Shown piece after piece: positions 1 through 64,000 of a stretch of DNA of 64,000 nt. Both the position numbers and the translations under genes were made by a program. A model generated the notes under the pieces. That model was not told where the DNA came from, ran no database searches, and saw only the letters and a list, made by a program, of their open reading frames with translations. Numbering within the stretch: position 1 is the stretch's first letter; every line of letters starts with the position of its first letter. The DNA lies in assembly GCA_018806915.1 (NCBI GenBank), contig JAGKQI010000079.1, positions 481,001-545,000 on the forward strand. The letters are read 5' to 3'. The DNA comes from Phytophthora colocasiae. Taxonomy: Eukaryota > Oomycota > Peronosporomycetes > Peronosporales > Peronosporaceae.

Positions 1-358
1 CACCAAACTCAACACCACATTCAACGCTTCAATCGTGATCCCTGCAGGTCTAAACAGCCAAAAAATAAAAAAGAAGAAGAATCCTAAATAGGCAATATCA
101 TTCTCTAAATAGGTAAATAAATACCCGTCCAAGAAGGTCTGCAGTCTCTCCTTGAGTGTCCAAACGTGCAGGTCGCCGATCTTTGTGGGTGGAGGGTGTC
201 GTGGCCCCCATCTTCGTCGTAAGTCCCCGATAGGAGACGCCATAGCCCTGTACGCACCTCGTTGCACCTCAGCACCCTTGTAGAACGAGAAAAGTCTCCT
301 AATAAAATAGAGAACGAGACGTTGATTGGCTTGATTATGCAAGACATGAATTGCCTGT
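1..358. other. Intergenic, no gene recognised
   Basis: No convincing reading frame. The stretch has A-rich runs near 60-80 and two copies of the short word ctaaatagg near 85-115. It is downstream of the minus-strand effector gene and may hold its 3' UTR. Confidence 0.5.
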
Positions 359-694
359 CTACATGTTTGCCTGCGCCCGGAGCTTGGGGTTTTTGGCCCA
401 ATACGCCTCGACCATCTTCAGGTACTTGGCGCCGATCTTGGAGGGGAATTTCTTAAACATATCCTTCGCTTTGGCTAGACCACTCGGAAGCCCACGCTCT
501 TCGTCCTCGTCGCCGCCATTTGTAGCCTTCTTCTTGCTGCTCTTGAGATACCGGTAGTGATCTTCACGGACAATTGTGGGGTTTGAGTTGGTAGCGACAT
601 TGTTAACTTGGATTGAATTGTCCGTAATGGGAAGACTATTGGTGCTCGTGGCAAGAATGGCAGCGATAAGGAAAACGAGGTAGTTTGAACGCAT
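359..694 (-). CDS. Secreted RxLR-like effector candidate (RYLK variant)
   Basis: A 111-residue protein with a hydrophobic N-terminal signal peptide (about residues 1-20, cleavage near NSLP). At residues 48-51 it has RYLK, a variant of the oomycete RxLR motif, followed at 62-67 by DEDEER, an EER-type motif. The C-terminal 40 residues are basic and probably helical (FKKFPSKIG, then AYWAKNPKLR). In this family the N-terminal motifs are tied to delivery into the host plant cell and the C-terminus acts there; that role is inferred. The last R of RxLR is K, so a strict RxLR search would miss it. The ATG is the only start giving a signal peptide. It resembles the proteins at 5565-5916 and 8281-8700 in size and FKK..P..A C-terminal pattern. 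No WY fold can be claimed. Confidence 0.75.
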   Translation of the reverse strand: MRSNYLVFLIAAILATSTNSLPITDNSIQVNNVATNSNPTIVREDHYRYLKSSKKKATNGGDEDEERGLPSGLAKAKDMFKKFPSKIGAKYLKMVEAYWAKNPKLRAQANM

Positions 695-730
695 AATACT
701 GTAAACCTAGAGATGGGATGGATGCCTTTC

Positions 731-748
731 GAATTGTGGGGCCAATGA
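731..748 (-). promoter_or_regulatory. Possible Inr-like core promoter of the effector at 359-694
   Basis: On the minus strand the sequence reads TCATTGGCCCCACAATTC, resembling the oomycete initiator TCATTYYNCAWTTT with a few extra bases, about 37 bp upstream of the ATG. This is a consensus match only. Confidence 0.35.
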
Positions 749-1167
749 ACTCGTCGTGAAAGCTGATTCAAGCGGCTCCAACGACATGTTCGCCTCTCTC
801 CGCTAAAAAGATTTTCTTCAAGCAGTGTATCCAGGGATTGATAGTTGTGCATATTTTAGGAAGTTAATATTCGTATTCAGCAGAAACTGGAGTTCTGCTG
901 TTCATATTTACAGGTAAAGTTGGCAGTTGATTGATATTCATAGTCATCTACTGTTTATGAATATCGTACGATAAGTAAAATTCAAAGAGCGTCTCACTTA
1001 AAAAAAAGTGTCTTAAAGCGACTCAGCGCTTAAGAAGATGCGTGCGGGTAGTTCCTACGTAGCATTCGAAATACTGATTTTGCTGTCTGGGAACTACACC
1101 GTAACAAAGCTCGATAAACCTTGGCGTCATTTTCAGACGAAGCAACTGCTTGGAATTCACGCACTGC
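749..1167. other. AT-rich intergenic stretch
   Basis: No supported gene. It contains several short inverted words around attcata/tatgaat (850-970). It is the 3' flank of the broken hAT gene and may include the element end, but I could not fix a terminal inverted repeat. Confidence 0.4.
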
Positions 1168-3873
1168 TTACCCGAGGACGAGGCTGCGATCCGTGTGCAA
1201 TATTTCGATCCTCTTCATTGCGCCGCTGTTATGTTTGAGCAATAACTGTTTTTCGGCGCGATCATTGTCTGTACGCGTGCGCAGGTTACTCATGACGATG
1301 CTTCCTGACGAAAACACACGCTCCTGAAAGGCAGTAGTTGAGCTTCTGCCAAGCCATATTCGTGCTAGTAGAGCAACAGACGGAAACACACTTGCTCCTT
1401 CTTCACGAAACCACTGACGAGACATCAACGCTGTTGATAACTTCGTGAATTTTCCAAAACCCGCGTCCATTTACTTGCACAGACAATTTTCGAGCCAATT
1501 CGTCTTCTGACAAGCCTCGCCGATTTTGTTTTACTGCGACAGTCAGCCAGTTGGGTGTATAAGAGCGCCATTTGCGCAGAATTTCATCTGCGGCTTGATC
1601 GTCTGCACTTAATTCTCCAAACGTATCGTCGTCAACCTGAATCGGCACTAAGTTGCTCTGCATCAAGTCAAACTGGGCATCCGTGACGAACTCTGCGGTG
1701 CTGGAGGGACTCTCTATGATGGTGCTTGTTTGGCCTCGACGAGTTGCTTGAAGTTGCTTGAAAACCATACGATGCTCCTCCTCTAAAAATCGCTCACCTC
1801 GCGCGAAAATATCGTCTACCTTCTTCTTTTTCGCTGCAGTTTTAGAATCATCTTTGGCATCGACCACTTCAGCAATCTGTAGTCGCGCGGCACCTTTTGT
1901 CCGCGGGTCAAGCAAAAGCGGCATAATTGTCTCCTGGGTTAGTTCTGGCTGTCGTTGATCGAGCTGCCCTAGCGTCCGGGCGATACAGGTTTTCCCACCA
2001 TCCGATATATCTTCGATTGACTTCGAAACTCGTGGCAAATTGCGCTCATTTGTTTTGACGGAGCGTTGGGCGGTGAGATCATAGCACAAAAACTCACGTG
2101 ACGCCAAATTGTCACGTGCTGCCTTAATGAGTACCATAGTTTCAGATGAGAGGAGGTGTTCCTGTTGGATTTCCACCGAAGCCAAATGAGCAACAGAGTT
2201 GAGAATTGCTTTTAACTCCATAATTAACTTCCAGTCGTCCTTTGTAAGTGCGTTAAAATAAGTTGGATCGTCATCTTCATTGTCACCGCCAAAATATTTC
2301 TGGTACGCTTTGTAGTTCACGATGGTCCGTTGGAAAAGTGAGACTGTTGATGAACCACGAACCTCAATGTCCAGGAATGATTTTAGGACCGGGTAATGGT
2401 AGAACCTCTGCACCTCCTCCAGGCGGTTAATGCGTGCAGTAGTACTGAAATAATTATTCAGTCTGCGGACTTTTTTCACTAAAATCCCGCCTTCCGGAAA
2501 TGCACCACCGGCAGTAACAATTATTTTTTTCTTCTCAAGCTTCTTCGTCACTGGATTCATCACTTTAACCGTGCGTTTACTTTTACGAAGTCCCATTCCG
2601 TAAAGGATGCACAGGTTCAGTACGTGCATGGTGCAGTCCGTTGCTAGTGTAGTATCAAACTCCTTCGACACCTTTCTAGCAGCGGCAGCCGTGTCTGAAA
2701 TAGTATACTTCACGAACGATTCAATTTCCAGGTCAAACCGTTCCTTGACACGAGACTCAATCAGTTTCTTGAGCTGCACGGATTCGTGTCCGTCATTTTT
2801 TACCGTGGCCAGAACAGCAACGTGATGAATGAACCACCTCTGATCCAGTGATGCTCCAACAACGCCGTCCTTAGAAACGTTAGTCCGAGTCGTGCATTAA
2901 AGTTACGAACGGCAATCCTTGGATAGCGTCAAGCTCCGACTTGATAAAGTGTTGCAAGAGTTCACAAAACATGTCGAATTCTGCGTCCAAAAGATCGTTA
3001 AATGTCGGTGCGGCCAATACAGAAAACTCTGGATTTCCAGAGGCACATTTCATGAAGTCCTTAACAACGTAAGATTGCACAATGTTGTACGGAAGTCCTG
3101 TACCAATAACGTTGTTAGCTTGCTGAGAACCCATGCCATTCACAGAGAATACTACCTTCTTTCATTAGCCACAGCGCCATGTGCGTATTGATGTCTTTTG
3201 AGCTTGATGTCCAATGACTCTCTAGTGTCGATGTTCTCATTCGTGGAGCTGGTTTCTTTTTTTGAGTGTCACTATCCAGTGGAATTGGTTGGTATTTTGC
3301 CAATTTAGAAGCCCGCGTGATAGAACCAGCTTTTGCATCAAGAATTCGCTTTTTCCCACGTCTGATCGTGTCCTGGTTTGCCACTTTGACTAACTCGTGT
3401 TCAGGATGGTTGTGCTTCATGTGGTCCATGGCGTTCGATGACGTCATGCAGTGACATAGTGCTCCTTCCCAAGAAGATGAAGAACGCTCTTCTTGCCAGA
3501 GAGCTTTTGCACAAACAAGGCAGATTGACCCGCATACTCTCTGATTACCGTTCGCAACGACGGTAACTGGCTTATCCAAAAGGTGGATGACTCCCCACCA
3601 AACACTGCGGCCATTTGATGGTTTGCCATGACTTATAGTCTTTGGTATCCTATTTTCGTCAAAGTCCGCTGCCACAAGATTACTTGATCTGGGACTGTCA
3701 TCTTCTGTGTCTTCGAGCACCAAACTTATTACAGTGGTGTCCTGTTCTGCCGTTGCCGGCTTACTTCGCCGCTGGGAGTTGACGCCGCTAGAACACGTCC
3801 CAGAGGCTTTGTTCGGTTGTGCGGATGTGTATTTGTCAACACATCGCTCGCTGCAAAACCTGCAGCACAGCAA
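1168..3873 (-). pseudogene. hAT-family transposase, broken by frameshifts
   Basis: Four overlapping minus-strand frames form one hAT-type transposase of about 880 codons. The first (3115-3873) carries a BED-type zinc finger (CLVC...H...H near 3400-3550). The second (2880-3143) runs to the HDS of the first catalytic block. The third (1403-2779, open upstream to about 2886) carries the RNase H-like core (ATDCTMHVLNL). The fourth (1168-1470) carries the C-terminal dimerisation motif (ARIWLGRSSTTAFQERVFSS, then NLRTRTDN). The frame changes near 3130, 2886 and 1450; the 2886 shift falls inside the conserved HDS.TN..KDG block, so it looks like a 1-nt indel rather than an intron. hAT transposases move DNA by cut and paste; this copy should be inactive unless the indels are assembly errors. 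No terminal repeats or 8-bp duplication could be fixed. Confidence 0.8.
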
Positions 3874-4306
3874 TGCCCATACGATGATAGTTAATGCGCC
3901 ACAATAGTAGTTTAGCTTTAGCCAAAACGATAAACGTGCCTAACAGTAAGTGGAGCGTCTTCTGGATGTTTGAAGTCGTTCGCGCACATGTGGTGCACTA
4001 AACTCCCACACGTTGCACTTGGCGGCTACGTCGATCTCTGGATTTCTGCAGGTTGCTGCAGCACACCTCATCGCTGCTTTCCCGCCTGGTGAGCGGAAAG
4101 GAAATTGATGCTCGAAAGGAAAGGAAAGCAAGTGTCGATCTTCTGCCGTTTGGGTACATTCGATATGCCTTTGAATAGTCATATGTGCCTGTCCGAACGG
4201 ACACAAGTGATATCTGTATTCATGACAAGCATTGGTCCTACGTGAATATGCCTATCCGAACAAATATTCAATTGGTATTCAAACAAACGAATACATGAAT
4301 CAACTA
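3874..4306. other. Flank of the hAT relic, no clear gene
   Basis: A minus-strand frame at 3940-4206 has several Cys/His residues (RCAAATCRN, AKCNVWEF) and could be a decayed zinc-binding fragment. The support is weak and I assign no family. Confidence 0.3.
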
Positions 4307-4720
4307 TCAATCCCTGAGTGTATCTCCATGCTCCCCTTCATTGGACCAGCCTTGCGTGCGTGTTAGGTAGACGCTAAAGTTAGTTTCGTCATGGTAGATG
4401 ATCAAGTTACCTTCTGTAACGTGCAAGTTCAGCGCCTTAGAGAACGCCATTCGCTTAACCTTGTTCTCGCTGCAACTCATCGTATATTTCTCGATGTGCA
4501 AACCCTTGATGTACATGTACATGTAGAGCATACCGTGGAGCGCACGGTGAATTGAAGTGACGCTTACGTTGACGTCCATGTCGCTGAGTAGCCGATCCTT
4601 CATGTCCTCGAGGTTCATGTCCGCCTGCTCGTCCAAGTATTTCTCCAACTTCGACAACACCTCCACTGTCATCTAGACGCCACCGCGCGCCTGCTTCTCG
4701 ATACTACCCTTCGAAATGAC
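4307..4720 (-). pseudogene. Tc1/mariner-like (DDE_3 type) transposase fragment
   Basis: A 121-codon open frame with LEKYLDEQADMNLEDMKDRL (helix-turn-helix part typical of Tc1/IS630-type transposases) and IIYHDETNFSVYLTRTQGWS, which matches the block holding the second catalytic acidic residue. Upstream sequence up to about 4720 stays in the same frame (SKGSIEKQARGGV) but is cut by an in-frame TAG directly before the first ATG (about 4673). The downstream catalytic domain is missing. This is a truncated, inactive copy. Family assignment rests on motif spacing seen by eye. Confidence 0.65.
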
Positions 4721-5564
4721 ACGACAGGCAGTACTGTACAGTAGTCATGGGCACTTTGTTGGGGCGAGCGGTGCTTTTCCAGTCTTGACCGTGTCTACCT
4801 GTAAAAAGGGATCCAGGACTCGCTTTTTGGCGCTATTGCGCTCGTTGTCCTTGGCTTCGGTAGAAGGAGAAGGCGTGGTGGGGTTAGTCATGTGTGGGCT
4901 GGAGCGCAATAGGTCCGGTATGAGCCACTGAACCTGAAGTTGGTGGCTGGAACTGCTTCGCGCATTTAAACAAATCGTACTTAGCCACATTGCTTTAAAA
5001 TCGTACTTACCAAAGAAAAGTTGCAACTTTGCTGGAAAAATGTGCCATTTTGCTCGGGAAAAGGTGTACATGTAGTGTAGTCAGACAGTCTTCTGCCTCA
5101 ATAAAAAAGCCTGAAAAAACGATAACCTTCCGAGCTGCATATCACCATTTTATGACCTGACAAAACTTTTAAATCGAACTGTCTTGTCTATTTCTTATAA
5201 CCTTGCCATTTGCATGCAGACTCCAACTTCTTTATTGAGGCAGAAAACTGTACTGCACAGTGTACAGTTCCATCAAACAGCAAATGATGCTGTGTTCTCG
5301 GTGAGCACTGCTCATACTACATGTACAACGACAACAGGACACTTACCGAATAAAGACGTAGCGTGAAAGATCACTGGAAAGGGGGAAAAGAATTGGAAGC
5401 GAAAGTTCACTGGAAGGATTGTTGTCATTAAGAGAAAGTAGTCAGTTTATTTAGTAACCGTAAACAGGTTTGCAGTCATCAACTTAATAAGAGATAACCA
5501 ACTACATACATGTACTGTATAGTCATTATTGACAAGGTGGGCCACGCAGCTTGGAACTTCTAAG
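4721..5564. other. Non-coding stretch
   Basis: No credible gene on either strand. Base composition is AT-rich from about 4960 to 5200 and 5380 to 5540. It separates the Tc1-like fragment from the second effector-like locus. Confidence 0.4.
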
Positions 5565-5916
5565 TTAGAAGCCGTACGCGCTTGGATTGTTCTGCATTTT
5601 CGCCCTCAGTTTCTCTGCACGCTTGTTGCCGAGTCCCTTAAAGAGTGCCTTTAGCTGTTTAATCCCTGGGATCTTCGAGAAGTTGGGGGTTTTAATCCCG
5701 CCAAGTAGTTGCCAAAAACTGGGGGTAAATCGCTCTTCGTTTACAGCATCGAGACGTCTTGCCGCCCTTGAGAAAGCGACGCCCCCCGCCGACGACCTCA
5801 CGATTGAGGTGGGCCTCCTGGTCATGGATCTGGGCGGCGTTCACAGCGGTAGCGACGGCACTGGAGCAGGCAACGAAGGAGACAATCACGAGCAGTAAGA
5901 ACTGGCTTAAACGCAT
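5565..5916 (-). pseudogene. RxLR-like effector gene with a frameshift between RFLK and NEER
   Basis: The upstream frame starts at the ATG at 5914-5916 and encodes a strong signal peptide (MRLSQFLLLVIVSFVAC..., cleavage near residue 27) and RFLK at residues 47-50. The EER motif (NEER) and a basic C-terminus (KIPGIKQLKALFKGLGNKRA) are only open in another frame (5565-5825). The change of frame lies around 5750-5790, where there is also a run of six C. If the indel is real this is a pseudogene; if it is a base-calling error this is an intact effector of about 115 residues. An upstream in-frame codon at 5970 exists, but the internal Met gives the correct signal peptide. KIPG..K.K..FK is shared with the protein at 8281-8700, suggesting common descent. 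Confidence 0.7.
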
Positions 5917-8280
5917 GGCTGTTGCGGTTCCGCGGCAAGAAGGCAGTGAGCTTCTGGAAGCCAATCTCAAAATGGTGCGTGCGTTCAGTCTTTTCCCTGA
6001 TCAGCTCCACAGATGTGTCTACCATTGAATTATACATTACCAAGAGTACTGTAAGAGATTGACTCAACTTTGAGAGAGTATATTGGCCTTCTACTTTTTG
6101 TCACCTACATGTATAGAAGTAATACAGTAGATAGAATCCAACTTTCTAGTGGGGTGTTCCCCTGTCATTGTTGGCGCTCGCAAGTTTGATCCTCGATGTC
6201 TGGCTGATCCGTGCTCCTGTAAACGGTGTGATCCATTTTCCTGTACGCTACAGTAGTCCTTTACACTCTTGCATCTCCTGTAGTTTCGGTTTTCTCCACT
6301 GAATAGCGAGGAAACATTGGACAAACCCTTAGTGTTGTGGGGCTGCTGTTTCTGATGTTCCTCATAGCTGCTTTCATGCTCTCTACTCGGACCAAGACTT
6401 GAGACGAATCAACATGATCAATCCATCACAGAGAACCGCTTATACGTCATCCCCGTTGCTGGCTACCCCTGGAATACCTGCTCTGCTGCTGCCAGTTGCC
6501 ACTGATCGTGATGGCGCTGGATAATAGTACATGAAGCTACCCCGGAGTCCGAATACAGTGCATTTAACACATCATTCTCATTTTGATTTCCAGAAATGAG
6601 ATGTCTATTGCAAAGTAAATGCGGCTTTGAATGCACCGGGTTCATGGTTAGAGTTAAAATGGTGTTGGTGGTGGTCATATCGGAATTTCTCGGTGTTCGC
6701 TCAAATCCGCTTTCTACGGCTTGCTTTGTGCTGCACGGAATCCATTTTCAAAGAAGTTTTTTAAGTTTTTTTCGTATCGTTTACGAACCACTCACCGTAC
6801 TACACATATGAGAATTTGAAACGCCATATCTAATGTACTGCTGGAAACAGGATGGGTCCAGTGATTGATCGTGCGGTTGACACTGCCAACTTACCTGTAG
6901 CTGTATTAGGTGAAATGTGAAATCCGTCCTCCCGTTTGCTCAGGTAGTAAGACATATTAAGCTCTGCTGATGACCTTCAGGCCTTGGCGACTCGCTGTAT
7001 TCACTAGGACTCAAGTTGAACGCGATTTCGAGAAGATACTGGTGAAGCTCATTTGTCGTTATTACTATGTGAAGTTTCATGTCAGGCCAAAGCTCTACAG
7101 CTGTAGACCCAACGCTGACGTTGTTGTGAGCCTTCGGCTTGACCGACGATCTGGTTGAAACGATCGATAGCAGGCCAGCCAAACGAAGTCCTCTGGGCAT
7201 CTGCCTGCCAGTAGCGGTCTGCCATCGACTCGCTCGGTCAGAGGAGCTAAGCGTGTCAGGTACAGCATCACGCTTCGAGTCAGCGCATTGTGAGGTTCGA
7301 AGCGTTGACAAGGTCGGGGGTTTAGGAAGGCACGAAGAAAACAATGTTGCGTGCTTGCAGGTGTTGAGTTCCGATGTAGCACGAGTTCCACATTCGACAC
7401 AACAACTTCCCAGTTGCAAGCAACATGGATCCTTTGTTTGAAGCGGCTATCTTTAAGATCCCCACGCTCATGCTTTTGCGGATGGAGCATGCGTTGCGGA
7501 ACTACAAACCCACGCCTACGATGGCACGCGGTGGGATGACGAGATGAATAAAGAGCACTGGATGACTGGATGCGGGATGACTGGCCGCTGGACGAATGGC
7601 AGCAGGGTGGGGGTCCCGGACAGCAAGAGGGTGCTAACGCCTTTGCTGAGCAGTTTGAGCTCGTACGCATGGATGAAACGGGGCGCGCTCCAGGACTTCA
7701 TGCGCGCGCTTGAGATCACGCAGAGGTTCTTCGAGAGCAGAGTACTGTATCCAAACGCAATGCAGTAGACTTCGTCAGGGCAGCCGCGACGAGATTACCG
7801 GTAGTCGTGTGCGTGCTCAGTTTCGTCGTCGACACACACACTTCGATGAGGAACTACGACAGAGGAGGGGTCTGCCAGCTGCTGACGATTCTCCATGTCC
7901 GCTCAACTTTCTCGTTGATCAGTTTTCATAATGGATCACTATCAAAAGCTCACTACTGGTCGAAGAAGCTCGCTCAGTTAGTTTCCCACAGGCTGAAGAC
8001 GTGAACCTGAACTGGTCCTCAATTGGCTCCACTCGAAATGACGTGCAGTAGAAGACTCAGTTCATATGCCACATCCTATCTGAGCGCTCGGACAAAAAAC
8101 TTGGCAACGATTTGATTCCACCCAGCCACTCCGGTCAATCCGGTAAGCCGCATCGATTGGGGTAAGGAATTCCTAGAGACGGAATGCCCCGCTCTTGGAA
8201 ACCAAGAAGACCTCCTCCCCCATCACACTGGTGGTCGTCACCTAACTCCTCATATCCCGATTAGCCTCGACACAGTCGAA
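5917..8280. other. 2.4-kb stretch without a recognised gene
   Basis: Several short frames occur (the longest is about 190 codons, minus strand 7095-7670), but none has a motif I recognise. Between 7420 and 7780 the plus strand switches between frames with protein-like text (for example MDPLFEAAIFKIPTLMLLRM and FMRALEITQRFF), suggesting an old coding relic with many indels. Family unknown. Confidence 0.35.
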
Positions 8281-8700
8281 ATGCGTCCCAGTACATTCCT
8301 GCTACTTGTCGTAGTCATGCTCCTAGCATGGGGGGCTTACTCAGCTGAAGCCGAGGCTATCACGCAGACCAGCAGCTTCAGGACCGCAAACGTCGCTGAG
8401 GGAGGTACTATTGGTCGCTATCTGAAGGAACTCCAGGCAACGGCAGGGGCTAAACCTGATCAGAACGAAGAACGAATCTCAATCCTTCAGAAGATCCCAG
8501 GGGCTGGCAAAATCAAGGCTGCGTTCAAGAAGAATCCTTCGTTCGCCAAGAATTTGGAGACATTTGGGCAAAAACGTAAGAGTCTGGATGCGTTCTTCAA
8601 AGAGAACCCTGCTATCAAGAAGGAGATCATCGTCGCAGCAGTTCTCTTATCGTTGATTGTCGGCGTACCGCTCGTAGTCAAGGCATTTTATCCGGCATAA
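8281..8700 (+). CDS. RxLR-like effector candidate with C-terminal membrane segment
   Basis: 139 residues: a signal peptide (about 1-22, MRPSTFLLLVVVMLLAWG), RYLK at 46-49, NEER at 62-65, a basic helical middle (KIPGAGKIKAAFKKNPSFAK) and a hydrophobic segment near residues 115-133 followed by VVKAFYPA. Signal peptide plus RxLR/EER-like motifs mark a candidate host-translocated effector. The C-terminal hydrophobic helix could anchor the protein in a host membrane after delivery; this is inferred, although oomycete effectors with C-terminal membrane anchors are known. RYLK departs from RxLR in the last position, as in the other two loci here. The ATG is preceded by CTCATATCCCGATTAG (about 8248-8263), a weak Inr-like sequence. 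Neighbours are non-coding and a MULE begins about 570 bp downstream. Confidence 0.78.
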   Translation: MRPSTFLLLVVVMLLAWGAYSAEAEAITQTSSFRTANVAEGGTIGRYLKELQATAGAKPDQNEERISILQKIPGAGKIKAAFKKNPSFAKNLETFGQKRKSLDAFFKENPAIKKEIIVAAVLLSLIVGVPLVVKAFYPA

Positions 8701-9255
8701 AGTAAATAAACCAAGGTGAAGATGGACACATTAGAAAAACTCAGAGATGCATAAAGGAAAAGAAGAAAAATGAGCAGATACTTGACCGGTTACGATAGCT
8801 TTACCAGACCGGATTTGTTCGCTAATGCAATTAATCGCAAGTGAAATTCCTTTTTGCTCAAGCAACGAATCGAAGTTCAATCTAGTACACGTGATAATTT
8901 GAACAGCATTTATTGTGGCTCATGCCATTACGGAGGCTCCCCGCACTAATCCAAACTGGAGCTTGTACTGCGGCGACTGTCCTACCCGACAGTTTAGTAG
9001 AAGTAGCATTTTGATTCCCCCTATTCATGTTTAGGGAGATTCTACGATGATAGTTTCTGGTATAGCCCGCAGACGAGAATCCATACTTGTTTAATCTTAT
9101 CGTTCTTCTGATAGTCCAAATAGCTCTCGAATTAAGTTAATGCTAACTCACACAATACTCGTCAAAGCAAAAATTAGAAGTACATACCTAGTACTTCTAC
9201 GTTCTAAGAAAGAAAAGGGGAAAGTTGAAAACATGGCTGTCGTCTTGCAGATCCA
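8701..9255. other. Intergenic between effector and MULE
   Basis: No gene seen. An AT-rich 3' flank of the effector, ending at the target-site duplication of the MULE at 9256. Confidence 0.45.
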
Positions 9256-9264
9256 TGCTACTTC
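9256..9264. repeat. Target site duplication of the MULE, left copy (tgctacttc)
   Basis: An exact 9-bp match to 12600-12608, abutting both outer ends of the element at symmetrical positions. Confidence 0.85.
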
Positions 9265-9357
9265 GGCTGCTACTTAATATCTGTTGCAGAACTACTGAAT
9301 GACCTGTTACCCCCCAATCTACTGAAAACCTGTTACTGGAGTCTGAATGCCTGTTGC
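9265..9357 (+). repeat. Left terminal inverted repeat of the MULE
   Basis: It begins GG and contains ctgttgcagaactactgaat, repeated in reverse complement near 12562-12584. Over the inner 86 bases I count two mismatches to the right end; the outer seven bases match only at GG. Confidence 0.88.
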
Positions 9358-9956
9358 GCACTTAAGGGGAGATTAGCATAACAGATTTTCAAAGTCTGAA
9401 AATCTGTTACATTTATATGTGCTGAAAAATTTGGTTTGTGTCTTGTAATGGAGGGGGCAACGCCTTAAGGAAGAAACAAGGTAAAAGCCAACTCAGTGGT
9501 CCTCGTCGTTACATCAGCTTGCCTGGCTGCCGCCAGCAGCGTGCTTCGCCTGGTAGACGTACGGTACTAATCCGTCCCCTGCAGGTCGGCAGGCGTATAG
9601 ACGTCCGGGTGAGGACCATATCCGCAACCTGTCCGTGTGGTCTTTAGAACGTCCCCGCTAGCAACATGCACTGGTGCTACTCCTGAGTCTGGGCGCCACC
9701 GCACACTGCAACGCCTGGCCCCCACCGTCTTACTCCGCGGTCCACGACCTTTCTACTGTTCACACTATGGGGTCTGCTACGCTTGTCGTAGTGCGACGCT
9801 GTGCGCGGCGTACCTGTCTCTGACCCAGCGTACATGCACAACCCGTGGATCTTCCGGCGACCAAGCAACTGTGGATTCTACAGTCTCACACTCACGATCC
9901 TCCTACGTAAATCTCTGACTAAGAGTCGAGCGGCAGACCACGGCTCGTTTCTCCTC

Positions 9957-10097
9957 CAACCGCCATGCAGTCTCTCTACACTCTACCCAGCTACGTTGCC
10001 CTTCCTGTCCTACCACGTTGTTCCCTCCAACCGCTATGCAGTCCCTCTACACTCTACCCAGCTATACGTTGCCCTTCCTGCCTACCACGTTGTTCCC
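9957..10097. repeat. Two-copy tandem duplication, about 71 bp per unit
   Basis: The unit starting aaccgc(c/t)atgcagtc(t/c)ct is repeated at about 9958 and 10029, with a few substitutions and a 2-bp indel. It lies in the non-coding left half of the MULE. Function unknown. Confidence 0.8.
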
Positions 10098-10712
10098 TGG
10101 CTTGGCCCACGCTGTTGTGGTGGAAACGGATCGGTCAAATATGGTTGAAGCAGGTGTCGATAACCACTAGCGCCCAGCCACAGGGTCCCGATGATACGTG
10201 ATCTAGCCTATGTCCTAGTATTCACCTTGTTTACCCGCCAGTAGGCGGGTTACGTCTTCCAGGTGACTTCTGGAAGAAGTCTTGTAGGTCGGGAAGAATG
10301 TCTTGTGGGACACTTGCAGGGTTTGAGGTAGCATGGAAGGTCTTTACCCACGTCAGGTAGTTGTTCCGGGTCGTAAAATAAGTTCTTGGTTCACCATACT
10401 AATCTCCATGTACTTCTCGAGTATGTACGAAAATACGAGATGTGCTTTCCTGGTGAATCTGCTCCTCATTTGGCTGCACGAGATCGTGACCACTACTATT
10501 GAATGACAACACATCAGCTTAATCTACAGTATGCAGTAGAGAACAGGACTCTTCGTGGTTTTGTTTTTAGTAAATGCGTGTGTATTTTTATGTTGTATAT
10601 TTTTGTTTTGAAGCGTCAGACTCAATTGACGCAAGTGTTGCCCTCTCGCTAGTCTATAGTAACTGTTAATGTCTACAGTTGAAGTTTATTCGTAGCATAG
10701 CACGTTTACCTA

Positions 10713-12366
10713 TTGGGTAAACAAAACAAACCAACGAAATCGTGGGTTAGTTGCAATTCTCATTTTCAACCGTGGTTGTACATGTTTGTAAGGGCCGAGT
10801 GCACATACGCATACGAGAAAATGTTTCGCACTTTAATTAGATGTGCTCGTGAATTTCTAGATGTGGAGGTTCTCGTCGTCAGTTGCAGTATTGACCACAG
10901 CGATGCTATTGCGTCTGCACTGGAGGCGGTTTGGCCGACTATAGAGATTCTAACTTGCTGGGAGCATCTTCTTCGCTCAGCCAAGAAGTCGAAGAACATC
11001 CAACGTCTTCAGACAAGTCCCTACTTTGGAGAATATCGTCTCGCATTTGAAAATGTTGCACCTTTCGCGCTCATTGCAGCAATTCAGAGCTCTGTCTAAA
11101 CGAGTTATTCGAGCGTGGAAAATTGCTGGTGAAGAAGCGTATGCGGATTGGTTCCAGGATATGTATTTAACTCCTAGATGGGAGAGGTGGTTTGTGAATG
11201 GATCTTCAATTCCAGGGTTTCTCCCTACACAGCAACCAATCGAGGCTCACCACCGAGTGATAAAGGTTATTGTTTCCGATTTCAAAAAAGCTCCTACTGA
11301 AACGGTGTTAAACAGCGTCCTACCGCGCGTTTTGTTGTACGACACTGACGGCGGACCACAACATGTGTATCGTCATTACTGCGAAGGTAAGCGCCTCAAA
11401 GATATGTGTTTTCAATCAAAATATTCAACAAGATTGTTTTTATTGTAGGACTGCTACCTACCGAAAGCGTCATAAAGGCAACCGCTTATTTGATTCAGGC
11501 AGCGAATCACCAAGAAGTATTTCCTCAAGGAGATCGAACTGCGCCCGAAAGAATTGTGTTCAACAGCATGAAGTCGATGGTGAAGGTTAACAGCCTTTGT
11601 GGATTGTGTGTCACCACAGACCGAAGCCAAAAGTACGTTATCTTCTCCAAAATCAATGTGGATATCGGTCTCATCTCTGTTTTCTATTTACTTCTAGATT
11701 CATATTGTCAATGTCCGGTCGGCTTCTGACGACGATCGCCAATAAACACAGCTTCATTTGACTTTCTGTCCTTGCAAAACGTAGCGGTCGACCGAGCACG
11801 TGCGATAAATCTCCCCAATTTTTCCATGGTACCGACGTGGCAACTTCAAGATGTACGTTGTTTGACGTAGTAAGCAGTTGATATCTAATCTTACTCTATC
11901 TGTTTTTATTGTTTTTAACTACGCAGGTCGAGTCAATCCGAGAGGCAATTACATGTACCTGTAAGAGGTACATGCACTCTGGATGGGTGTGTGCCCACGT
12001 AATTGCGTCCTTGAGTCTACTGGACAAGCTGGACCTATCGACAGCAATGCACCATACATTCCAATGCGAGGGCCTCCTGGAAGGCTTCGAGACAAATTGG
12101 CGGGGCCACTGACCGGGAGGACCTGTCCTCAGATGATTTCTTTAGTGCCAATAAACCTAATTTCTCTGTTTACACAGCAACTAGGGCGTCCACTTCGTTG
12201 GCCATACGTGGAAGAATTCGATGTAGAGGATGGAGATGCTCAATTCCGTGAACACAGGGTGGGGCAAGTTGCTGGTGCCGACTTTCCGAAGAAGACGGTG
12301 TTTCTGAGTGGAGTGTATCGTATCTGCACGGTGATGTTCTCTATTATCAAGTTGAAGAGCTGGTAA
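10713..12366 (+). pseudogene. MULE transposase, multi-exon, 5' part decayed
   Basis: Coding blocks run in order: 10713-11099 with CSIDHSDAIASALEAVWPTI and TCWEHLLR (second catalytic Asp and the C/H motif of MULE transposases); 11026-11385 with TQQPIEAHHRVIK (third catalytic acidic residue); a clear GT-AG intron at about 11386-11448 (GTAAGC...TTTTATTGTAG); an exon from 11449 (GLLPTESVIKATAYLI); further likely introns ending TTCTAG at about 11697 and CTACGCAG at about 11927; then 11928-12112 with the SWIM zinc finger CTCKRYMHSGWVCAH. A last block (12180-12366) may be the C-terminus in another frame. The first catalytic Asp region upstream of 10713 is not recognisable, and 10713-11099 and 11026 onward are in different frames. 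Probably inactive. Confidence 0.75.
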
Positions 12367-12506
12367 TACGGAATTATTCGAGCGAGAAACATCGGAGCGC
12401 TATAAACGTACCCTAGAACGAGATATCATTGCATATTCATCTTAATGCCAACTTCTAACAGGTTTTCAGCCTTGAATTTCTGTTGCGCTTTGAGAACCTA
12501 ATCGGT

Positions 12507-12599
12507 GCAACAGGCATTCAGACTCCAGTAACAGGTTTTCAGTAGATTCGGGGGTAACAGGTCATTCAGTAGTTCTGCAACAGATTTTAAGTTTTTTCC
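12507..12599 (-). repeat. Right terminal inverted repeat of the MULE
   Basis: Reverse complement of 9265-9357. It holds three aacaggttttc/caggtcattc-like words that may be transposase binding sites; this is inferred. The 9-bp target duplication follows directly at 12600-12608. Confidence 0.88.
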
Positions 12600-12739
12600 T
12601 GCTACTTCCAATGTACTTCGAAGTTCTAAAGTGAAAATCCGAGCCCATATTTGTTGTCGTGGGAGATTAGAAAGAAGTTCGGTTCGAATCTTAAAACGAT
12701 GTCGAAACAAATACTTCAAGTACTTCAGTAGTACCATTA

Positions 12740-12868
12740 GGGGGAGTCAAAGTTAGGATTCGCGTGTCAAAATATACAAGCAAGCGCGCCAAAATATCAC
12801 AGAAACCCGGTCAAAATATAATATGGGTACACGCCAAGAAATAAAGGGGCTCCAACTTTGACAACCCC
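12740..12868. repeat. Probable 5' terminal region of a Harbinger element
   Basis: Preceded by TTA (the usual PIF/Harbinger 3-bp target), the sequence gggggagtcaaagtt (12740-12754) is mirrored as aactttgacaacccc at 12854-12868 (13 of 15 match). Between them the word (T/C)CAAAATAT occurs three times (12768, 12789, 12811), like subterminal transposase binding sites. The transposase ATG is three bases downstream. I could not find the matching 3' end. Confidence 0.5.
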
Positions 12869-12871
12869 AAC

Positions 12872-14233
12872 ATGGTGGCCACCGCGATGCACGGCACTCC
12901 TACAGAAAGGCAACACAACGACCATCACTCTGTATTCCGCACTCCGTCAAGCATGCCAAGACTAAGCGAGAGGCAGCAGTTCATCGTCGAGATCATCGAC
13001 TTCCTGGCGATCCTGATTCTGGAGGAGGACGACGACGAAGATATTGGCTTTTGTGTGCTAAAGGATGGCGGGATGGACCTCGCCATGGGCACTCCTGCCG
13101 AAGAGCTTGCCGAGTTGCTCCAGTTGGTCACCCATAATCGATATCTCGTCCCACGAGAGCGAATCTCCTTAAGCTCTGACTTTGCCTACAACGTGTTTCC
13201 TCGGCTTTCTGATGAGGACTTCAAGCAGCAGACCAGGACCACGCGCAGCACCTTCTGCAAAATTCTTACAGCAATTCAAGGGCACACCATATTCAGCAAC
13301 GCCAGCCAGAACCCTCAAGCTCCTGTCTGGCTTCAACTGGCCGTCGCGCTTGACCGGCTTGGGACCAACGGTAATGGGGCATCTCTTGGTCGCTCAAGAA
13401 AACTATGGGGACTTGGAAAGGGGACGGTTCCTCTTTATACAGCCCGCGTCATTATCGCTCTTAATGATCTCCGTGACGAGTTCGTAGCATGGCCAGATTC
13501 AGCAGAAAGAAGACGAATCTCACGCCGCATGGAACACGAGGGCTTTCCAGGTTGTGTTGGGTTTATTGATGGGACCACAATCCCGTTGGCACAGAAGCCT
13601 GCTGTGGATGGAGAGTGCTATTTTGACCGCAAGCACAGGTACAGCGTGAACGCTCAAGTCGTGTGTGATGATCGCCGCCGGATCATTGCGTTTTACAGTG
13701 GGTGGCCTGGATCGTGCGGTGACAGTGCTGTCTATCATGAGATGCGGCTTGCAACTGACGCAGACAAACGGCGTTTTTTCGACTGCAACCAATATCTGGT
13801 GGCTGACTCCGCATACCCTGCTGACTTAACACACCACACAATCATCCCAGCGTACAAGACGAGCCATCTTGGAAACGAGAAAGAGGAATTTAACAAGTGT
13901 GTTGCTCATGTGCGTGTGGTGAACGAGCATACTATTGGCGTTTTGAAGGGGAGGTGGTCGTCCCTGCGTGAGCTGCGAGTGCAAATACGAACAAGCGAGG
14001 ACATGAATCGAATATTGCTGTGGCTTACAGCCTGCGTTGTTCTTCACAACATGTCGCTCTTATTTGGTGATGGTTGGCCTAGCGACGAAGAATGCCCTGA
14101 CACTTACAGCGATTCAGACGAACCAGCTAGCGACAGCGATGATGAGGACCCGTATGCATTTCGCCGGCACATTAAGGCAAAGGCAATCGCTCGTGGGCGT
14201 GCTCGTGGTGGAATTTTGTGCCAGGACAACTAG
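12872..14233 (+). CDS. PIF/Harbinger transposase (DDE_Tnp_4 type), intact
   Basis: 453 codons without interruption. The DDE nuclease domain is clear: GCVGFIDGTTIPLA with D233, YLVADSAYP with D312 and VVNEHTIGVLKGRW with E352, all in the spacing and context of Harbinger transposases. An N-terminal helical region (about 30-200) probably corresponds to the helix-turn-helix part. The C-terminus is acidic (SDSDEPASDSDDEDP, about 415-430) and ends with a basic stretch. Harbinger transposition normally needs this nuclease plus a second Myb/SANT-like DNA-binding protein. No SANT gene lies beside it; the convergent neighbour is a PX-domain protein. The intact frame suggests recent activity or domestication. 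The start codon lies just inside the proposed terminal repeat, which fits an element-borne gene. Confidence 0.9.
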   Translation: MVATAMHGTPTERQHNDHHSVFRTPSSMPRLSERQQFIVEIIDFLAILILEEDDDEDIGFCVLKDGGMDLAMGTPAEELAELLQLVTHNRYLVPRERISLSSDFAYNVFPRLSDEDFKQQTRTTRSTFCKILTAIQGHTIFSNASQNPQAPVWLQLAVALDRLGTNGNGASLGRSRKLWGLGKGTVPLYTARVIIALNDLRDEFVAWPDSAERRRISRRMEHEGFPGCVGFIDGTTIPLAQKPAVDGECYFDRKHRYSVNAQVVCDDRRRIIAFYSGWPGSCGDSAVYHEMRLATDADKRRFFDCNQYLVADSAYPADLTHHTIIPAYKTSHLGNEKEEFNKCVAHVRVVNEHTIGVLKGRWSSLRELRVQIRTSEDMNRILLWLTACVVLHNMSLLFGDGWPSDEECPDTYSDSDEPASDSDDEDPYAFRRHIKAKAIARGRARGGILCQDN

Positions 14234-14422
14234 TTGTTAGCCGAAAATATTTGAACAACACAACGCTTTTTGGCTGCTTCATCGTTGACGTTAATTTGGG
14301 TTTGTTATTGCGTAGTGGAGTGTAATTGCAGCGCTGAGAAGGGAGAATCTTCCCACCAAAAATACTATCGCTGCGACGATCACCTTGAAGTTCAAAACTG
14401 GAATGCTCGGTGTCAGATCGGA

Positions 14423-15604
14423 CTAAACCCCGCCTTCGTAAAGCTGCATCAACATCTTGATCTCGTCAGAACTTTTCTGAGCAGCCACCAACGACATAAA
14501 CATCTCGTGACGACGCGAAGCTCGGCGCTCTTCCACTTCGCGGGTACGCAGCTGTTGCTCAAAGCGTTGCTGCTCTTTGTTAGACTTTTGCTGCTCCTCC
14601 CACATTCTTTCGTCGAGCGCCAGTTTGCTCTGCATATATTTGATCTTGTCCTCTCCATTTTTTGCGTATGCCACGGACAGGGACGCTCTGCTTTCGTGGG
14701 CAGTCATTTTCTTAGGTTTCTTGCTTTCAAAATCCGAGCTGTCAGAGCTTGATCGTTTCTTTTTCTTTTGAGCCTTGGTTTTGCGGGTGTTAGAGTCACT
14801 AGGGTGGCGTTTTTGTTTCGACGACTTCGACGATGGCTCACCGAGTCGTGAAGAGCATTTGTCGATCGAAGAAGTCGGACATTGTGAAGCGGTTGGATGG
14901 CTTGGCTTCGACAGCGTCGTGTCGGTCGACGGCGACGGATATGAAGGCGTTTCAATTACCGCTGGATCTCGGATCAGCTGCCTCGGGCGCATAGCGACCA
15001 TACTCGGTGACAGTGAGCGGTCTTTAGAAGTGGTACGGAGCAACGCGAGTTCGGAGACAGAGGGTAGCTCATCATCGTCTGCTGCTAAACGAGGAAGCGT
15101 AAGTGGGAGACATTTACCACCTTCGCTGCCATCCCACTCAGGCGACAGCTCATCATCTTCGTCTTCTTCGTCTCCTAACAGACCCTGTGTAGTCTCCAAT
15201 AGAAAACGCATGTAGCTATCGAGCTCCTCCATCCGCGTAGCATCTACACGCTTCTTGCTGAAGCCCAGACCAGACTTGAAGATGTGGCGGTCTGGGAACT
15301 GCACAGTGCCGTAGAAGCTCTCGAGTTCTTCGCAGGCACCACAACTCAGATGTTTCTTACTGCCGCTGCTACTGAATTGATGCTGCAACGCATCATGAAG
15401 CGCACGAAACTCGGAGTAACGCTTGGCCACATACCAATCGGCATTGCCACTGCGACTCACGCGCAACACATACAGGGTGGGGCGGCGGTGCGACTGGTTC
15501 TCGCGGCCGTACGAGATGATCTTGGCTGTCACGGGGCGTAGTGAACGCGTCTGGAAGGTGGACGAGCAGCGGCTGCCGGACTTTTCAGCTTCGGAGGGCG
15601 TCAT
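14423..15604 (-). CDS. PX-domain protein with charged coiled-coil C-terminus
   Basis: 393 residues. Residues about 24-145 match a phox (PX) phosphoinositide-binding domain: TAKIISYGR..., VLRVSRSG.ADWYVAKRYSEFRALHDAL, then FPDRHIFKSGLG and a final RMEELDSYMRFLLE helix. PX domains dock proteins on endosomal membranes. The middle is Ser/Pro-rich and low in complexity. Residues about 265-300 hold a Lys-rich, nuclear-signal-like tract (TRKTKAQKKKKRSSS), and the end is a long charged helix (KIKYMQSKLALDERMWEEQQKS..., SSDEIKMLMQLYEGG). That tail looks like the C-terminal helix of transposon-associated SANT/Myb proteins, an impression not backed by a search. The gene converges with the Harbinger transposase (stops 189 bp apart). 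It could be a host gene or the second gene of the element with a swapped N-terminus. Confidence 0.75.
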   Translation of the reverse strand: MTPSEAEKSGSRCSSTFQTRSLRPVTAKIISYGRENQSHRRPTLYVLRVSRSGNADWYVAKRYSEFRALHDALQHQFSSSGSKKHLSCGACEELESFYGTVQFPDRHIFKSGLGFSKKRVDATRMEELDSYMRFLLETTQGLLGDEEDEDDELSPEWDGSEGGKCLPLTLPRLAADDDELPSVSELALLRTTSKDRSLSPSMVAMRPRQLIRDPAVIETPSYPSPSTDTTLSKPSHPTASQCPTSSIDKCSSRLGEPSSKSSKQKRHPSDSNTRKTKAQKKKKRSSSDSSDFESKKPKKMTAHESRASLSVAYAKNGEDKIKYMQSKLALDERMWEEQQKSNKEQQRFEQQLRTREVEERRASRRHEMFMSLVAAQKSSDEIKMLMQLYEGGV

Positions 15605-16429
15605 TCACGTACTGAGCTGCCGAATTAATAAAAAAAAACGGTGTTCGTAATGCTAATCACTTGCCGACTTGAGCGACTCTTGAGAAATGAAGATGTTGAG
15701 CTGCGGCTGACATGGAGGGAGGAGCCGGACCGCTGATGCATGCCTCATCACCATGGTGTGCACAGAAAGGATGGTTACAGATGTATCTATATAATTGATG
15801 CCGGGTGGTGTAGTTGTCCTGGTAGTTTTTCATTAATCATTTAAGGACGGATGAGTTAGGATTATTTTAGTCTGTCTATACTGTACGGTGAATCGCTATC
15901 GGTGAAAAGTTACGGTGGCTGCATCAACTTGATGGTGAACTTGGAGCTGCTTCAAGCAGCCTTTCAACGGCTCTTGGTGCTTTGTTGCACTGCAGCAGCA
16001 AGTCGCTGCCAACAAAGGAAGGATTACTTCGCGCAGTTCATGTACTTCGGTGGCGAATTGGGTGCCTTCCAAAATCCACACCAGAAGTTTGGTGGGCATC
16101 CGTTCGAATGCACGTTTTATCTACTATCTGCTAAATCTCGACCCGCCAAAAGCGACCTAAACGTCCGTACATGTAACCTACTTCAGTGATTAACGATTTT
16201 TTCATATCCGGGCTTGATCAGCAGGCTTATCAACAGAATGCGGGAAACACACAGATATAAGGTTACGCACACAGAATATGTGACAGCACATAAAGCATGC
16301 GTGGTGCACACCAACATGAAGTAATGCCACACGAATAAAATTCTTGCCACACTGCAATACGGAGCGTCACACCAAATCTGGGTGGCAGAACACCACCCAT
16401 TATCAGCGAATCAAGTTCCGAAACACAAG
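15605..16429. other. Intergenic between PX gene and second MULE
   Basis: No supported gene. A minus-strand frame at 15896-16099 is short and has no recognised motif. It should hold the divergent promoters of the PX gene (minus) and the MULE transposase (plus), and the left end of the MULE. I could not define a TIR. Confidence 0.4.
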
Positions 16430-16445
16430 TCATTTCTACCAATTA
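16430..16445 (+). promoter_or_regulatory. Inr-like core promoter of MULE transposase 2
   Basis: TCATTTCTACCAATTA matches the oomycete initiator pattern (TCATTYYNCAWTTT with two extra bases). It lies about 100 bp upstream of the ATG at 16544, which favours that start over the in-frame upstream codon at 16382. Confidence 0.5.
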
Positions 16446-16543
16446 AAGCGAAGCAAATACCCTATGAGCTCTTGACATATTCGAAACAAGACCTCTCTGC
16501 GCAGACCAAGACGCCCCCCCCTCTTCATCCAACTCCCCTCAAG

Positions 16544-18415
16544 ATGCCTCCTACCTACACGTGGAAAACGGTGTGCAGCGATATGGCTCGTGAGGATGCC
16601 CAGCTCCTTGTTGAGGACTTGAAGTTCTTCATCATCGTGAAGAGCCAGCTGGTTCCATGTGTTGTGTGCGCCCTGACACGGCCGCATAAGATGCGATACC
16701 AGTTGCTGAAGTGTTCGTCGGAAACTTGCAAGGCCACGACGCCGTATGACGCTTGCCCGTGGACTGGCAAGATTCTCACTTGCCAAGAGCTGAATCGAGT
16801 AACCGTGATGGAGCACGGAACTCATGAAACGTCCGTCCGAGATCCACGCAAGCCCCAGCTGACACCACGCCTGAAGGACTACGGTCGTGAAATGGCTACC
16901 GTTGGGTTGAAGCCAGCTCGAATCCACATGGGAATGAGTCGACGTTTCGGATTAACGGAGGACGAAATGCCGACCTTACGTCAAGTACAGTGGTTCGTCG
17001 GAAACTTTACGAAGAAGAAGTTGCGCCGTACGGACGACTATGACGACATCCTCGATCAAGTTGGCAAGTTGGAATTTGGGTCATCGACAACGGATACGCA
17101 ACCATTTTCGTTTGGCTGGGCACGTGACAGCGACGTAAAACCAGATGTGGGTGACGGCTCTGACGAAAACCCTTTCCTGATCGGTTTGACGACCAAGTGT
17201 CTGTTACGCAACGCCGCTCGGGACCCGACCTCGTTCGTATTCCACATGGATGGAACCTTCAAGTTAAACCAAGTGGGATATCCTGTCGTCGTGTGTGGCA
17301 TCTCGGATCGCGGTAGATCTTTTCACCTTGTGGCTCTCTTCATCACGTCTCAACGCCTTGAAAGCCTGTACGTGAAGGCGCTTTTGGCTCTTCGCAAGAT
17401 GTTCACTGTGATTACCAGCCAGCAACTGTCACTGAAATATGTGATGGCAGATGCTGAGGCTGGCCAACTGAATGCCGTTACCCAAGTATTTGGCATGGAC
17501 TCCGACCTGACCTATTTGATGTGCTTCTATCACGTAATGGCCAAGGTACATGAGAGGCTCAAAGGTGTTCCGGTTTCGTTGCGGGAGCAGGTGGTTACTG
17601 ACATTTACGACCTTCATTTCTCCTCAAGCCAAAGTGTCTATGACGAAATGGTACAAACAGTACTTGCCAAATGGTCAGGCGAGGATCAGTTGTTGGTGTT
17701 TCGAAGCTACTTTGAGGCCATTTGGATGACCAGTTCGTTCCACCGCTGGCAATGCTTCCACACACCAGGTGGATATGCGACGACCAACAATCCCGTTGAG
17801 CAGTTCAATCGTCTGATCAAGCGAGACTACACGCTCCGCACGAAACACAAGATCGGAACGTTGATCCGTTTGCTGGCCGACTGCTGTGGACACCAGTCGG
17901 TTAGTACCCGACCGTTCAAGGAAGCTCCTCAAGCCACACAGCAATTAAAGGCTCGTGTAAAAGACTTTCGCCTCCGCGGCTTGCTCCAAGACATGACTCC
18001 GACCCGGTCGAGCATTGAGTTCTTGCTCGTATCCCCAAACCCGGATATGGTGCGTGTGCTGTCACGCGGATGTCATCGCGTGTTCTTACCGGAATTGGGT
18101 CGAACTCGCGAAGTAGCTCCTATTTCGGCACAGATGGGAGCAAACTATGCGCGGAGGGAAGTTGAAGGCCAACCAAAAGGTGGTTGGTATGTGGATGTTC
18201 GGCGCCTAAGCTGCGGATGCAAGTATAACTTCAAGTTTGCCATTTGCATCCACGTGGTTTTCGCTTTGCAAGTCAAGTACTACACTGGCTTGGACGGCAA
18301 GCGAACACTTGTCAACCGTTCTGTTTCGCATAGAAAACGGAAGACTCCTGCGGACACGACCCGCGTTCCACCGGGGCGTCCTCGATCGAACGGACACGCA
18401 TTAAACCGAGAATAA
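16544..18415 (+). CDS. MULE transposase 2, intact
   Basis: From the ATG at 16544 (MPPTYTWKTV) the product is 623 residues; the frame is open back to 16382, but the Inr-like element at 16430 supports the shorter form. It has an N-terminal zinc-binding part (CVVCALTRPHKMRYQLLKCS...C), the catalytic core FHMDGTFKLN (first Asp, codon at 17249), VMADAEAGQLNAV (second Asp, 17450), CFYHVMAKVHERL (C/H motif) and NNPVEQFNRLIKRD (Glu, 17798), and a C-terminal SWIM finger (LSCGCKYNFKFAICIHVVFA), then a basic tail. This is a complete MULE transposase, which would bind TIRs and move the element by cut and paste. It differs from the decayed MULE transposase at 10713 and has no introns. A chromodomain gene follows 94 bp downstream on the same strand. 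Confidence 0.9.
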   Translation: MPPTYTWKTVCSDMAREDAQLLVEDLKFFIIVKSQLVPCVVCALTRPHKMRYQLLKCSSETCKATTPYDACPWTGKILTCQELNRVTVMEHGTHETSVRDPRKPQLTPRLKDYGREMATVGLKPARIHMGMSRRFGLTEDEMPTLRQVQWFVGNFTKKKLRRTDDYDDILDQVGKLEFGSSTTDTQPFSFGWARDSDVKPDVGDGSDENPFLIGLTTKCLLRNAARDPTSFVFHMDGTFKLNQVGYPVVVCGISDRGRSFHLVALFITSQRLESLYVKALLALRKMFTVITSQQLSLKYVMADAEAGQLNAVTQVFGMDSDLTYLMCFYHVMAKVHERLKGVPVSLREQVVTDIYDLHFSSSQSVYDEMVQTVLAKWSGEDQLLVFRSYFEAIWMTSSFHRWQCFHTPGGYATTNNPVEQFNRLIKRDYTLRTKHKIGTLIRLLADCCGHQSVSTRPFKEAPQATQQLKARVKDFRLRGLLQDMTPTRSSIEFLLVSPNPDMVRVLSRGCHRVFLPELGRTREVAPISAQMGANYARREVEGQPKGGWYVDVRRLSCGCKYNFKFAICIHVVFALQVKYYTGLDGKRTLVNRSVSHRKRKTPADTTRVPPGRPRSNGHALNRE

Positions 18416-18484
18416 AGCGGTCCTTGCAGTTTTTTTTTTTAAACTATGAAACGGATATGCTTGAAACAAGCGTCAGTTCTTTAT

Positions 18485-18500
18485 TCATTCTCAAACTTTC
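18485..18500 (+). promoter_or_regulatory. Inr-like core promoter of the chromodomain gene
   Basis: TCATTCTCAAACTTTC is a close match to the oomycete initiator consensus. It lies 9 bp before the ATG at 18510, within the gap between the two genes, so the second gene probably has its own transcript. Confidence 0.55.
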
Positions 18501-18509
18501 TTCGCTACA

Positions 18510-19004
18510 ATGGCAGCTCCGACCAACGCCCAAGCTCCCCCGTCCGCGTTCGTGGCATTTTTCGACTGGTGCAAGAATCACCTTAAGGAAAGCGGACGGG
18601 GGAGGTTGGATGAGGCAGTCGCCCGGTATTTGAGGTCGTGGGGCCTCATTCAAGCTGACGCGTCCTCAAATACCGGGGACGCAATCAAGCGTCTTCTCGA
18701 CTCGGTCCCCCATCCGCGCATCACCAAGGCCCGTCTGATTGAAGCTGCAGCCCAAGGAAGTGACGCGGGTGAGGTAGAGTGGGTTCTGCCAAGTGGAACC
18801 GATCTTCAAGGTCGTCCGACTTACCAGATGAGGACCATTTTGGAGGACCGACGTGTCAACGGAAGGGTGGAATTCCTAACCACCTGGGAGCCTACCTGGG
18901 AGCCAGCTGCGAATCTCCCCTCGGGTGAGTTCAAGAAATTCCGGCAACGCAAGCGCCGTAAAGTTGAGCGCGCCTACATTGAAGCTGAAGCTGAGGAAGA
19001 CTAA
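18510..19004 (+). CDS. Small chromodomain protein adjoining MULE transposase
   Basis: 164 residues. Residues about 105-145 match a chromodomain: YQMRTILEDRRVNGRVEFLT, then TWEPTWEPAANL (aromatic positions Y105, F122 and W126/W130). It is followed by a strongly basic run (FRQRKRRK, 144-151) that could bind DNA or direct nuclear import, and a short acidic end. Residues 10-75 are probably helical with no recognised fold. Chromodomains bind methylated histone tails; in chromoviruses they sit on integrase and steer insertion. Here the domain is in a separate small protein 94 bp downstream of an intact MULE transposase, on the same strand, with its own Inr-like element. An accessory role in targeting or silencing is inference. 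There is no RT or integrase nearby, so it is not obviously a retroelement remnant. Confidence 0.8.
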   Translation: MAAPTNAQAPPSAFVAFFDWCKNHLKESGRGRLDEAVARYLRSWGLIQADASSNTGDAIKRLLDSVPHPRITKARLIEAAAQGSDAGEVEWVLPSGTDLQGRPTYQMRTILEDRRVNGRVEFLTTWEPTWEPAANLPSGEFKKFRQRKRRKVERAYIEAEAEED

Positions 19005-19198
19005 TGAAAAGAGAACGATAGTTTGCAGCTACGTATTATTTGATTTTAGATAATAAAAAATGCAAACTTTTATCTTGAGCTTGAACACTCCCGCAACGAC
19101 AAGCAACTATGCAAACCAGTAGCCATCAGCTAGAACGGTACAGGGTCTAGCCCTTCAACACGTTCAGCACAAGCCACCGGCCCGCACCATACACTTGC
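19005..19198. other. 3' flank of the chromodomain gene
   Basis: A short AT-rich stretch with an aataaaaaa run at about 19052, a possible poly(A) signal. No other feature seen. Confidence 0.35.
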
Positions 19199-19550
19199 CG
19201 TCGCGCCATAGATGTATGTTGCATGTTGTAGTCGTATAGCCAGCAGCTCCGTCGTATACGCGAGTCACGTCCGCAAGCGAGTCGGGGGCACCGCCATGCC
19301 AGTTGCAGCCGAGGCACGTATGTTGCATGTTGTAGTCGTATAGCCAGCAGCTCCGTCGTATACGCGAGTCACGTCCGCAAGCGAGTCGGGGGCGCCGCCA
19401 TGCCAGTTGCAGCCGAGGCACGTCGCGCCATAGATGTATGTTGCATGTTGTAGTCGTATAGCCAGCAGCTCCGTCGTATACGCGAGTCACGTCCGCAAGC
19501 GAGTCGGGGGCGCCGCCATGCCAGTTGCAGCCGAGGCACGTCGCGCTGCT
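19199..19550. repeat. Minisatellite, three units of about 104-118 bp
   Basis: Units begin with gtatgttgcatgttgtagtc at 19214, 19318 and 19436 and are almost identical. The spacing is 104 then 118 bp because a cgcgccatagat segment is missing between units 1 and 2. Long frames through it are repeat artefacts. It lacks short repeats with unique spacers, so it is not a CRISPR array. Confidence 0.9.
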
Positions 19551-19685
19551 TGTAGTAGTTGGTGTTAGCTGGAAAAAAGCCGAATGAGGTTGGAGTGAGA
19601 GGCTGGCCCAGCTTCCATCCAATCAGTGACATCCACCATTGATTGGATGACAGCAAAGGACGTGGACAGGTCACGTCCTGGAATC

Positions 19686-19708
19686 ATATCTGTGTGGCAC
19701 ACAGATAT
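19686..19708. repeat. Perfect 11-bp palindrome with one central base
   Basis: The arms are atatctgtgtg (19686-19696) and cacacagatat (19698-19708). It could be a protein-binding site or element end; no function is shown. Confidence 0.85.
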
Positions 19709-20394
19709 TGTGTGTGCTTTATGTTTGTTAGCGTGTGTTTTTGCTATTTTGTCGCTTATCATGGCCTTGCGGAATGATTTGCGCAGAGTTGTTAGGGCAA
19801 TACAGCAGGGAGTGGAGACAAAGGAAGAGAGGCTTATGCGGTGATTATGAAGAGGAAGGCTTGAGTGAAGATGAAGAATGGGCTTGTGTGGTGAAGATGG
19901 TAAAAGAAGAAGTGATGAATTAGAGAGTCTGGTGTTCTGGAGGGAAGTTATTCTCCACCAACCATTCCAGTTAGATACGATTTATCTAAATGGAACTGCA
20001 CAATTTAATACCGTCATCACTGCAGAGATGGTAACTTCAACACGGAAAAATACATTTGTGAATTCTTGTATATAGATACATAATTCGGTACGAATCGTAC
20101 TTAATATGAGTACAAGTGTATGTGTCGATACTTAGGCTTGTTGCGGGGAACTTGGACGCAAGTAGAAGGGAGAAAGAAGAAGAAAAAAGTAAGATTAAAG
20201 TTTAAGAAAGTAGATGGCTACTCACTTGAAATTGTCCGGAATTTACAGGATAAATGTGGATATGTAGTGCTTAGATTAGGATAGGCGTCCGGAAAATTCC
20301 CAGTAGTGACTTTTCAGTCGTCATACAATCTTCTATATAAACGCGCCTTAGTGACCAACCGAGAGGAATTCTCAGGACGGCGGTCCTACGCAAG
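19709..20394. other. Non-coding upstream region of the Crypton recombinase
   Basis: No convincing gene. A-rich and GA-rich around 20150-20210. It presumably holds the Crypton 5' end and promoter; Cryptons lack TIRs, so the boundary cannot be seen. Confidence 0.4.
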
Positions 20395-21649
20395 ATGTCA
20401 GCTGAACTTGACGGTTTGCTGCTATTAGAAGCAGAAGTTACAAACGCGCGCGCTAGCACCATTTCGACAAACTCCCGTGCGTCTTATCTGGGCTCTACGA
20501 TTCGGTTCCTACAATGGATGCTTCAACACAAGCGAGCACTAGTGATGGATAGCTTTGCCACTTCTCTACTTTACAATGATCATGGGGTAGCAGACAAAAA
20601 CTCAATTAAGTCTGCATTATCTTCAGCGCCGGCCAACCCTCCCATCCATTTTGACAAAATAACCGCACGAGATTTTTTAACGTGGATTTTTTCGATGAAG
20701 AAAAAGAATGGCGATTTTCATAGCTTTTCTACATACGCAGGGCATCGCTCAGCCTTCTACAACCTTTTTCAGGATTATCATTGCGTCATGTCAGCGGGGC
20801 TAGAACGGGAAATGAGCTCTCACTTCAAGGGTCTTCAACATCAAGTCGCAGCGGCCATTAGCCAGGGTCACGGGCAGATCAAAGTGGGGAAAGATCCAAT
20901 GTCATTTGGATTATACAAGCAAGTCGCAATGGCGATGTTACAGAGCACGTCACGCGAAATGATCTTCGCAAGGACTTTTATGATTTTATCGTGGAATTTG
21001 ATGTCTAGAGCCGCGAATACTGTTTCGATTTGTTATGGTCACTTGGAGTGGCGCGATGATGCGTTATGTGTTTATTTCGCCCACACGAAGAATGACCAGC
21101 GTGGAACACGCCCACGGGACCCGCGTCACGTGTATGCGAATCCTATTTCCCCAGAAATTTGTCCTATACTAGCTCTTGGTAAGGTGTTCTCCTTTGTACT
21201 ACCATCTCTTTTTCTTAGTTTGCTAACAGATACCATTTTCAACAGGGATCTTTTGGGCTACGTATGGATTTGATTCCAGCGATGTACATTTATTCCCGGG
21301 AAATGACGAATATGAGCGTTTTAGAAAAGTACTTAGCAGAGTTTTAAAGGGATCCGAAGTGGCACTAGAGCTTGAGCGACGTGGAATTACTGCTGATGAT
21401 ATTGGAACCCATTCGATGCGCAAAGGAGCATCAACGTACTGTTCATCTGATTCAACGGCGTGTCCTCCATCTGTAGCAGTTCATCTTCGTGCTGGGTGGT
21501 CTATGGGAGGCGTTCAAGACCGTTATCTGCGTCACGATGCAGCTGGAGATATGTTCGTTGGGCGTGCTGTGAGTGGTCTTCCTATTCTACAACCTGATTT
21601 TGCAGCTCTACCTCCTCGGTTTACTACCAGTGACGCCGAAGTCCAATAA
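20395..21649 (+). CDS. Crypton-type tyrosine recombinase with one intron
   Basis: Exon 1 is 20395-21178 and exon 2 is 21246-21649, joined across a 67-bp GT-AG intron (GTAAGG...TTTCAACAG); splicing keeps the frame (LALG then IFWATYGF) and gives 395 residues. It has a SAM-like N-terminal core-binding region (about 20-150) and a C-terminal catalytic domain with R205 (NLMSRAAN), the H-x-x-R pair H317/R320 (HSMRKGAST) and the nucleophile Y355 (GVQDRYLRHD). Tyrosine recombinases cut and join DNA through a phosphotyrosine bond; eukaryotic Cryptons use them to move as circles without TIRs. All key residues are visible, so the enzyme could be active. A further plus-strand frame at 21682-22060 may be a C-terminal exon. 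Confidence 0.88.
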
Positions 21650-21681
21650 GCAAAAGATATTTGTTTTCCAGGTTTACCCCA

Positions 21682-22060
21682 GAGCATTGGATTTGTGGCT
21701 GAATTTGCTTTAGCCTCTCTGATTTACCATGTTGATTTTCTCCGTGATAACCTACCGGACGCACATCCTCTGTTTCAATCTCCACTGTTTACCGACGCCG
21801 AGTTAATACCCTGCCTACGATTACGTGTACAACACGACTCTACCGATGATGAAATGCAGCCAACCGGTGTACCACCGCACGTAAAAATATTAAGTGAACT
21901 TCAATCTGTCCGCAGTGAACTCAAGGAGGCTATTCAATTTCGGAGCGCTGACTTACAAAAAATTACAGAGTCGCAGAATATGATGTATGATCGGTTGATG
22001 TCCGGTGTTACAACTATTCTTGAGGAAAGAGCAATTCAAACTGGCGTTACACTGTTGTAG
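21682..22060 (+). CDS. Possible C-terminal exon of the Crypton protein
   Basis: An open frame (SIGFVAEFALASLIYHVDFL onward) with a coiled-coil-like segment (LSELQSVRSELKEAIQFRSA). An acceptor-like ccccag ends at 21681, and a donor at 21641 (gtccaataag) would join in frame but leave a 41-bp intron, short for oomycetes. Alternatively it is a separate small ORF, or the stop at 21647-21649 is a mutation. The composition fits a continuation of the recombinase, since related elements carry C-terminal helical extensions. Confidence 0.45.
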
Positions 22061-22544
22061 CGGTCGACTGTTCGTGTGTCGAACGCAAGAGATTACGACG
22101 TTCGGAACCCTGAGGAGTGTGTGGGGACTGGCGCCAGCTCACTGCAGGAGATGGGACCAACCACCACCAGCAGATGTGCGCCGTACATGCTGTGAAACCT
22201 TGGATGTGGTTCGCGGAGAATTCGCTGCAGGTGACGGAAGTGTAATAGCTGGCTGGTGGTACACCTGAAGTCGGTTCCCGTGGGGCCTTAGGACCCACGG
22301 GAACCGACAACATGGGCGGCTCCTGGCGAATTGGACGGATATTACATCGACACGATGTGAATGCCATGCCTTAATCGCAGGCGTTGAATGGCGATACAGG
22401 CAATCAAATCTAAAGCAGCAAATAATTTTCTGCAGACAGCCAGAGACATAGTAACAGGAAAACGTCCGCTCCACATCAAGTACAGTAATCGTCATCGGAT
22501 TGAGCTACGATCGGTGATAGCACTAATGCGCCAGGGGGGAAGTT
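22061..22544. other. Intergenic, includes a short perfect inverted repeat
   Basis: tcggttcccgtggggcctta (from 22271) is followed by ggacccacgggaaccgacaa; the arms tcggttcccgtgggg/t and acccacgggaaccga form a strong hairpin at about 22271-22307. No gene seen. It may be a terminator-like structure or the end of the Crypton or its neighbour. Confidence 0.6.
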
Positions 22545-23545
22545 TCACGGTCGTGTGGGTTCGCACAAGAACATGTGAAGACGGAGGACAGGGTTGTGAT
22601 GGATCAACGGAGAGCACTCGCTGAGGTGGATCAGGACGCGGCAGATCTCGCGACGAAGACTGGCGTCGCGTAACGCCTGTCTTTCCTCCATCATCATGAA
22701 TACGCTGAGTAGCCCAGAATCACCTGCTGAAGGAGCTGCAGGGAGCTCAGAGGCCAACTTGTCAAGTATACTGTCGAGCCGGATTCGGCGTTGTGCTGTC
22801 TGGCTCAAAAGACCTGTCGGATTTCTTGGTGATGTAGTGTTAGCTCGGGGTTTTTCCAAGCGACGAGATAACCGGGCAAGCTCTGTAAACGACAGGCCAA
22901 GACGGGGTGTTGCCACCAGCTTGGACGGCGTTGATAGCCTTGCCGGTGTACTGGGCGTATCTCCTCCAACATCTCCTCCAACAACATCAATTTCGGGCGC
23001 AGCAGGAGAATGAAAAGGACTGTCATCCCCATCAACAAAGGTTTCGTGACCGACAGGTCCGTTCTCAACAGCAACATGGTTTGAGATTGACATAGCATCG
23101 CCTTCGTTGCCACCGAACGCTCCTCCCGGTGCTCGTGTTGGATGTTCTCCAGTTCCAGCGTCTTCAGAATCATCATCGTGAAGCGTCGTGACAGCACACC
23201 GGGCCTCAATCAGGCAGAATACCCGCTTTGCACGTTTCACATCAGGCGGGCATTTAGGATCTCCAGTGGGTTTTCTTTTGTTCTTCAAACCGAGGAACTT
23301 GCGCTTTAGACTCTCCCCGTCGTGCTCAGGCCAGCTATTAGGAAGTTTAGCGTTGTAGAGAGCAGCAACGTTGCTTCACTGCTCGGCACCAAAAGGCAGT
23401 CGTTCTTCAACGATGTCAAGCATTCCAAAGTCACAGTAGGTAAGTAGCCAGATCAATGCAGTTTCAAATACGAAAACGCGACGTACGATTTACCTCCGCT
23501 TGAACGAAAGCTCTTCCCTTTCGTTTTCTTGCCGATGCTGGACAT
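22545..23545 (-). pseudogene. SANT/Myb-like DNA-binding protein of transposon type, stop in key helix
   Basis: From 23420 to 22545 the frame reads MLDIVEERLPFGAEQ, stop, SNVAALYNAKLPNSWPEHDG and then ESLKRKFLGLKNKRKPTGDP, followed by PPDVKRAKR. This matches a SANT-like domain common in oomycete proteins, where three Trp-spaced helices bind DNA. The stop (TGA, 23376-23378) sits where a conserved Trp (TGG) is expected, so a single G-to-A change accounts for it. An upstream ATG at 23543-23545 with a basic start (MSSIGKKTKGKSFRSSG) probably marks the original N-terminus, but the link is broken and no splice acceptor is visible. The rest is Pro/Ser-rich with a helical end (FMMMEERQALRDASLRREIC). 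Such proteins are common partners or relics of DNA transposons. Probably non-functional. Confidence 0.65.
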
Positions 23546-23577
23546 GCTAGTAGAGAAGACGAGAGTAGGTATCAGAC

Positions 23578-24994
23578 CTAGCGCGGTCTGATCAAGACGA
23601 AAAGTGAGTCCTTCCAGTGACCCGCGATGGCGCTCACCAGTAGCCAGTGGCCTAGGAGTGTCCTCGATACAGCAGAGAGAGAAAGAGACTCTGCATCGAA
23701 TTTATCATCCTCGACACTGCTGTCACAAGTAAGCGAGTCAAACACAAGTTTGATCAGACGGTTTTTCCGTCTTACCATCCTTTGTGGCTGATTTGTGTTC
23801 GATTTGCCTCGCTGTCTGTGCTTGGTATTTGCTGCCTCGTATATTTTATCTTGCGAGGTTTTTGGAAGTCACCCATTTGCTTCTCCAATTTCTGGTTGGA
23901 TTCCAAAAATATGCAAGCGTCTGCGTAGGTTTTCCAACTTCGAAGCCGAGGGTGGCCTGATCATACTGTGCCGCTCTGCACTCCACTCAACAGATCGGAC
24001 CGGGGATAATCGGATCGTATTGCACGCAGCAATGCGATGAGACGGCGTCACCACTCGATCTAGATAGGCCTGAAAAACTGAGTTCGCCGTGGTCTCACTT
24101 TCAAAACACAGCCGGAAAGCGAATCTCGGCTCATTGGTTAGCGGGTCGATAGGACACACATGCTATTGCCGGCCATTTCCCTCCATGTGGTGCCTTAGTC
24201 CCGTGTGATACCACAAGTGCCTCCATTGCACCCAGTCCGTAATCATCGCATGAAGATCGCTAGCTGTACTCGAGCTTAATGAGGTCAAGGTTCGACTGTT
24301 TACGCCCAGTGAAGTCGGAGGCTACCCAGATAACGGATCCTAGTACTTTCATGTATCCCCTGCGCAATAGTTTCCATAACTCCCGGTTGTTGGTCTTTGG
24401 TCGTTCGAGGAGAATGGTAAGTTTTCCATCGATGGAGGCCAGATCGCTACAAAATTGAACGCCTTTGGATCCACATACTTTGACAATACTAGTTGATAGT
24501 TCCCGTAAACCCCAATAACCACGTTCTGGGATGGCAACAGTGGGTTCGTTGTTGGAAAATGCGACCATTATGTTCGTTGAACTGAATCGCTCTTCAAAGG
24601 CCTCCATTCCGATTCCGAGTGCTCGTGCTCGAGAGCCTTGTCGTCTTCGTACTCCTCCTCCAACATCACATAGGAGTCCTTGTCACCCCATCCGTCTGGA
24701 CCAGGATGCGGGTTACCCGAACATGGAGACGTTCTACGTTGCTCCATACTCTGATCCTCTTCTTCGAGGGAATCTCACGGTCTCTCTGCCAGTGCTCCTG
24801 TTGTACTTCGACTCAATTGGCCTATTGAGCCTTGTTTCACAGTTGAGGCGAAGTCTGATCCTTCTTTCCTTCCTAACGCCTTGCTCTGGGTGGAGACGCT
24901 TTGAGCCTTCTGCGACGCAGGCTACGCACGCTTCTCGCTTTCGGGCTTGAATTGGTAACTTCCTTCGGCATCTTCTGAGTTCGGCGAGTTTCAC
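23578..24994 (-). pseudogene. Decayed coding relic, family not recognised
   Basis: Minus-strand protein-like blocks in shifting frames: an acidic block near 24620-24710 (LEEEYEDDKALEHEHSESEW), a 115-codon block at 24260-24607 (VAFSNNEPTVAIPERGYWGL...), a 96-codon block at 23869-24159 (FAFRLCFESETTANSVFQAY...) and one at 23578-23778. They are separated by stops and frame changes. I see no zinc knuckle, DDE or RT motif and give no function. Confidence 0.3.
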
Positions 24995-26729
24995 ACCGAT
25001 GCTCCACTACCTTGACCATTGGGTCGTTACTCTGGTAACCGTTTCTTAACTTCATTCTCGGGCAAGCAACCGTTCTGGTTTCTCTGCACCTGTTCTTCTT
25101 GTTGTGACTCTCCTAATTGCGGAACTACTACTTGTGCTCTTGCTGTACGTACGCCGTGTACGCTGATCTTGACCACGGGCTAATGTTTATACTTGTCTGC
25201 ACGTCCGTGAGTATGCTTGAACCGCCGAGGCTGCCACCCTTGATTCCCTCCTCGGTCTGTTGGATGGTTAACGGTTTCACTTAGGCACCTGCTGGCAAAT
25301 TTGGGAATTGCCGCCACAGTGGCGTGGTCGATCACCGTGTGTTTGGCAAATTTACACTAACGAATTTCGTTAGTAACGAAAGCAATAAAGATACAGTACT
25401 AATATTTCACCTTCGTTGATGCCCTCAAGACAATTGAATATCTTCAGTTCTCTGTAGACGGCTGCTTTGGTCTGTACTACAGAATCTGTGACATTAGTAT
25501 AATTAAGACAAAGTCCCCAATGATCTTACTCCTTATTACCCTGTTTAAAGGGTTAACCCTTTAGCGCACATGGATGCATTCTGCTGCCAACGACAGTCTT
25601 TGCAAAAGTGGATAATGTTTGGACCCACTCGAAGGGAGCAGAATGCTACGATCGAGTGGGAGGGTCGCGTAAACTCTACCGTGTTTTGGTACACGGATAT
25701 CTCGTTTTGGCATTATGATATCATCCAATTAGATGGCAGAGAAAAATGAAGCGGTAGGCATACTTTATGTTTAAAGCATCAATTTCTCCAGAATCTGTTG
25801 AAATTTACCAATAAATGACTGATTCGGGAATGCTCAGATTGAAGTTAGCAGCGACACGAGATCTTTCAAAAGCCAGTCCTTGAAGTGTGTTCGCTCGTAG
25901 TACGAGTCGTACATGTACTGTATGCACCCCCTGGTGGTCAATCTATAACAGGATTGCCTTCCTGACGAAAGCTTCTGAGTCTATCACCCAGGTCAAGGAC
26001 AAGCTGGTGCACCTTTTCGACATGGTCGACAGTGTTCAAGACTCGAGTTCAGAACGTGGCTCTAAACAAACATGATCACGACGATGTTATGTCATGGAAG
26101 GAGCTGAATGAGCGATGAGAGAGCACTGCTCTCTCAGATCATCGACATGAGATGGCGGTCTGGATCACTTTATGCAGTGCAGTTACCGCAGTATCGCGAG
26201 ATTGATCCGAAACCAATTCAATATCATTATGCTGTCAGTGCTGTCACTCAGGTGACAAGACGGCAGTTCACATACTTACATACATGTCAGTGCTGTCGTA
26301 TGTTACATTGTGAATTCGTTATTGTTTAATCAAAGTTAACTCAAGATATTTGACCCAACGCATAATTACTAGTTTTGTGAAGGATATCGTTCTGTTTTCC
26401 AAGACTGGTAGTTGTTGAAAAAAGTATTCATTATCAGCTACATGAACTACAGATGTGAGACCTACGCCATGTCTGGTGCACAAGCTTCAGAACATCTGCG
26501 CGGGTGCTGAAAAATATATTTTCAAATTCATGGTTTCAAAACGATGCAACCAATTATGGTTTTGCGCCAATAGTGTACGAGCAAAGGGAGTCAAACCGCG
26601 AAATCGCATATGCCTTCTTCAGCGGAGGAACACCGTTCGTGCTGTCGTCATTGACAGGAACGGCCTGAGATCCGTGTAAAACAATGGCGCTCTTCATCCA
26701 GTCAGCAATTCCACAAAAAGGGAGCAACG
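24995..26729. other. 1.7-kb gene-free flank of the retrotransposon insertion
   Basis: No gene recognised; short frames at 25887-26075 and 26455-26679 lack motifs. Contains palindromic words such as actaacgaatttcgttagt (about 25356). This is the pre-insertion sequence on the left of the tandem gypsy element. Confidence 0.4.
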
Positions 26730-26733
26730 GAAA
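26730..26733. repeat. Target site duplication gaaa, left copy (right copy 59333-59336)
   Basis: The four bases directly outside LTR1 and LTR3 are identical (gaaa). Ty3/gypsy elements usually make 4-5 bp duplications. Four bases could match by chance, but their position at exact TG...CA ends supports it. Confidence 0.7.
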
Positions 26734-28400
26734 TGTCGCGAAGTCGGTGAAACTTTGGTCGCGGAGCAGGGGGGCGTATAGTGAACCCTAGTTATACGAC
26801 TACCGAAAAAGGGTTTTTTCAGAGCCGTACAACGGTAGGTTGGCGTGTGGTACCTTGCGGTATCCTCGTGGGTTCGTTGTCTTCGGAAATATGACCCTCG
26901 CCGGAGTCTGAGAATGTGTTGTGAAGAGAGGTTGGGGTTCCCTTGGAGTCTGGTGTCGGTATTCAGGAAAATCCTTCCAGGAGCGTTCGGGAGTCGGAAT
27001 CTCTGGAAACCAAAGTGTTTTCCAGGAAGTCGGCGGTCGAAAAGAGGTTAATATACCAGAGAAAAGTCGGAATTCGGTGTCTGAATATCACAAATCCAGA
27101 ACCGAGATACCTGACTTTCAGAGATAAACAACCAATATACAGAGTTCGAAAATATACAAATATATACAGCCGTTCTTATTCTTTCTAGGCCCTTGAACGG
27201 TGGGCTAACACTCCAGGTCAACTAGGGACTTACTACCAGACACCTGGTCTGTCTGGTATCCCTTTACGTTCGCGCACCACCCTCTAATATAGAGGGAAAA
27301 TATAAACCAATACAATCGGCTATATATAACAGTCTACCTTGCACTCTGAAAACGACTGTCTAGTTTCCAGAGCCTGTCCAAACGATCAATATGAAATGGG
27401 CTACCGCTAGAGACAAAACAAACGACCCAACTAGGATATGGAATAGGCGGGTCCTTTCAGGTCTCTACGTTACCTGATCTCCACCTAAGGGGATTGAATT
27501 TGGTGGAGATCACACGACGTACGTGATGACGTAGTGGCTTGAATACCTCTCAAGCGGACTTGTGCAGTAGCAAGCAAATTGAACTCTGTTTATCGTTTAT
27601 CTTCCTCATAACTATCATATATCTCTGGTAACTCTCTTCTTCTTGTCGTCTTTTGCGTCCTTTATGCAGTCAGTCGTCATATCTCAGGTACTCTTGGTCT
27701 TTGTATACATCTGGTACTTTAACTTGGTCTCAGTATGCAGTCTGTGCAGCCGATCTCGATGGGTTGACAGGTAGAGACGTCATTACGGGGATGTGCAGGT
27801 CAGTAATCACTTGAATGCGTGACTTGAACTTGGGTTCACTTGGTTTCAGTATGGTCTTGAATCTTCGGTGGTTTCAGAGTCTGATATCACTTGGTTTTCA
27901 GAGTCTTAGTCACTCAGAGTTAGAGATACCAGAGTTTTGAGTAAGTAACCAGAGTACGGAGCACCAATGCTACAACGTACACGAAGATCTTGGGGGTTGC
28001 GCGGGTGCGCGGCGTCCAGCGTGCGATACTTGGTCTCTGCGGGTATATGTTGTGAATCCTTGAACCATCCATCGTCGCGCTGGACGGTAACGGGATGAGG
28101 TCTCTCAGAGATACGTTCTTCTGAGAGACTTTCCGCCAGAACTTAGGCACTCATCGTCAGGAAAGTCCGGTGACCAGACAGAGTGTAGTTGACCTTCAGA
28201 GTTGTGCACACTCTGAAGTACACTTCTGGTCCTTTGGGCCCCTTTACAGTCAGGCGAAGGTTTATCCACAATCTTCCACAGATGTCGCACGGGTGCGGCC
28301 GCGTCCCAAAGTCCCTTTCGCTTATAACCCATAGTATAACCAATCACATCGTAACGTAATATCCACCTGTCGCTCGAAAATCGGAATTAACATCATGTCA
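26734..28400 (-). repeat. LTR 1 (3' LTR of copy 1)
   Basis: In element orientation it starts TGACATGATG and ends CTTCGCGACA, the TG...CA form. It is 1667 bp and nearly identical to LTR2 and LTR3. It is dense in the words CAGAGT, TCAGAG and TTTTCAGAG. Small reading frames in it (for example 27920-28150) are not supported as genes. Confidence 0.92.
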
Positions 28401-28412
28401 ACCGCCCCTCCT
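28401..28412 (-). other. Polypurine tract candidate, copy 1
   Basis: AGGAGGGGCGGT on the minus strand directly abuts the 3' LTR, as needed to prime plus-strand synthesis. Copy 2 has the same at 43864-43875. Confidence 0.65.
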
Positions 28413-28613
28413 GGTCACGATCCATCAGTGCGGAACTTTCTCCAAGCTGTGTATCATGGCCAGGCCTATCAAACATTCTGATAGACGGTTTTCAGAGCGT
28501 AGCGTAGCTGCAACTCTTTGTCAGTTACCTGGTTTTCAGAGTCTCTGGTGTCCCGTCGCACAATCTGATTCTCTCAGACTCAGAAACTTGAATTTGACTT
28601 GCCAAACAGGCGA

Positions 28614-28626
28614 TCATTTTCAAAAC
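28614..28626 (+). promoter_or_regulatory. Inr-like element of the antisense gene, copy 1
   Basis: TCATTTTCAAAAC resembles the oomycete initiator. It lies 16 bp upstream of the ATG at 28642, about the same arrangement as the chromodomain gene at 18510. The same element is at 44077-44089 in copy 2. Confidence 0.5.
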
Positions 28627-28641
28627 TCCGTCCTTTCGCTC

Positions 28642-31600
28642 ATGACTGAGGAAACGAACGCTTCTCTGAGCTTAAACGCCCCACCGAATGGGGCGGCAGG
28701 CGACGCCACAGGCACTTGTCCTGCTTCGGCAACTGCCAATATGTCGCAGGGTGGAGATGTTGGTTCGGCCACATCGCCAGGTGGCAGCCCTAGCGCCCCA
28801 GCCCATGCATCCCAACCTACCGACTCACAGGTCGATGGTCCGACTGAGGATCTTCCTGGTGATGACATGAACTCGGCCGGTGTTGGTGATCTCGCCACCA
28901 GTGGTTTCACGTGGGAATCTCACTCTGAATTCTCTGAGGGAACTCCTGGTGTCTTCAGACCGCGAGCCTTTGGTGCCCCACGGCTTTTGTCTACGGAAGA
29001 GGTCGATCGGCTGTTTCGTCAGGGTCTGGTGACAACCACAGGGGATCAAGTCACGGCGTTGGGGGACTCTGATGTTCCCCAGAACTATATCGCTCCCAGC
29101 GTGAAGCCAGAGGGACGTGCCTTTCTGGTGAGTACCCCCGCGCGAGCTGAAGACTTCAGAAGAGGGCGCCACATAGCGAATGCGTACGGTGGCCCCTGTG
29201 TGCTCGTGGGTTACGAGGCACTTACTGATGAAGACCTCCGGGAGCTGGAGCGAGTGATTCCAAGCTTCGACCCCACCGAAGTTGTGTCTCCGTGCGCCCA
29301 GACTCCAGACGTGCGTACTCTGGATGCTTTGACGTCGTCTGTGGATGTTCGCCGGGAACTGGGGTCTCTGGTTTCTCATGTCTCTCCCACTCGGCTTGCC
29401 GAGAAAGTTTTTCGGACGGCCGGATGCTTAAAGCTTATGACTGCTGCTCACCGTCGCCTTCGGGAACGCGTTGGTTCTCAGAACGGTGTCGCCTTGATTG
29501 ATGCTGCAGCAGCGCGCTCTGAATGCGAAGAAATCAAGCGTGAGTGGGTACTGCACTGTCAATACTGGAAACACGAGCTTAAGTGTGCCCAGCAAGACGC
29601 CGGTGCGGTAGAAGAACGCATGACTTCGGAGATTCAGGATCTCAAAGCTCACTACCAGGACCAAGTGGAAGCTCTGAAGTCGGACAAGGCAGTTCTGAAG
29701 TCCCAAGTCGCTGATCTTCAAGCACAGGTCTCGATTCTGAAGTCGCGTCCTGAGGTCATGCCCACAGATCCGTGGGGTTCTCAGAGTTCTTACAAGAGAA
29801 TTCTGAAATCTCTGGTAATTGGGATCGGCTCCATGACCTTCTGGTGTCATACCAAGAGGACACCATCGTCCCTGATAACTGGACGACTATCATCAGCGTG
29901 ACAGCCTTGGACGCGCGAAAGAAACCCGTTCCTGACTTCAAGAAACGGCTTTCTGAGGAACGAGCTCGTCAGGCTGCTGAGAAGACCGCGAGGACCTCCA
30001 GAGTTCTGGATCTTACTCATCCAAGTACTGAAACCTCAGAGTCCAAGAGCGAGAGCCCACGGTACCTGTCATATCCGCCGAAGCCCCAGACTCTGAAAAC
30101 ACCTCCGAAGCGACCGCTCAAGTGGGACTCCAAGAATTTGCAGCGTCGCCCGTCCGGACACAAGCCCGTTGAAGAATCGGCGCTTCCGGCGAATGCAGAT
30201 TCTAAGGTGGCAAAGTCTGAGGTCCACAAGAGACTCCTGGTGACGTGGTCTGGAAGGAAGTTCGACCCGACCTCCGCCAAGCCCTGCTATCTGGGATCAA
30301 GTATGATAAAGCCATGGAGTGGTTGGCATCGGATAAAGCGGCTCACAGTCTCTTCAGCAGTCCGGCTCTCATTCAGATGTTGGTGAGCCTGGTATTCTCT
30401 CGTCGCCTGGATGCTACTCTTTGGGCCAAGTACGTCCCTGAAGTGTATTACCAGATGGCCGACGAGGTGGTGGATCGTCACATCTCAGCTGGTACCGAGC
30501 CTGCAGCCTGGGGTGATCTGGATGGTCACGTAAATTATCCAGAAAGTGATGTCGAGTCCACCGCCGACAACCCCAAGGACGATCCGGATTACAAGGATTC
30601 TGGTGTGATCGAGTCTGAAGACGAAGATGACGACGAGAGCTCTGATGATGGTGAGTCTGACGACAGCGATTCCGAGAGCGACAAGTCTGAAGACAAGAAG
30701 TCTCAGGACCAGAAGTCGGGGAGCAAGAAGTCTGGGAGCAAGAAGTCTGGGGACAAGAGGTCCGGGAGCAAGAAGTCCGATGACCACCCGCGTCCTGGCT
30801 CTAAGCGTCCCCGGGACTCTGATGACAACTCGGACTCTGATTATGGGCCTATCATCCCTACCAAGAAGTCCAAGAGAAGCCTTGCGTCCATAAAAGCCCA
30901 TACCAGTCCCAAGTCCCGTCCGAAGTCCACCAGTGGAAGTGGATCGAAGCCCAAGAGTTCTTCTGGGAAGGCACGTAGTCTGGTATCCAAGCCCTACAAT
31001 TCTCTGACGGTCAAGGAGCTCCAGGTGGTGGAAACACCAGACTGTGAAGCATCCTCCTGGTTGTACTATGGTATCAGGGTACAACGAGTGAGCTCTACCA
31101 AGACCACCACTGGCCAGACATTGGGTTTTCCAGACTACGAGGTGCACAAGCACTCATGTGCCATCCTCAAGAAGCGCTGGGACTCTGAGCGGTACTGTGC
31201 AGTCCTCCGCAAGAAGCGTGCCCCTTGGAAAGTCATGTTCGACAACCGATTCTCAGAGTTTTACTTCCACAAGCGGGAAGAACTGGGGCCCATGGTGTTG
31301 GCTGACGTGGAAGACATCGTGCGCAGCATGAAGAAGCATGCTCAAGCCTTCTGGGAGCGTACGCATTGGGTGACCATGGATGTTGAGGCTGACGAAAAGT
31401 CTGCGGAGCTTCACAAGTACCGGTCCATGCGTCGAGCCGCCATGATTCGTCAGCACAACGCCCTCATCCGAAAGGTCCTGGGGCACAAAGATTTCCCAGA
31501 GTCGCTGCTTTCAGAGCCTGGCATCTGGGTTGTCCCAGACAAGTCCTGCCCTTGGATCTGGCAAGATCCCAGAGTCGCAGAGCTGGGGGGTCCCAAGTGT

Positions 31601-31771
31601 CTGAGTCTGGAGACGCAACTGGGTGACTTGGACGCTATTGAGCCTGCTCGGATGCAATGTGCCACGGTGAATGCGGACGAAGAGTGGCTCCAGTATGTCC
31701 CTGCTGACATCAAGAAGGATCAATTGACACCTGCGGAGCGTTCCGAGAACCCGATCTCCCTTCACTACTGA
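28642..31771 (+). pseudogene. Antisense gene of the gypsy element, copy 1 (two frameshifts)
   Basis: A plus-strand gene of about 1040 codons, opposite to gag-pol, between integrase and the 3' LTR. In order: a Ser/Ala/Pro-rich start (MTEETNASLSLNAPPNGAAG); a moderately conserved-looking part (STEEVDRLFRQGLVTTTGDQ, then FRRGRHIANAYGGPCVLVGY); a coiled coil (29520-29750, HYQDQVEALKSDKAVLKSQV); an acidic Ser-rich tract with KKSGSKKSG repeats and a basic nuclear-signal-like run (PTKKSKRS); and a ~240-residue C-terminal domain rich in Trp and charged residues (EASSWLYYGIRVQRVSS, SRWRD-like pairs). The frame is open to about 29777, where one G is missing relative to copy 2, and a C is missing near 30237. 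The frame stays open upstream to 28456, but the Inr-like element favours 28642. No known domain recognised; antisense ORFs in this position are known in plant Tat/Ogre-type elements. Confidence 0.75.
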
Positions 31772-32177
31772 AGCTCAGGTGTCCACCATGGTGCCCACGG
31801 GAAGGCTGCATCTTCGAGAAGCCAAATAGTTGTCTGCATTTGTGACGTAAATCCCCGGCCTCAGTGTAGCTCCCTAATCCCTTAATCTTTCAATATCACT
31901 CCACATAATCACACTCCTTCTCATCATCTCATCATTCATAACTTCGTATCCTCCAGTACTTAATTCTCCACAAACTCACTTCCATATTCACATTCACACA
32001 GTCGTTTTATATAAGCAGCAACATGGTCGATCACATATCCAAACACATGAATTTCAGAAATAAGTCTCTGAAAACACGCACTCAGATTACCACACTCTAA
32101 AGGTCAATATCTGAAATCCTTCAGATATCAGACTTCCAGATGTGTTTTCAGAGTTATTAGACTCTGGGATGATAGTC
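31772..32177. other. Gap between antisense gene and integrase, copy 1
   Basis: The 3' ends of the two convergent transcription units meet here. AT-rich with a perfect 9-bp palindrome (ATATCTGAA/TTCAGATAT, 32107-32128) that could form a hairpin near both gene ends. No gene. Confidence 0.55.
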
Positions 32178-33585
32178 TCAACCATGCATCGCTTGAAAAC
32201 GGGCTCGTGCTCGTGCACTCTGATTGAATTCGTAAAGTAATGCTCCACAATTCAACTTCGATAACGGCAACCACTCAGTTTCATCGTAACCTTTCCACTT
32301 AATCAAATATTCGCGTAGGCGTCTGGACGTCCTGGTACGCTTGTTCCAACGGGTATCCAGAATCTTCTCCACTTCATACTCGCCGTTTTCAGTATCAGGT
32401 TCCCAACTATCTTCTGGTAACAGGGCGGCGTCAAAATCATCATCTTCTGAAATCTGGAGTTCCGCCGTGGGTCGTCTGGGGAACAGAGCCCTTGGCTTCA
32501 GACGGCTCACATGGACCCAGGGGTTCACGCGGTAGCCGGTATCTTCAACCTTGAGTCGTACTCTGAAATCGTCCAGCATCTCCTCGATCCTGAAGGGTCC
32601 GTGCCACATGTGTGCTAGTTTCCTGCTCAATCCCGTTTGTACCTTAGGGATGTAGAGCCATACAGCGTCGCCTATAGCGAAACCTGACTTCAGACGCTCT
32701 GACAACTCGTTCCATGTCCTGGTCTGTTCTTCCAGACCGGTCACGCTTTGCCTTCTTCTGGAGATCTTCGGCACATGCCAGAGCATAGCTATAGTCTCGT
32801 TGCATCTTCCGTCTCCATTCGTACGCAGTTCGCTCCTGAGTCGTCGATGGCTTGGGTCCAAGCATAGCGGACACCGTCCCATTAGCATCCCAACCATGTA
32901 CCAGGTAGAAAGGCGTTTCCAGACGGGTGGCATCGAATGATGTGTTCAGGGCAAACATCAGACGTTCGGCGTGATCATCCCAGTCACTTTGATCAGCTTC
33001 AGAGATATATGCCTTAATCGCGCGCACCACAGTCTGTACTGATCTCTCTTGCTGGCCGTTGGCTTGAGGCCGATACCCTAGAGTAGCTCGTTGTCTGCTA
33101 CCCAAGAGTTCCCTGAAACACTTGAACACCTCACTCATAAAGCGGGGATCTTGATCATGACGAATCAGAGAGCTAGCACCAAAGTTTCTGAAAACGCGTT
33201 CCTCATAAGCCTCTGCTACATCCTGAGCAGTGGTGACACTCATTGGCTTGCACATCACGTATCCTGAAAACATATCCTGGAACAGCAAAAGAAACGTGTT
33301 TCCACGTGCGGATTTCGGCATGTGGGTCACAAAATCCATAGACACCACTTCAAATGACCGGCTGGGCTCAATATTTCCAGGGGACGGTCCAGGATTTGGG
33401 GGTCGCCCCTTGCCACTGGCACAGTCTACGCATTCCTTCACAAATCTCTCCACATCGGCATACATACCCAACCAGTAAAACTCCGAACTCAGCTTCTCAA
33501 AGGTTCTCCTGATTCCTTGATGTCCACCTTGGTAGTCTTCATGAGCATAGTGTAACAGGTCTGGATACAAGTCTCTGGGAACCAC
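32178..33585 (-). pseudogene. Integrase and chromodomain, copy 1 (frameshifted)
   Basis: Two overlapping frames. 32644-33585 has an HHCC zinc-binding part (H..H then CVDCASGKG) and the DDE core (VSMDFVTHMP, LIRHDQDPRF, ANGQQERSVQ). 32178-32933 has the C-terminal part (GDAVWLYIPKVQ...) and a chromodomain (YEVEKILDTRWNK..., YLIKWKGYDETEWLP). A one-base shift near 32735 separates them; copy 2 is intact at that point. Integrase inserts the cDNA; the chromodomain places the element among chromovirus-like gypsy elements, which use it to target chromatin. The last residues differ from copy 2 because of a cluster of substitutions at about 32168-32192. Confidence 0.88.
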
Positions 33586-34835
33586 CAGTCTGAGTTCGTC
33601 AACATTGTCCAGGGCCGTTCTCGAGTAGCGCGACTCAGGCGATACAGTACATCTCTAGAATCCAGAACGAAGTCCTCAGCAACTCTGGCAAGCTTCCTGA
33701 CTCGGGGTCGTGGTAAATCTCCCACGTCACCTTTCAGAAACTTCATGAGTTCAACCAAGTACGGGTCCTGACTCTGATGCGCCTTGATCCGTCGCCAGCG
33801 TTCTGCCTGGAACTCCAAAGGTCCCAAAGGTTCTCGTTCGCCATCACCCTCAGGCAGATTAGCGTCAGGCGGAGCTTGGGCACGGGTTACAGCAATCAAC
33901 ACTCTGGCCGATCGAGGTAGGGGTGCGGATTCCGGATCAAAAACATTCTCAGACTCTGGTGACGCATTACGTTCTTCAGAGTCTGATATTTTTGACTCTT
34001 GAGCTTCCAGGTCCGGGGCAGAGCAAGGCTTCATCAGTTTCTCATGAACTTTGGATACCAGTTGCAGGTGCATGAGTTCATCCTCGTCCTGCACCTGCCA
34101 AGCTTCCCCAAGAGTCAAAGTCTTCGAGGTCAGGTAATCCGCTGCTTGGTTAAACTCGCGCTTCACATGCACCAACTTCAGAGTCCGAAACTTGGTTTTC
34201 AGAGACTCAAATTCGGCCAACCTCCGTTGCAAGTTAGGCTGATTGCAGTTGATCAGTCCCTGAGCCTGTTGTATCGCGATGCGCGAATCTCCCACAACCA
34301 CCAACTCCTGTATTCCGTAGTCGAGTGCCATCTTCAGACCGTAATTCAGGCCACAGTATTCCGAGTCATTCACCGTGACATCCGTCAGGGGAAACCCTCG
34401 GGCTTCCAGAACACTCCACCCCGGGAGTTCCCAGAGTATACACCCACAGCTTCCCAGACGGGTAGACGTCTTTGCGGCACCATCAAAACTCAGAACATAG
34501 CCCTGATAATCTGCTTCCAGCATTTCCACACTGATAGGAACTGGCGGCTTGACTCGCCCCTTGACTGGGATCAGATTTTCAGAGACTTCGTCCAGATGCT
34601 CCCTGGGGGTAATGCCCGCACCGAGTATAGCTGGGAGTCCATCTTCGTCACGCTGTACCCGGCGGATCTCCAGGTTCCACTGCGACAATTTCATACCCCA
34701 CTTGACGTTTCTGCCGTCGGTGGAGTTCGATGTCAGCAACCATTTCAGGACAGAGTATCTGGTATAGACCACAATCACCGGACTTGATTCCACCAGAGCT
34801 CTGAAGTTTTCCAAGACTCTGAGGATCGCAATCAC
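33489..34835 (-). CDS. Second RNase H (archaeal-like type) to integrase N-terminus, copy 1
   Basis: Contains the C-terminal part of the first RNase H (VVYTRYSVLKWLL), then a complete second RNase H with the four acidic positions: LSFDGAAKTS (D), NDSEYCGLNYGLKM (E), LVVVGDSRIAIQQ (D) and FNQAADYLTS (D). It continues through a linker to the zinc-binding region of integrase. It is part of the pol polyprotein, not a separate gene; it is separated from the RT frame by a small indel at about 34850. The frame shifts again near 33610, where copy 1 reads TMLTNSDWW in place of the copy 2 RDNVDELRLVV. Confidence 0.85.
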   Translation of the reverse strand: MIAILRVLENFRALVESSPVIVVYTRYSVLKWLLTSNSTDGRNVKWGMKLSQWNLEIRRVQRDEDGLPAILGAGITPREHLDEVSENLIPVKGRVKPPVPISVEMLEADYQGYVLSFDGAAKTSTRLGSCGCILWELPGWSVLEARGFPLTDVTVNDSEYCGLNYGLKMALDYGIQELVVVGDSRIAIQQAQGLINCNQPNLQRRLAEFESLKTKFRTLKLVHVKREFNQAADYLTSKTLTLGEAWQVQDEDELMHLQLVSKVHEKLMKPCSAPDLEAQESKISDSEERNASPESENVFDPESAPLPRSARVLIAVTRAQAPPDANLPEGDGEREPLGPLEFQAERWRRIKAHQSQDPYLVELMKFLKGDVGDLPRPRVRKLARVAEDFVLDSRDVLYRLSRATRERPWTMLTNSDWWFPETCIQTCYTMLMKTTKVDIKESGEPLRS

Positions 34836-34842
34836 TTCCTTC

Positions 34843-36834
34843 TCAGCTGATATAAGGATACCTGAGTTCGGCGTCGTTCAGGACACGACCCGTGAACCGG
34901 ACCGGGTGTATTATTCCCTCATATTCTTGTCCCAAGACTGCTGAAGCAGCCCAAGGGTTCGCATGCGGAATGACAACAAACGGTCTGGTTCGGTCTGGAT
35001 GTCTGAGTAGTGGAGTAGAGACTATCTTGCGTTTCAGAATTTCGAACGCCTCTTTCGCACGAGTCAGGTCTCGTCCAGAACGAATCTGCTCGTCCGTCAG
35101 CTCATAGAGGGTAGCAGCAATCACCGGTAAATCCTCAATAAACTTGTTGTAATAGTTGAGGCTTCCCATGAAACTCTGAACTCCCTTCAACGTAGACGGA
35201 AATGGCAGTTCTTCAACTCCTTTGACAATCTTAGGTGTTGCCCTCAGACCCTCGGCACTGATTTCGTGGGATAGGTACGGTATCGACAACTTCCCGAACT
35301 CGCTCTTGGGCAAACTCACAGAAATGTTCCAATAGCGAAGCCTGAAAAGCAGGGCATTCAAATCGTCACATAATTGGTCCCAAGTCGGTGCTCCATGTGC
35401 GATGTCGTCGATGTATGAACTCCTCCCCAGGACTGGGCCCATGCACGTGGGAACAGGAATGTTCCTCTGAAAGACGGTCATCTGACTTGTGAGGGTTGGC
35501 ATCTCTGAAATCGGAGTATGGTTCTCAGAGTCTGAAAGATGCTTTTTAGAGTCCTGAGGCTGGAGTTGCAGAAATTCCAGAACCTCCGCATCAACTTCAG
35601 CTTCTTCTTCTGGTGACAGTCTCACGAATCCCCACAGGCAATTGTCTAACATAGCTTGATACACAAGAGGGGCGTTCTTCAGACCAAACGGCATCCTTAC
35701 CCACTGAAAATGTCCAAACGGGCAGATGAAAGCTGATATCAGTCGTGCGCGCTCCGTCATCCTGATCGCCCAGAAACCACTAGCCATATCCAGGCTCATG
35801 AACCACATGGCAGCCTCAAAACCAATCAAGAGATCGTCAATAAGAGGTAGAGGGTAACGTGACAGTTGAATGAAGCCATTCACGATGCGATAGTCGATGC
35901 ACATTCGTATGTCAACACCATTCTTCTTGAGAACGATCACAATAGGAGATGCCCACGGGGAGTTAGAGTACTCAATCAAACCAGTTTCCAGGAGTTTCTT
36001 TAGAAGCTCGTATACCTTCAGCATGAGATGAGGAGCGACAGACCTCGGACGTTGAGCTACCGGTTTGGCATCTCCCACATCCAAATCACAGACTACGCCC
36101 CTTGCCGGTGCGGGTGCTGAATTACCATCTCCCAGGAATATTTTCCTGTGGTACCTCAGAATATCACGCAGTTTCTTCTCCATTTCTGGGGTCGTCTTTC
36201 CTGGTTCTCCAACATCAGCGCTGTCGATATCACACTCTGGTGTCAATTCTTCCAGCTCAGGCAACATGACCAGTTGGTCGCGTAATTGAGCGAGGAGTTC
36301 CGTGCCTTCTCGCATATATACACCCGGCTCCAAGTCCAATTCTTCATTCGTAACATTCATGCACCGCTCGTATTCCACTCGTAATTTTTCCACAGGCGTT
36401 CCAGGCATCCCCTGAATAGGAATATCCCAGGATTCATCCATTAGGTCGAAATCGTCCGCGGGTAACTCAGGGGTCTGAGAGTCACCTAATATACACTCAG
36501 GCTTTGAGTCAAGGCCGTCTCCGGCAATAACAACGGACGAGTCACCAGGGTCTGTGTGTGGAGTACTTTCAGAGGATGTTTCCAAATCTCTGGTATCTGT
36601 ACTAATGTCCGCACTTCCCGTTGACTCGCCGGAGCAACCATTCTCCGTCTGGGTGAATGCATCCAGGGCGAAGCGTACTCGTTTAACGGTCGGTGGTGAC
36701 TCTGGTTTCACGAACTGCACTCGGGCGTTGTCAAACCTTGGACGTTGCAGTATTTCAGTCGGCCATGGGTAGTCCGGGCGATCTACACACGGGGGCTGCG
36801 GCATCAAAGCCTCCAACTCCGCCTCTCTCTTCAA
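34843..36834 (-). CDS. Reverse transcriptase with degenerate RNase H, copy 1
   Basis: 663 codons of pol. RT motifs are clear: RYPLPLIDDLL, FMSLDMASGFWAIRM, FICPFGHFQWVRMPFGLKNA and the catalytic YIDD (SSYIDDIAHG). The connected RNase H reads VVIPHANPWAASAVLGQ, where DAS is expected, so its first catalytic Asp is missing. It is in the same frame as the protease, separated only by the TAG at 36883-36885 and 16 sense codons with no ATG. It ends at RYPYIS, where a short indel relative to copy 2 brings a stop. It makes cDNA in the element particle. Confidence 0.9.
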   Translation of the reverse strand: MKREAELEALMPQPPCVDRPDYPWPTEILQRPRFDNARVQFVKPESPPTVKRVRFALDAFTQTENGCSGESTGSADISTDTRDLETSSESTPHTDPGDSSVVIAGDGLDSKPECILGDSQTPELPADDFDLMDESWDIPIQGMPGTPVEKLRVEYERCMNVTNEELDLEPGVYMREGTELLAQLRDQLVMLPELEELTPECDIDSADVGEPGKTTPEMEKKLRDILRYHRKIFLGDGNSAPAPARGVVCDLDVGDAKPVAQRPRSVAPHLMLKVYELLKKLLETGLIEYSNSPWASPIVIVLKKNGVDIRMCIDYRIVNGFIQLSRYPLPLIDDLLIGFEAAMWFMSLDMASGFWAIRMTERARLISAFICPFGHFQWVRMPFGLKNAPLVYQAMLDNCLWGFVRLSPEEEAEVDAEVLEFLQLQPQDSKKHLSDSENHTPISEMPTLTSQMTVFQRNIPVPTCMGPVLGRSSYIDDIAHGAPTWDQLCDDLNALLFRLRYWNISVSLPKSEFGKLSIPYLSHEISAEGLRATPKIVKGVEELPFPSTLKGVQSFMGSLNYYNKFIEDLPVIAATLYELTDEQIRSGRDLTRAKEAFEILKRKIVSTPLLRHPDRTRPFVVIPHANPWAASAVLGQEYEGIIHPVRFTGRVLNDAELRYPYIS

Positions 36835-36882
36835 ACGTTCCTTAGTCTCTGGTGACGGGGTGCTTTCCAGAATCAGAACTTC

Positions 36883-37809
36883 CTAATCACGATAGGCAGC
36901 GGAACCTGGACGCACGAAACGTCCATGCCTTGGGAAGAAACCATATTCCACGATCCTCGCGACATCAGAAAGTTCATTGACCCACGTGTTTTTATCAGAG
37001 ATGTTTACCACGCGAACGGCCACGGGCCAAGATCGGGCCGCATAGATCAGCTGGGTAACCCAGCGGTCACCGCGTCCGGCCCACACGACTTCCCTCTGGG
37101 GGTTCGTTGGCCCATAGTCAATTCGGACAATGAACTCCTCGCCCGGACTCAGAAGGACAGCCTCGCTTGGTCTAACCGACCTGTTACGACCAATGTGATC
37201 ACCAGGTTCCCAATTACACATCATCACCACTACCTCGTCTGGTAACGACACCAGACCTTCACGAGCACTAATTCTCACTCCAGCAGCAAACATAAAACCC
37301 ATTCCCAGAAGCACGTCAATTCCTTCACCGATATTCGCGACCCAAACATCCACAATATATACCACTCTTGGCCCAAGCGTCAACTTGATCTCAGCGCTGG
37401 CACCGATATAGGTTGGAACACCACCCATCCCCGACACTTTGGTCTGCTTGTGCGACTTGAGTCTGAGTCCGAGCTTACGCGCAAAGTCGTAACTCAGAAT
37501 ATTTATGGTCGCACCAGTATCCAAGAGAATCTTGGTCCGATGGTCATTCACAGCACCATACACCATCACCACATCCCTCTTTGACCGATCAGGGTAGTTA
37601 TCTTCCCACCAGCCATAACACTCGCCATCCTTCAACCTGAACGACACTGAGTCGTCTGGTGTCGGGTCGGCGTCGTCGGCGATCTCAGGTAGCTCGTTCC
37701 CTGAGTTTCCAGAGGGTATGGTCGGTTCTTGGGCAAAAGTAGTCATGCATTGTTGAGTGTTATCGTGAATCTTTCTCAGCTCTGGCCCTACACACACTAG
37801 AACACACAA
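36883..37809 (-). CDS. Retropepsin-like aspartic protease, copy 1
   Basis: 308 codons with the catalytic motif LLDTGATINILS and the flap/second motif region (YIGASAEIKLTLG..., DVLLGMGFMFAAG). It would cleave the gag-pol polyprotein. No good ATG opens the frame; translation probably enters by -1 frameshift from gag at 37866-37872. It ends at a TAG in frame with RT. Identical in length to copy 2. Confidence 0.88.
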   Translation of the reverse strand: MCVLVCVGPELRKIHDNTQQCMTTFAQEPTIPSGNSGNELPEIADDADPTPDDSVSFRLKDGECYGWWEDNYPDRSKRDVVMVYGAVNDHRTKILLDTGATINILSYDFARKLGLRLKSHKQTKVSGMGGVPTYIGASAEIKLTLGPRVVYIVDVWVANIGEGIDVLLGMGFMFAAGVRISAREGLVSLPDEVVVMMCNWEPGDHIGRNRSVRPSEAVLLSPGEEFIVRIDYGPTNPQREVVWAGRGDRWVTQLIYAARSWPVAVRVVNISDKNTWVNELSDVARIVEYGFFPRHGRFVRPGSAAYRD

Positions 37810-37824
37810 CTCTGGGGTAACGCC

Positions 37825-37872
37825 ATGCCCGGCGCGTTTCGGATCCCCATCCGACGGGCATATTAGTTTAAC
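37825..37872 (-). promoter_or_regulatory. Programmed -1 frameshift signal at the gag/protease junction, copy 1
   Basis: The minus strand reads GTTAAAC (37866-37872), then the gag stop TAA, a 4-base gap, and a stem formed by ATGCCCG and CGGGCAT (37855-37861 with 37825-37831) with an inner perfect 6-bp hairpin TCGGAT/ATCCGA with a GGGG loop. GTTAAAC is a known natural slippery heptamer, and the -1 frame is that of the protease. Function is inferred. Confidence 0.72.
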
Positions 37873-40067
37873 GGCTTCCCAGAGTCCGCCTCATCACTCA
37901 GGAGTTTCTCCGTAGGTGGTTCGGCATGTCCTTGAGTGCACCTTGTCGAGCGAGTTGCTTGAGTGCTTCCAGAGTTTTCAAATCTTCACAGGGTTTTCCA
38001 GGGTGTACTCTTCCACATACTTCACAGGGTGGCATCCGACACATTCGACTCGGGTGTCCCTTTTCCTGACATCGGTCACACGTGACGTCTCTCCAGCAAT
38101 CTTCTTCTGAGTGTCCTGAGCGTTGACATTTTTCACAGAACTTGTTCCAGTAACCACCATTCTAATGACGCCTTTGATGGAACACCTGACCTGACGATCC
38201 AGACGGGGACTGGGGCGGCGGACGCCATCCCATGTTATCCATCACTCGATATACCTCATTCGTCAGAGTCTGCGTCCAATCTGCACTTGGTGGAGCCTTT
38301 GAATTGTTCGAAGATGCCTGCGCAGTACTTTCATCACGGGTAGACTCTGAAGTCGCACTTGGAGTTCTGGAATCACCCGTCTGATCTCTGGTATCCTGAT
38401 TGGATTTCAGAGCTTCCTTATGATTTTCTGAGTCTTCAGAGTCATAGTCTTCAGAATCCATATCTCTTGCGACATAAGTCCGATGCACACGCTTGGACTT
38501 GAACTGTCCTCGCGGAATATTGTCAGCCCGGAAGTCTCGAGACTTGGCAGGGGTCATTTCTTGGTCACCAGTTCGCCACACATCTTCATCTTGCTGCAAC
38601 GCATATTCCAAGTCTGAAATTCGCCGAAATCTCTGACCTTGCAGCGACGTTTTCAGGCGCGCATCCTTAAGCTTCGTGATGAATCGCAGTACATGCTTCT
38701 CAAGACGCTTGGACGACTTCCGGAAATCGATATCAGCTTTTCCAGCGGCAGAATTAAGTCGGTAGAAAAATTCAAGCGGAGTCTCAGAGTCTTTCATAGC
38801 CATAGTGAAGTATCTCTCAGAATACGATGACCGAGCTTTGCAATAACGTTTCTTGAACTCTGAAGACAGCTCTTTCCAGTCACGGGACACACTTTTGGGT
38901 AGCTGGTTAAACCAGTCTCGCGCAGACACAGGAGCTTCAACTTAAGTTCCTGGATGCGCGTCTTAGTCGACCAACCTCCTTGAGAAGCCATATTCGTAAA
39001 CCGCTCCCACCAGTGGACACGTTCCCTGAGGGTAGCTCTGGGGTCGAATTCCCCAAGGTTGTTCGAGTTCATGAACGGCCTTAGCGTCAGAAGTGTGGTT
39101 CCGGCTTGTGCTTGAGTTGCTGCCGTCAGATTCACCACTTCACCTGGCTCTGAGTCCTCCGATGACGAGCTCGCAGAGTCTGAGCTTGAATTGTCAGAGT
39201 CTCCACCAGAGTCTGGTGCTCTATCAAGACGCTTCGCTCTGCGAGACGCTCTTCGATCTCCATTAGGCCGTCTATCTTCAGTTTTCTGCGGCGGATCTCG
39301 TCTCGGAGTAGGCGCACGTCTAGTATCGCCCTTGGTCTCTGTCACCGAGGTCGCTTGAACCACGTGGGTGGCCGTAGCAGCAGTAGCGCCGCCATTCCTC
39401 TCAGGCTTCACTCGCTTCGTCCCCGTGCTTCGTGCAGGGTGCCTTGCTGGAAGGTTGCAACCTCTCGAGATTCCGTCTTGAGAGCCGGTGAATGTGACAT
39501 GGGTTCAACCCCAACCCTTCTTGCGTCACTTCTGATTTCTGACCCGGATACTGGATACATAGTTGCAACTTCTGGGTTACCTGTATGTAACACTTGGTTT
39601 GAAGTTGCCGAATCAGGGTGACCGACCCTTCGCGCTTCTTGAACTTGGGATAATGTCGCCCGAAGGTTTCTCAACTGACCGGCTTGGAACCGTTGCATGT
39701 TCTGAGAACTTTCTTTCTCCCTGTCGCGCTCGGCTTCCATGACTTTCATTCGCTGTTGTAAGGCTTCCATTTGAGAAATCCAGTCCCGTTTCATCTCGTC
39801 AGTCGCACGCGCACGTTCGGCTTCAATCTCAGCCTCTCTTTGTCGCCAGCGTTCAGCAAACACTGATTCCAGCCGTTGATTTTCAGAGTTCTGGAGCTCC
39901 GTTTTCAGAGTTTCCAACTCTGCCGCGCTGCGACTCCTGAGCTTGCTTTCAGATACCAGACTTCTGCGTTCTTCAGCATCGTCGGCGCGTCTCTCAGCCT
40001 CCAGCCTCGCGTTTTCTGACTTCAACAAGCGCTCGGTGAGCGTCTGAATTTCGCGTCTTGCCTCCAA
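37863..40067 (-). pseudogene. gag, copy 1 (frameshifted)
   Basis: Frames 39408-40067, 38794-39411, 38162-38929 and 37978-38160 cover one gag protein: an N-terminal coiled coil (QTLTERLLKSENARLEAERR), a low-complexity linker with RE and SD runs, a capsid domain (RDWFNQLPKSVSRDWKELSS..., ETPLEFFYRLNSAAGKADID) and zinc knuckles of CX2CX4HX4C type (CEKCQRSGHSEEDC, CDRCQEKGHPSRMC) plus a third, CEVCGRVHPGKPC. Gag forms the particle and binds RNA. Single-base differences from copy 2 (near 37912, 38170, 38930 and 39440) break the frame. The gag frame has no ATG near its beginning; it is in frame with ORF1 across a TAA at 40077-40079. Confidence 0.85.
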
Positions 40068-40076
40068 GTCACGTTG

Positions 40077-42108
40077 TTATCGACGACGATCGCGTTCCAT
40101 GGTCTCCAAGCGTTCTCGGGCCAAGAACTCCATCTGCGCCTGCTCCATCCGGTTTTGCCACTCCTGCTGTTGCCTCATGATGTTCAACTCGATCTGGGCA
40201 GGCCCTGATCTCTGAGAGCTTCGAGCTTCAGACTTCGTACGACTCGACGCGATGGAACTCAAACGTCGGGACGGTGGTCTCGGAAGGTCTTCACTCTTCA
40301 CACTTTGGCGGTGGCTCTGGTGACTTTCGCTTTGGGTGGAGGCAGATACAGGCAGGATCTCCGGAGACAATTGTTTGAAATCCCGTGAAGAACTTCCGAC
40401 AGACACCTGGTTTCCAGACCCCGCACCCGGCACCTCTGGTCTCTCTTCCGGCATGTCGACATCCTCGGACTCTGGTTTCACTGGTAACAGCGTTCGCGTC
40501 ACTTGGATCCCCATGCCTTCAGAGACTGTTCCTCCTACATCAGCGCCTTGAGCGATTAACGCCAGACTTCCTGTGGGCGGCGGCATATGTGATGCCGCCC
40601 CTCGACTCATGGACATCAAGGACGAGTCCGTAGAGCTTCCGCGTGAAGTCTGGAATCCCGACGACTGGTCATCCGAGGTCCCAATGACACTGGGAATTGG
40701 TACATCTGACATCCTGAGTCTGAAAGATGCTGTGATCTTCGGACATTGGATTTTCAGACTCCGGTCGCGTGTTATCAGAGCGACTCTCATACTGCGGCAG
40801 TGAAGACAGCGATGGCGTCGATAAAGCTGACGGTGTCGACGGGATTTGTGGGCGCGGCGGTCTCTGCTGTAAGCGCTTGGACTGCGGCGGCTCGTCACTG
40901 CTGGAACCATCAGAGCTGTGCGTCACTCGGAGTCCGGTTACCCGGAGTCGCATGATCAGCCGTTGTCCTTGTAGGTCAGCGTCCTTGTCAGGTAATATAC
41001 GGTCTGCTTCATCTTGGCTTGCTGTGTCTTCTCGTTTCATGTCTTCCGGGAGTCGGTTCACTTGTAACCTGGAGGTCACGGTGGCCCACTCAACCAATTC
41101 TACTGCGAGTCGACTCTGAAGTTCGGACGCCACACTGCGTACTTGAGACCCAACGACGGCTGACGCCTGCGTCTGGGGCCAGGTTGGGAGGAGATTCTGG
41201 AATTCGAATCCTGCCTCGTACAACATTGTCTGAAGAACAGCCACACACTCCGGTGCTGTCAACGTGCTCATCGGAATCTCAACATAAGATAGGTCTTGGA
41301 TCCAACCAAAACCATGACGCCTCGCGTGAAACTCGGAGATCCACATATCCTCGGGGAAAACGGAGGAACATCGCCACTTGATGTAGTCGCCGGTCGCTGC
41401 AGCAGCTTTCTGGAAAGCATCAGCACTAGGCTTCATCGTCGGCCACATATATTCGATGCTTGGCGGGACGACCTTGCCTGTGTCCATATCTCTCCAACGG
41501 CGGAACTCACGGCGCACATACCTCAGAGCTCGTTCCCCGTCAAGCGAATCAGCCCTCCCAGACTCATCAGACGGTGTCTTCAGAGACTCTTCAGACTTGA
41601 TCGCCATGTCATCAGACATTGGTGCGTCTTCAGACTTTGGGGACCGTGGAACATGTTCTTCAGAGAGTCCGGGTTCTGGTTTCACTTCATCCACGGACTG
41701 GCCGGAAGTTGCCGAATCTGAACACAGATCGATCACTTCCGGGGACTCAACCATATCGGCGCCTCCCTCAGACGCCTCATCACCACCCTCGCGGGCAGTG
41801 GTCGCCTCGTCACCAGAAGCTTCGACTTCTGACGGGCCTTCAGAACCTTGTTCACCAGGGACAGCAGGTGTCTCTTGAGCTTCTGGTTCCTCGGCAGGCT
41901 GGTCTTCGACCGCCGGTTCTGGAACGCTCACATTCTCAGCTGCCTTCTTCTCTCGCGCAGCTCTCCTCTTCTCGCGGGCCGCCTTCTGGATAGCATCCAA
42001 GTCTGGTTGCTCTTCAGGCGACAAACCTTGTAGACGCTTGGATTGACGTGTCGGAATGCTCCGACCACGACCACGGCGTCCTCCTCTCGTAGATCCTGGC
42101 GTAGCCAT
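40077..42108 (-). pseudogene. ORF1 upstream of gag, copy 1 (frameshifted)
   Basis: Starts at the ATG at 42106-42108 (MATPGSTRGGRRGRGRS); about 677 codons. N-terminal Arg-rich and acidic Pro/Glu-rich stretches, a globular middle (EYMWPTMKPSADAFQKAAAA..., FPEDMWISEFHARRHGF), a Ser/Pro-rich linker with PES/SED repeats, and a C-terminal coiled coil (QQEWQNRMEQAQMEFLARER). No family recognised. Frame break near 40713 (one extra base compared with copy 2). It ends at TAA, in frame with gag, so it is either an extra ORF before gag or the N-terminal half of a large gag with a shared stop. Confidence 0.7.
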
Positions 42109-42181
42109 CTTGAATATAGACGCTTGACAGGAAACTTTCTCTTCTTGTACTCTCAAATCCGGTGATATCACGATTCCAAAG

Positions 42182-42199
42182 ATCCGGGCACGCGCACCA
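42182..42199 (-). other. Primer binding site candidate, copy 1
   Basis: TGGTGCGCGTGCCCGGAT on the minus strand begins 2 bases after the 5' LTR (LTR2). It is complementary to a tRNA 3' end of the form ...CACGCGCACCA; the tRNA is not identified, and the tRNA-Ala genes here do not match. Confidence 0.6.
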
Positions 42200-42201
42200 G
42201 T

Positions 42202-43863
42202 TGTCGCGAAGTCGGTGAAACTTTGGTCGCGGAGCAGGGGCGTATAGTGAACCCTAGTTATACGACTACCGAAAAGGGTTTTTCAGAGCCGTACAACGGT
42301 AGGTTGGCGTGTGGTACCTTGCGGTATCCTCGTGGGTTCGTTGTCTTCGGAAATATGACCCTCGCCGGAGTCTGAGAATGTGTTGTGAAGAGAGGTTGGG
42401 GTTCCCTTGGAGTCTGGTGTCGGTATTCAGGAAAATCCTTCCAGGAGCGTTCGGGAGTCGGAATCTCTGGAAACCAAAGTGTTTTCCAGGAAGTCGGCAG
42501 TCGAAAAGAGGTTAATATACCAGAAAAGTCGGAATTCGGTGTCTGAATATCACAAATCCAGAACCGAGATACCTGACTTTCAGAGATAAACAACCAATAT
42601 ACAGAGTTCGAAAATATACAAATATATACAGCCGTTCTTATTCTTTCTAGGCCCTTGAACGGTGGGCTAACACTCCAGGTCAACTAGGGACTTACTACCA
42701 GACACCTGGTCTGTCTGGTATCCCTTTACGTTCGCGCACCACCCTCTAATATAGAGGGAAAATATAAACCAATACAATCGGCTATATATAACAGTCTACC
42801 TTGCACTCTGAAAACGACTGTCTAGTTTCCAGAGCCTGTCCAAACGATCAATATGAAATGGGCTACCGCTAGAGACAAAACAAACGACCCAACTAGGATA
42901 TGGAATAGGCGGGTCCTTTCAGGTCTCTACGTTACCTGATCTCCACCTAAGGGGATTGAATTTGGTGGAGATCACACGACGTACGTGATGACGTAGTGGC
43001 TTGAATACCTCTCAAGCGGACTTGTGCAGTAGCAAGCAAATTGAACTCTGTTTATCGTTTATCTTCCTCATAACTATCATATATCTCTGGTAACTCTCTT
43101 CTTCTTGTCGTCTTTTGCGTCCTTTATGCAGTCAGTCGTCATATCTCAGGTACTCTTGGTCTTTGTATACATCTGGTACTTTAACTTGGTCTCAGTATGC
43201 AGTCTGTGCAGCCGATCTCGATGGGTTGACAGGTAGAGACGTCATTACGGGGATGTGCAGGTCAGTAATCACTTGAATGCGTGACTTGAACTTGGGTTCA
43301 CTTGGTTTCAGTATGGTCTTGAATCTTCGGTGGTTTCAGAGTCTGATATCACTTGGTTTTCAGAGTCTTAGTCACTCAGAGTTAGAGATACCAGAGTTTT
43401 GAGTAAGTAACCAGAGTACGGAGCACCAATGCTACAACGTACACGAAGATCTTGGGGGTTGCGCGGGTGCGCGGCGTCCAGCGTGCGATACTTGGTCTCT
43501 GCGGGTATATGTTGTGAATCCTTGAACCATCCATCGTCGCGCTGGACGGTAACGGGATGAGGTCTCTCAGAGATACGTTCTTCTGAGAGACTTTCCGCCA
43601 GAACTTAGGCACTCATCGTCGGGGAAAGTCCGGTGACCAGACAGAGTGTAGTTGACCTTCAGAGTTGTGCACACTCTGAAGTACACTTCTGGTCCTTTGG
43701 GCCCCTTTACAGTCAGGCGAAGGTTTATCCACAATCTTCCACAGATGTCGCACGGGTGCGGCCGCGTCCCAAAGTCCCTTTCGCTTATAACCCATAGTAT
43801 AACCAATCACATCGTAACGTAATATCCACCTGTCGCTCGAAAATCGGAATTAACATCATGTCA
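42202..43863 (-). repeat. LTR 2 (shared: 5' LTR of copy 1 and 3' LTR of copy 2)
   Basis: 1662 bp, same ends as LTR1. Differences from LTR1 are mainly homopolymer length (for example aaaagg against aaaaagg near 42272) and gtcgggg for gtcagg near 43620, which it shares with LTR3. Confidence 0.92.
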
Positions 43864-43875
43864 ACCGCCCCTCCT
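43864..43875 (-). other. Polypurine tract candidate, copy 2
   Basis: Same AGGAGGGGCGGT tract, adjacent to LTR2. Confidence 0.65.
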
Positions 43876-44076
43876 GGTCACGATCCATCAGTGCGGAACT
43901 TTCTCCAAGCTGTGTATCATGGCCAGGCCTATCAAACATTCTGATAGACGGTTTTCAGAGCGTAGCGTAGCTGCAACTCTTTGTCAGTTACCTGGTTTTC
44001 AGAGTCTCTGGTGTCCCGTCGCACAATCTGATTCTCTCAGACTCAGAAACTTGAATTTGACTTGCCAAACAGGCGA

Positions 44077-44089
44077 TCATTTTCAAAAC
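44077..44089 (+). promoter_or_regulatory. Inr-like element of the antisense gene, copy 2
   Basis: TCATTTTCAAAAC, as in copy 1, 15 bp upstream of the ATG at 44105. Confidence 0.5.
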
Positions 44090-44104
44090 TCCGTCCTTTC
44101 GCTC

Positions 44105-47100
44105 ATGACTGAGGAAACGAACGCTTCTCTGAGCTTAAACGCCCCACCGAATGGGGCGGCAGGCGACGCCACAGGCACTTGTCCTGCTTCGGCAACTGCC
44201 AATATGTCGCAGGGTGGAGATGTTGGTTCGGCCACATCGCCAGGTGGCAGCCCTAGCGCCCCAGCCCATGCATCCCAACCTACCGACTCACAGGTCGATG
44301 GTCCGACTGAGGATCTCCCTGGTGATGACATGAACTCGGCCGGTGTTGGTGATCTCTCGCCACCAGTGGTTTCACGTGGGAATCTCACTCTGAATTCTCT
44401 GAGGGAACTCCTGGTGTCTTCAGACCGCGAGCCTTTGGTGCCCCACGGCTTTTGTCTACGGAAGAGGTCGATCGGCTGTTTCGTCAGGGTCTGGTGACAA
44501 CCACAGGGGATCAAGTCACGGCGTTAGGGGACTCTGATGTTCCCCAGAACTATATCGCTCCCAGCGTGAAGCCAGAGGGACGTGCCTTTCTGGTGAGTAC
44601 CCCCGCGCGAGCTGAAGACTTCAGAAGAGGGCGCCACATAGCGAATGCGTACGGTGGCCCCTGTGTGCTCGTGGGTTACGAGGCACTTACTGATGAAGAC
44701 CTCCGGGAGCTGGAGCGAGTGATTCCAAGCTTCGACCCCACCGAAGTTGTGTCTCCGTGCGCCCAGACTCCAGACGTGCGTACTCTGGATGCTTTGACGT
44801 CGTCTGTGGATGTTCGCCGGGAACTGGGGTCTCTGGTTTCTCATGTCTCTCCCACTCGGCTTGCCGAGAAAGTTTCGGACGGCCGGATGCTTAAAGCTTA
44901 TGACTGCTGCTCACCGTCGCCTTCGGGAACGCGTTGGTTCTCAGAACGGTGTCGCCTTGATTGATGCTGCAGCAGCGCGCTCTGAATGCGAAGAAATCAA
45001 GCGTGAGTGGGTACTGCACTGTCAATACTGGAAACACGAGCTTAAGTGTGCCCAGCAAGACGCCGGTGCGGTAGAAGAACGCATGACTTCGGAGATTCAG
45101 GATCTCAAAGCTCACTACCAGGACCAAGTGGAAGCTCTGAAGTCGGACAAGGCAGTTCTGAAGTCCCAAGTCGCTGATCTTCAAGCACAGGTCTCGATTC
45201 TGAAGTCGCGTCCTGAGGTCATGCCCACAGATCCGTGGGGGTTCTCAGAGTTCTTACAAGAGAATTCTGAAATCTCTGGTAATTGGGATCGGCTCCATGA
45301 CCTTCTGGTGTCATACCAAGAGGACACCATCGTCCCTGATAACTGGACGACTATCATCAGCGTGACAGCCTTGGACGCGCGAAAGAAACCCGTTCCTGAC
45401 TTCAAGAAACGGCTTTCTGAGGAACAGGCTCGTCAGGCTGCTGAGAAGACCGCGAGGACCTCCAGAGTTCTGGATCTTACTCATCCAAGTACTGAAACCT
45501 CAGAGTCCAAGAGCGAGAGCCCACGGTACCTGTCATATCCGCCGAAGCCCCAGACTCTGAAAACACCTCCGAAGCGACCGCTCAAGTGGGACTCCAAGAA
45601 TTTGCAGCGTCGCCCGTCCGGACACAAGCCCGTTGAAGAATCGGCGCTTCCGGCGAATACAGATTCTAAGGTGGCAAAGTCTGAGGTCCACAAGAGACTC
45701 CCTGGTGACGTGGTCTGGAAGGAAGTTCGACCCGACCTCCGCCAAGCCCTGCTATCTGGGATCAAGTATGATAAAGCCATGGAGTGGTTGGCATCGGATA
45801 AAGCGGCTCACAGTCTCTTCAGCAGTCCGGCTCTCATTCAGATGTTGGTGAGCCTGGTATTCTCTCGTCGCCTGGATGCTACTCTTTGGGCCAAGTACGT
45901 CCCTGAAGTGTATTACCAGATGGCCGACGAGGTGGTGGATCGTCACATCTCAGCTGGTACCGAGCCTGCAGCCTGGGGTGATCTGGATGGTCACGTAAAT
46001 TATCCAGAAAGTGATGTCGAGTCCACCGCCGACAACCCCAAGGACGATCCGGATTACAAGGATTCTGGTGTGATCGAGTCTGAAGACGAAGATGACGACG
46101 AGAGCTCTGATGATGGTGAGTCTGACGACAGCGATTCCGAGAGCGACAAGTCTGAAGACAAGAAGTCTCAGGACCAGAAGTCGGGGAGCAAGAAGTCTGG
46201 GAGCAAGAAGTCTGGGGACAAGAGGTCCGGGAGCAAGAAGTCCGATGACCACCCGCGTCCTGGCTCTAAGCGTCCCCGGGACTCTGATGACAACTCGGAC
46301 TCTGATTATGGGCCTATCATCCCAACCAAGAAGTCCAAGAGAAGCCTTGCGTCCATAAAAGCCCATACCAGTCCCAAGTCCCGTCCGAAGTCCACCAGTG
46401 GAAGTGGATCGAAGCCCAAGAGTTCTTCTGGGAAGGCACGTAGTCTGGTATCCAAGCCCTACAATTCTCTGACGGTCAAGGAGCTCCAGGTGGTGGAAAC
46501 ACCAGACTGTGAAGCATCCTCCTGGTTGTACTATGGTATCAGGGTACAACGAGTGAGCTCTACCAAGACCACCACTGGCCAGACATTGGGTTTTCCAGAC
46601 TACGAGGTGCACAAGCACTCATGTGCCATCCTCAAGAAGCGCTGGGACTCTGAGCGGTACTGTGCAGTCCTCCGCAAGAAGCGTGCCCCTTGGAAAGTCA
46701 TGTTCGACAACCGATTCTCAGAGTTTTACTTCCACAAGCGGGAAGAACTGGGGCCCATGGTGTTGGCTGACGTGGAAGACATCGTGCGCAGCATGAAGAA
46801 GCATGCTCAAGCCTTCTGGGAGCGTACGCATTGGGTGACCATGGATGTTGAGGCTGACGAAAAGTCTGCGGAGCTTCACAAGTACCGGTCCATGCGTCGA
46901 GCCGCCATGATTCGTCAGCACAACGCCCTCATCCGAAAGGTCCTGGGGCACAAAGATTTCCCAGAGTCGCTGCTTTCAGAGCCTGGCATCTGGGTTGTCC
47001 CAGACAAGTCCTGCCCTTGGATCTGGCAAGATCCCAGAGTCGCAGAGCTGGGGGGTCCCAAGTGTCTGAGTCTGGAGACGCAACTGGGTGACTTGGACGC

Positions 47101-47236
47101 TATTGAGCCTGCTCGGATGCAATGGGCCACGGTGAATGCGGACGAAGAGTGGCTCCAGTATGTCCCTGCTGACATCAAGAAGGATCAATTGACACCTGCG
47201 GAGCGTTCCGAGAACCCGATCTCCCTTCACTACTGA
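44105..47236 (+). pseudogene. Antisense gene of the gypsy element, copy 2 (frameshifted near the start)
   Basis: Same gene as at 28642-31771. The N-terminal part breaks near 44354 (two extra bases) and near 44874 (two T missing), both intact in copy 1. From 44810 it has one uninterrupted frame of 808 codons to 47236, including the coiled coil, the acidic/KKSG tract (about 424-500 of this frame), the basic run near 506 and the whole C-terminal domain (from about 553). The long open frame, the conserved start signal and reciprocal intactness of the copies argue for a real protein. Location and function unknown; the basic tract suggests the nucleus, and the coiled coil suggests oligomerisation. 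Confidence 0.78.
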
Positions 47237-47621
47237 AGCTCAGGTGTCCACCATGGTGCCCACAGGAAGGCTGCATCTTCGAGAAGCCAAATAGTTGTCT
47301 GCATTTGTGACGTAAATCCCCGGCCTCAGTGTAGCTCCCTAATCCCTTAATCTTTCAATATCACTCCACATAATCACACTCCTTCTCATCATATCATCAT
47401 TCATAACTTCGTATCCTCCAGTACTTAATTCTCCACAAACTCACTTCCATATTCACATTCACACAGTCGTTTTATATAAGCAGCAACATGGTCGATCACA
47501 TATCCAAACACATGAATTTCAGAAATAAGTCTCTGAAAACACGCACTCAGATTACCACACTCTAAAGGTCAATATCTGAAATCCTTCAGATATCAGACTT
47601 CCAGATGTGTTTTCAGAGTTA
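47237..47621. other. Gap between antisense gene and integrase, copy 2
   Basis: As 31772-32177, with the same palindrome at 47572-47593. Confidence 0.55.
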
Positions 47622-48926
47622 TTAGACTCTGGGATGATCGTCTCCAGCCTGCATCGCCTGAAAACGGGCTCGTGCTCGTGCACTCTGATTGAATTCGTAA
47701 AGTAATGCTCCACAATTCAACTTCGATAACGGCAACCACTCAGTTTCATCGTAACCTTTCCACTTAATCAAATATTCGCGTAGGCGTCTGGACGTCCTGG
47801 TACGCTTGTTCCAACGGGTATCCAGAATCTTCTCCACTTCATACTCGCCGTTTTCAGTATCAGGTTCCCAACTATCTTCTGGTAACAGGGCGGCGTCAAA
47901 ATCATCATCTTCTGAAATCTGGAGTTCCGCCGTGGGTCGTCTGGGGAACAGAGCCCTTGGCTTCAGACGGCTCACATGGACCCAGGGGTTCACGCGGTAG
48001 CCGGTATCTTCAACCTTGAGTCGTACTCTGAAATCGTCCAGCATCTCCTCGATCCTGAAGGGTCCGTGCCACATGTGTGCTAGTTTCCTGCTCAATCCCG
48101 TTTGTACCTTAGGGATGTAGAGCCATACAGCGTCGCCTATAGCGAAACCTGACTTCAGACGCTCTGACAACTCGTTCCATTTCCTGGTCTGTTCTTCAGA
48201 CCGGTCACGCTTTGCCTTCTTCTGGAGATCTTCGGCACATGCCAGAGCATAGCTATAGTCTCGTTGCATCTTCCGTCTCCATTCGTACGCAGTTCGCTCC
48301 TGAGTCGTCGATGGCTTGGGTCCAAGCATAGCGGACACCGTCCCATTAGCATCCCAACCATGTACCAGGTAGAAAGGCGTTTCCAGACGGGTGGCATCGA
48401 ATGATGTGTTCAGGGCAAACATCAGACGTTCGGCGTGATCATCCCAGTCACTTTGATCAGCTTCAGAGATATATGCCTTAATCGCGCGCACCACAGTCTG
48501 TACTGATCTCTCTTGCTGGCCGTTGGCTTGAGGCCGATACCCTAGAGTAGCTCGTTGTCTGCTACCCAAGAGTTCCCTGAAACACTTGAACACCTCACTC
48601 ATAAAGCGGGGATCTTGATCATGACGAATCAGAGAGCTAGCACCAAAGTTTCTGAAAACGCGTTCCTCATAAGCCTCTGCTACATCCTGAGCAGTGGTGA
48701 CACTCATTGGCTTGCACATCACGTATCCTGAAAACATATCCTGGAACAGCAAAAGAAACGTGTTTCCACGTGCGGATTTCGGCATGTGGGTCACAAAATC
48801 CATAGACACCACTTCAAATGACCGGCTGGGCTCAATATTTCCAGGGGACGGTCCAGGATTTGGGGGTCGCCCCTTGCCACTGGCACAGTCTACGCATTCC
48901 TTCACAAATCTCTCCCACATCGGCAT
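47622..48926 (-). CDS. Integrase core and chromodomain, copy 2 (open in one frame)
   Basis: 434 codons: DDE core (SMDFVTHMP, RHDQDPRF, GQQERSVQ), C-terminal domain and chromodomain (YEVEKILDTRW..., YLIKWKGYDETEWLP), ending FQAMQAGDDHPRV. Intact where copy 1 is shifted. The N-terminal zinc-binding part is in the overlapping upstream frame (48832-49908), the shift being near 48915 (an extra C in a CCC run). Function as in copy 1. Confidence 0.9.
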   Translation of the reverse strand: MPMWERFVKECVDCASGKGRPPNPGPSPGNIEPSRSFEVVSMDFVTHMPKSARGNTFLLLFQDMFSGYVMCKPMSVTTAQDVAEAYEERVFRNFGASSLIRHDQDPRFMSEVFKCFRELLGSRQRATLGYRPQANGQQERSVQTVVRAIKAYISEADQSDWDDHAERLMFALNTSFDATRLETPFYLVHGWDANGTVSAMLGPKPSTTQERTAYEWRRKMQRDYSYALACAEDLQKKAKRDRSEEQTRKWNELSERLKSGFAIGDAVWLYIPKVQTGLSRKLAHMWHGPFRIEEMLDDFRVRLKVEDTGYRVNPWVHVSRLKPRALFPRRPTAELQISEDDDFDAALLPEDSWEPDTENGEYEVEKILDTRWNKRTRTSRRLREYLIKWKGYDETEWLPLSKLNCGALLYEFNQSARARARFQAMQAGDDHPRV

Positions 48927-49908
48927 ACATACCCAACCAGTAAAACTCCGAACTCAGCTTCTCAAAGGTTCTCCTGATTCCTTGATGTCCACCTTGGTAG
49001 TCTTCATGAGCATAGTGTAACAGGTCTGGATACAAGTCTCTGGGAACCACCAGTCTGAGTTCGTCAACATTGTCCCGGGGCCGTTCTCGAGTAGCGCGAC
49101 TCAGGCGATACAGTACATCTCTAGAATCCAGAACGAAGTCCTCAGCAACTCTGGCAAGCTTCCTGACTCGGGGTCGTGGTAAATCTCCCACGTCACCTTT
49201 CAGAAACTTCATGAGTTCAACCAAGTACGGGTCCTGACTCTGATGCGCCTTGATCCGTCGCCAGCGTTCTGCCTGGAACTCCAAAGGTCCCAAAGGTTCT
49301 CGTTCGCCATCACCCTCAGGCAGATTAGCGTCAGGCGGAGCTTGGGCACGGGTTACAGCAATCAACACTCTGGCCGATCGAGGTAGGGGTGCGGATTCCG
49401 GATCAAAAACATTCTCAGACTCTGGTGACGCATTACGTTCTTCAGAGTCTGATATTTTTGACTCTTGAGCTTCCAGGTCCGGGGCTGAGCAAGGCTTCAT
49501 CAGTTTCTCATGAACTTTGGATACCAGTTGCAGGTGCATGAGTTCATCCTCGTCCTGCACCTGCCAAGCTTCCCCAAGAGTCAAAGTCTTCGAGGTCAGG
49601 TAATCCGCTGCTTGGTTAAACTCTCGCTTCACATGCACCAACTTCAGAGTCCGAAACTTGGTTTTCAGAGACTCAAATTCGGCCAACCTCCGTTGCAAGT
49701 TAGGCTGATTGCAGTTGATCAGTCCCTGAGCCTGTTGTATCGCGATGCGCGAATCTCCCACAACCACCAACTCCTGTATTCCGTAGTCGAGTGCCATCTT
49801 CAGACCGTAATTCAGGCCACAGTATTCCGAGTCATTCACCGTGACATCCGTCAGGGAAACCCTCGGGCTTCCAGAACACTCCACCCCGGGAGTTCCCAGA
49901 GTATACAC
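48832..49908 (-). CDS. Second RNase H (C-terminal part) to integrase zinc finger, copy 2
   Basis: Covers the second RNase H from its E motif (VNDSEYCGLNYGLKM) through GDSRIAIQQ and FNQAADYLTS, the linker, and the integrase N-terminus (HYAHEDYQGGHQGIRRTFEK). The missing start of this RNase H (FDGAAK) is at the end of the upstream frame; a G missing near 49856 causes the shift. Part of pol. Confidence 0.85.
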   Translation of the reverse strand: MYTLGTPGVECSGSPRVSLTDVTVNDSEYCGLNYGLKMALDYGIQELVVVGDSRIAIQQAQGLINCNQPNLQRRLAEFESLKTKFRTLKLVHVKREFNQAADYLTSKTLTLGEAWQVQDEDELMHLQLVSKVHEKLMKPCSAPDLEAQESKISDSEERNASPESENVFDPESAPLPRSARVLIAVTRAQAPPDANLPEGDGEREPLGPLEFQAERWRRIKAHQSQDPYLVELMKFLKGDVGDLPRPRVRKLARVAEDFVLDSRDVLYRLSRATRERPRDNVDELRLVVPRDLYPDLLHYAHEDYQGGHQGIRRTFEKLSSEFYWLGMYADVGEICEGMRRLCQWQGATPKSWTVPWKY

Positions 49909-52295
49909 CCACAGCTTCCCAGACGGGTAGACGTCTTTGCGGCACCATCAAAACTCAGAACATAGCCCTGATAATCTGCTTCCAGCATTTCCACACTGAT
50001 AGGAACTGGCGGCTTGACTCGCCCCTTGACTGGAATCAGATTTTTAGAGACTTCGTCCAGATGCTCCCTAGGAGTTATGCCTGCGCCGAGTATAGCTGGG
50101 AGTCCATCTTCGTCACGCTGTACCCGGCGGATCTCCAGGTTCCACTGCGACAATTTCATACCCCACTTGACGTTTCTGCCGTCGGTGGAGTTCGATGTCA
50201 GCAACCATTTCAGGACAGAGTATCTGGTATAGACCACAATCACCGGACTTGATTCCACCAGAGCTCTGAAGTTTTCCAAGACTCTGAGGATCGCAATCAC
50301 TTCCTTCTCAGCGATATGATACCTGAGTTCGGCGTCGTTCAGGACACGACCCGTGAACCGGACCGGGTGTATTATTCCCTCATATTCTTGTCCCAAGACT
50401 GCTGAAGCAGCCCAAGGGTTCGCATGCGGAATGACAACAAACGGTCTGGTTCGGTCTGGATGTCTGAGTAGTGGAGTAGAGACTATCTTGCGTTTCAGAA
50501 TTTCGAACGCCTCTTTCGCACGAGTCAGGTCTCGTCCAGAACGAATCTGCTCGTCCGTCAGCTCATAGAGGGTAGCAGCAATCACCGGTAAATCCTCAAT
50601 AAACTTGTTGTAATAGTTGAGGCTTCCCATGAAACTCTGAACTCCCTTCAACGTAGACGGAAATGGCAGTTCTTCAACTCCTTTGACAATCTTAGGTGTT
50701 GCCCTCAGACCCTCGGCACTGATTTCGTGGGATAGGTACGGTATCGACAACTTCCCGAACTCGCTCTTGGGCAAACTCACAGAAATGTTCCAATAGCGAA
50801 GCCTGAAAAGCAGGGCATTCAAATCGTCACATAATTGGTCCCAAGTCGGTGCTCCATGTGCGATGTCGTCGATGTATGAACTCCTCCCCAGGACTGGGCC
50901 CATGCACGTGGGAACAGGAATGTTCCTCTGAAAGACGGTCATCTGACTTGTGAGGGTTGGCATCTCTGAAATCGGAGTATGGTTCTCAGAGTCTGAAAGA
51001 TGCTTTTTAGAGTCCTGAGGCTGGAGTTGCAGAAATCCCAGAACCTCCGCATCAACTTCAGCTTCTTCTTCTGGTGACAGTCTCACGAATCCCCACAGGC
51101 AATTGTCTAACATAGCTTGATACACAAGAGGGGCGTTCTTCAGACCAAACGGCATCCTTACCCACTGAAAATGTCCAAACGGGCAGATGAAAGCTGATAT
51201 CAGTCGTGCGCGCTCCGTCATCCTGATCGCCCAGAAACCACTAGCCATATCCAGGCTCATGAACCACATGGCAGCCTCAAAACCAATCAAGAGATCGTCA
51301 ATAAGAGGTAGAGGGTAACGTGACAGTTGAATGAAGCCATTCACGATGCGATAGTCGATGCACATTCGTATGTCAACACCATTCTTCTTGAGAACGATCA
51401 CAATAGGAGATGCCCACGGGGAGTTAGAGTACTCAATCAAACCAGTTTCCAGGAGTTTCTTTAGAAGCTCGTATACCTTCAGCATGAGATGAGGGGCGAC
51501 GGATCTCGGACGTTGAGCTACCGGTTTGGCATCTCCCACATCCAGATCACAGACCACACCCCTTGCCGGTGCGGGTGCTGAATTACCATCTCCCAGGAAT
51601 ATTTTCCTGTGGTACCTCAGAATATCACGCAGTTTCTTCTCCATTTCTGGGGTCGTCTTTCCTGGTTCTCCAACATCAGCGCTGTCGATATCACACTCTG
51701 GTGTCAATTCTTCCAGCTCAGGCAACATGACCAGTTGGTCGCGTAATTGAGCGAGGAGTTCCGTGCCTTCTCGCATATATACACCCGGCTCCAAGTCCAA
51801 TTCTTCATTCGTAACATTCATGCACCGCTCGTATTCCACTCGTAATTTTTCCACAGGCGTTCCAGGCATCCCCTGAATAGGAATATCCCAGGATTCATCC
51901 ATTAGGTCGAAATCGTCCGCGGGTAACTCAGGGGTCTGAGAGTCACCTAATATACACTCAGGCTTTGAGTCAAGGCCGTCTCCGGCAATAACAACGGACG
52001 AGTCACCAGGGTCTGTGTGTGGAGTACTTTCAGAGGATGTTTCCAAATCTCTGGTATCTGTACTAATGTCCGCACTTCCCGTTGACTCGCCGGAGCAACC
52101 ATTCTCCGTCTGGGTGAATGCATCCAGGGCGAAGCGTACTCGTTTCACGGTCGGTGGTGACTCTGGTTTCACGAACTGCACTCGGGCGTTGTCAAACCTT
52201 GGACGTTGCAGTATTTCAGTCGGCCATGGGTAGTCCGGGCGATCTACACACGGGGGCTGCGGCATCAAAGCCTCCAACCCCGCCTCTCTCTTCAA
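49851..52295 (-). CDS. RT, degenerate RNase H and start of second RNase H, copy 2
   Basis: 814 uninterrupted codons. RT with SLDMASGFWAIRM, VRMPFGLKNA and YIDD; then the connected RNase H with HAN for DAS (VVIPHANPWAASAVL) and TRY for TDH (VVYTRYSVLKWL) but with the Glu motif kept (AEKEVIAILRVL); then a new RNase H beginning LSFDGAAKTS. It shows the full order RT, degenerate RNase H, second RNase H in one frame. In frame with the protease across TAG 52344-52346. Confidence 0.92.
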   Translation of the reverse strand: MKREAGLEALMPQPPCVDRPDYPWPTEILQRPRFDNARVQFVKPESPPTVKRVRFALDAFTQTENGCSGESTGSADISTDTRDLETSSESTPHTDPGDSSVVIAGDGLDSKPECILGDSQTPELPADDFDLMDESWDIPIQGMPGTPVEKLRVEYERCMNVTNEELDLEPGVYMREGTELLAQLRDQLVMLPELEELTPECDIDSADVGEPGKTTPEMEKKLRDILRYHRKIFLGDGNSAPAPARGVVCDLDVGDAKPVAQRPRSVAPHLMLKVYELLKKLLETGLIEYSNSPWASPIVIVLKKNGVDIRMCIDYRIVNGFIQLSRYPLPLIDDLLIGFEAAMWFMSLDMASGFWAIRMTERARLISAFICPFGHFQWVRMPFGLKNAPLVYQAMLDNCLWGFVRLSPEEEAEVDAEVLGFLQLQPQDSKKHLSDSENHTPISEMPTLTSQMTVFQRNIPVPTCMGPVLGRSSYIDDIAHGAPTWDQLCDDLNALLFRLRYWNISVSLPKSEFGKLSIPYLSHEISAEGLRATPKIVKGVEELPFPSTLKGVQSFMGSLNYYNKFIEDLPVIAATLYELTDEQIRSGRDLTRAKEAFEILKRKIVSTPLLRHPDRTRPFVVIPHANPWAASAVLGQEYEGIIHPVRFTGRVLNDAELRYHIAEKEVIAILRVLENFRALVESSPVIVVYTRYSVLKWLLTSNSTDGRNVKWGMKLSQWNLEIRRVQRDEDGLPAILGAGITPREHLDEVSKNLIPVKGRVKPPVPISVEMLEADYQGYVLSFDGAAKTSTRLGSCGCILWELPGWSVLEARGFP

Positions 52296-52343
52296 ACGTT
52301 TCTTAGTCTCTGGTGACGGGGTGCTTTCCAGAATCAGAACTTC

Positions 52344-53270
52344 CTAATCACGATAGGCAGCGGAACCTGGACGCACGAAACGTCCATGCCTTGGGAAGAA
52401 ACCATATTCCACGATCCTCGCGACATCAGAAAGTTCATTGACCCACGTGTTTTTATCAGAGATGTTTACCACGCGAACGGCCACGGGCCAAGATCGGGCC
52501 GCATAGATCAGCTGGGTAACCCAGCGGTCACCGCGTCCGGCCCACACGACTTCCCTCTGGGGGTTCGTTGGCCCATAGTCAATTCGGACAATGAACTCCT
52601 CGCCCGGACTCAGAAGGACAGCCTCGCTTGGTCTAACCGACCTGTTACGACCAATGTGATCACCAGGTTCCCAATTACACATCATCACCACTACCTCGTC
52701 TGGTAACGACACCAGACCTTCACGAGCACTAATTCTCACTCCAGCAGCAAACATAAAACCCATTCCCAGAAGCACGTCAATTCCTTCACCGATATTCGCG
52801 ACCCAAACATCCACAATATATACCACTCTTGGCCCAAGCGTCAACTTGATCTCAGCGCTGGCACCGATATAGGTTGGAACACCACCCATCCCCGACACTT
52901 TGGTCTGCTTGTGCGACTTGAGTCTGAGTCCGAGCTTACGCGCAAAGTCGTAACTCAGAATATTTATGGTCGCACCAGTATCCAAGAGAATCTTGGTCCG
53001 ATGGTCATTCACAGCACCATACACCATCACCACATCCCTCTTTGACCGATCAGGGTAGTTATCTTCCCACCAGCCATAACACTCGCCATCCTTCAACCTG
53101 AACGACACTGAGTCGTCTGGTGTCGGGTCGGCGTCGTCGGCGATCTCAGGTAGCTCGTTCCCTGAGTTTCCAGAGGGTATGGTCGGTTCTTGGGCAAAAG
53201 TAGTCATGCATTGTTGAGTGTTATCGTGAATCTTTCTCAGCTCTGGCCCTACACACACTAGAACACACAA
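52344..53270 (-). CDS. Retropepsin-like aspartic protease, copy 2
   Basis: 308 codons with LLDTGATINILS. Same length and features as in copy 1. Entered by probable -1 frameshift at 53327-53333 and followed by an in-frame TAG before RT. Confidence 0.88.
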   Translation of the reverse strand: MCVLVCVGPELRKIHDNTQQCMTTFAQEPTIPSGNSGNELPEIADDADPTPDDSVSFRLKDGECYGWWEDNYPDRSKRDVVMVYGAVNDHRTKILLDTGATINILSYDFARKLGLRLKSHKQTKVSGMGGVPTYIGASAEIKLTLGPRVVYIVDVWVANIGEGIDVLLGMGFMFAAGVRISAREGLVSLPDEVVVMMCNWEPGDHIGRNRSVRPSEAVLLSPGEEFIVRIDYGPTNPQREVVWAGRGDRWVTQLIYAARSWPVAVRVVNISDKNTWVNELSDVARIVEYGFFPRHGRFVRPGSAAYRD

Positions 53271-53285
53271 CTCTGGGGTAACGCC

Positions 53286-53333
53286 ATGCCCGGCGCGTTT
53301 CGGATCCCCATCCGACGGGCATATTAGTTTAAC
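53286..53333 (-). promoter_or_regulatory. Programmed -1 frameshift signal, copy 2
   Basis: Slippery GTTAAAC at 53327-53333, stop TAA at 53324-53326, outer stem 53316-53322 with 53286-53292, inner hairpin 53310-53315 with 53300-53305. Identical to copy 1. Confidence 0.72.
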
Positions 53334-55531
53334 GGCTTCCCAGAGTCCGCCTCATCACTCAGGAGTTTCTCCCGTAGGTGGTTCGGCATGTCCTTGAGTG
53401 CACCTTGTCGAGCGAGTTGCTTGAGTGCTTCCAGAGTTTTCAAATCTTCACAGGGTTTTCCAGGGTGTACTCTTCCACATACTTCACAGGGTGGCATCCG
53501 ACACATTCGACTCGGGTGTCCCTTTTCCTGACATCGGTCACACGTGACGTCTCTCCAGCAATCTTCTTCTGAGTGTCCTGAGCGTTGACATTTTTCACAG
53601 AACTTGTTCCAGTAACCAACATTCTCATGACGCCTTTGATGGAAACCCTGACCTGACGATCCAGACGGGGACTGGGGCGGCGGACGCCATCCCATGTTAT
53701 CCATCACTCGATATACCTCATTCGTCAGAGTCTGCGTCCAATCTGCGCTTGGTGGAGCCTTTGAATTGTTCGAAGATGCCTGCGCAGTACTTTCATCACG
53801 GGTAGACTCTGAAGTCGCACTTGGAGTTCTGGAATCACCCGTCTGATCTCTGGTATCCTGATTGGATTTCAGAGCTTCCTTATGATTTTCTGAGTCTTCA
53901 GAGTCATAGTCTTCAGAATCCATATCTCTTGCGACATAAGTCCGATGCACACGCTTGACTTGAACTGTCCTCGCGGAATATTGTCAGCCCGGAAGTCTCG
54001 AGACTTGGCAGGGGTCATTTCTTGGTCACCAGTTCGCCACACATCTTCATCTTGCTGCAACGCATATTCCAAGTCTGAAATTCGCCGAAATCTCTGACCT
54101 TGCAGCGACGTTTTCAGGCGCGCATCCTTAAGCTTCGTGATGAATCGCAGTACATGCTTCTCAAGACGCTTGGACGACTTCCGGAAATCGATATCAGCTT
54201 TTCCAGCGGCAGAATTAAGTCGGTAGAAAAATTCAAGCGGAGTCTCAGAGTCTTTCATAGCCATAGTGAAGTATCTCTCAGAATACGATGACCGAGCTTT
54301 GCAATAACGTTTCTTGAACTCTGAAGACAGCTCTTTCCAGTCACGGGACACACTTTTGGGTAGCTGGTTAAACCAGTCTCGCGCAGACACAGGGAGCTTC
54401 AACTTAAGTTCCTGGATGCGCGTCTTAGTCGACCAACCTCCTTGAGAAGCCATATTCGTAAACCGCTCCCACCAGTGGACACGTTCCCTGAGGGTAGCTC
54501 TGGGGTCGAATTCCCCAAGGTTGTTCGAGTTCATGAACGGCCTTAGCGTCAGAAGTGTGGTTCCGGCTTGTGCTTGAGTTGCTGCCGTCAGATTCACCAC
54601 TTCACCTGGCTCTGAGTCCTCCGATGACGAGCTCGCAGAGTCTGAGCTTGAATTGTCAGAGTCTCCACCAGAGTCTGGTGCTCTATCAAGACGCTTCGCT
54701 CTGCGAGACGCTCTTCGATCTCCATTAGGCCGTCTATCTTCAGTTTTCTGCGGCGGATCTCGTCTCGGAGTAGGCGCACGTCTAGTATCGCCCTTGGTCT
54801 CTGTCACCGAGGTCGCTTGAACCACGTGGGTGGCCGTAGCAGCAGTAGCGCCGCCATTCCTCTCAGGCTTCACTCGCTTCGTCCCCGTGCTTCGTGCAGG
54901 GGTGCCTTGCTGGAAGGTTGCAACCTCTCGAGATTCCGTCTTGAGAGCCGGTGAATGTGACATGGGTTCAACCCCAACCCTTCTTGCGTCACTTCTGATT
55001 TCTGACCCGGATACTGGATACATAGTTGCAACTTCTGGGTTACCTGTATGTAACACTTGGTTTGAAGTTGCCGAATCAGGGTGACCGACCCTTCGCGCTT
55101 CTTGAACTTGGGATAATGTCGCCCGAAGGTTTCTCAACTGACCGGCTTGGAACCGTTGCATGTTCTGGAGAACTTTCTTTCTCCCTGTCGCGCTCGGCTT
55201 CCATGACTTTCATTCGCTGTTGTAAGGCTTCCATTTGAGAAATCCAGTCCCGTTTCATCTCGTCAGTCGCACGCGCACGTTCGGCTTCAATCTCAGCCTC
55301 TCTTTGTCGCCAGCGTTCAGCAAACACTGATTCCAGCCGTTGATTTTCAGAGTTCTGGAGCTCCGTTTTCAGAGTTTCCAACTCTGCCGCGCTGCGACTC
55401 CTGAGCTTGCTTTCAGATACCAGACTTCTGCGTTCTTCAGCATCGTCGGCGCGTCTCTCAGCCTCCAGCCTCGCGTTTTCTGACTTCAACAAGCGCTCGG
55501 TGAGCGTCTGAATTTCGCGTCTTGCCTCCAA
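53324..55531 (-). pseudogene. gag, copy 2 (frameshifted)
   Basis: Frames 55076-55531, 53869-55161 and 53324-53950. The middle frame (430 codons) joins the linker and whole capsid domain without a break. The last holds all three zinc knuckles and ends SGKPLN at the slippery site. Shifts lie near 55166 (extra G) and 53955 (missing G), where copy 1 is intact. Same domain order as copy 1. Confidence 0.85.
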
Positions 55532-55540
55532 GTCACGTTG

Positions 55541-57571
55541 TTATCGACGACGATCGCGTTCCATGGTCTCCAAGCGTTCTCGGGCCAAGAACTCCATCTG
55601 CGCCTGCTCCATCCGGTTTTGCCACTCCTGCTGTTGCCTCATGATGTTCAACTCGATCTGGGCAGGCCCTGATCTCTGAGAGCTTCGAGCTTCAGACTTC
55701 GTACGACTCGACGCGATGGAACTCAAACGTCGGGACGGTGGTCTCGGAAGGTCTTCACTCTTCACACTTTGGCGGTGGCTCTGGTGACTTTCGCTTTGGG
55801 TGGAGGCAGATACAGGCAGGATCTCCGGAGACAATTGTTTGAAATCCCGTGAAGAACTTCCGACAGACACCTGGTTTCAGACCCCGCACCCGGCACCTCT
55901 GGTCTCTCTTCCGGCATGTCGACATCCTCGGACTCTGGTTTCACTGGTAACAGCGTTCGCGTCACTTGATCCCCATGCCTTCAGAGACTGTTCCTCCTAC
56001 ATCAGCGCCTTGAGCGATTAACGCCAGACTTCCTGTGGGCGGCGGCATATGTGATGCCGCCCCTCGACTCATGGACATCAAGGACGAGTCCGTAGAGCTT
56101 CCGCGTGAAGTCTGGAATCCCGACGACTGGTCATCCGAGGTCCCAATGACACTGGGAATTGGTACATCTGACATCCGAGTCTGAAAGATGCTGTGATCTT
56201 CGGACATTGGATTTTCAGACTCCGGTCGCGTGTTATCAGAGCGACTCTCATACTGCGGCAGTGAAGACAGCGATGGCGTCGATAAAGCTGACGGTGTCGA
56301 CGGGATTTGTGGGCGCGGCGGTCTCTGCTGTAAGCGCTTGGACTGCGGCGGCTCGTCACTGCTGGAACCATCAGAGCTGTGCGTCACTCGGAGTCCGGTT
56401 ACCCGGAGTCGCATGATCAGCCGTTGTCCTTGTAGGTCAGCGTCCTTGTCAGGTAATATACGGTCTGCTTCATCTTGGCTTGCTGTGTCTTCTCGTTTCA
56501 TGTCTTCCGGGAGTCGGTTCACTTGTAACCTGGAGGTCACGGTGGCCCACTCAACCAATTCTACTGCGAGTCGACTCTGAAGTTCGGACGCCACACTGCG
56601 TACTTGAGACCCAACGACGGCTGACGCCTGCGTCTGGGGCCAGGTTGGGAGGAGATTCTGGAATTCGAATCCTGCCTCGTACAACATTGTCTGAAGAACA
56701 GCCACACACTCCGGTGCTGTCAACGTGCTCATCGGAATCTCAACATAAGATAGGTCTTGGATCCAACTAAAACCATGACGCCTCGCGTGAAACTCGGAGA
56801 TCCACATATCCTCGGGGAAAACGGAGGAACATCGCCACTTGATGTAGTCGCCGGTCGCTGCAGCAGCTTTCTGGAAAGCATCAGCACTAGGCTTCATCGT
56901 CGGCCACATATATTCGATGCTTGGCGGGACGACCTTGCCTGTGTCCATATCTCTCCAACGGCGGAACTCACGGCGCACATACCTCAGAGCTCGTTCCCCG
57001 TCAAGCCCAGATCAGCCCTCCCAGACTCATCAGACGGTGTCTTCAGAGACCCTTCAGACTTGATCGCCATGTCATCAGACATTGGTGCGTCTTCAGACTT
57101 TGGGGACCGTGGAACATGTTCTTCAGAGAGTCCGGGTTCTGGTTTCACTTCATCCACGGACTGGCCGGAAGTTGCCGAATCTGAACACAGATCGATCACT
57201 TCCGGGGACTCAACCATATCGGCGCCTCCCTCAGACGCCTCATCACCACCCTCGCGGGCAGTGGTCGCCTCGTCACCAGAAGCTTCGACTTCTGACGGGC
57301 CTTCAGAACCTTGTTCACCAGGGACAGCAGGTGTCTCTTGAGCTTCTGGTTCCTCGGCAGGCTGGTCTTCGACCGCCGGTTCTGGAACGCTCACATTCTC
57401 AGCTGCCTTCTTCTCTCGCGCAGCTCTCCTCTTCTCGCGGGCCGCCTTCTGGATAGCATCCAAGTCTGGTTGCTCTTCAGGCGACAAACCTTGTAGACGC
57501 TTGGATTGACGTGTCGGAATGCTCCGACCACGACCACGGCGTCCTCCTCTCGTAGATCCTGGCGTAGCCAT
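55541..57571 (-). pseudogene. ORF1 upstream of gag, copy 2 (frameshifted)
   Basis: ATG at 57569-57571. Frames 56984-57634, 55962-56978 and 55541-55965 carry the same protein as in copy 1, with shifts near 57005 (small replacement), 55968 (missing G) and 55877 (missing C). It ends in the same TAA, 12 bases before the open gag frame. Confidence 0.7.
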
Positions 57572-57644
57572 CTTGAATATAGACGCTTGACAGGAAACTT
57601 TCTCTTCTTGTACTCTCAAATCCGGTGATATCACGATTCCAAAG

Positions 57645-57662
57645 ATCCGGGCACGCGCACCA
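57645..57662 (-). other. Primer binding site candidate, copy 2
   Basis: Same 18 bases as in copy 1, two bases from LTR3. Confidence 0.6.
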
Positions 57663-57664
57663 GT

Positions 57665-59332
57665 TGTCGCGAAGTCGGTGAAACTTTGGTCGCGGAGCAG
57701 GGGGCGTATAGTGAACCCTAGTTATACGACTACCGAAAAAGGGTTTTTTCAGAGCCGTACAACGGTAGGTTGGCGTGTGGTACCTTGCGGTATCCTCGTG
57801 GGTTCGTTGTCTTCGGAAATATGACCCTCGCCGGAGTCTGAGAATGTGTTGTGAAGAGAGGTTGGGGTTCCCTTGGAGTCTGGTGTCGGTATTCAGGAAA
57901 ATCCTTCCAGGAGCGTTCGGGAGTCGGAATCTCTGGAAACCAAAGTGTTTTCCAGGAAGTCGGCGGTCGAAAAGAGGTTAATATACCAGAGAAAAGTCGG
58001 AATTCGGTGTCTGAATATCACAAATCCAGAACCGAGATACCTGACTTTCAGAGATAAACAACCAATATACAGAGTTCGAAAATATACAAATATATACAGC
58101 CGTTCTTATTCTTTCTAGGCCCTTGAACGGTGGGCTAACACTCCAGGTCAACTAGGGACTTACTACCAGACACCTGGTCTGTCTGGTATCCCTTTACGTT
58201 CGCGCACCACCCTCTAATATAGAGGGAAAATATAAACCAATACAATCGGCTATATATAACAGTCTACCTTGCACTCTGAAAACGACTGTCTAGTTTCCAG
58301 AGCCTGTCCAAACGATCAATATGAAATGGGCTACCGCTAGAGACAAAACAAACGACCCAACTAGGATATGGAATAGGCGGGTCCTTTCAGGTCTCTACGT
58401 TACCTGATCTCCACCTAAGGGGATTGAATTTGGTGGAGATCACACGACGTACGTGATGACGTAGTGGCTTGAATACCTCTCAAGCGGACTTGTGCAGTAG
58501 CAAGCAAATTGAACTCTGTTTATCGTTTATCTTCCTCATAACTATCATATATCTCTGGTAACTCTCTTCTTCTTGTCGTCTTTTGCGTCCTTTATGCAGT
58601 CAGTCGTCATATCTCAGGTACTCTTGGTCTTTGTATACATCTGGTACTTTAACTTGGTCTCAGTATGCAGTCTGTGCAGCCGATCTCGATGGGTTGACAG
58701 GTAGAGACGTCATTACGGGGGATGTGCAGGTCAGTAATCACTTGAATGCGTGACTTGAACTTGGGTTCACTTGGTTTCAGTATGGTCTTGAATCTTCGGT
58801 GGTTTCAGAGTCTGATATCACTTGGTTTTCAGAGTCTTAGTCACTCAGAGTTAGAGATACCAGAGTTTTGAGTAAGTAACCAGAGTACGGAGCACCAATG
58901 CTACAACGTACACGAAGATCTTGGGGGTTGCGCGGGTGCGCGGCGTCCAGCGTGCGATACTTGGTCTCTGCGGGTATATGTTGTGAATCCTTGAACCATC
59001 CATCGTCGCGCTGGACGGTAACGGGATGAGGTCTCTCAGAGATGTGTTCTTCTGAGAGACTTTCCGCCAGAACTTAGGCACTCATCGTCGGGGAAAGTCC
59101 GGTGACCAGACAGAGTGTAGTTGACCTTCAGAGTTGTGCACACTCTGAAGTACACTTCTGGTCCTTTGGGCCCCTTTACAGTCAGGCGAAGGTTTATCCA
59201 CAATCTTCCACAGATGTCGCACGGGTGCGGCCGCGTCCCAAAGTCCCTTTCGCTTATAACCCATAGTATAACCAATCACATCGTAACGTAATATCCACCT
59301 GTCGCTCGAAAATCGGAATTAACATCATGTCA
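57665..59332 (-). repeat. LTR 3 (5' LTR of copy 2)
   Basis: 1668 bp, TG...CA ends. Its few differences include gatgtg for gatacg near 59041 and one extra G near 58719. Confidence 0.92.
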
Positions 59333-59336
59333 GAAA

Positions 59337-59583
59337 CAAAGAGAGACCAAGCTATAGGGTATGTTGCTCACTTGTTCTCTGTGTTATTAGGTTAGAGACC
59401 GCGAGACCAAGGAAGAAGCTGAAGCCCTGTCTGGAGACAAGAGGATGCTGAAGGAGATATACGTGAGGGGTTCGGGTGACCTCTCGCCCGCTGATGACTG
59501 GTCGACAGCAGCTCAAGTACTGTGTGGAGCGAGCAATCTCTCCGATTGTGGCTCCCTACTCCTTGTCGCCCCACCCAATGCAG
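59337..59583. other. Pre-insertion flank, possibly internal sequence of an older element
   Basis: It lies between the right target duplication and a related, diverged LTR. If that LTR is in the same orientation, this would be its 5' leader. No gene. Confidence 0.35.
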
Positions 59584-60470
59584 TGTGGCAAAGTGGGTGA
59601 ATACTTTTCGGCTTCCGGACTGGAAGCATTCTGGAATATAACGTCCAGATGCCAAGTGGGGTCAGTCTTAAACTTCCGGGATCCTATGGGTATCCGGAAG
59701 GCATAGTTGGCGTGTGACCGTGTGGTATCCTCTTGGGTGTCGTTTGTCTTCGTGTATCTGGTGTAGCCATCAATGAGTTACTTCTGGATGACGATCGGGT
59801 TCTGATATCCACTTTCCAGATGCAGTCGCCTGGAATCGGTGAAATACTATTAGCAAAGTCTGCAAAGTCTTCCCCTAGCGGTTAACCAATACAATACAGA
59901 GAGCAAATATACAGCCGCTCTTATTCTTTGTGGCCCTTGAGCGGTGGGCGCTCCAGATGCCAGTCGACGGAGTCTGATTTCGGAACACTGGCTCGGTTTC
60001 TGGACTCTCACAAGCGCACCACAATATTCAAATGGAATCCGGAATCACTAGAAAATAATCCGGATAACCCTCAATATACAATCCTATCACACAGTAGTTA
60101 ATTCAATACAGTTTCAAGAGACTAACTACTAACAACCTCCTAAAAACGCAGTAAAAAAACGAAATGGGTATCCGGAGTCCGGAATACTAACTGGAATATG
60201 AAATAGGAAATTCACTTCCGGATGCATCTTCCGGATCCCTTACCTAACTTGGTCTTGACCTTTGTGGAGAATCTCGCGGTGGTGTACGCTTTCGTCGCCT
60301 AACGCAGGCGGAGGTGACCCCGAGCCCTCTTCTTGAGGCTGGTCGGCGGTTCTCGGCAGTGGTGGCTTGTATGAACCTCCTGTGCACTCACTTGCGTCCT
60401 TGGTGGCAAATTGAACTCTCTGTTATTTATGTATAAGTATTTTGCTAAAGTCTCTGCTAAAGGGCGCATG
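59584..60470 (-). repeat. Diverged, truncated LTR of a related gypsy family
   Basis: Starts TGTGGCAAAGTGGGTGAAT, matching TGTCGCGAAGTCGGTGAAA of the tandem element. It keeps GTTGGCGTGTG, CAGCCGCTCTTATTCTTTG, GGCCCTTGAGCGGTGGGC and GCAAATTGAACTCTCTGTTA in the same order as the main LTR, with many substitutions between. The far end is not recognisable, so the right boundary is approximate. Confidence 0.65.
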
Positions 60471-60627
60471 TGAGCCCCGAAGTTGAGGGCCTTGGGGTCA
60501 GCAACATTGGGCTGCGTCCGACCACGCAGGTTTAGAAGTGAGGAAGTTGAAAGAAGAGCACTACCGAACAGTTAACAGCCTTGGACAATGCTTAAATGGT
60601 GGGTGGGTGGGGAAAGAGAAGAAATAC
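60471..60627. other. Short gap, no feature seen
   Basis: No gene or repeat recognised between the old LTR and the coding relic. Confidence 0.35.
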
Positions 60628-60947
60628 CTACTGGCAAATAGATACGACTTTCGCACTCCGTCGAGTGTTGTCGCATGCAGTCTTTTGTGTCTGCCGTGTT
60701 GGTTGTCGCTGCTGCTCAAGGGCTGAGAGTGCTCCAGCGCGAGGTACAGCTCCGTGTTTCTCCTCCCTCTCCAAGCTCAGCCTCTCCTTCAACTTCGCCA
60801 TCTTCTTCTTCGAGGCGGTAGACACCGCTCGAGCGACGGCAGCTGCTTCCTTGGCTTTCTCCACCTCCCTCGCAGCTGCCGCCTTCTTCCTAGCAGCAAA
60901 GACCTTGGACTTGCCTTTCGCCTTGGCCTTCTTCGGTGCTGGTTTCT

Positions 60948-60984
<37 letters not shown>

Positions 60985-61368
60985 GCCGCCGTCTCCCTCG
61001 GCGACTCCTCCTCCGCCACCGCCACCGCCTCCTCCTCCGCATCTGCGTTCTCGTACGTCTCCTCCCCCGACACTCCATCATCGCTTTCCTCAATGACGTT
61101 CCGCAGTGCTGCAAGGTAGGCGGCGCTCTTGCCTACCGGTGGTGGGCGAGCCGGGCGCGGTACACGAGCTGGTCCCGCCATTAGCACGTCGCTGTCTCGC
61201 TCCGTCCAGGTACGCCAGATGGATTGCTGCCAAGTGGAGTCGTTCTGCTTCGGTCTCCCCCTCAAATAAACCCGCCATGGCTTCACGCTCACGACGGGTC
61301 TCACGCCTTCCTACCATTTCCGCGATTCTCAAATGACCTGAAGCGACCAGCTGCGCAAGTACGACCAC
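60628..61368 (-). pseudogene. Broken ORF of unknown family containing a CA microsatellite
   Basis: The minus strand reads MAGLFEGETEAERLHLAAIH, LAYLDGARQR, then after a frame change near 61195 RDSDVLMAGPARVPRPARPP, GKSAAYLAALRNVIEESDDG and an acidic run (EEEAVAVAEEE); then a CVCVCV tract from the microsatellite; then in another frame a Lys/Ala-rich coiled part (KKAKAKGKSKVFAARKKAAA, KKKMAKLKERLSLEREEKHG). The text looks like one charged, coiled-coil protein. Family not recognised; I suspect a repeated, element-linked gene. Confidence 0.5.
60949..60983. repeat. (CA)n microsatellite
   Basis: About 17 CA units, inside the coding relic; changes of length would shift its frame. Confidence 0.95.
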
Positions 61369-62144
61369 TCATCCGTGCACTTATTTTGTAATTTCATTTC
61401 TCATCCCCTTTCGTTTTTTTTGTAAATATTTTTACCTAACCGCGTGCAACCGCGCAGAAACCCATGCAATTGCGCTGTCCTTAACATGTTGTATTTAACA
61501 ACATGTTAGGAAAAAGGGCAAAAAGTGATGTTGCAATTAACTACCTTGAGTGACTTCATCACGGAGAAACGAGCTACTTGATCTAGTATGGGTCCGTGGC
61601 CAAGTGTAAAGATCCAAGTTTAAGACGACCACCATCACTTTGACGACCGCAATGTTTGTACCATCGTGACATTATCGCCGGTGAATACTACTCGTCATAA
61701 CATCTTTATGGTGTTTTTTGTCGGAGAATATGACGAAATGCACTACTAAATCGATTGCTACCTACGATCACTCCGCGCACTTCAAATACGCTACTGCCAT
61801 TGCACCCACAGCATCGCCGAAGAAATACTCGACGGTTTGTTGCACGCAGCGAGCATCATTCCACGAAGGTGGTACCAGCAGGTGTCTGTAGCCAATCGGC
61901 AGGACCATTGCGCATGGTGATTGGTGGCGAGTCGTGATCGTTGCCGCCGTCCGTTGTGCATCCCGATAGGTGGAAAATTCTTCAGCAGTGTTGTGAGCAG
62001 CATGGAGAAGACTGTGGATCGACGTGGTGTACAGTGAGCAGGATCATAGCTCGAGTGTTACAGCTAACTGGAGGCGGCGGGTGATTTTACGGCGGCGGGC
62101 AGAATTGCGACTCGTGTCGTAGTCGTTGGGTCAACATGGTAGAA
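61369..62144. other. Non-coding, with a perfect 10-bp hairpin
   Basis: No gene recognised. taacatgttg (61482-61491) and caacatgtta (61499-61508) form a perfect hairpin with a 7-base loop. Confidence 0.5.
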
Positions 62145-62306
<162 letters not shown>

Positions 62307-62586
62307 TGCTGTTGGTTTTCTTTTCTGACGGTGCGTGTGGGATGTAAGGGAACGAGGCAGGGTGGGTGATCACCGGAGAGAATGGGAGTTGGTATTGTGG
62401 TGTTGAAAGAGGCGGGTAGGCGGTAGCCGTGTGTCTGTCGAAGTGAAGTACGCCATGAGCGTGGAGCATGTGATAGCAGGTGGGTTGGGTGTGCATGGTA
62501 GCGCTGGTTGTAGGTATAGTGTGTGTGTGTGTTGTGGAGAGCGGGAAAGCGGTCTTGAAAGTGTGGGTTAGGTGTTCACTTTTGCT

Positions 62587-62658
62587 GGGCGCATAGCGCA
62601 GTGGTAGCGCGTCCGCTTTGCAAGCGGAAGGCCCCGGGTTCAATCCCCGGTGTGTCCA
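62587..62658 (+). tRNA. tRNA-Ala (anticodon TGC)
   Basis: 72 nt with a full cloverleaf: acceptor GGGCGCA/TGTGTCC, D-arm GCGC AGTGGTA GCGC, anticodon arm TCCGC TTTGCAA GCGGA (TGC at 34-36), T-arm CCGGG TTCAATC CCCGG and discriminator A. The box A and box B regions are intact. No intron. Charges alanine for GCN codons. Confidence 0.92.
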
Positions 62659-63045
62659 ACTCTTTGTTCGACTCACCTCCGCTTGCAAACGACGCCTACG
62701 AACCTGCCGCCGCAATATGCCTCGCCTCACACCACACACCACATCACCGGCTTCTCGCCGCAGAACTTCGACTCATGTCTAATGATGACTTCCACTTCTT
62801 AACCTGTCTTTCTGCCGGTCTGTCTGTTGCTGTTGGTTTTCTTTTCTATGTGATCGCCGAATAGCATTATCGATCGATCGTGTTAGGTCGCGGACAGAAG
62901 GTTAAGAAGTGGAAGTCATCATTAGACATGAGTCGAAGTTCTGCGGCGAGAAGCCGGTGATGTGGTGTGTGGTGTGAGGCGAGGCATAATGCGGCGGCAG
63001 GTTCGTAGGCGTCGTTTGCAAGCGGAGGTGAGTCGAACAAAGAGT

Positions 63046-63117
63046 TGGACACACCGGGGATTGAACCCGGGGCCTTCCGCTTGCAAAGCGGACGCGCTAC
63101 CACTGCGCTATGCGCCC
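63046..63117 (-). tRNA. tRNA-Ala (anticodon TGC), inverted copy
   Basis: Identical to the copy at 62587 in reverse complement, on the right arm of the inverted repeat. Confidence 0.92.
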
Positions 63118-63400
63118 AGCAAAAGTGAACACCTAACCCACACTTTCAAGACCGCTTTCCCGCTCTCCACAACACACACACACACTATACCTACAACCAG
63201 CGCTACCATGCACACCCAACCCACCTGCTATCACATGCTCCACGCTCATGGCGTACTTCACTTCGACAGACACACGGCTACCGCCTACCCGCCTCTTTCA
63301 ACACCACAATACCAACTCCCATTCTCTCCGGTGATCACCCACCCTGCCTCGTTCCCTTACATCCCACACGCACCGTCAGAAAAGAAAACCAACAGCAACA

Positions 63401-63632
<232 letters not shown>

Positions 63633-63724
63633 TAAATCCCTGCTGTCGTGGCGGAGATGTCGATTCCTTTAGCCAAGGCGCAAATACAGGTTCGTACGAG
63701 TTGATGCTGGTGACGTCAAGAATG

Positions 63725-64000
63725 AGATGTGATCGCCGAATAGCGTTATCGATCGATCGTGTTAAGTCGCGGACAGAAGGTTAAGAAGTGGAAGTCATCA
63801 TTAGACATGAGTCGAAGTTCTGCGGCGAGAAGCCGGTGATGTGGTGTGTGGTGTGAGGCGAGGCATAATGCGGCGGCAGGTTCGTAGGCGTCGTTTGCAA
63901 GCGGAGGTGAGTCGAACAAAGAGTTGGACACACCGGGGATTGAACCGGGGCCTTCCGCTTGCAAAGCGGACGCGCTACCACTGCGCTATGCGCCCAGCAA
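63725..64000. repeat. Direct repeat of 62847-63122
   Basis: atgtgatcgccgaatagc(g/a)tta and about 250 following bases, up to the tRNA and its flank, repeat with few changes. The copy runs off the window. Confidence 0.9.
63925..63995 (-). pseudogene. tRNA-Ala (TGC) copy with a 1-base deletion in the T-arm
   Basis: Same as the other two copies except that gaaccgggg replaces gaacccgggg, removing a base of the T-stem/box B region. The cloverleaf T-arm is weakened, so this is a likely tRNA pseudogene, or a base-calling error in a homopolymer. Confidence 0.75.

Follow-up and report, generated by a model that had tools for sequence, protein, structure and literature searches.

An antisense gene kept by purifying selection in a Chronos-type gypsy retrotransposon of Phytophthora colocasiae

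This locus raises the question of whether a long reading frame that runs against gag-pol in a retrotransposon is a gene and, if it is, what its product might do. The window (the whole 64,000-nucleotide stretch of P. colocasiae DNA that we analysed) holds two copies of a 15.5-kb Ty3/gypsy element, arranged as a tandem pair with a common LTR, and the frame lies on the strand opposite gag-pol, in the slot that separates the 3′ LTR from the pol stop. Our results demonstrate that the frame is a protein-coding gene under selection. We further consider it fairly probable that it encodes an accessory protein of a Chronos-type gypsy retrotransposon, working through the steps proposed below.

Layout of the element and extent of the antisense gene

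26734..28400, minus strand: LTR at the 3′ end of copy 1; candidate location for the antisense promoter
28401..28455, plus strand: conserved strip from the LTR edge to the ATG, with the pol-strand polypurine tract
28456..31771, plus strand: antisense gene, copy 1; broken frame; about 1105 codons when counted from the conserved ATG
28525..28599, plus strand: conserved block near the N-terminus, LPGFQSLW..SDSLRLRN; the subfamilies differ here by 6/1/12 changes on codon positions 1/2/3
32178..33585, minus strand: pol, integrase and chromodomain, copy 1
33489..34835, minus strand: pol, gypsy RNase H end and extra RNase H (RVT_3), copy 1
42202..43863, minus strand: LTR that the tandem copies 1 and 2 have in common
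43919..47236, plus strand: antisense gene, copy 2; open over 44810-47236, with the frame broken upstream of that
57665..59332, minus strand: LTR (5′ LTR of copy 2)

The final listed frame of the minus-strand gypsy pol of copy 1 ends at 32178, and the antisense frame and pol are convergent, with a gap of 406 bp. A Pfam scan of pol finds RT_RNaseH followed by RVT_3, which we take to be of the aRNH type, and hence two RNase H domains. RNase H motifs have expected Asp positions; visual inspection of these sites shows VVIPHANPWA and VYTRYS in the gypsy RNase H, its catalytic residues being lost, and the extra RNase H retains FDGA, NDSE, GDS and REFNQAAD. A chromodomain (PF00385, E 1.4e-8) lies in 32178-32933, downstream of the integrase. 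Domains are laid out in the same way in the oomycete "Chronos" group, whose Ty3/gypsy elements, in the main text of their description, likewise have a degenerate gypsy RNase H, an aRNH, an integrase and a 3′-terminal pol chromodomain (PMC5348765). Since the domain set is that of this oomycete group, we do not place the element in Tat/Ogre. Neither 'antisense' nor 'additional ORF' appears in that main text, and the antisense gene is, as far as that text goes, an addition to the published Chronos description (PMC5348765).

The original prediction gave the gene about 1040 codons at 28391..31771; the gene is real, but its extent is wider, most likely about 1105 codons from the ATG at 28456. In copy 1 it consists of two open pieces, 28456-29901 (481 aa) and 30245-31771 (508 aa), joined via a shifted frame. 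The uninterrupted 808-codon frame predicted for copy 2 is present at 44810-47236, but neither window copy is intact; indeed, this frame opens in a shifted stretch, as its first ~22 residues are not block-aligned with homologues.

The ATG at 28456 (MARP...LPGF) is most likely the start, judging from the sequence comparisons. Between this element and a sister subfamily, also present in this genome, 28456-28599 shows 12/7/25 changes on codon positions 1/2/3, two annotated homologues start with MARP, and LPGF is also present in P. palmivora P0027. Other starts were rejected: the ATG at 28395 is GTG in the sister subfamily and its frame shuts after 28 codons in copy 1, and the Met at 28642 is absent from the sister subfamily. 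An intron near 28448-28499 was also discarded, a single frame from 28456 being open in other copies.

The gene had also been credited with its own start signal, an Inr-like element for which no position was given. Taking YCAYTYY as the Inr-like consensus, we find a sole match within 27900-28700, at 28615, which we take to be that element. It sits inside the frame that opens at 28456, and this part of the prediction is not supported: the match is kept in 28/28 family copies, but the sister locus has none in its first 700 bases, and YCAYTYY occurs 95 times on the same strand of the window. No promoter motif was found upstream of 28456. With the ATG only 55 bases from the LTR edge, a promoter would probably be in the LTR. 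Transcription of the antisense strand would begin at the edge of the 3′ LTR, with the ATG 55 bases inside that edge. Between the two, 49/56 positions (28400-28455) are the same in both subfamilies.

Purifying selection on the antisense frame

The original prediction proposed a dN/dS check on the antisense frame across family copies. The result is not near 1: omega is 0.341 for 28 copies (2dlnL 166.1 against omega 1) and 0.355 for the seven copies whose open frame reaches at least 1095 codons (2dlnL 63.3), and the pol end, used as a control, gives 0.230 for 20 copies (2dlnL 202.6), all 2dlnL values being approximate because the omega-1 fits fixed kappa at two trial values. Shared polymorphisms from Met 28642 to the stop fall 31/27/104 by codon position and create no new stops, and the polymorphism ratio is above 2 in the other two plus frames and in two of the three minus frames. 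The third minus frame, the mirror frame, also has a low ratio (0.30), as might be expected if the open frame had arisen by chance opposite another constrained sequence. However, that frame gains 4 stops where the plus frame gains none, the longest minus-strand frame listed within copy 1 of the gene reaches only 222 aa, and it is the plus frame that has homologues. A chance origin is highly improbable, being refuted by the homologues, the polymorphism pattern and omega.

The same data bear on the possibility that the functional product is the antisense transcript, which would form dsRNA with pol mRNA and lead to small-RNA control of the element. Just 406 bp separate the convergent frames, and sense and antisense small RNAs map along gypsy elements of P. 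infestans (PMC3522703). In contrast, the constraint seen here tracks the codon pattern, which RNA function alone does not need, and we regard this explanation as quite unlikely.

In the sister subfamily the protein is 53% identical, with changes of 282/231/465 by codon position (774 codons). Purifying selection has kept the antisense gene through the element's spread and in two subfamilies. Annotated hypothetical proteins of P. citrophthora, P. palmivora, P. capsici, P. ramorum and P. sojae are homologous; together with the sister subfamily, these five-species homologues are ~32-82% identical to the antisense protein. A captured host gene that still performs its host job would account for a large protein without a known retroelement domain. 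Against it, the homologues returned were Phytophthora hypothetical proteins only, among ~7,990 candidates scored in each protein search, and the gene occupies many places in its own genome, making such a capture very unlikely.

A DNA search with the antisense gene as query returned at least 40 copies (43 rows; 40 of 393 candidates scored), and 83 genomic places were scored of 525 first-look candidates, counts that rest on queries with the gene itself and cover only copies carrying it. At 50/83 places a scored integrase lies on the opposite strand, 1975-2654 bp (~2.4 kb) further downstream, and at none does one lie on the same strand; the other 33 have no scored integrase downstream among the best 127 of 3570 integrase candidates. 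Seven integrase matches fall within 8 kb on the upstream side of antisense-gene places.

Many copies are broken: when set against the reference copy, 22/28 sampled copies and both window copies have a frameshift or stop, and 10 distinct frameshift-size indels are common to two or more copies. Given these shared indels, broken copies may spread, get help in trans, or partly represent assembly errors. Indels per kb per copy number 0.95 in the antisense gene, 0.72 in pol and 2.57 in the LTR.

Properties of the predicted protein

29503..29745, plus strand: coiled-coil helix, residues ~350-430, copy 1 (two structure models)
30617..30802, plus strand: acidic tract, also rich in Ser and Lys, containing 15-nt tandem repeats, copy 1
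30803..30874, plus strand: bipartite NLS-like tract KRPR...KKSK, copy 1
31001..31771, plus strand: C-terminal domain of ~255 residues, copy 1; no known family

The predicted coiled coil appears as a long helix in two models of mean pLDDT only 44 (N-terminal half, modelled without an alignment) and 50 (808-residue piece, modelled with 23 sequences). Blockwise, the N-terminal-half model reaches pLDDT 75-92 for residues 381-430 and ~60 for residues 351-380. The acidic tract is conserved among the homologues measured. The nuclear-signal-like tract holds up as well, KRPR being followed 14-16 residues on by a KK.[KR] motif in 6/7 annotated homologues measured. The C-terminal domain, which the original prediction could not place, gave no recognised family in profile and PDB searches. 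No Pfam family was recognised in the antisense protein at curated cut-offs; weak matches (YL1, CDC45, TFIIF-alpha, HALZ, Phage_Mu_Gam and others) were set aside as below these cut-offs, and such matches lie mostly over acidic or coiled-coil stretches. The best E in a PDB sequence search was 0.85, and Foldseek, run with these models of low mean pLDDT, returned nothing at E<=0.001. An env-like third ORF was rejected on its antisense orientation and its lack of a transmembrane-grade stretch (top 19-residue hydropathy 1.48 in 9 sequences measured).

From these features, the protein is likely nuclear. It would enter the nucleus via the bipartite-NLS-like tract, self-associate via the coiled coil and operate in trans on element copies, the most likely targets being chromatin, transcription or the pre-integration complex. 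An action on element transcription or integration is a serious possibility, of somewhat less than even standing. A coiled coil with basic and acidic tracts, and selection of a strength near that on pol, would also suit a structural or packaging accessory that partners the particle or RNA, is antisense by happenstance and has no regulatory role. Nevertheless, the conserved NLS-like tract indicates the nucleus, and scanning three antisense frames at E<=1 gave no gag-like Pfam domain; we judge a packaging role unlikely.

Antisense genes in other elements

The original prediction knew of no characterised oomycete antisense case, and none is among the literature matches listed. Grande, RIRE2 and Retand belong to the plant Tat lineage and likewise have two RNase H domains. 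The antisense gene shares with the plant aORF-3R class its position between pol and the 3′ LTR and a conservation like that of other element proteins (omega 0.34, with 0.23 at the pol end), but between subfamilies the antisense protein is 53% identical and the integrase 91%. This class includes Grande gene23 and the antisense genes of RIRE2 and Retand, and some of its proteins are nuclear (PMC7264820; PMC11963269). Grande gene23 is reported to have a promoter lying upstream of it; in our element only 55 bases part the LTR edge from the ATG. The TRP28 domain (PF04195) of Retand proteins was not found at E<=1 in the three window frames or at E<=0.01 in the 23-member set A2.

HBZ of HTLV-1 is a bZIP protein. 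It is an antisense gene with a nuclear product and a 3′ LTR promoter, whereas the promoter here is inferred and HTLV-1 belongs to an unrelated virus group. No bZIP match was found in the window frames or the 23-member set A2, the HALZ leucine-zipper matches being sub-threshold only. In the fungus Botrytis cinerea, the element Boty reportedly carries brtn (a report attributed to Zhao, 2011), likewise an extra antisense gene in the retrotransposon of a filamentous plant pathogen, here likened by description only. HBZ is itself mentioned in the antisense-gene papers (PMC7264820; PMC11963269).

Our results add an oomycete protein family without recognised relatives to the antisense genes of plant and fungal LTR retrotransposons. 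The Chronos RNase H was earlier described as convergent with plant Tat elements, and the antisense gene would be a further trait common to Chronos and Tat. We offer as a tentative, rather doubtful idea that elements acquire a second RNase H and a nuclear antisense gene next to the 3′ LTR in concert, the same pair of traits having been reached independently in plant Tat, oomycete Chronos and, in part, retroviruses. Such paired gains would suggest that the antisense protein acts at a step which having two RNase H domains makes necessary or possible. The function of such genes becomes testable by comparison, and many copies in one genome with relatives in at least five species provide material for tests. 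The homologues also suggest that a number of Phytophthora 'hypothetical proteins' are element proteins.

Layout of the element and its antisense frame

The window, part of a 92.5-Mb genome (contig G000:C33), holds two tandem gypsy elements at 26734-59332 that have LTRs in common (LTR-internal-LTR-internal-LTR). These LTRs are 99.5-99.6% alike, and the internal parts are 99.5% alike over 13.8 kb. The outer ends show a possible 4-base target duplication (GAAA), which together with the common LTRs is a possible trace of unequal recombination at one insertion. Pfam places gag (a weak match, under its cut-off) and pol on the minus strand; pol comprises protease, RT, the gypsy RNase H, an additional RVT_3-type RNase H, integrase and chromodomain. 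Judged by eye, the first RNase H has lost its catalytic residues. In domain set, including this loss, the elements match the Chronos group of oomycetes as described in PMC5348765. In copy 1 the antisense frame occupies the plus strand between the LTR edge (28400) and 32178, where the last pol frame ends.

Open pieces of the antisense frame (frame listing)
28456-29901, plus strand, antisense open piece of copy 1
30245-31771, plus strand, antisense open piece of copy 1
44810-47236, plus strand, antisense open piece of copy 2, present as originally predicted

Compared with the sampled copies of the family, both copies in the window have a broken frame. The sample comprised 28 of 40 copies from a DNA search (the 20 best-scoring at 8.2 kb and the next 8 at 3.8 kb, 12 being left out). 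Of the 28, 7 keep the frame open over 1095 codons or more, and 6, counting the reference copy itself, had neither frameshift nor stop relative to that copy. A genome search with a P. ramorum homologue gave open frames of at least 1040 codons at 42 of 83 scored places, these being the best-scoring among 525 candidates (one continuation row excluded) and hence skewed to good frames. At 50 of the 83 places a scored integrase followed the matched stretch, 1975-2654 bp downstream and on the opposite strand every time, and the other 33 had no scored integrase downstream; 7 integrase matches lay upstream of the antisense gene, within 8 kb.

The antisense frame is protein-coding

Polymorphisms were counted between the Met at 28642 and the stop. 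Of those shared by at least 2 copies, 31, 27 and 104 fell on codon positions 1, 2 and 3; their nonsynonymous/synonymous ratio was 0.27 of expectation, and none created a stop. Private polymorphisms gave a ratio of 0.52 and 8 stops, as expected from decay of copies after insertion. For shared changes, the ratio was 2.0-2.7 in the two alternative plus frames and in two of the minus frames; the mirror minus frame had 0.30, because its third positions coincide with those of the plus frame, but gained 4 stops. The dN/dS comparison proposed with the original prediction gave an omega below 1: 0.341 for all 28 copies, 0.355 for the 7 open copies and 0.350 for the 20 long copies, with 0.230 for the pol end of the same 20. 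Fixing omega at 1 (kappa held at two trial values) was worse in every set, with 2dlnL of 166.1, 63.3, 104.6 and 202.6, respectively. This demonstrates that the frame encodes a protein.

The antisense gene had 0.95 indels per kb per copy (20 copies), compared with 0.72 for pol and 2.57 for the LTR. Over 28 copies, the antisense gene had 80 frameshift-size events versus 6 in-frame, and 10 distinct frameshift-size indels were common to at least 2 copies. This pattern counts against an accessory protein of the element; broken copies may have spread with help in trans, or some indels may be assembly errors. Ten of the 31 distinct one-base indels are close to homopolymers at least four bases long.

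At the sister-subfamily locus L037 (G000:C75:33900-37600, same genome), the antisense protein is 53% identical to that of the window family over 774 codons, and the integrase 91%. Changes by codon position were 282/231/465, with dS too large to compute. Between subfamilies, by this comparison, the accessory gene evolves far faster than pol does.

Translation start and Inr-like element

Between subfamilies, changes by codon position were 12/7/25 in 28456-28599 (6/1/12 in 28525-28599 alone). This pattern, the lack of a Met at the 28642 position in the sister subfamily, and the MARP that opens the annotated P. palmivora (P0027) and P. sojae (P0030) homologues indicate that translation most likely starts at 28456. 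The annotated P. citrophthora and P. capsici models start further in, which we take as prediction choices.

The gene had been credited with its own Inr-like element near the ATG, for which the consensus used is YCAYTYY. The sole match within 27900-28700 (of 95 on this strand in the whole window) is at 28615, kept in 28/28 family copies; it falls inside the coding frame, and L037 has none in its first 700 bases. The claim of an own start signal is not supported. The ATG sits 55 bases away from the edge of the LTR, which makes the LTR itself, or the strip between the two, the most likely place for a transcript to start. Within 28400-28455, 49 of 56 positions are identical between subfamilies. 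Across 20 copies, the 300 bases of 28300-28599 contain no shared and 6 private variants, the lowest count for any three adjoining 100-base bins in the 8.2 kb; as the polypurine tract and integration end also lie there, this low variation is not promoter-specific.

The antisense protein, its relatives and its possible role

In the N-terminal part of the protein, the LPGF block is followed by low-complexity sequence, and residues from about 165 to 330 are conserved. Next come a long coiled-coil helix and a conserved middle (LPG.VVWKEVRPDLRQAL...), then an acidic tract that carries 15-nt repeats, the KRPR...KK tract and finally the C-terminal domain. The helix, itself predicted, and the KRPR...KK tract bear out the expected coiled coil and nuclear-signal-like tract. 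KRPR followed by KK.[KR] recurs in the Phytophthora homologues P0001, P0009, P0017, P0027, P0030 and P0037; P0043 has KKSK then KRLR instead. The C-terminal domain is as hard to place as first reported: no Pfam family reached its cut-off for the protein, and PDB sequence and fold searches gave no significant match, with both structure models being poor. Among annotated proteins (~7,990 candidates scored per search), relatives came from Phytophthora only (citrophthora, palmivora, capsici, sojae, ramorum), none carrying a precomputed Pfam domain.

Antisense genes in the slot between pol and the 3' LTR are described for Grande, RIRE2, Retand and PvRetro13 of plants and for Boty of Botrytis in PMC7264820 and PMC11963269. 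No oomycete case was found among the papers listed in searches of open-access literature. Tat elements likewise have two RNase H domains (PMC5348765 and PMC10508981), hence the idea, which we consider rather unlikely, that an extra RNase H and an antisense gene go together.

The reading we favour is a nuclear accessory protein of the element, which would be translated from an antisense transcript starting at the edge of the 3' LTR and would act in trans on element copies; we infer where transcription begins, that the protein enters the nucleus and self-associates, and what it targets. Alongside the protein, the transcript may also exert small-RNA control (PMC3522703).

Elsewhere in the window, three frames carry a named domain.

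Other domain-bearing frames
12872-14233, DDE_Tnp_4 endonuclease-domain frame
14423-15604, PX-domain frame, possibly a host gene between transposons
16382-18415, MULE transposase-domain frame

A long inverted repeat (661 nt, 98%) lies at 62145-63950, with tetranucleotide arrays (GTCT/ACAG; 162 and 235 bases) in its arms.
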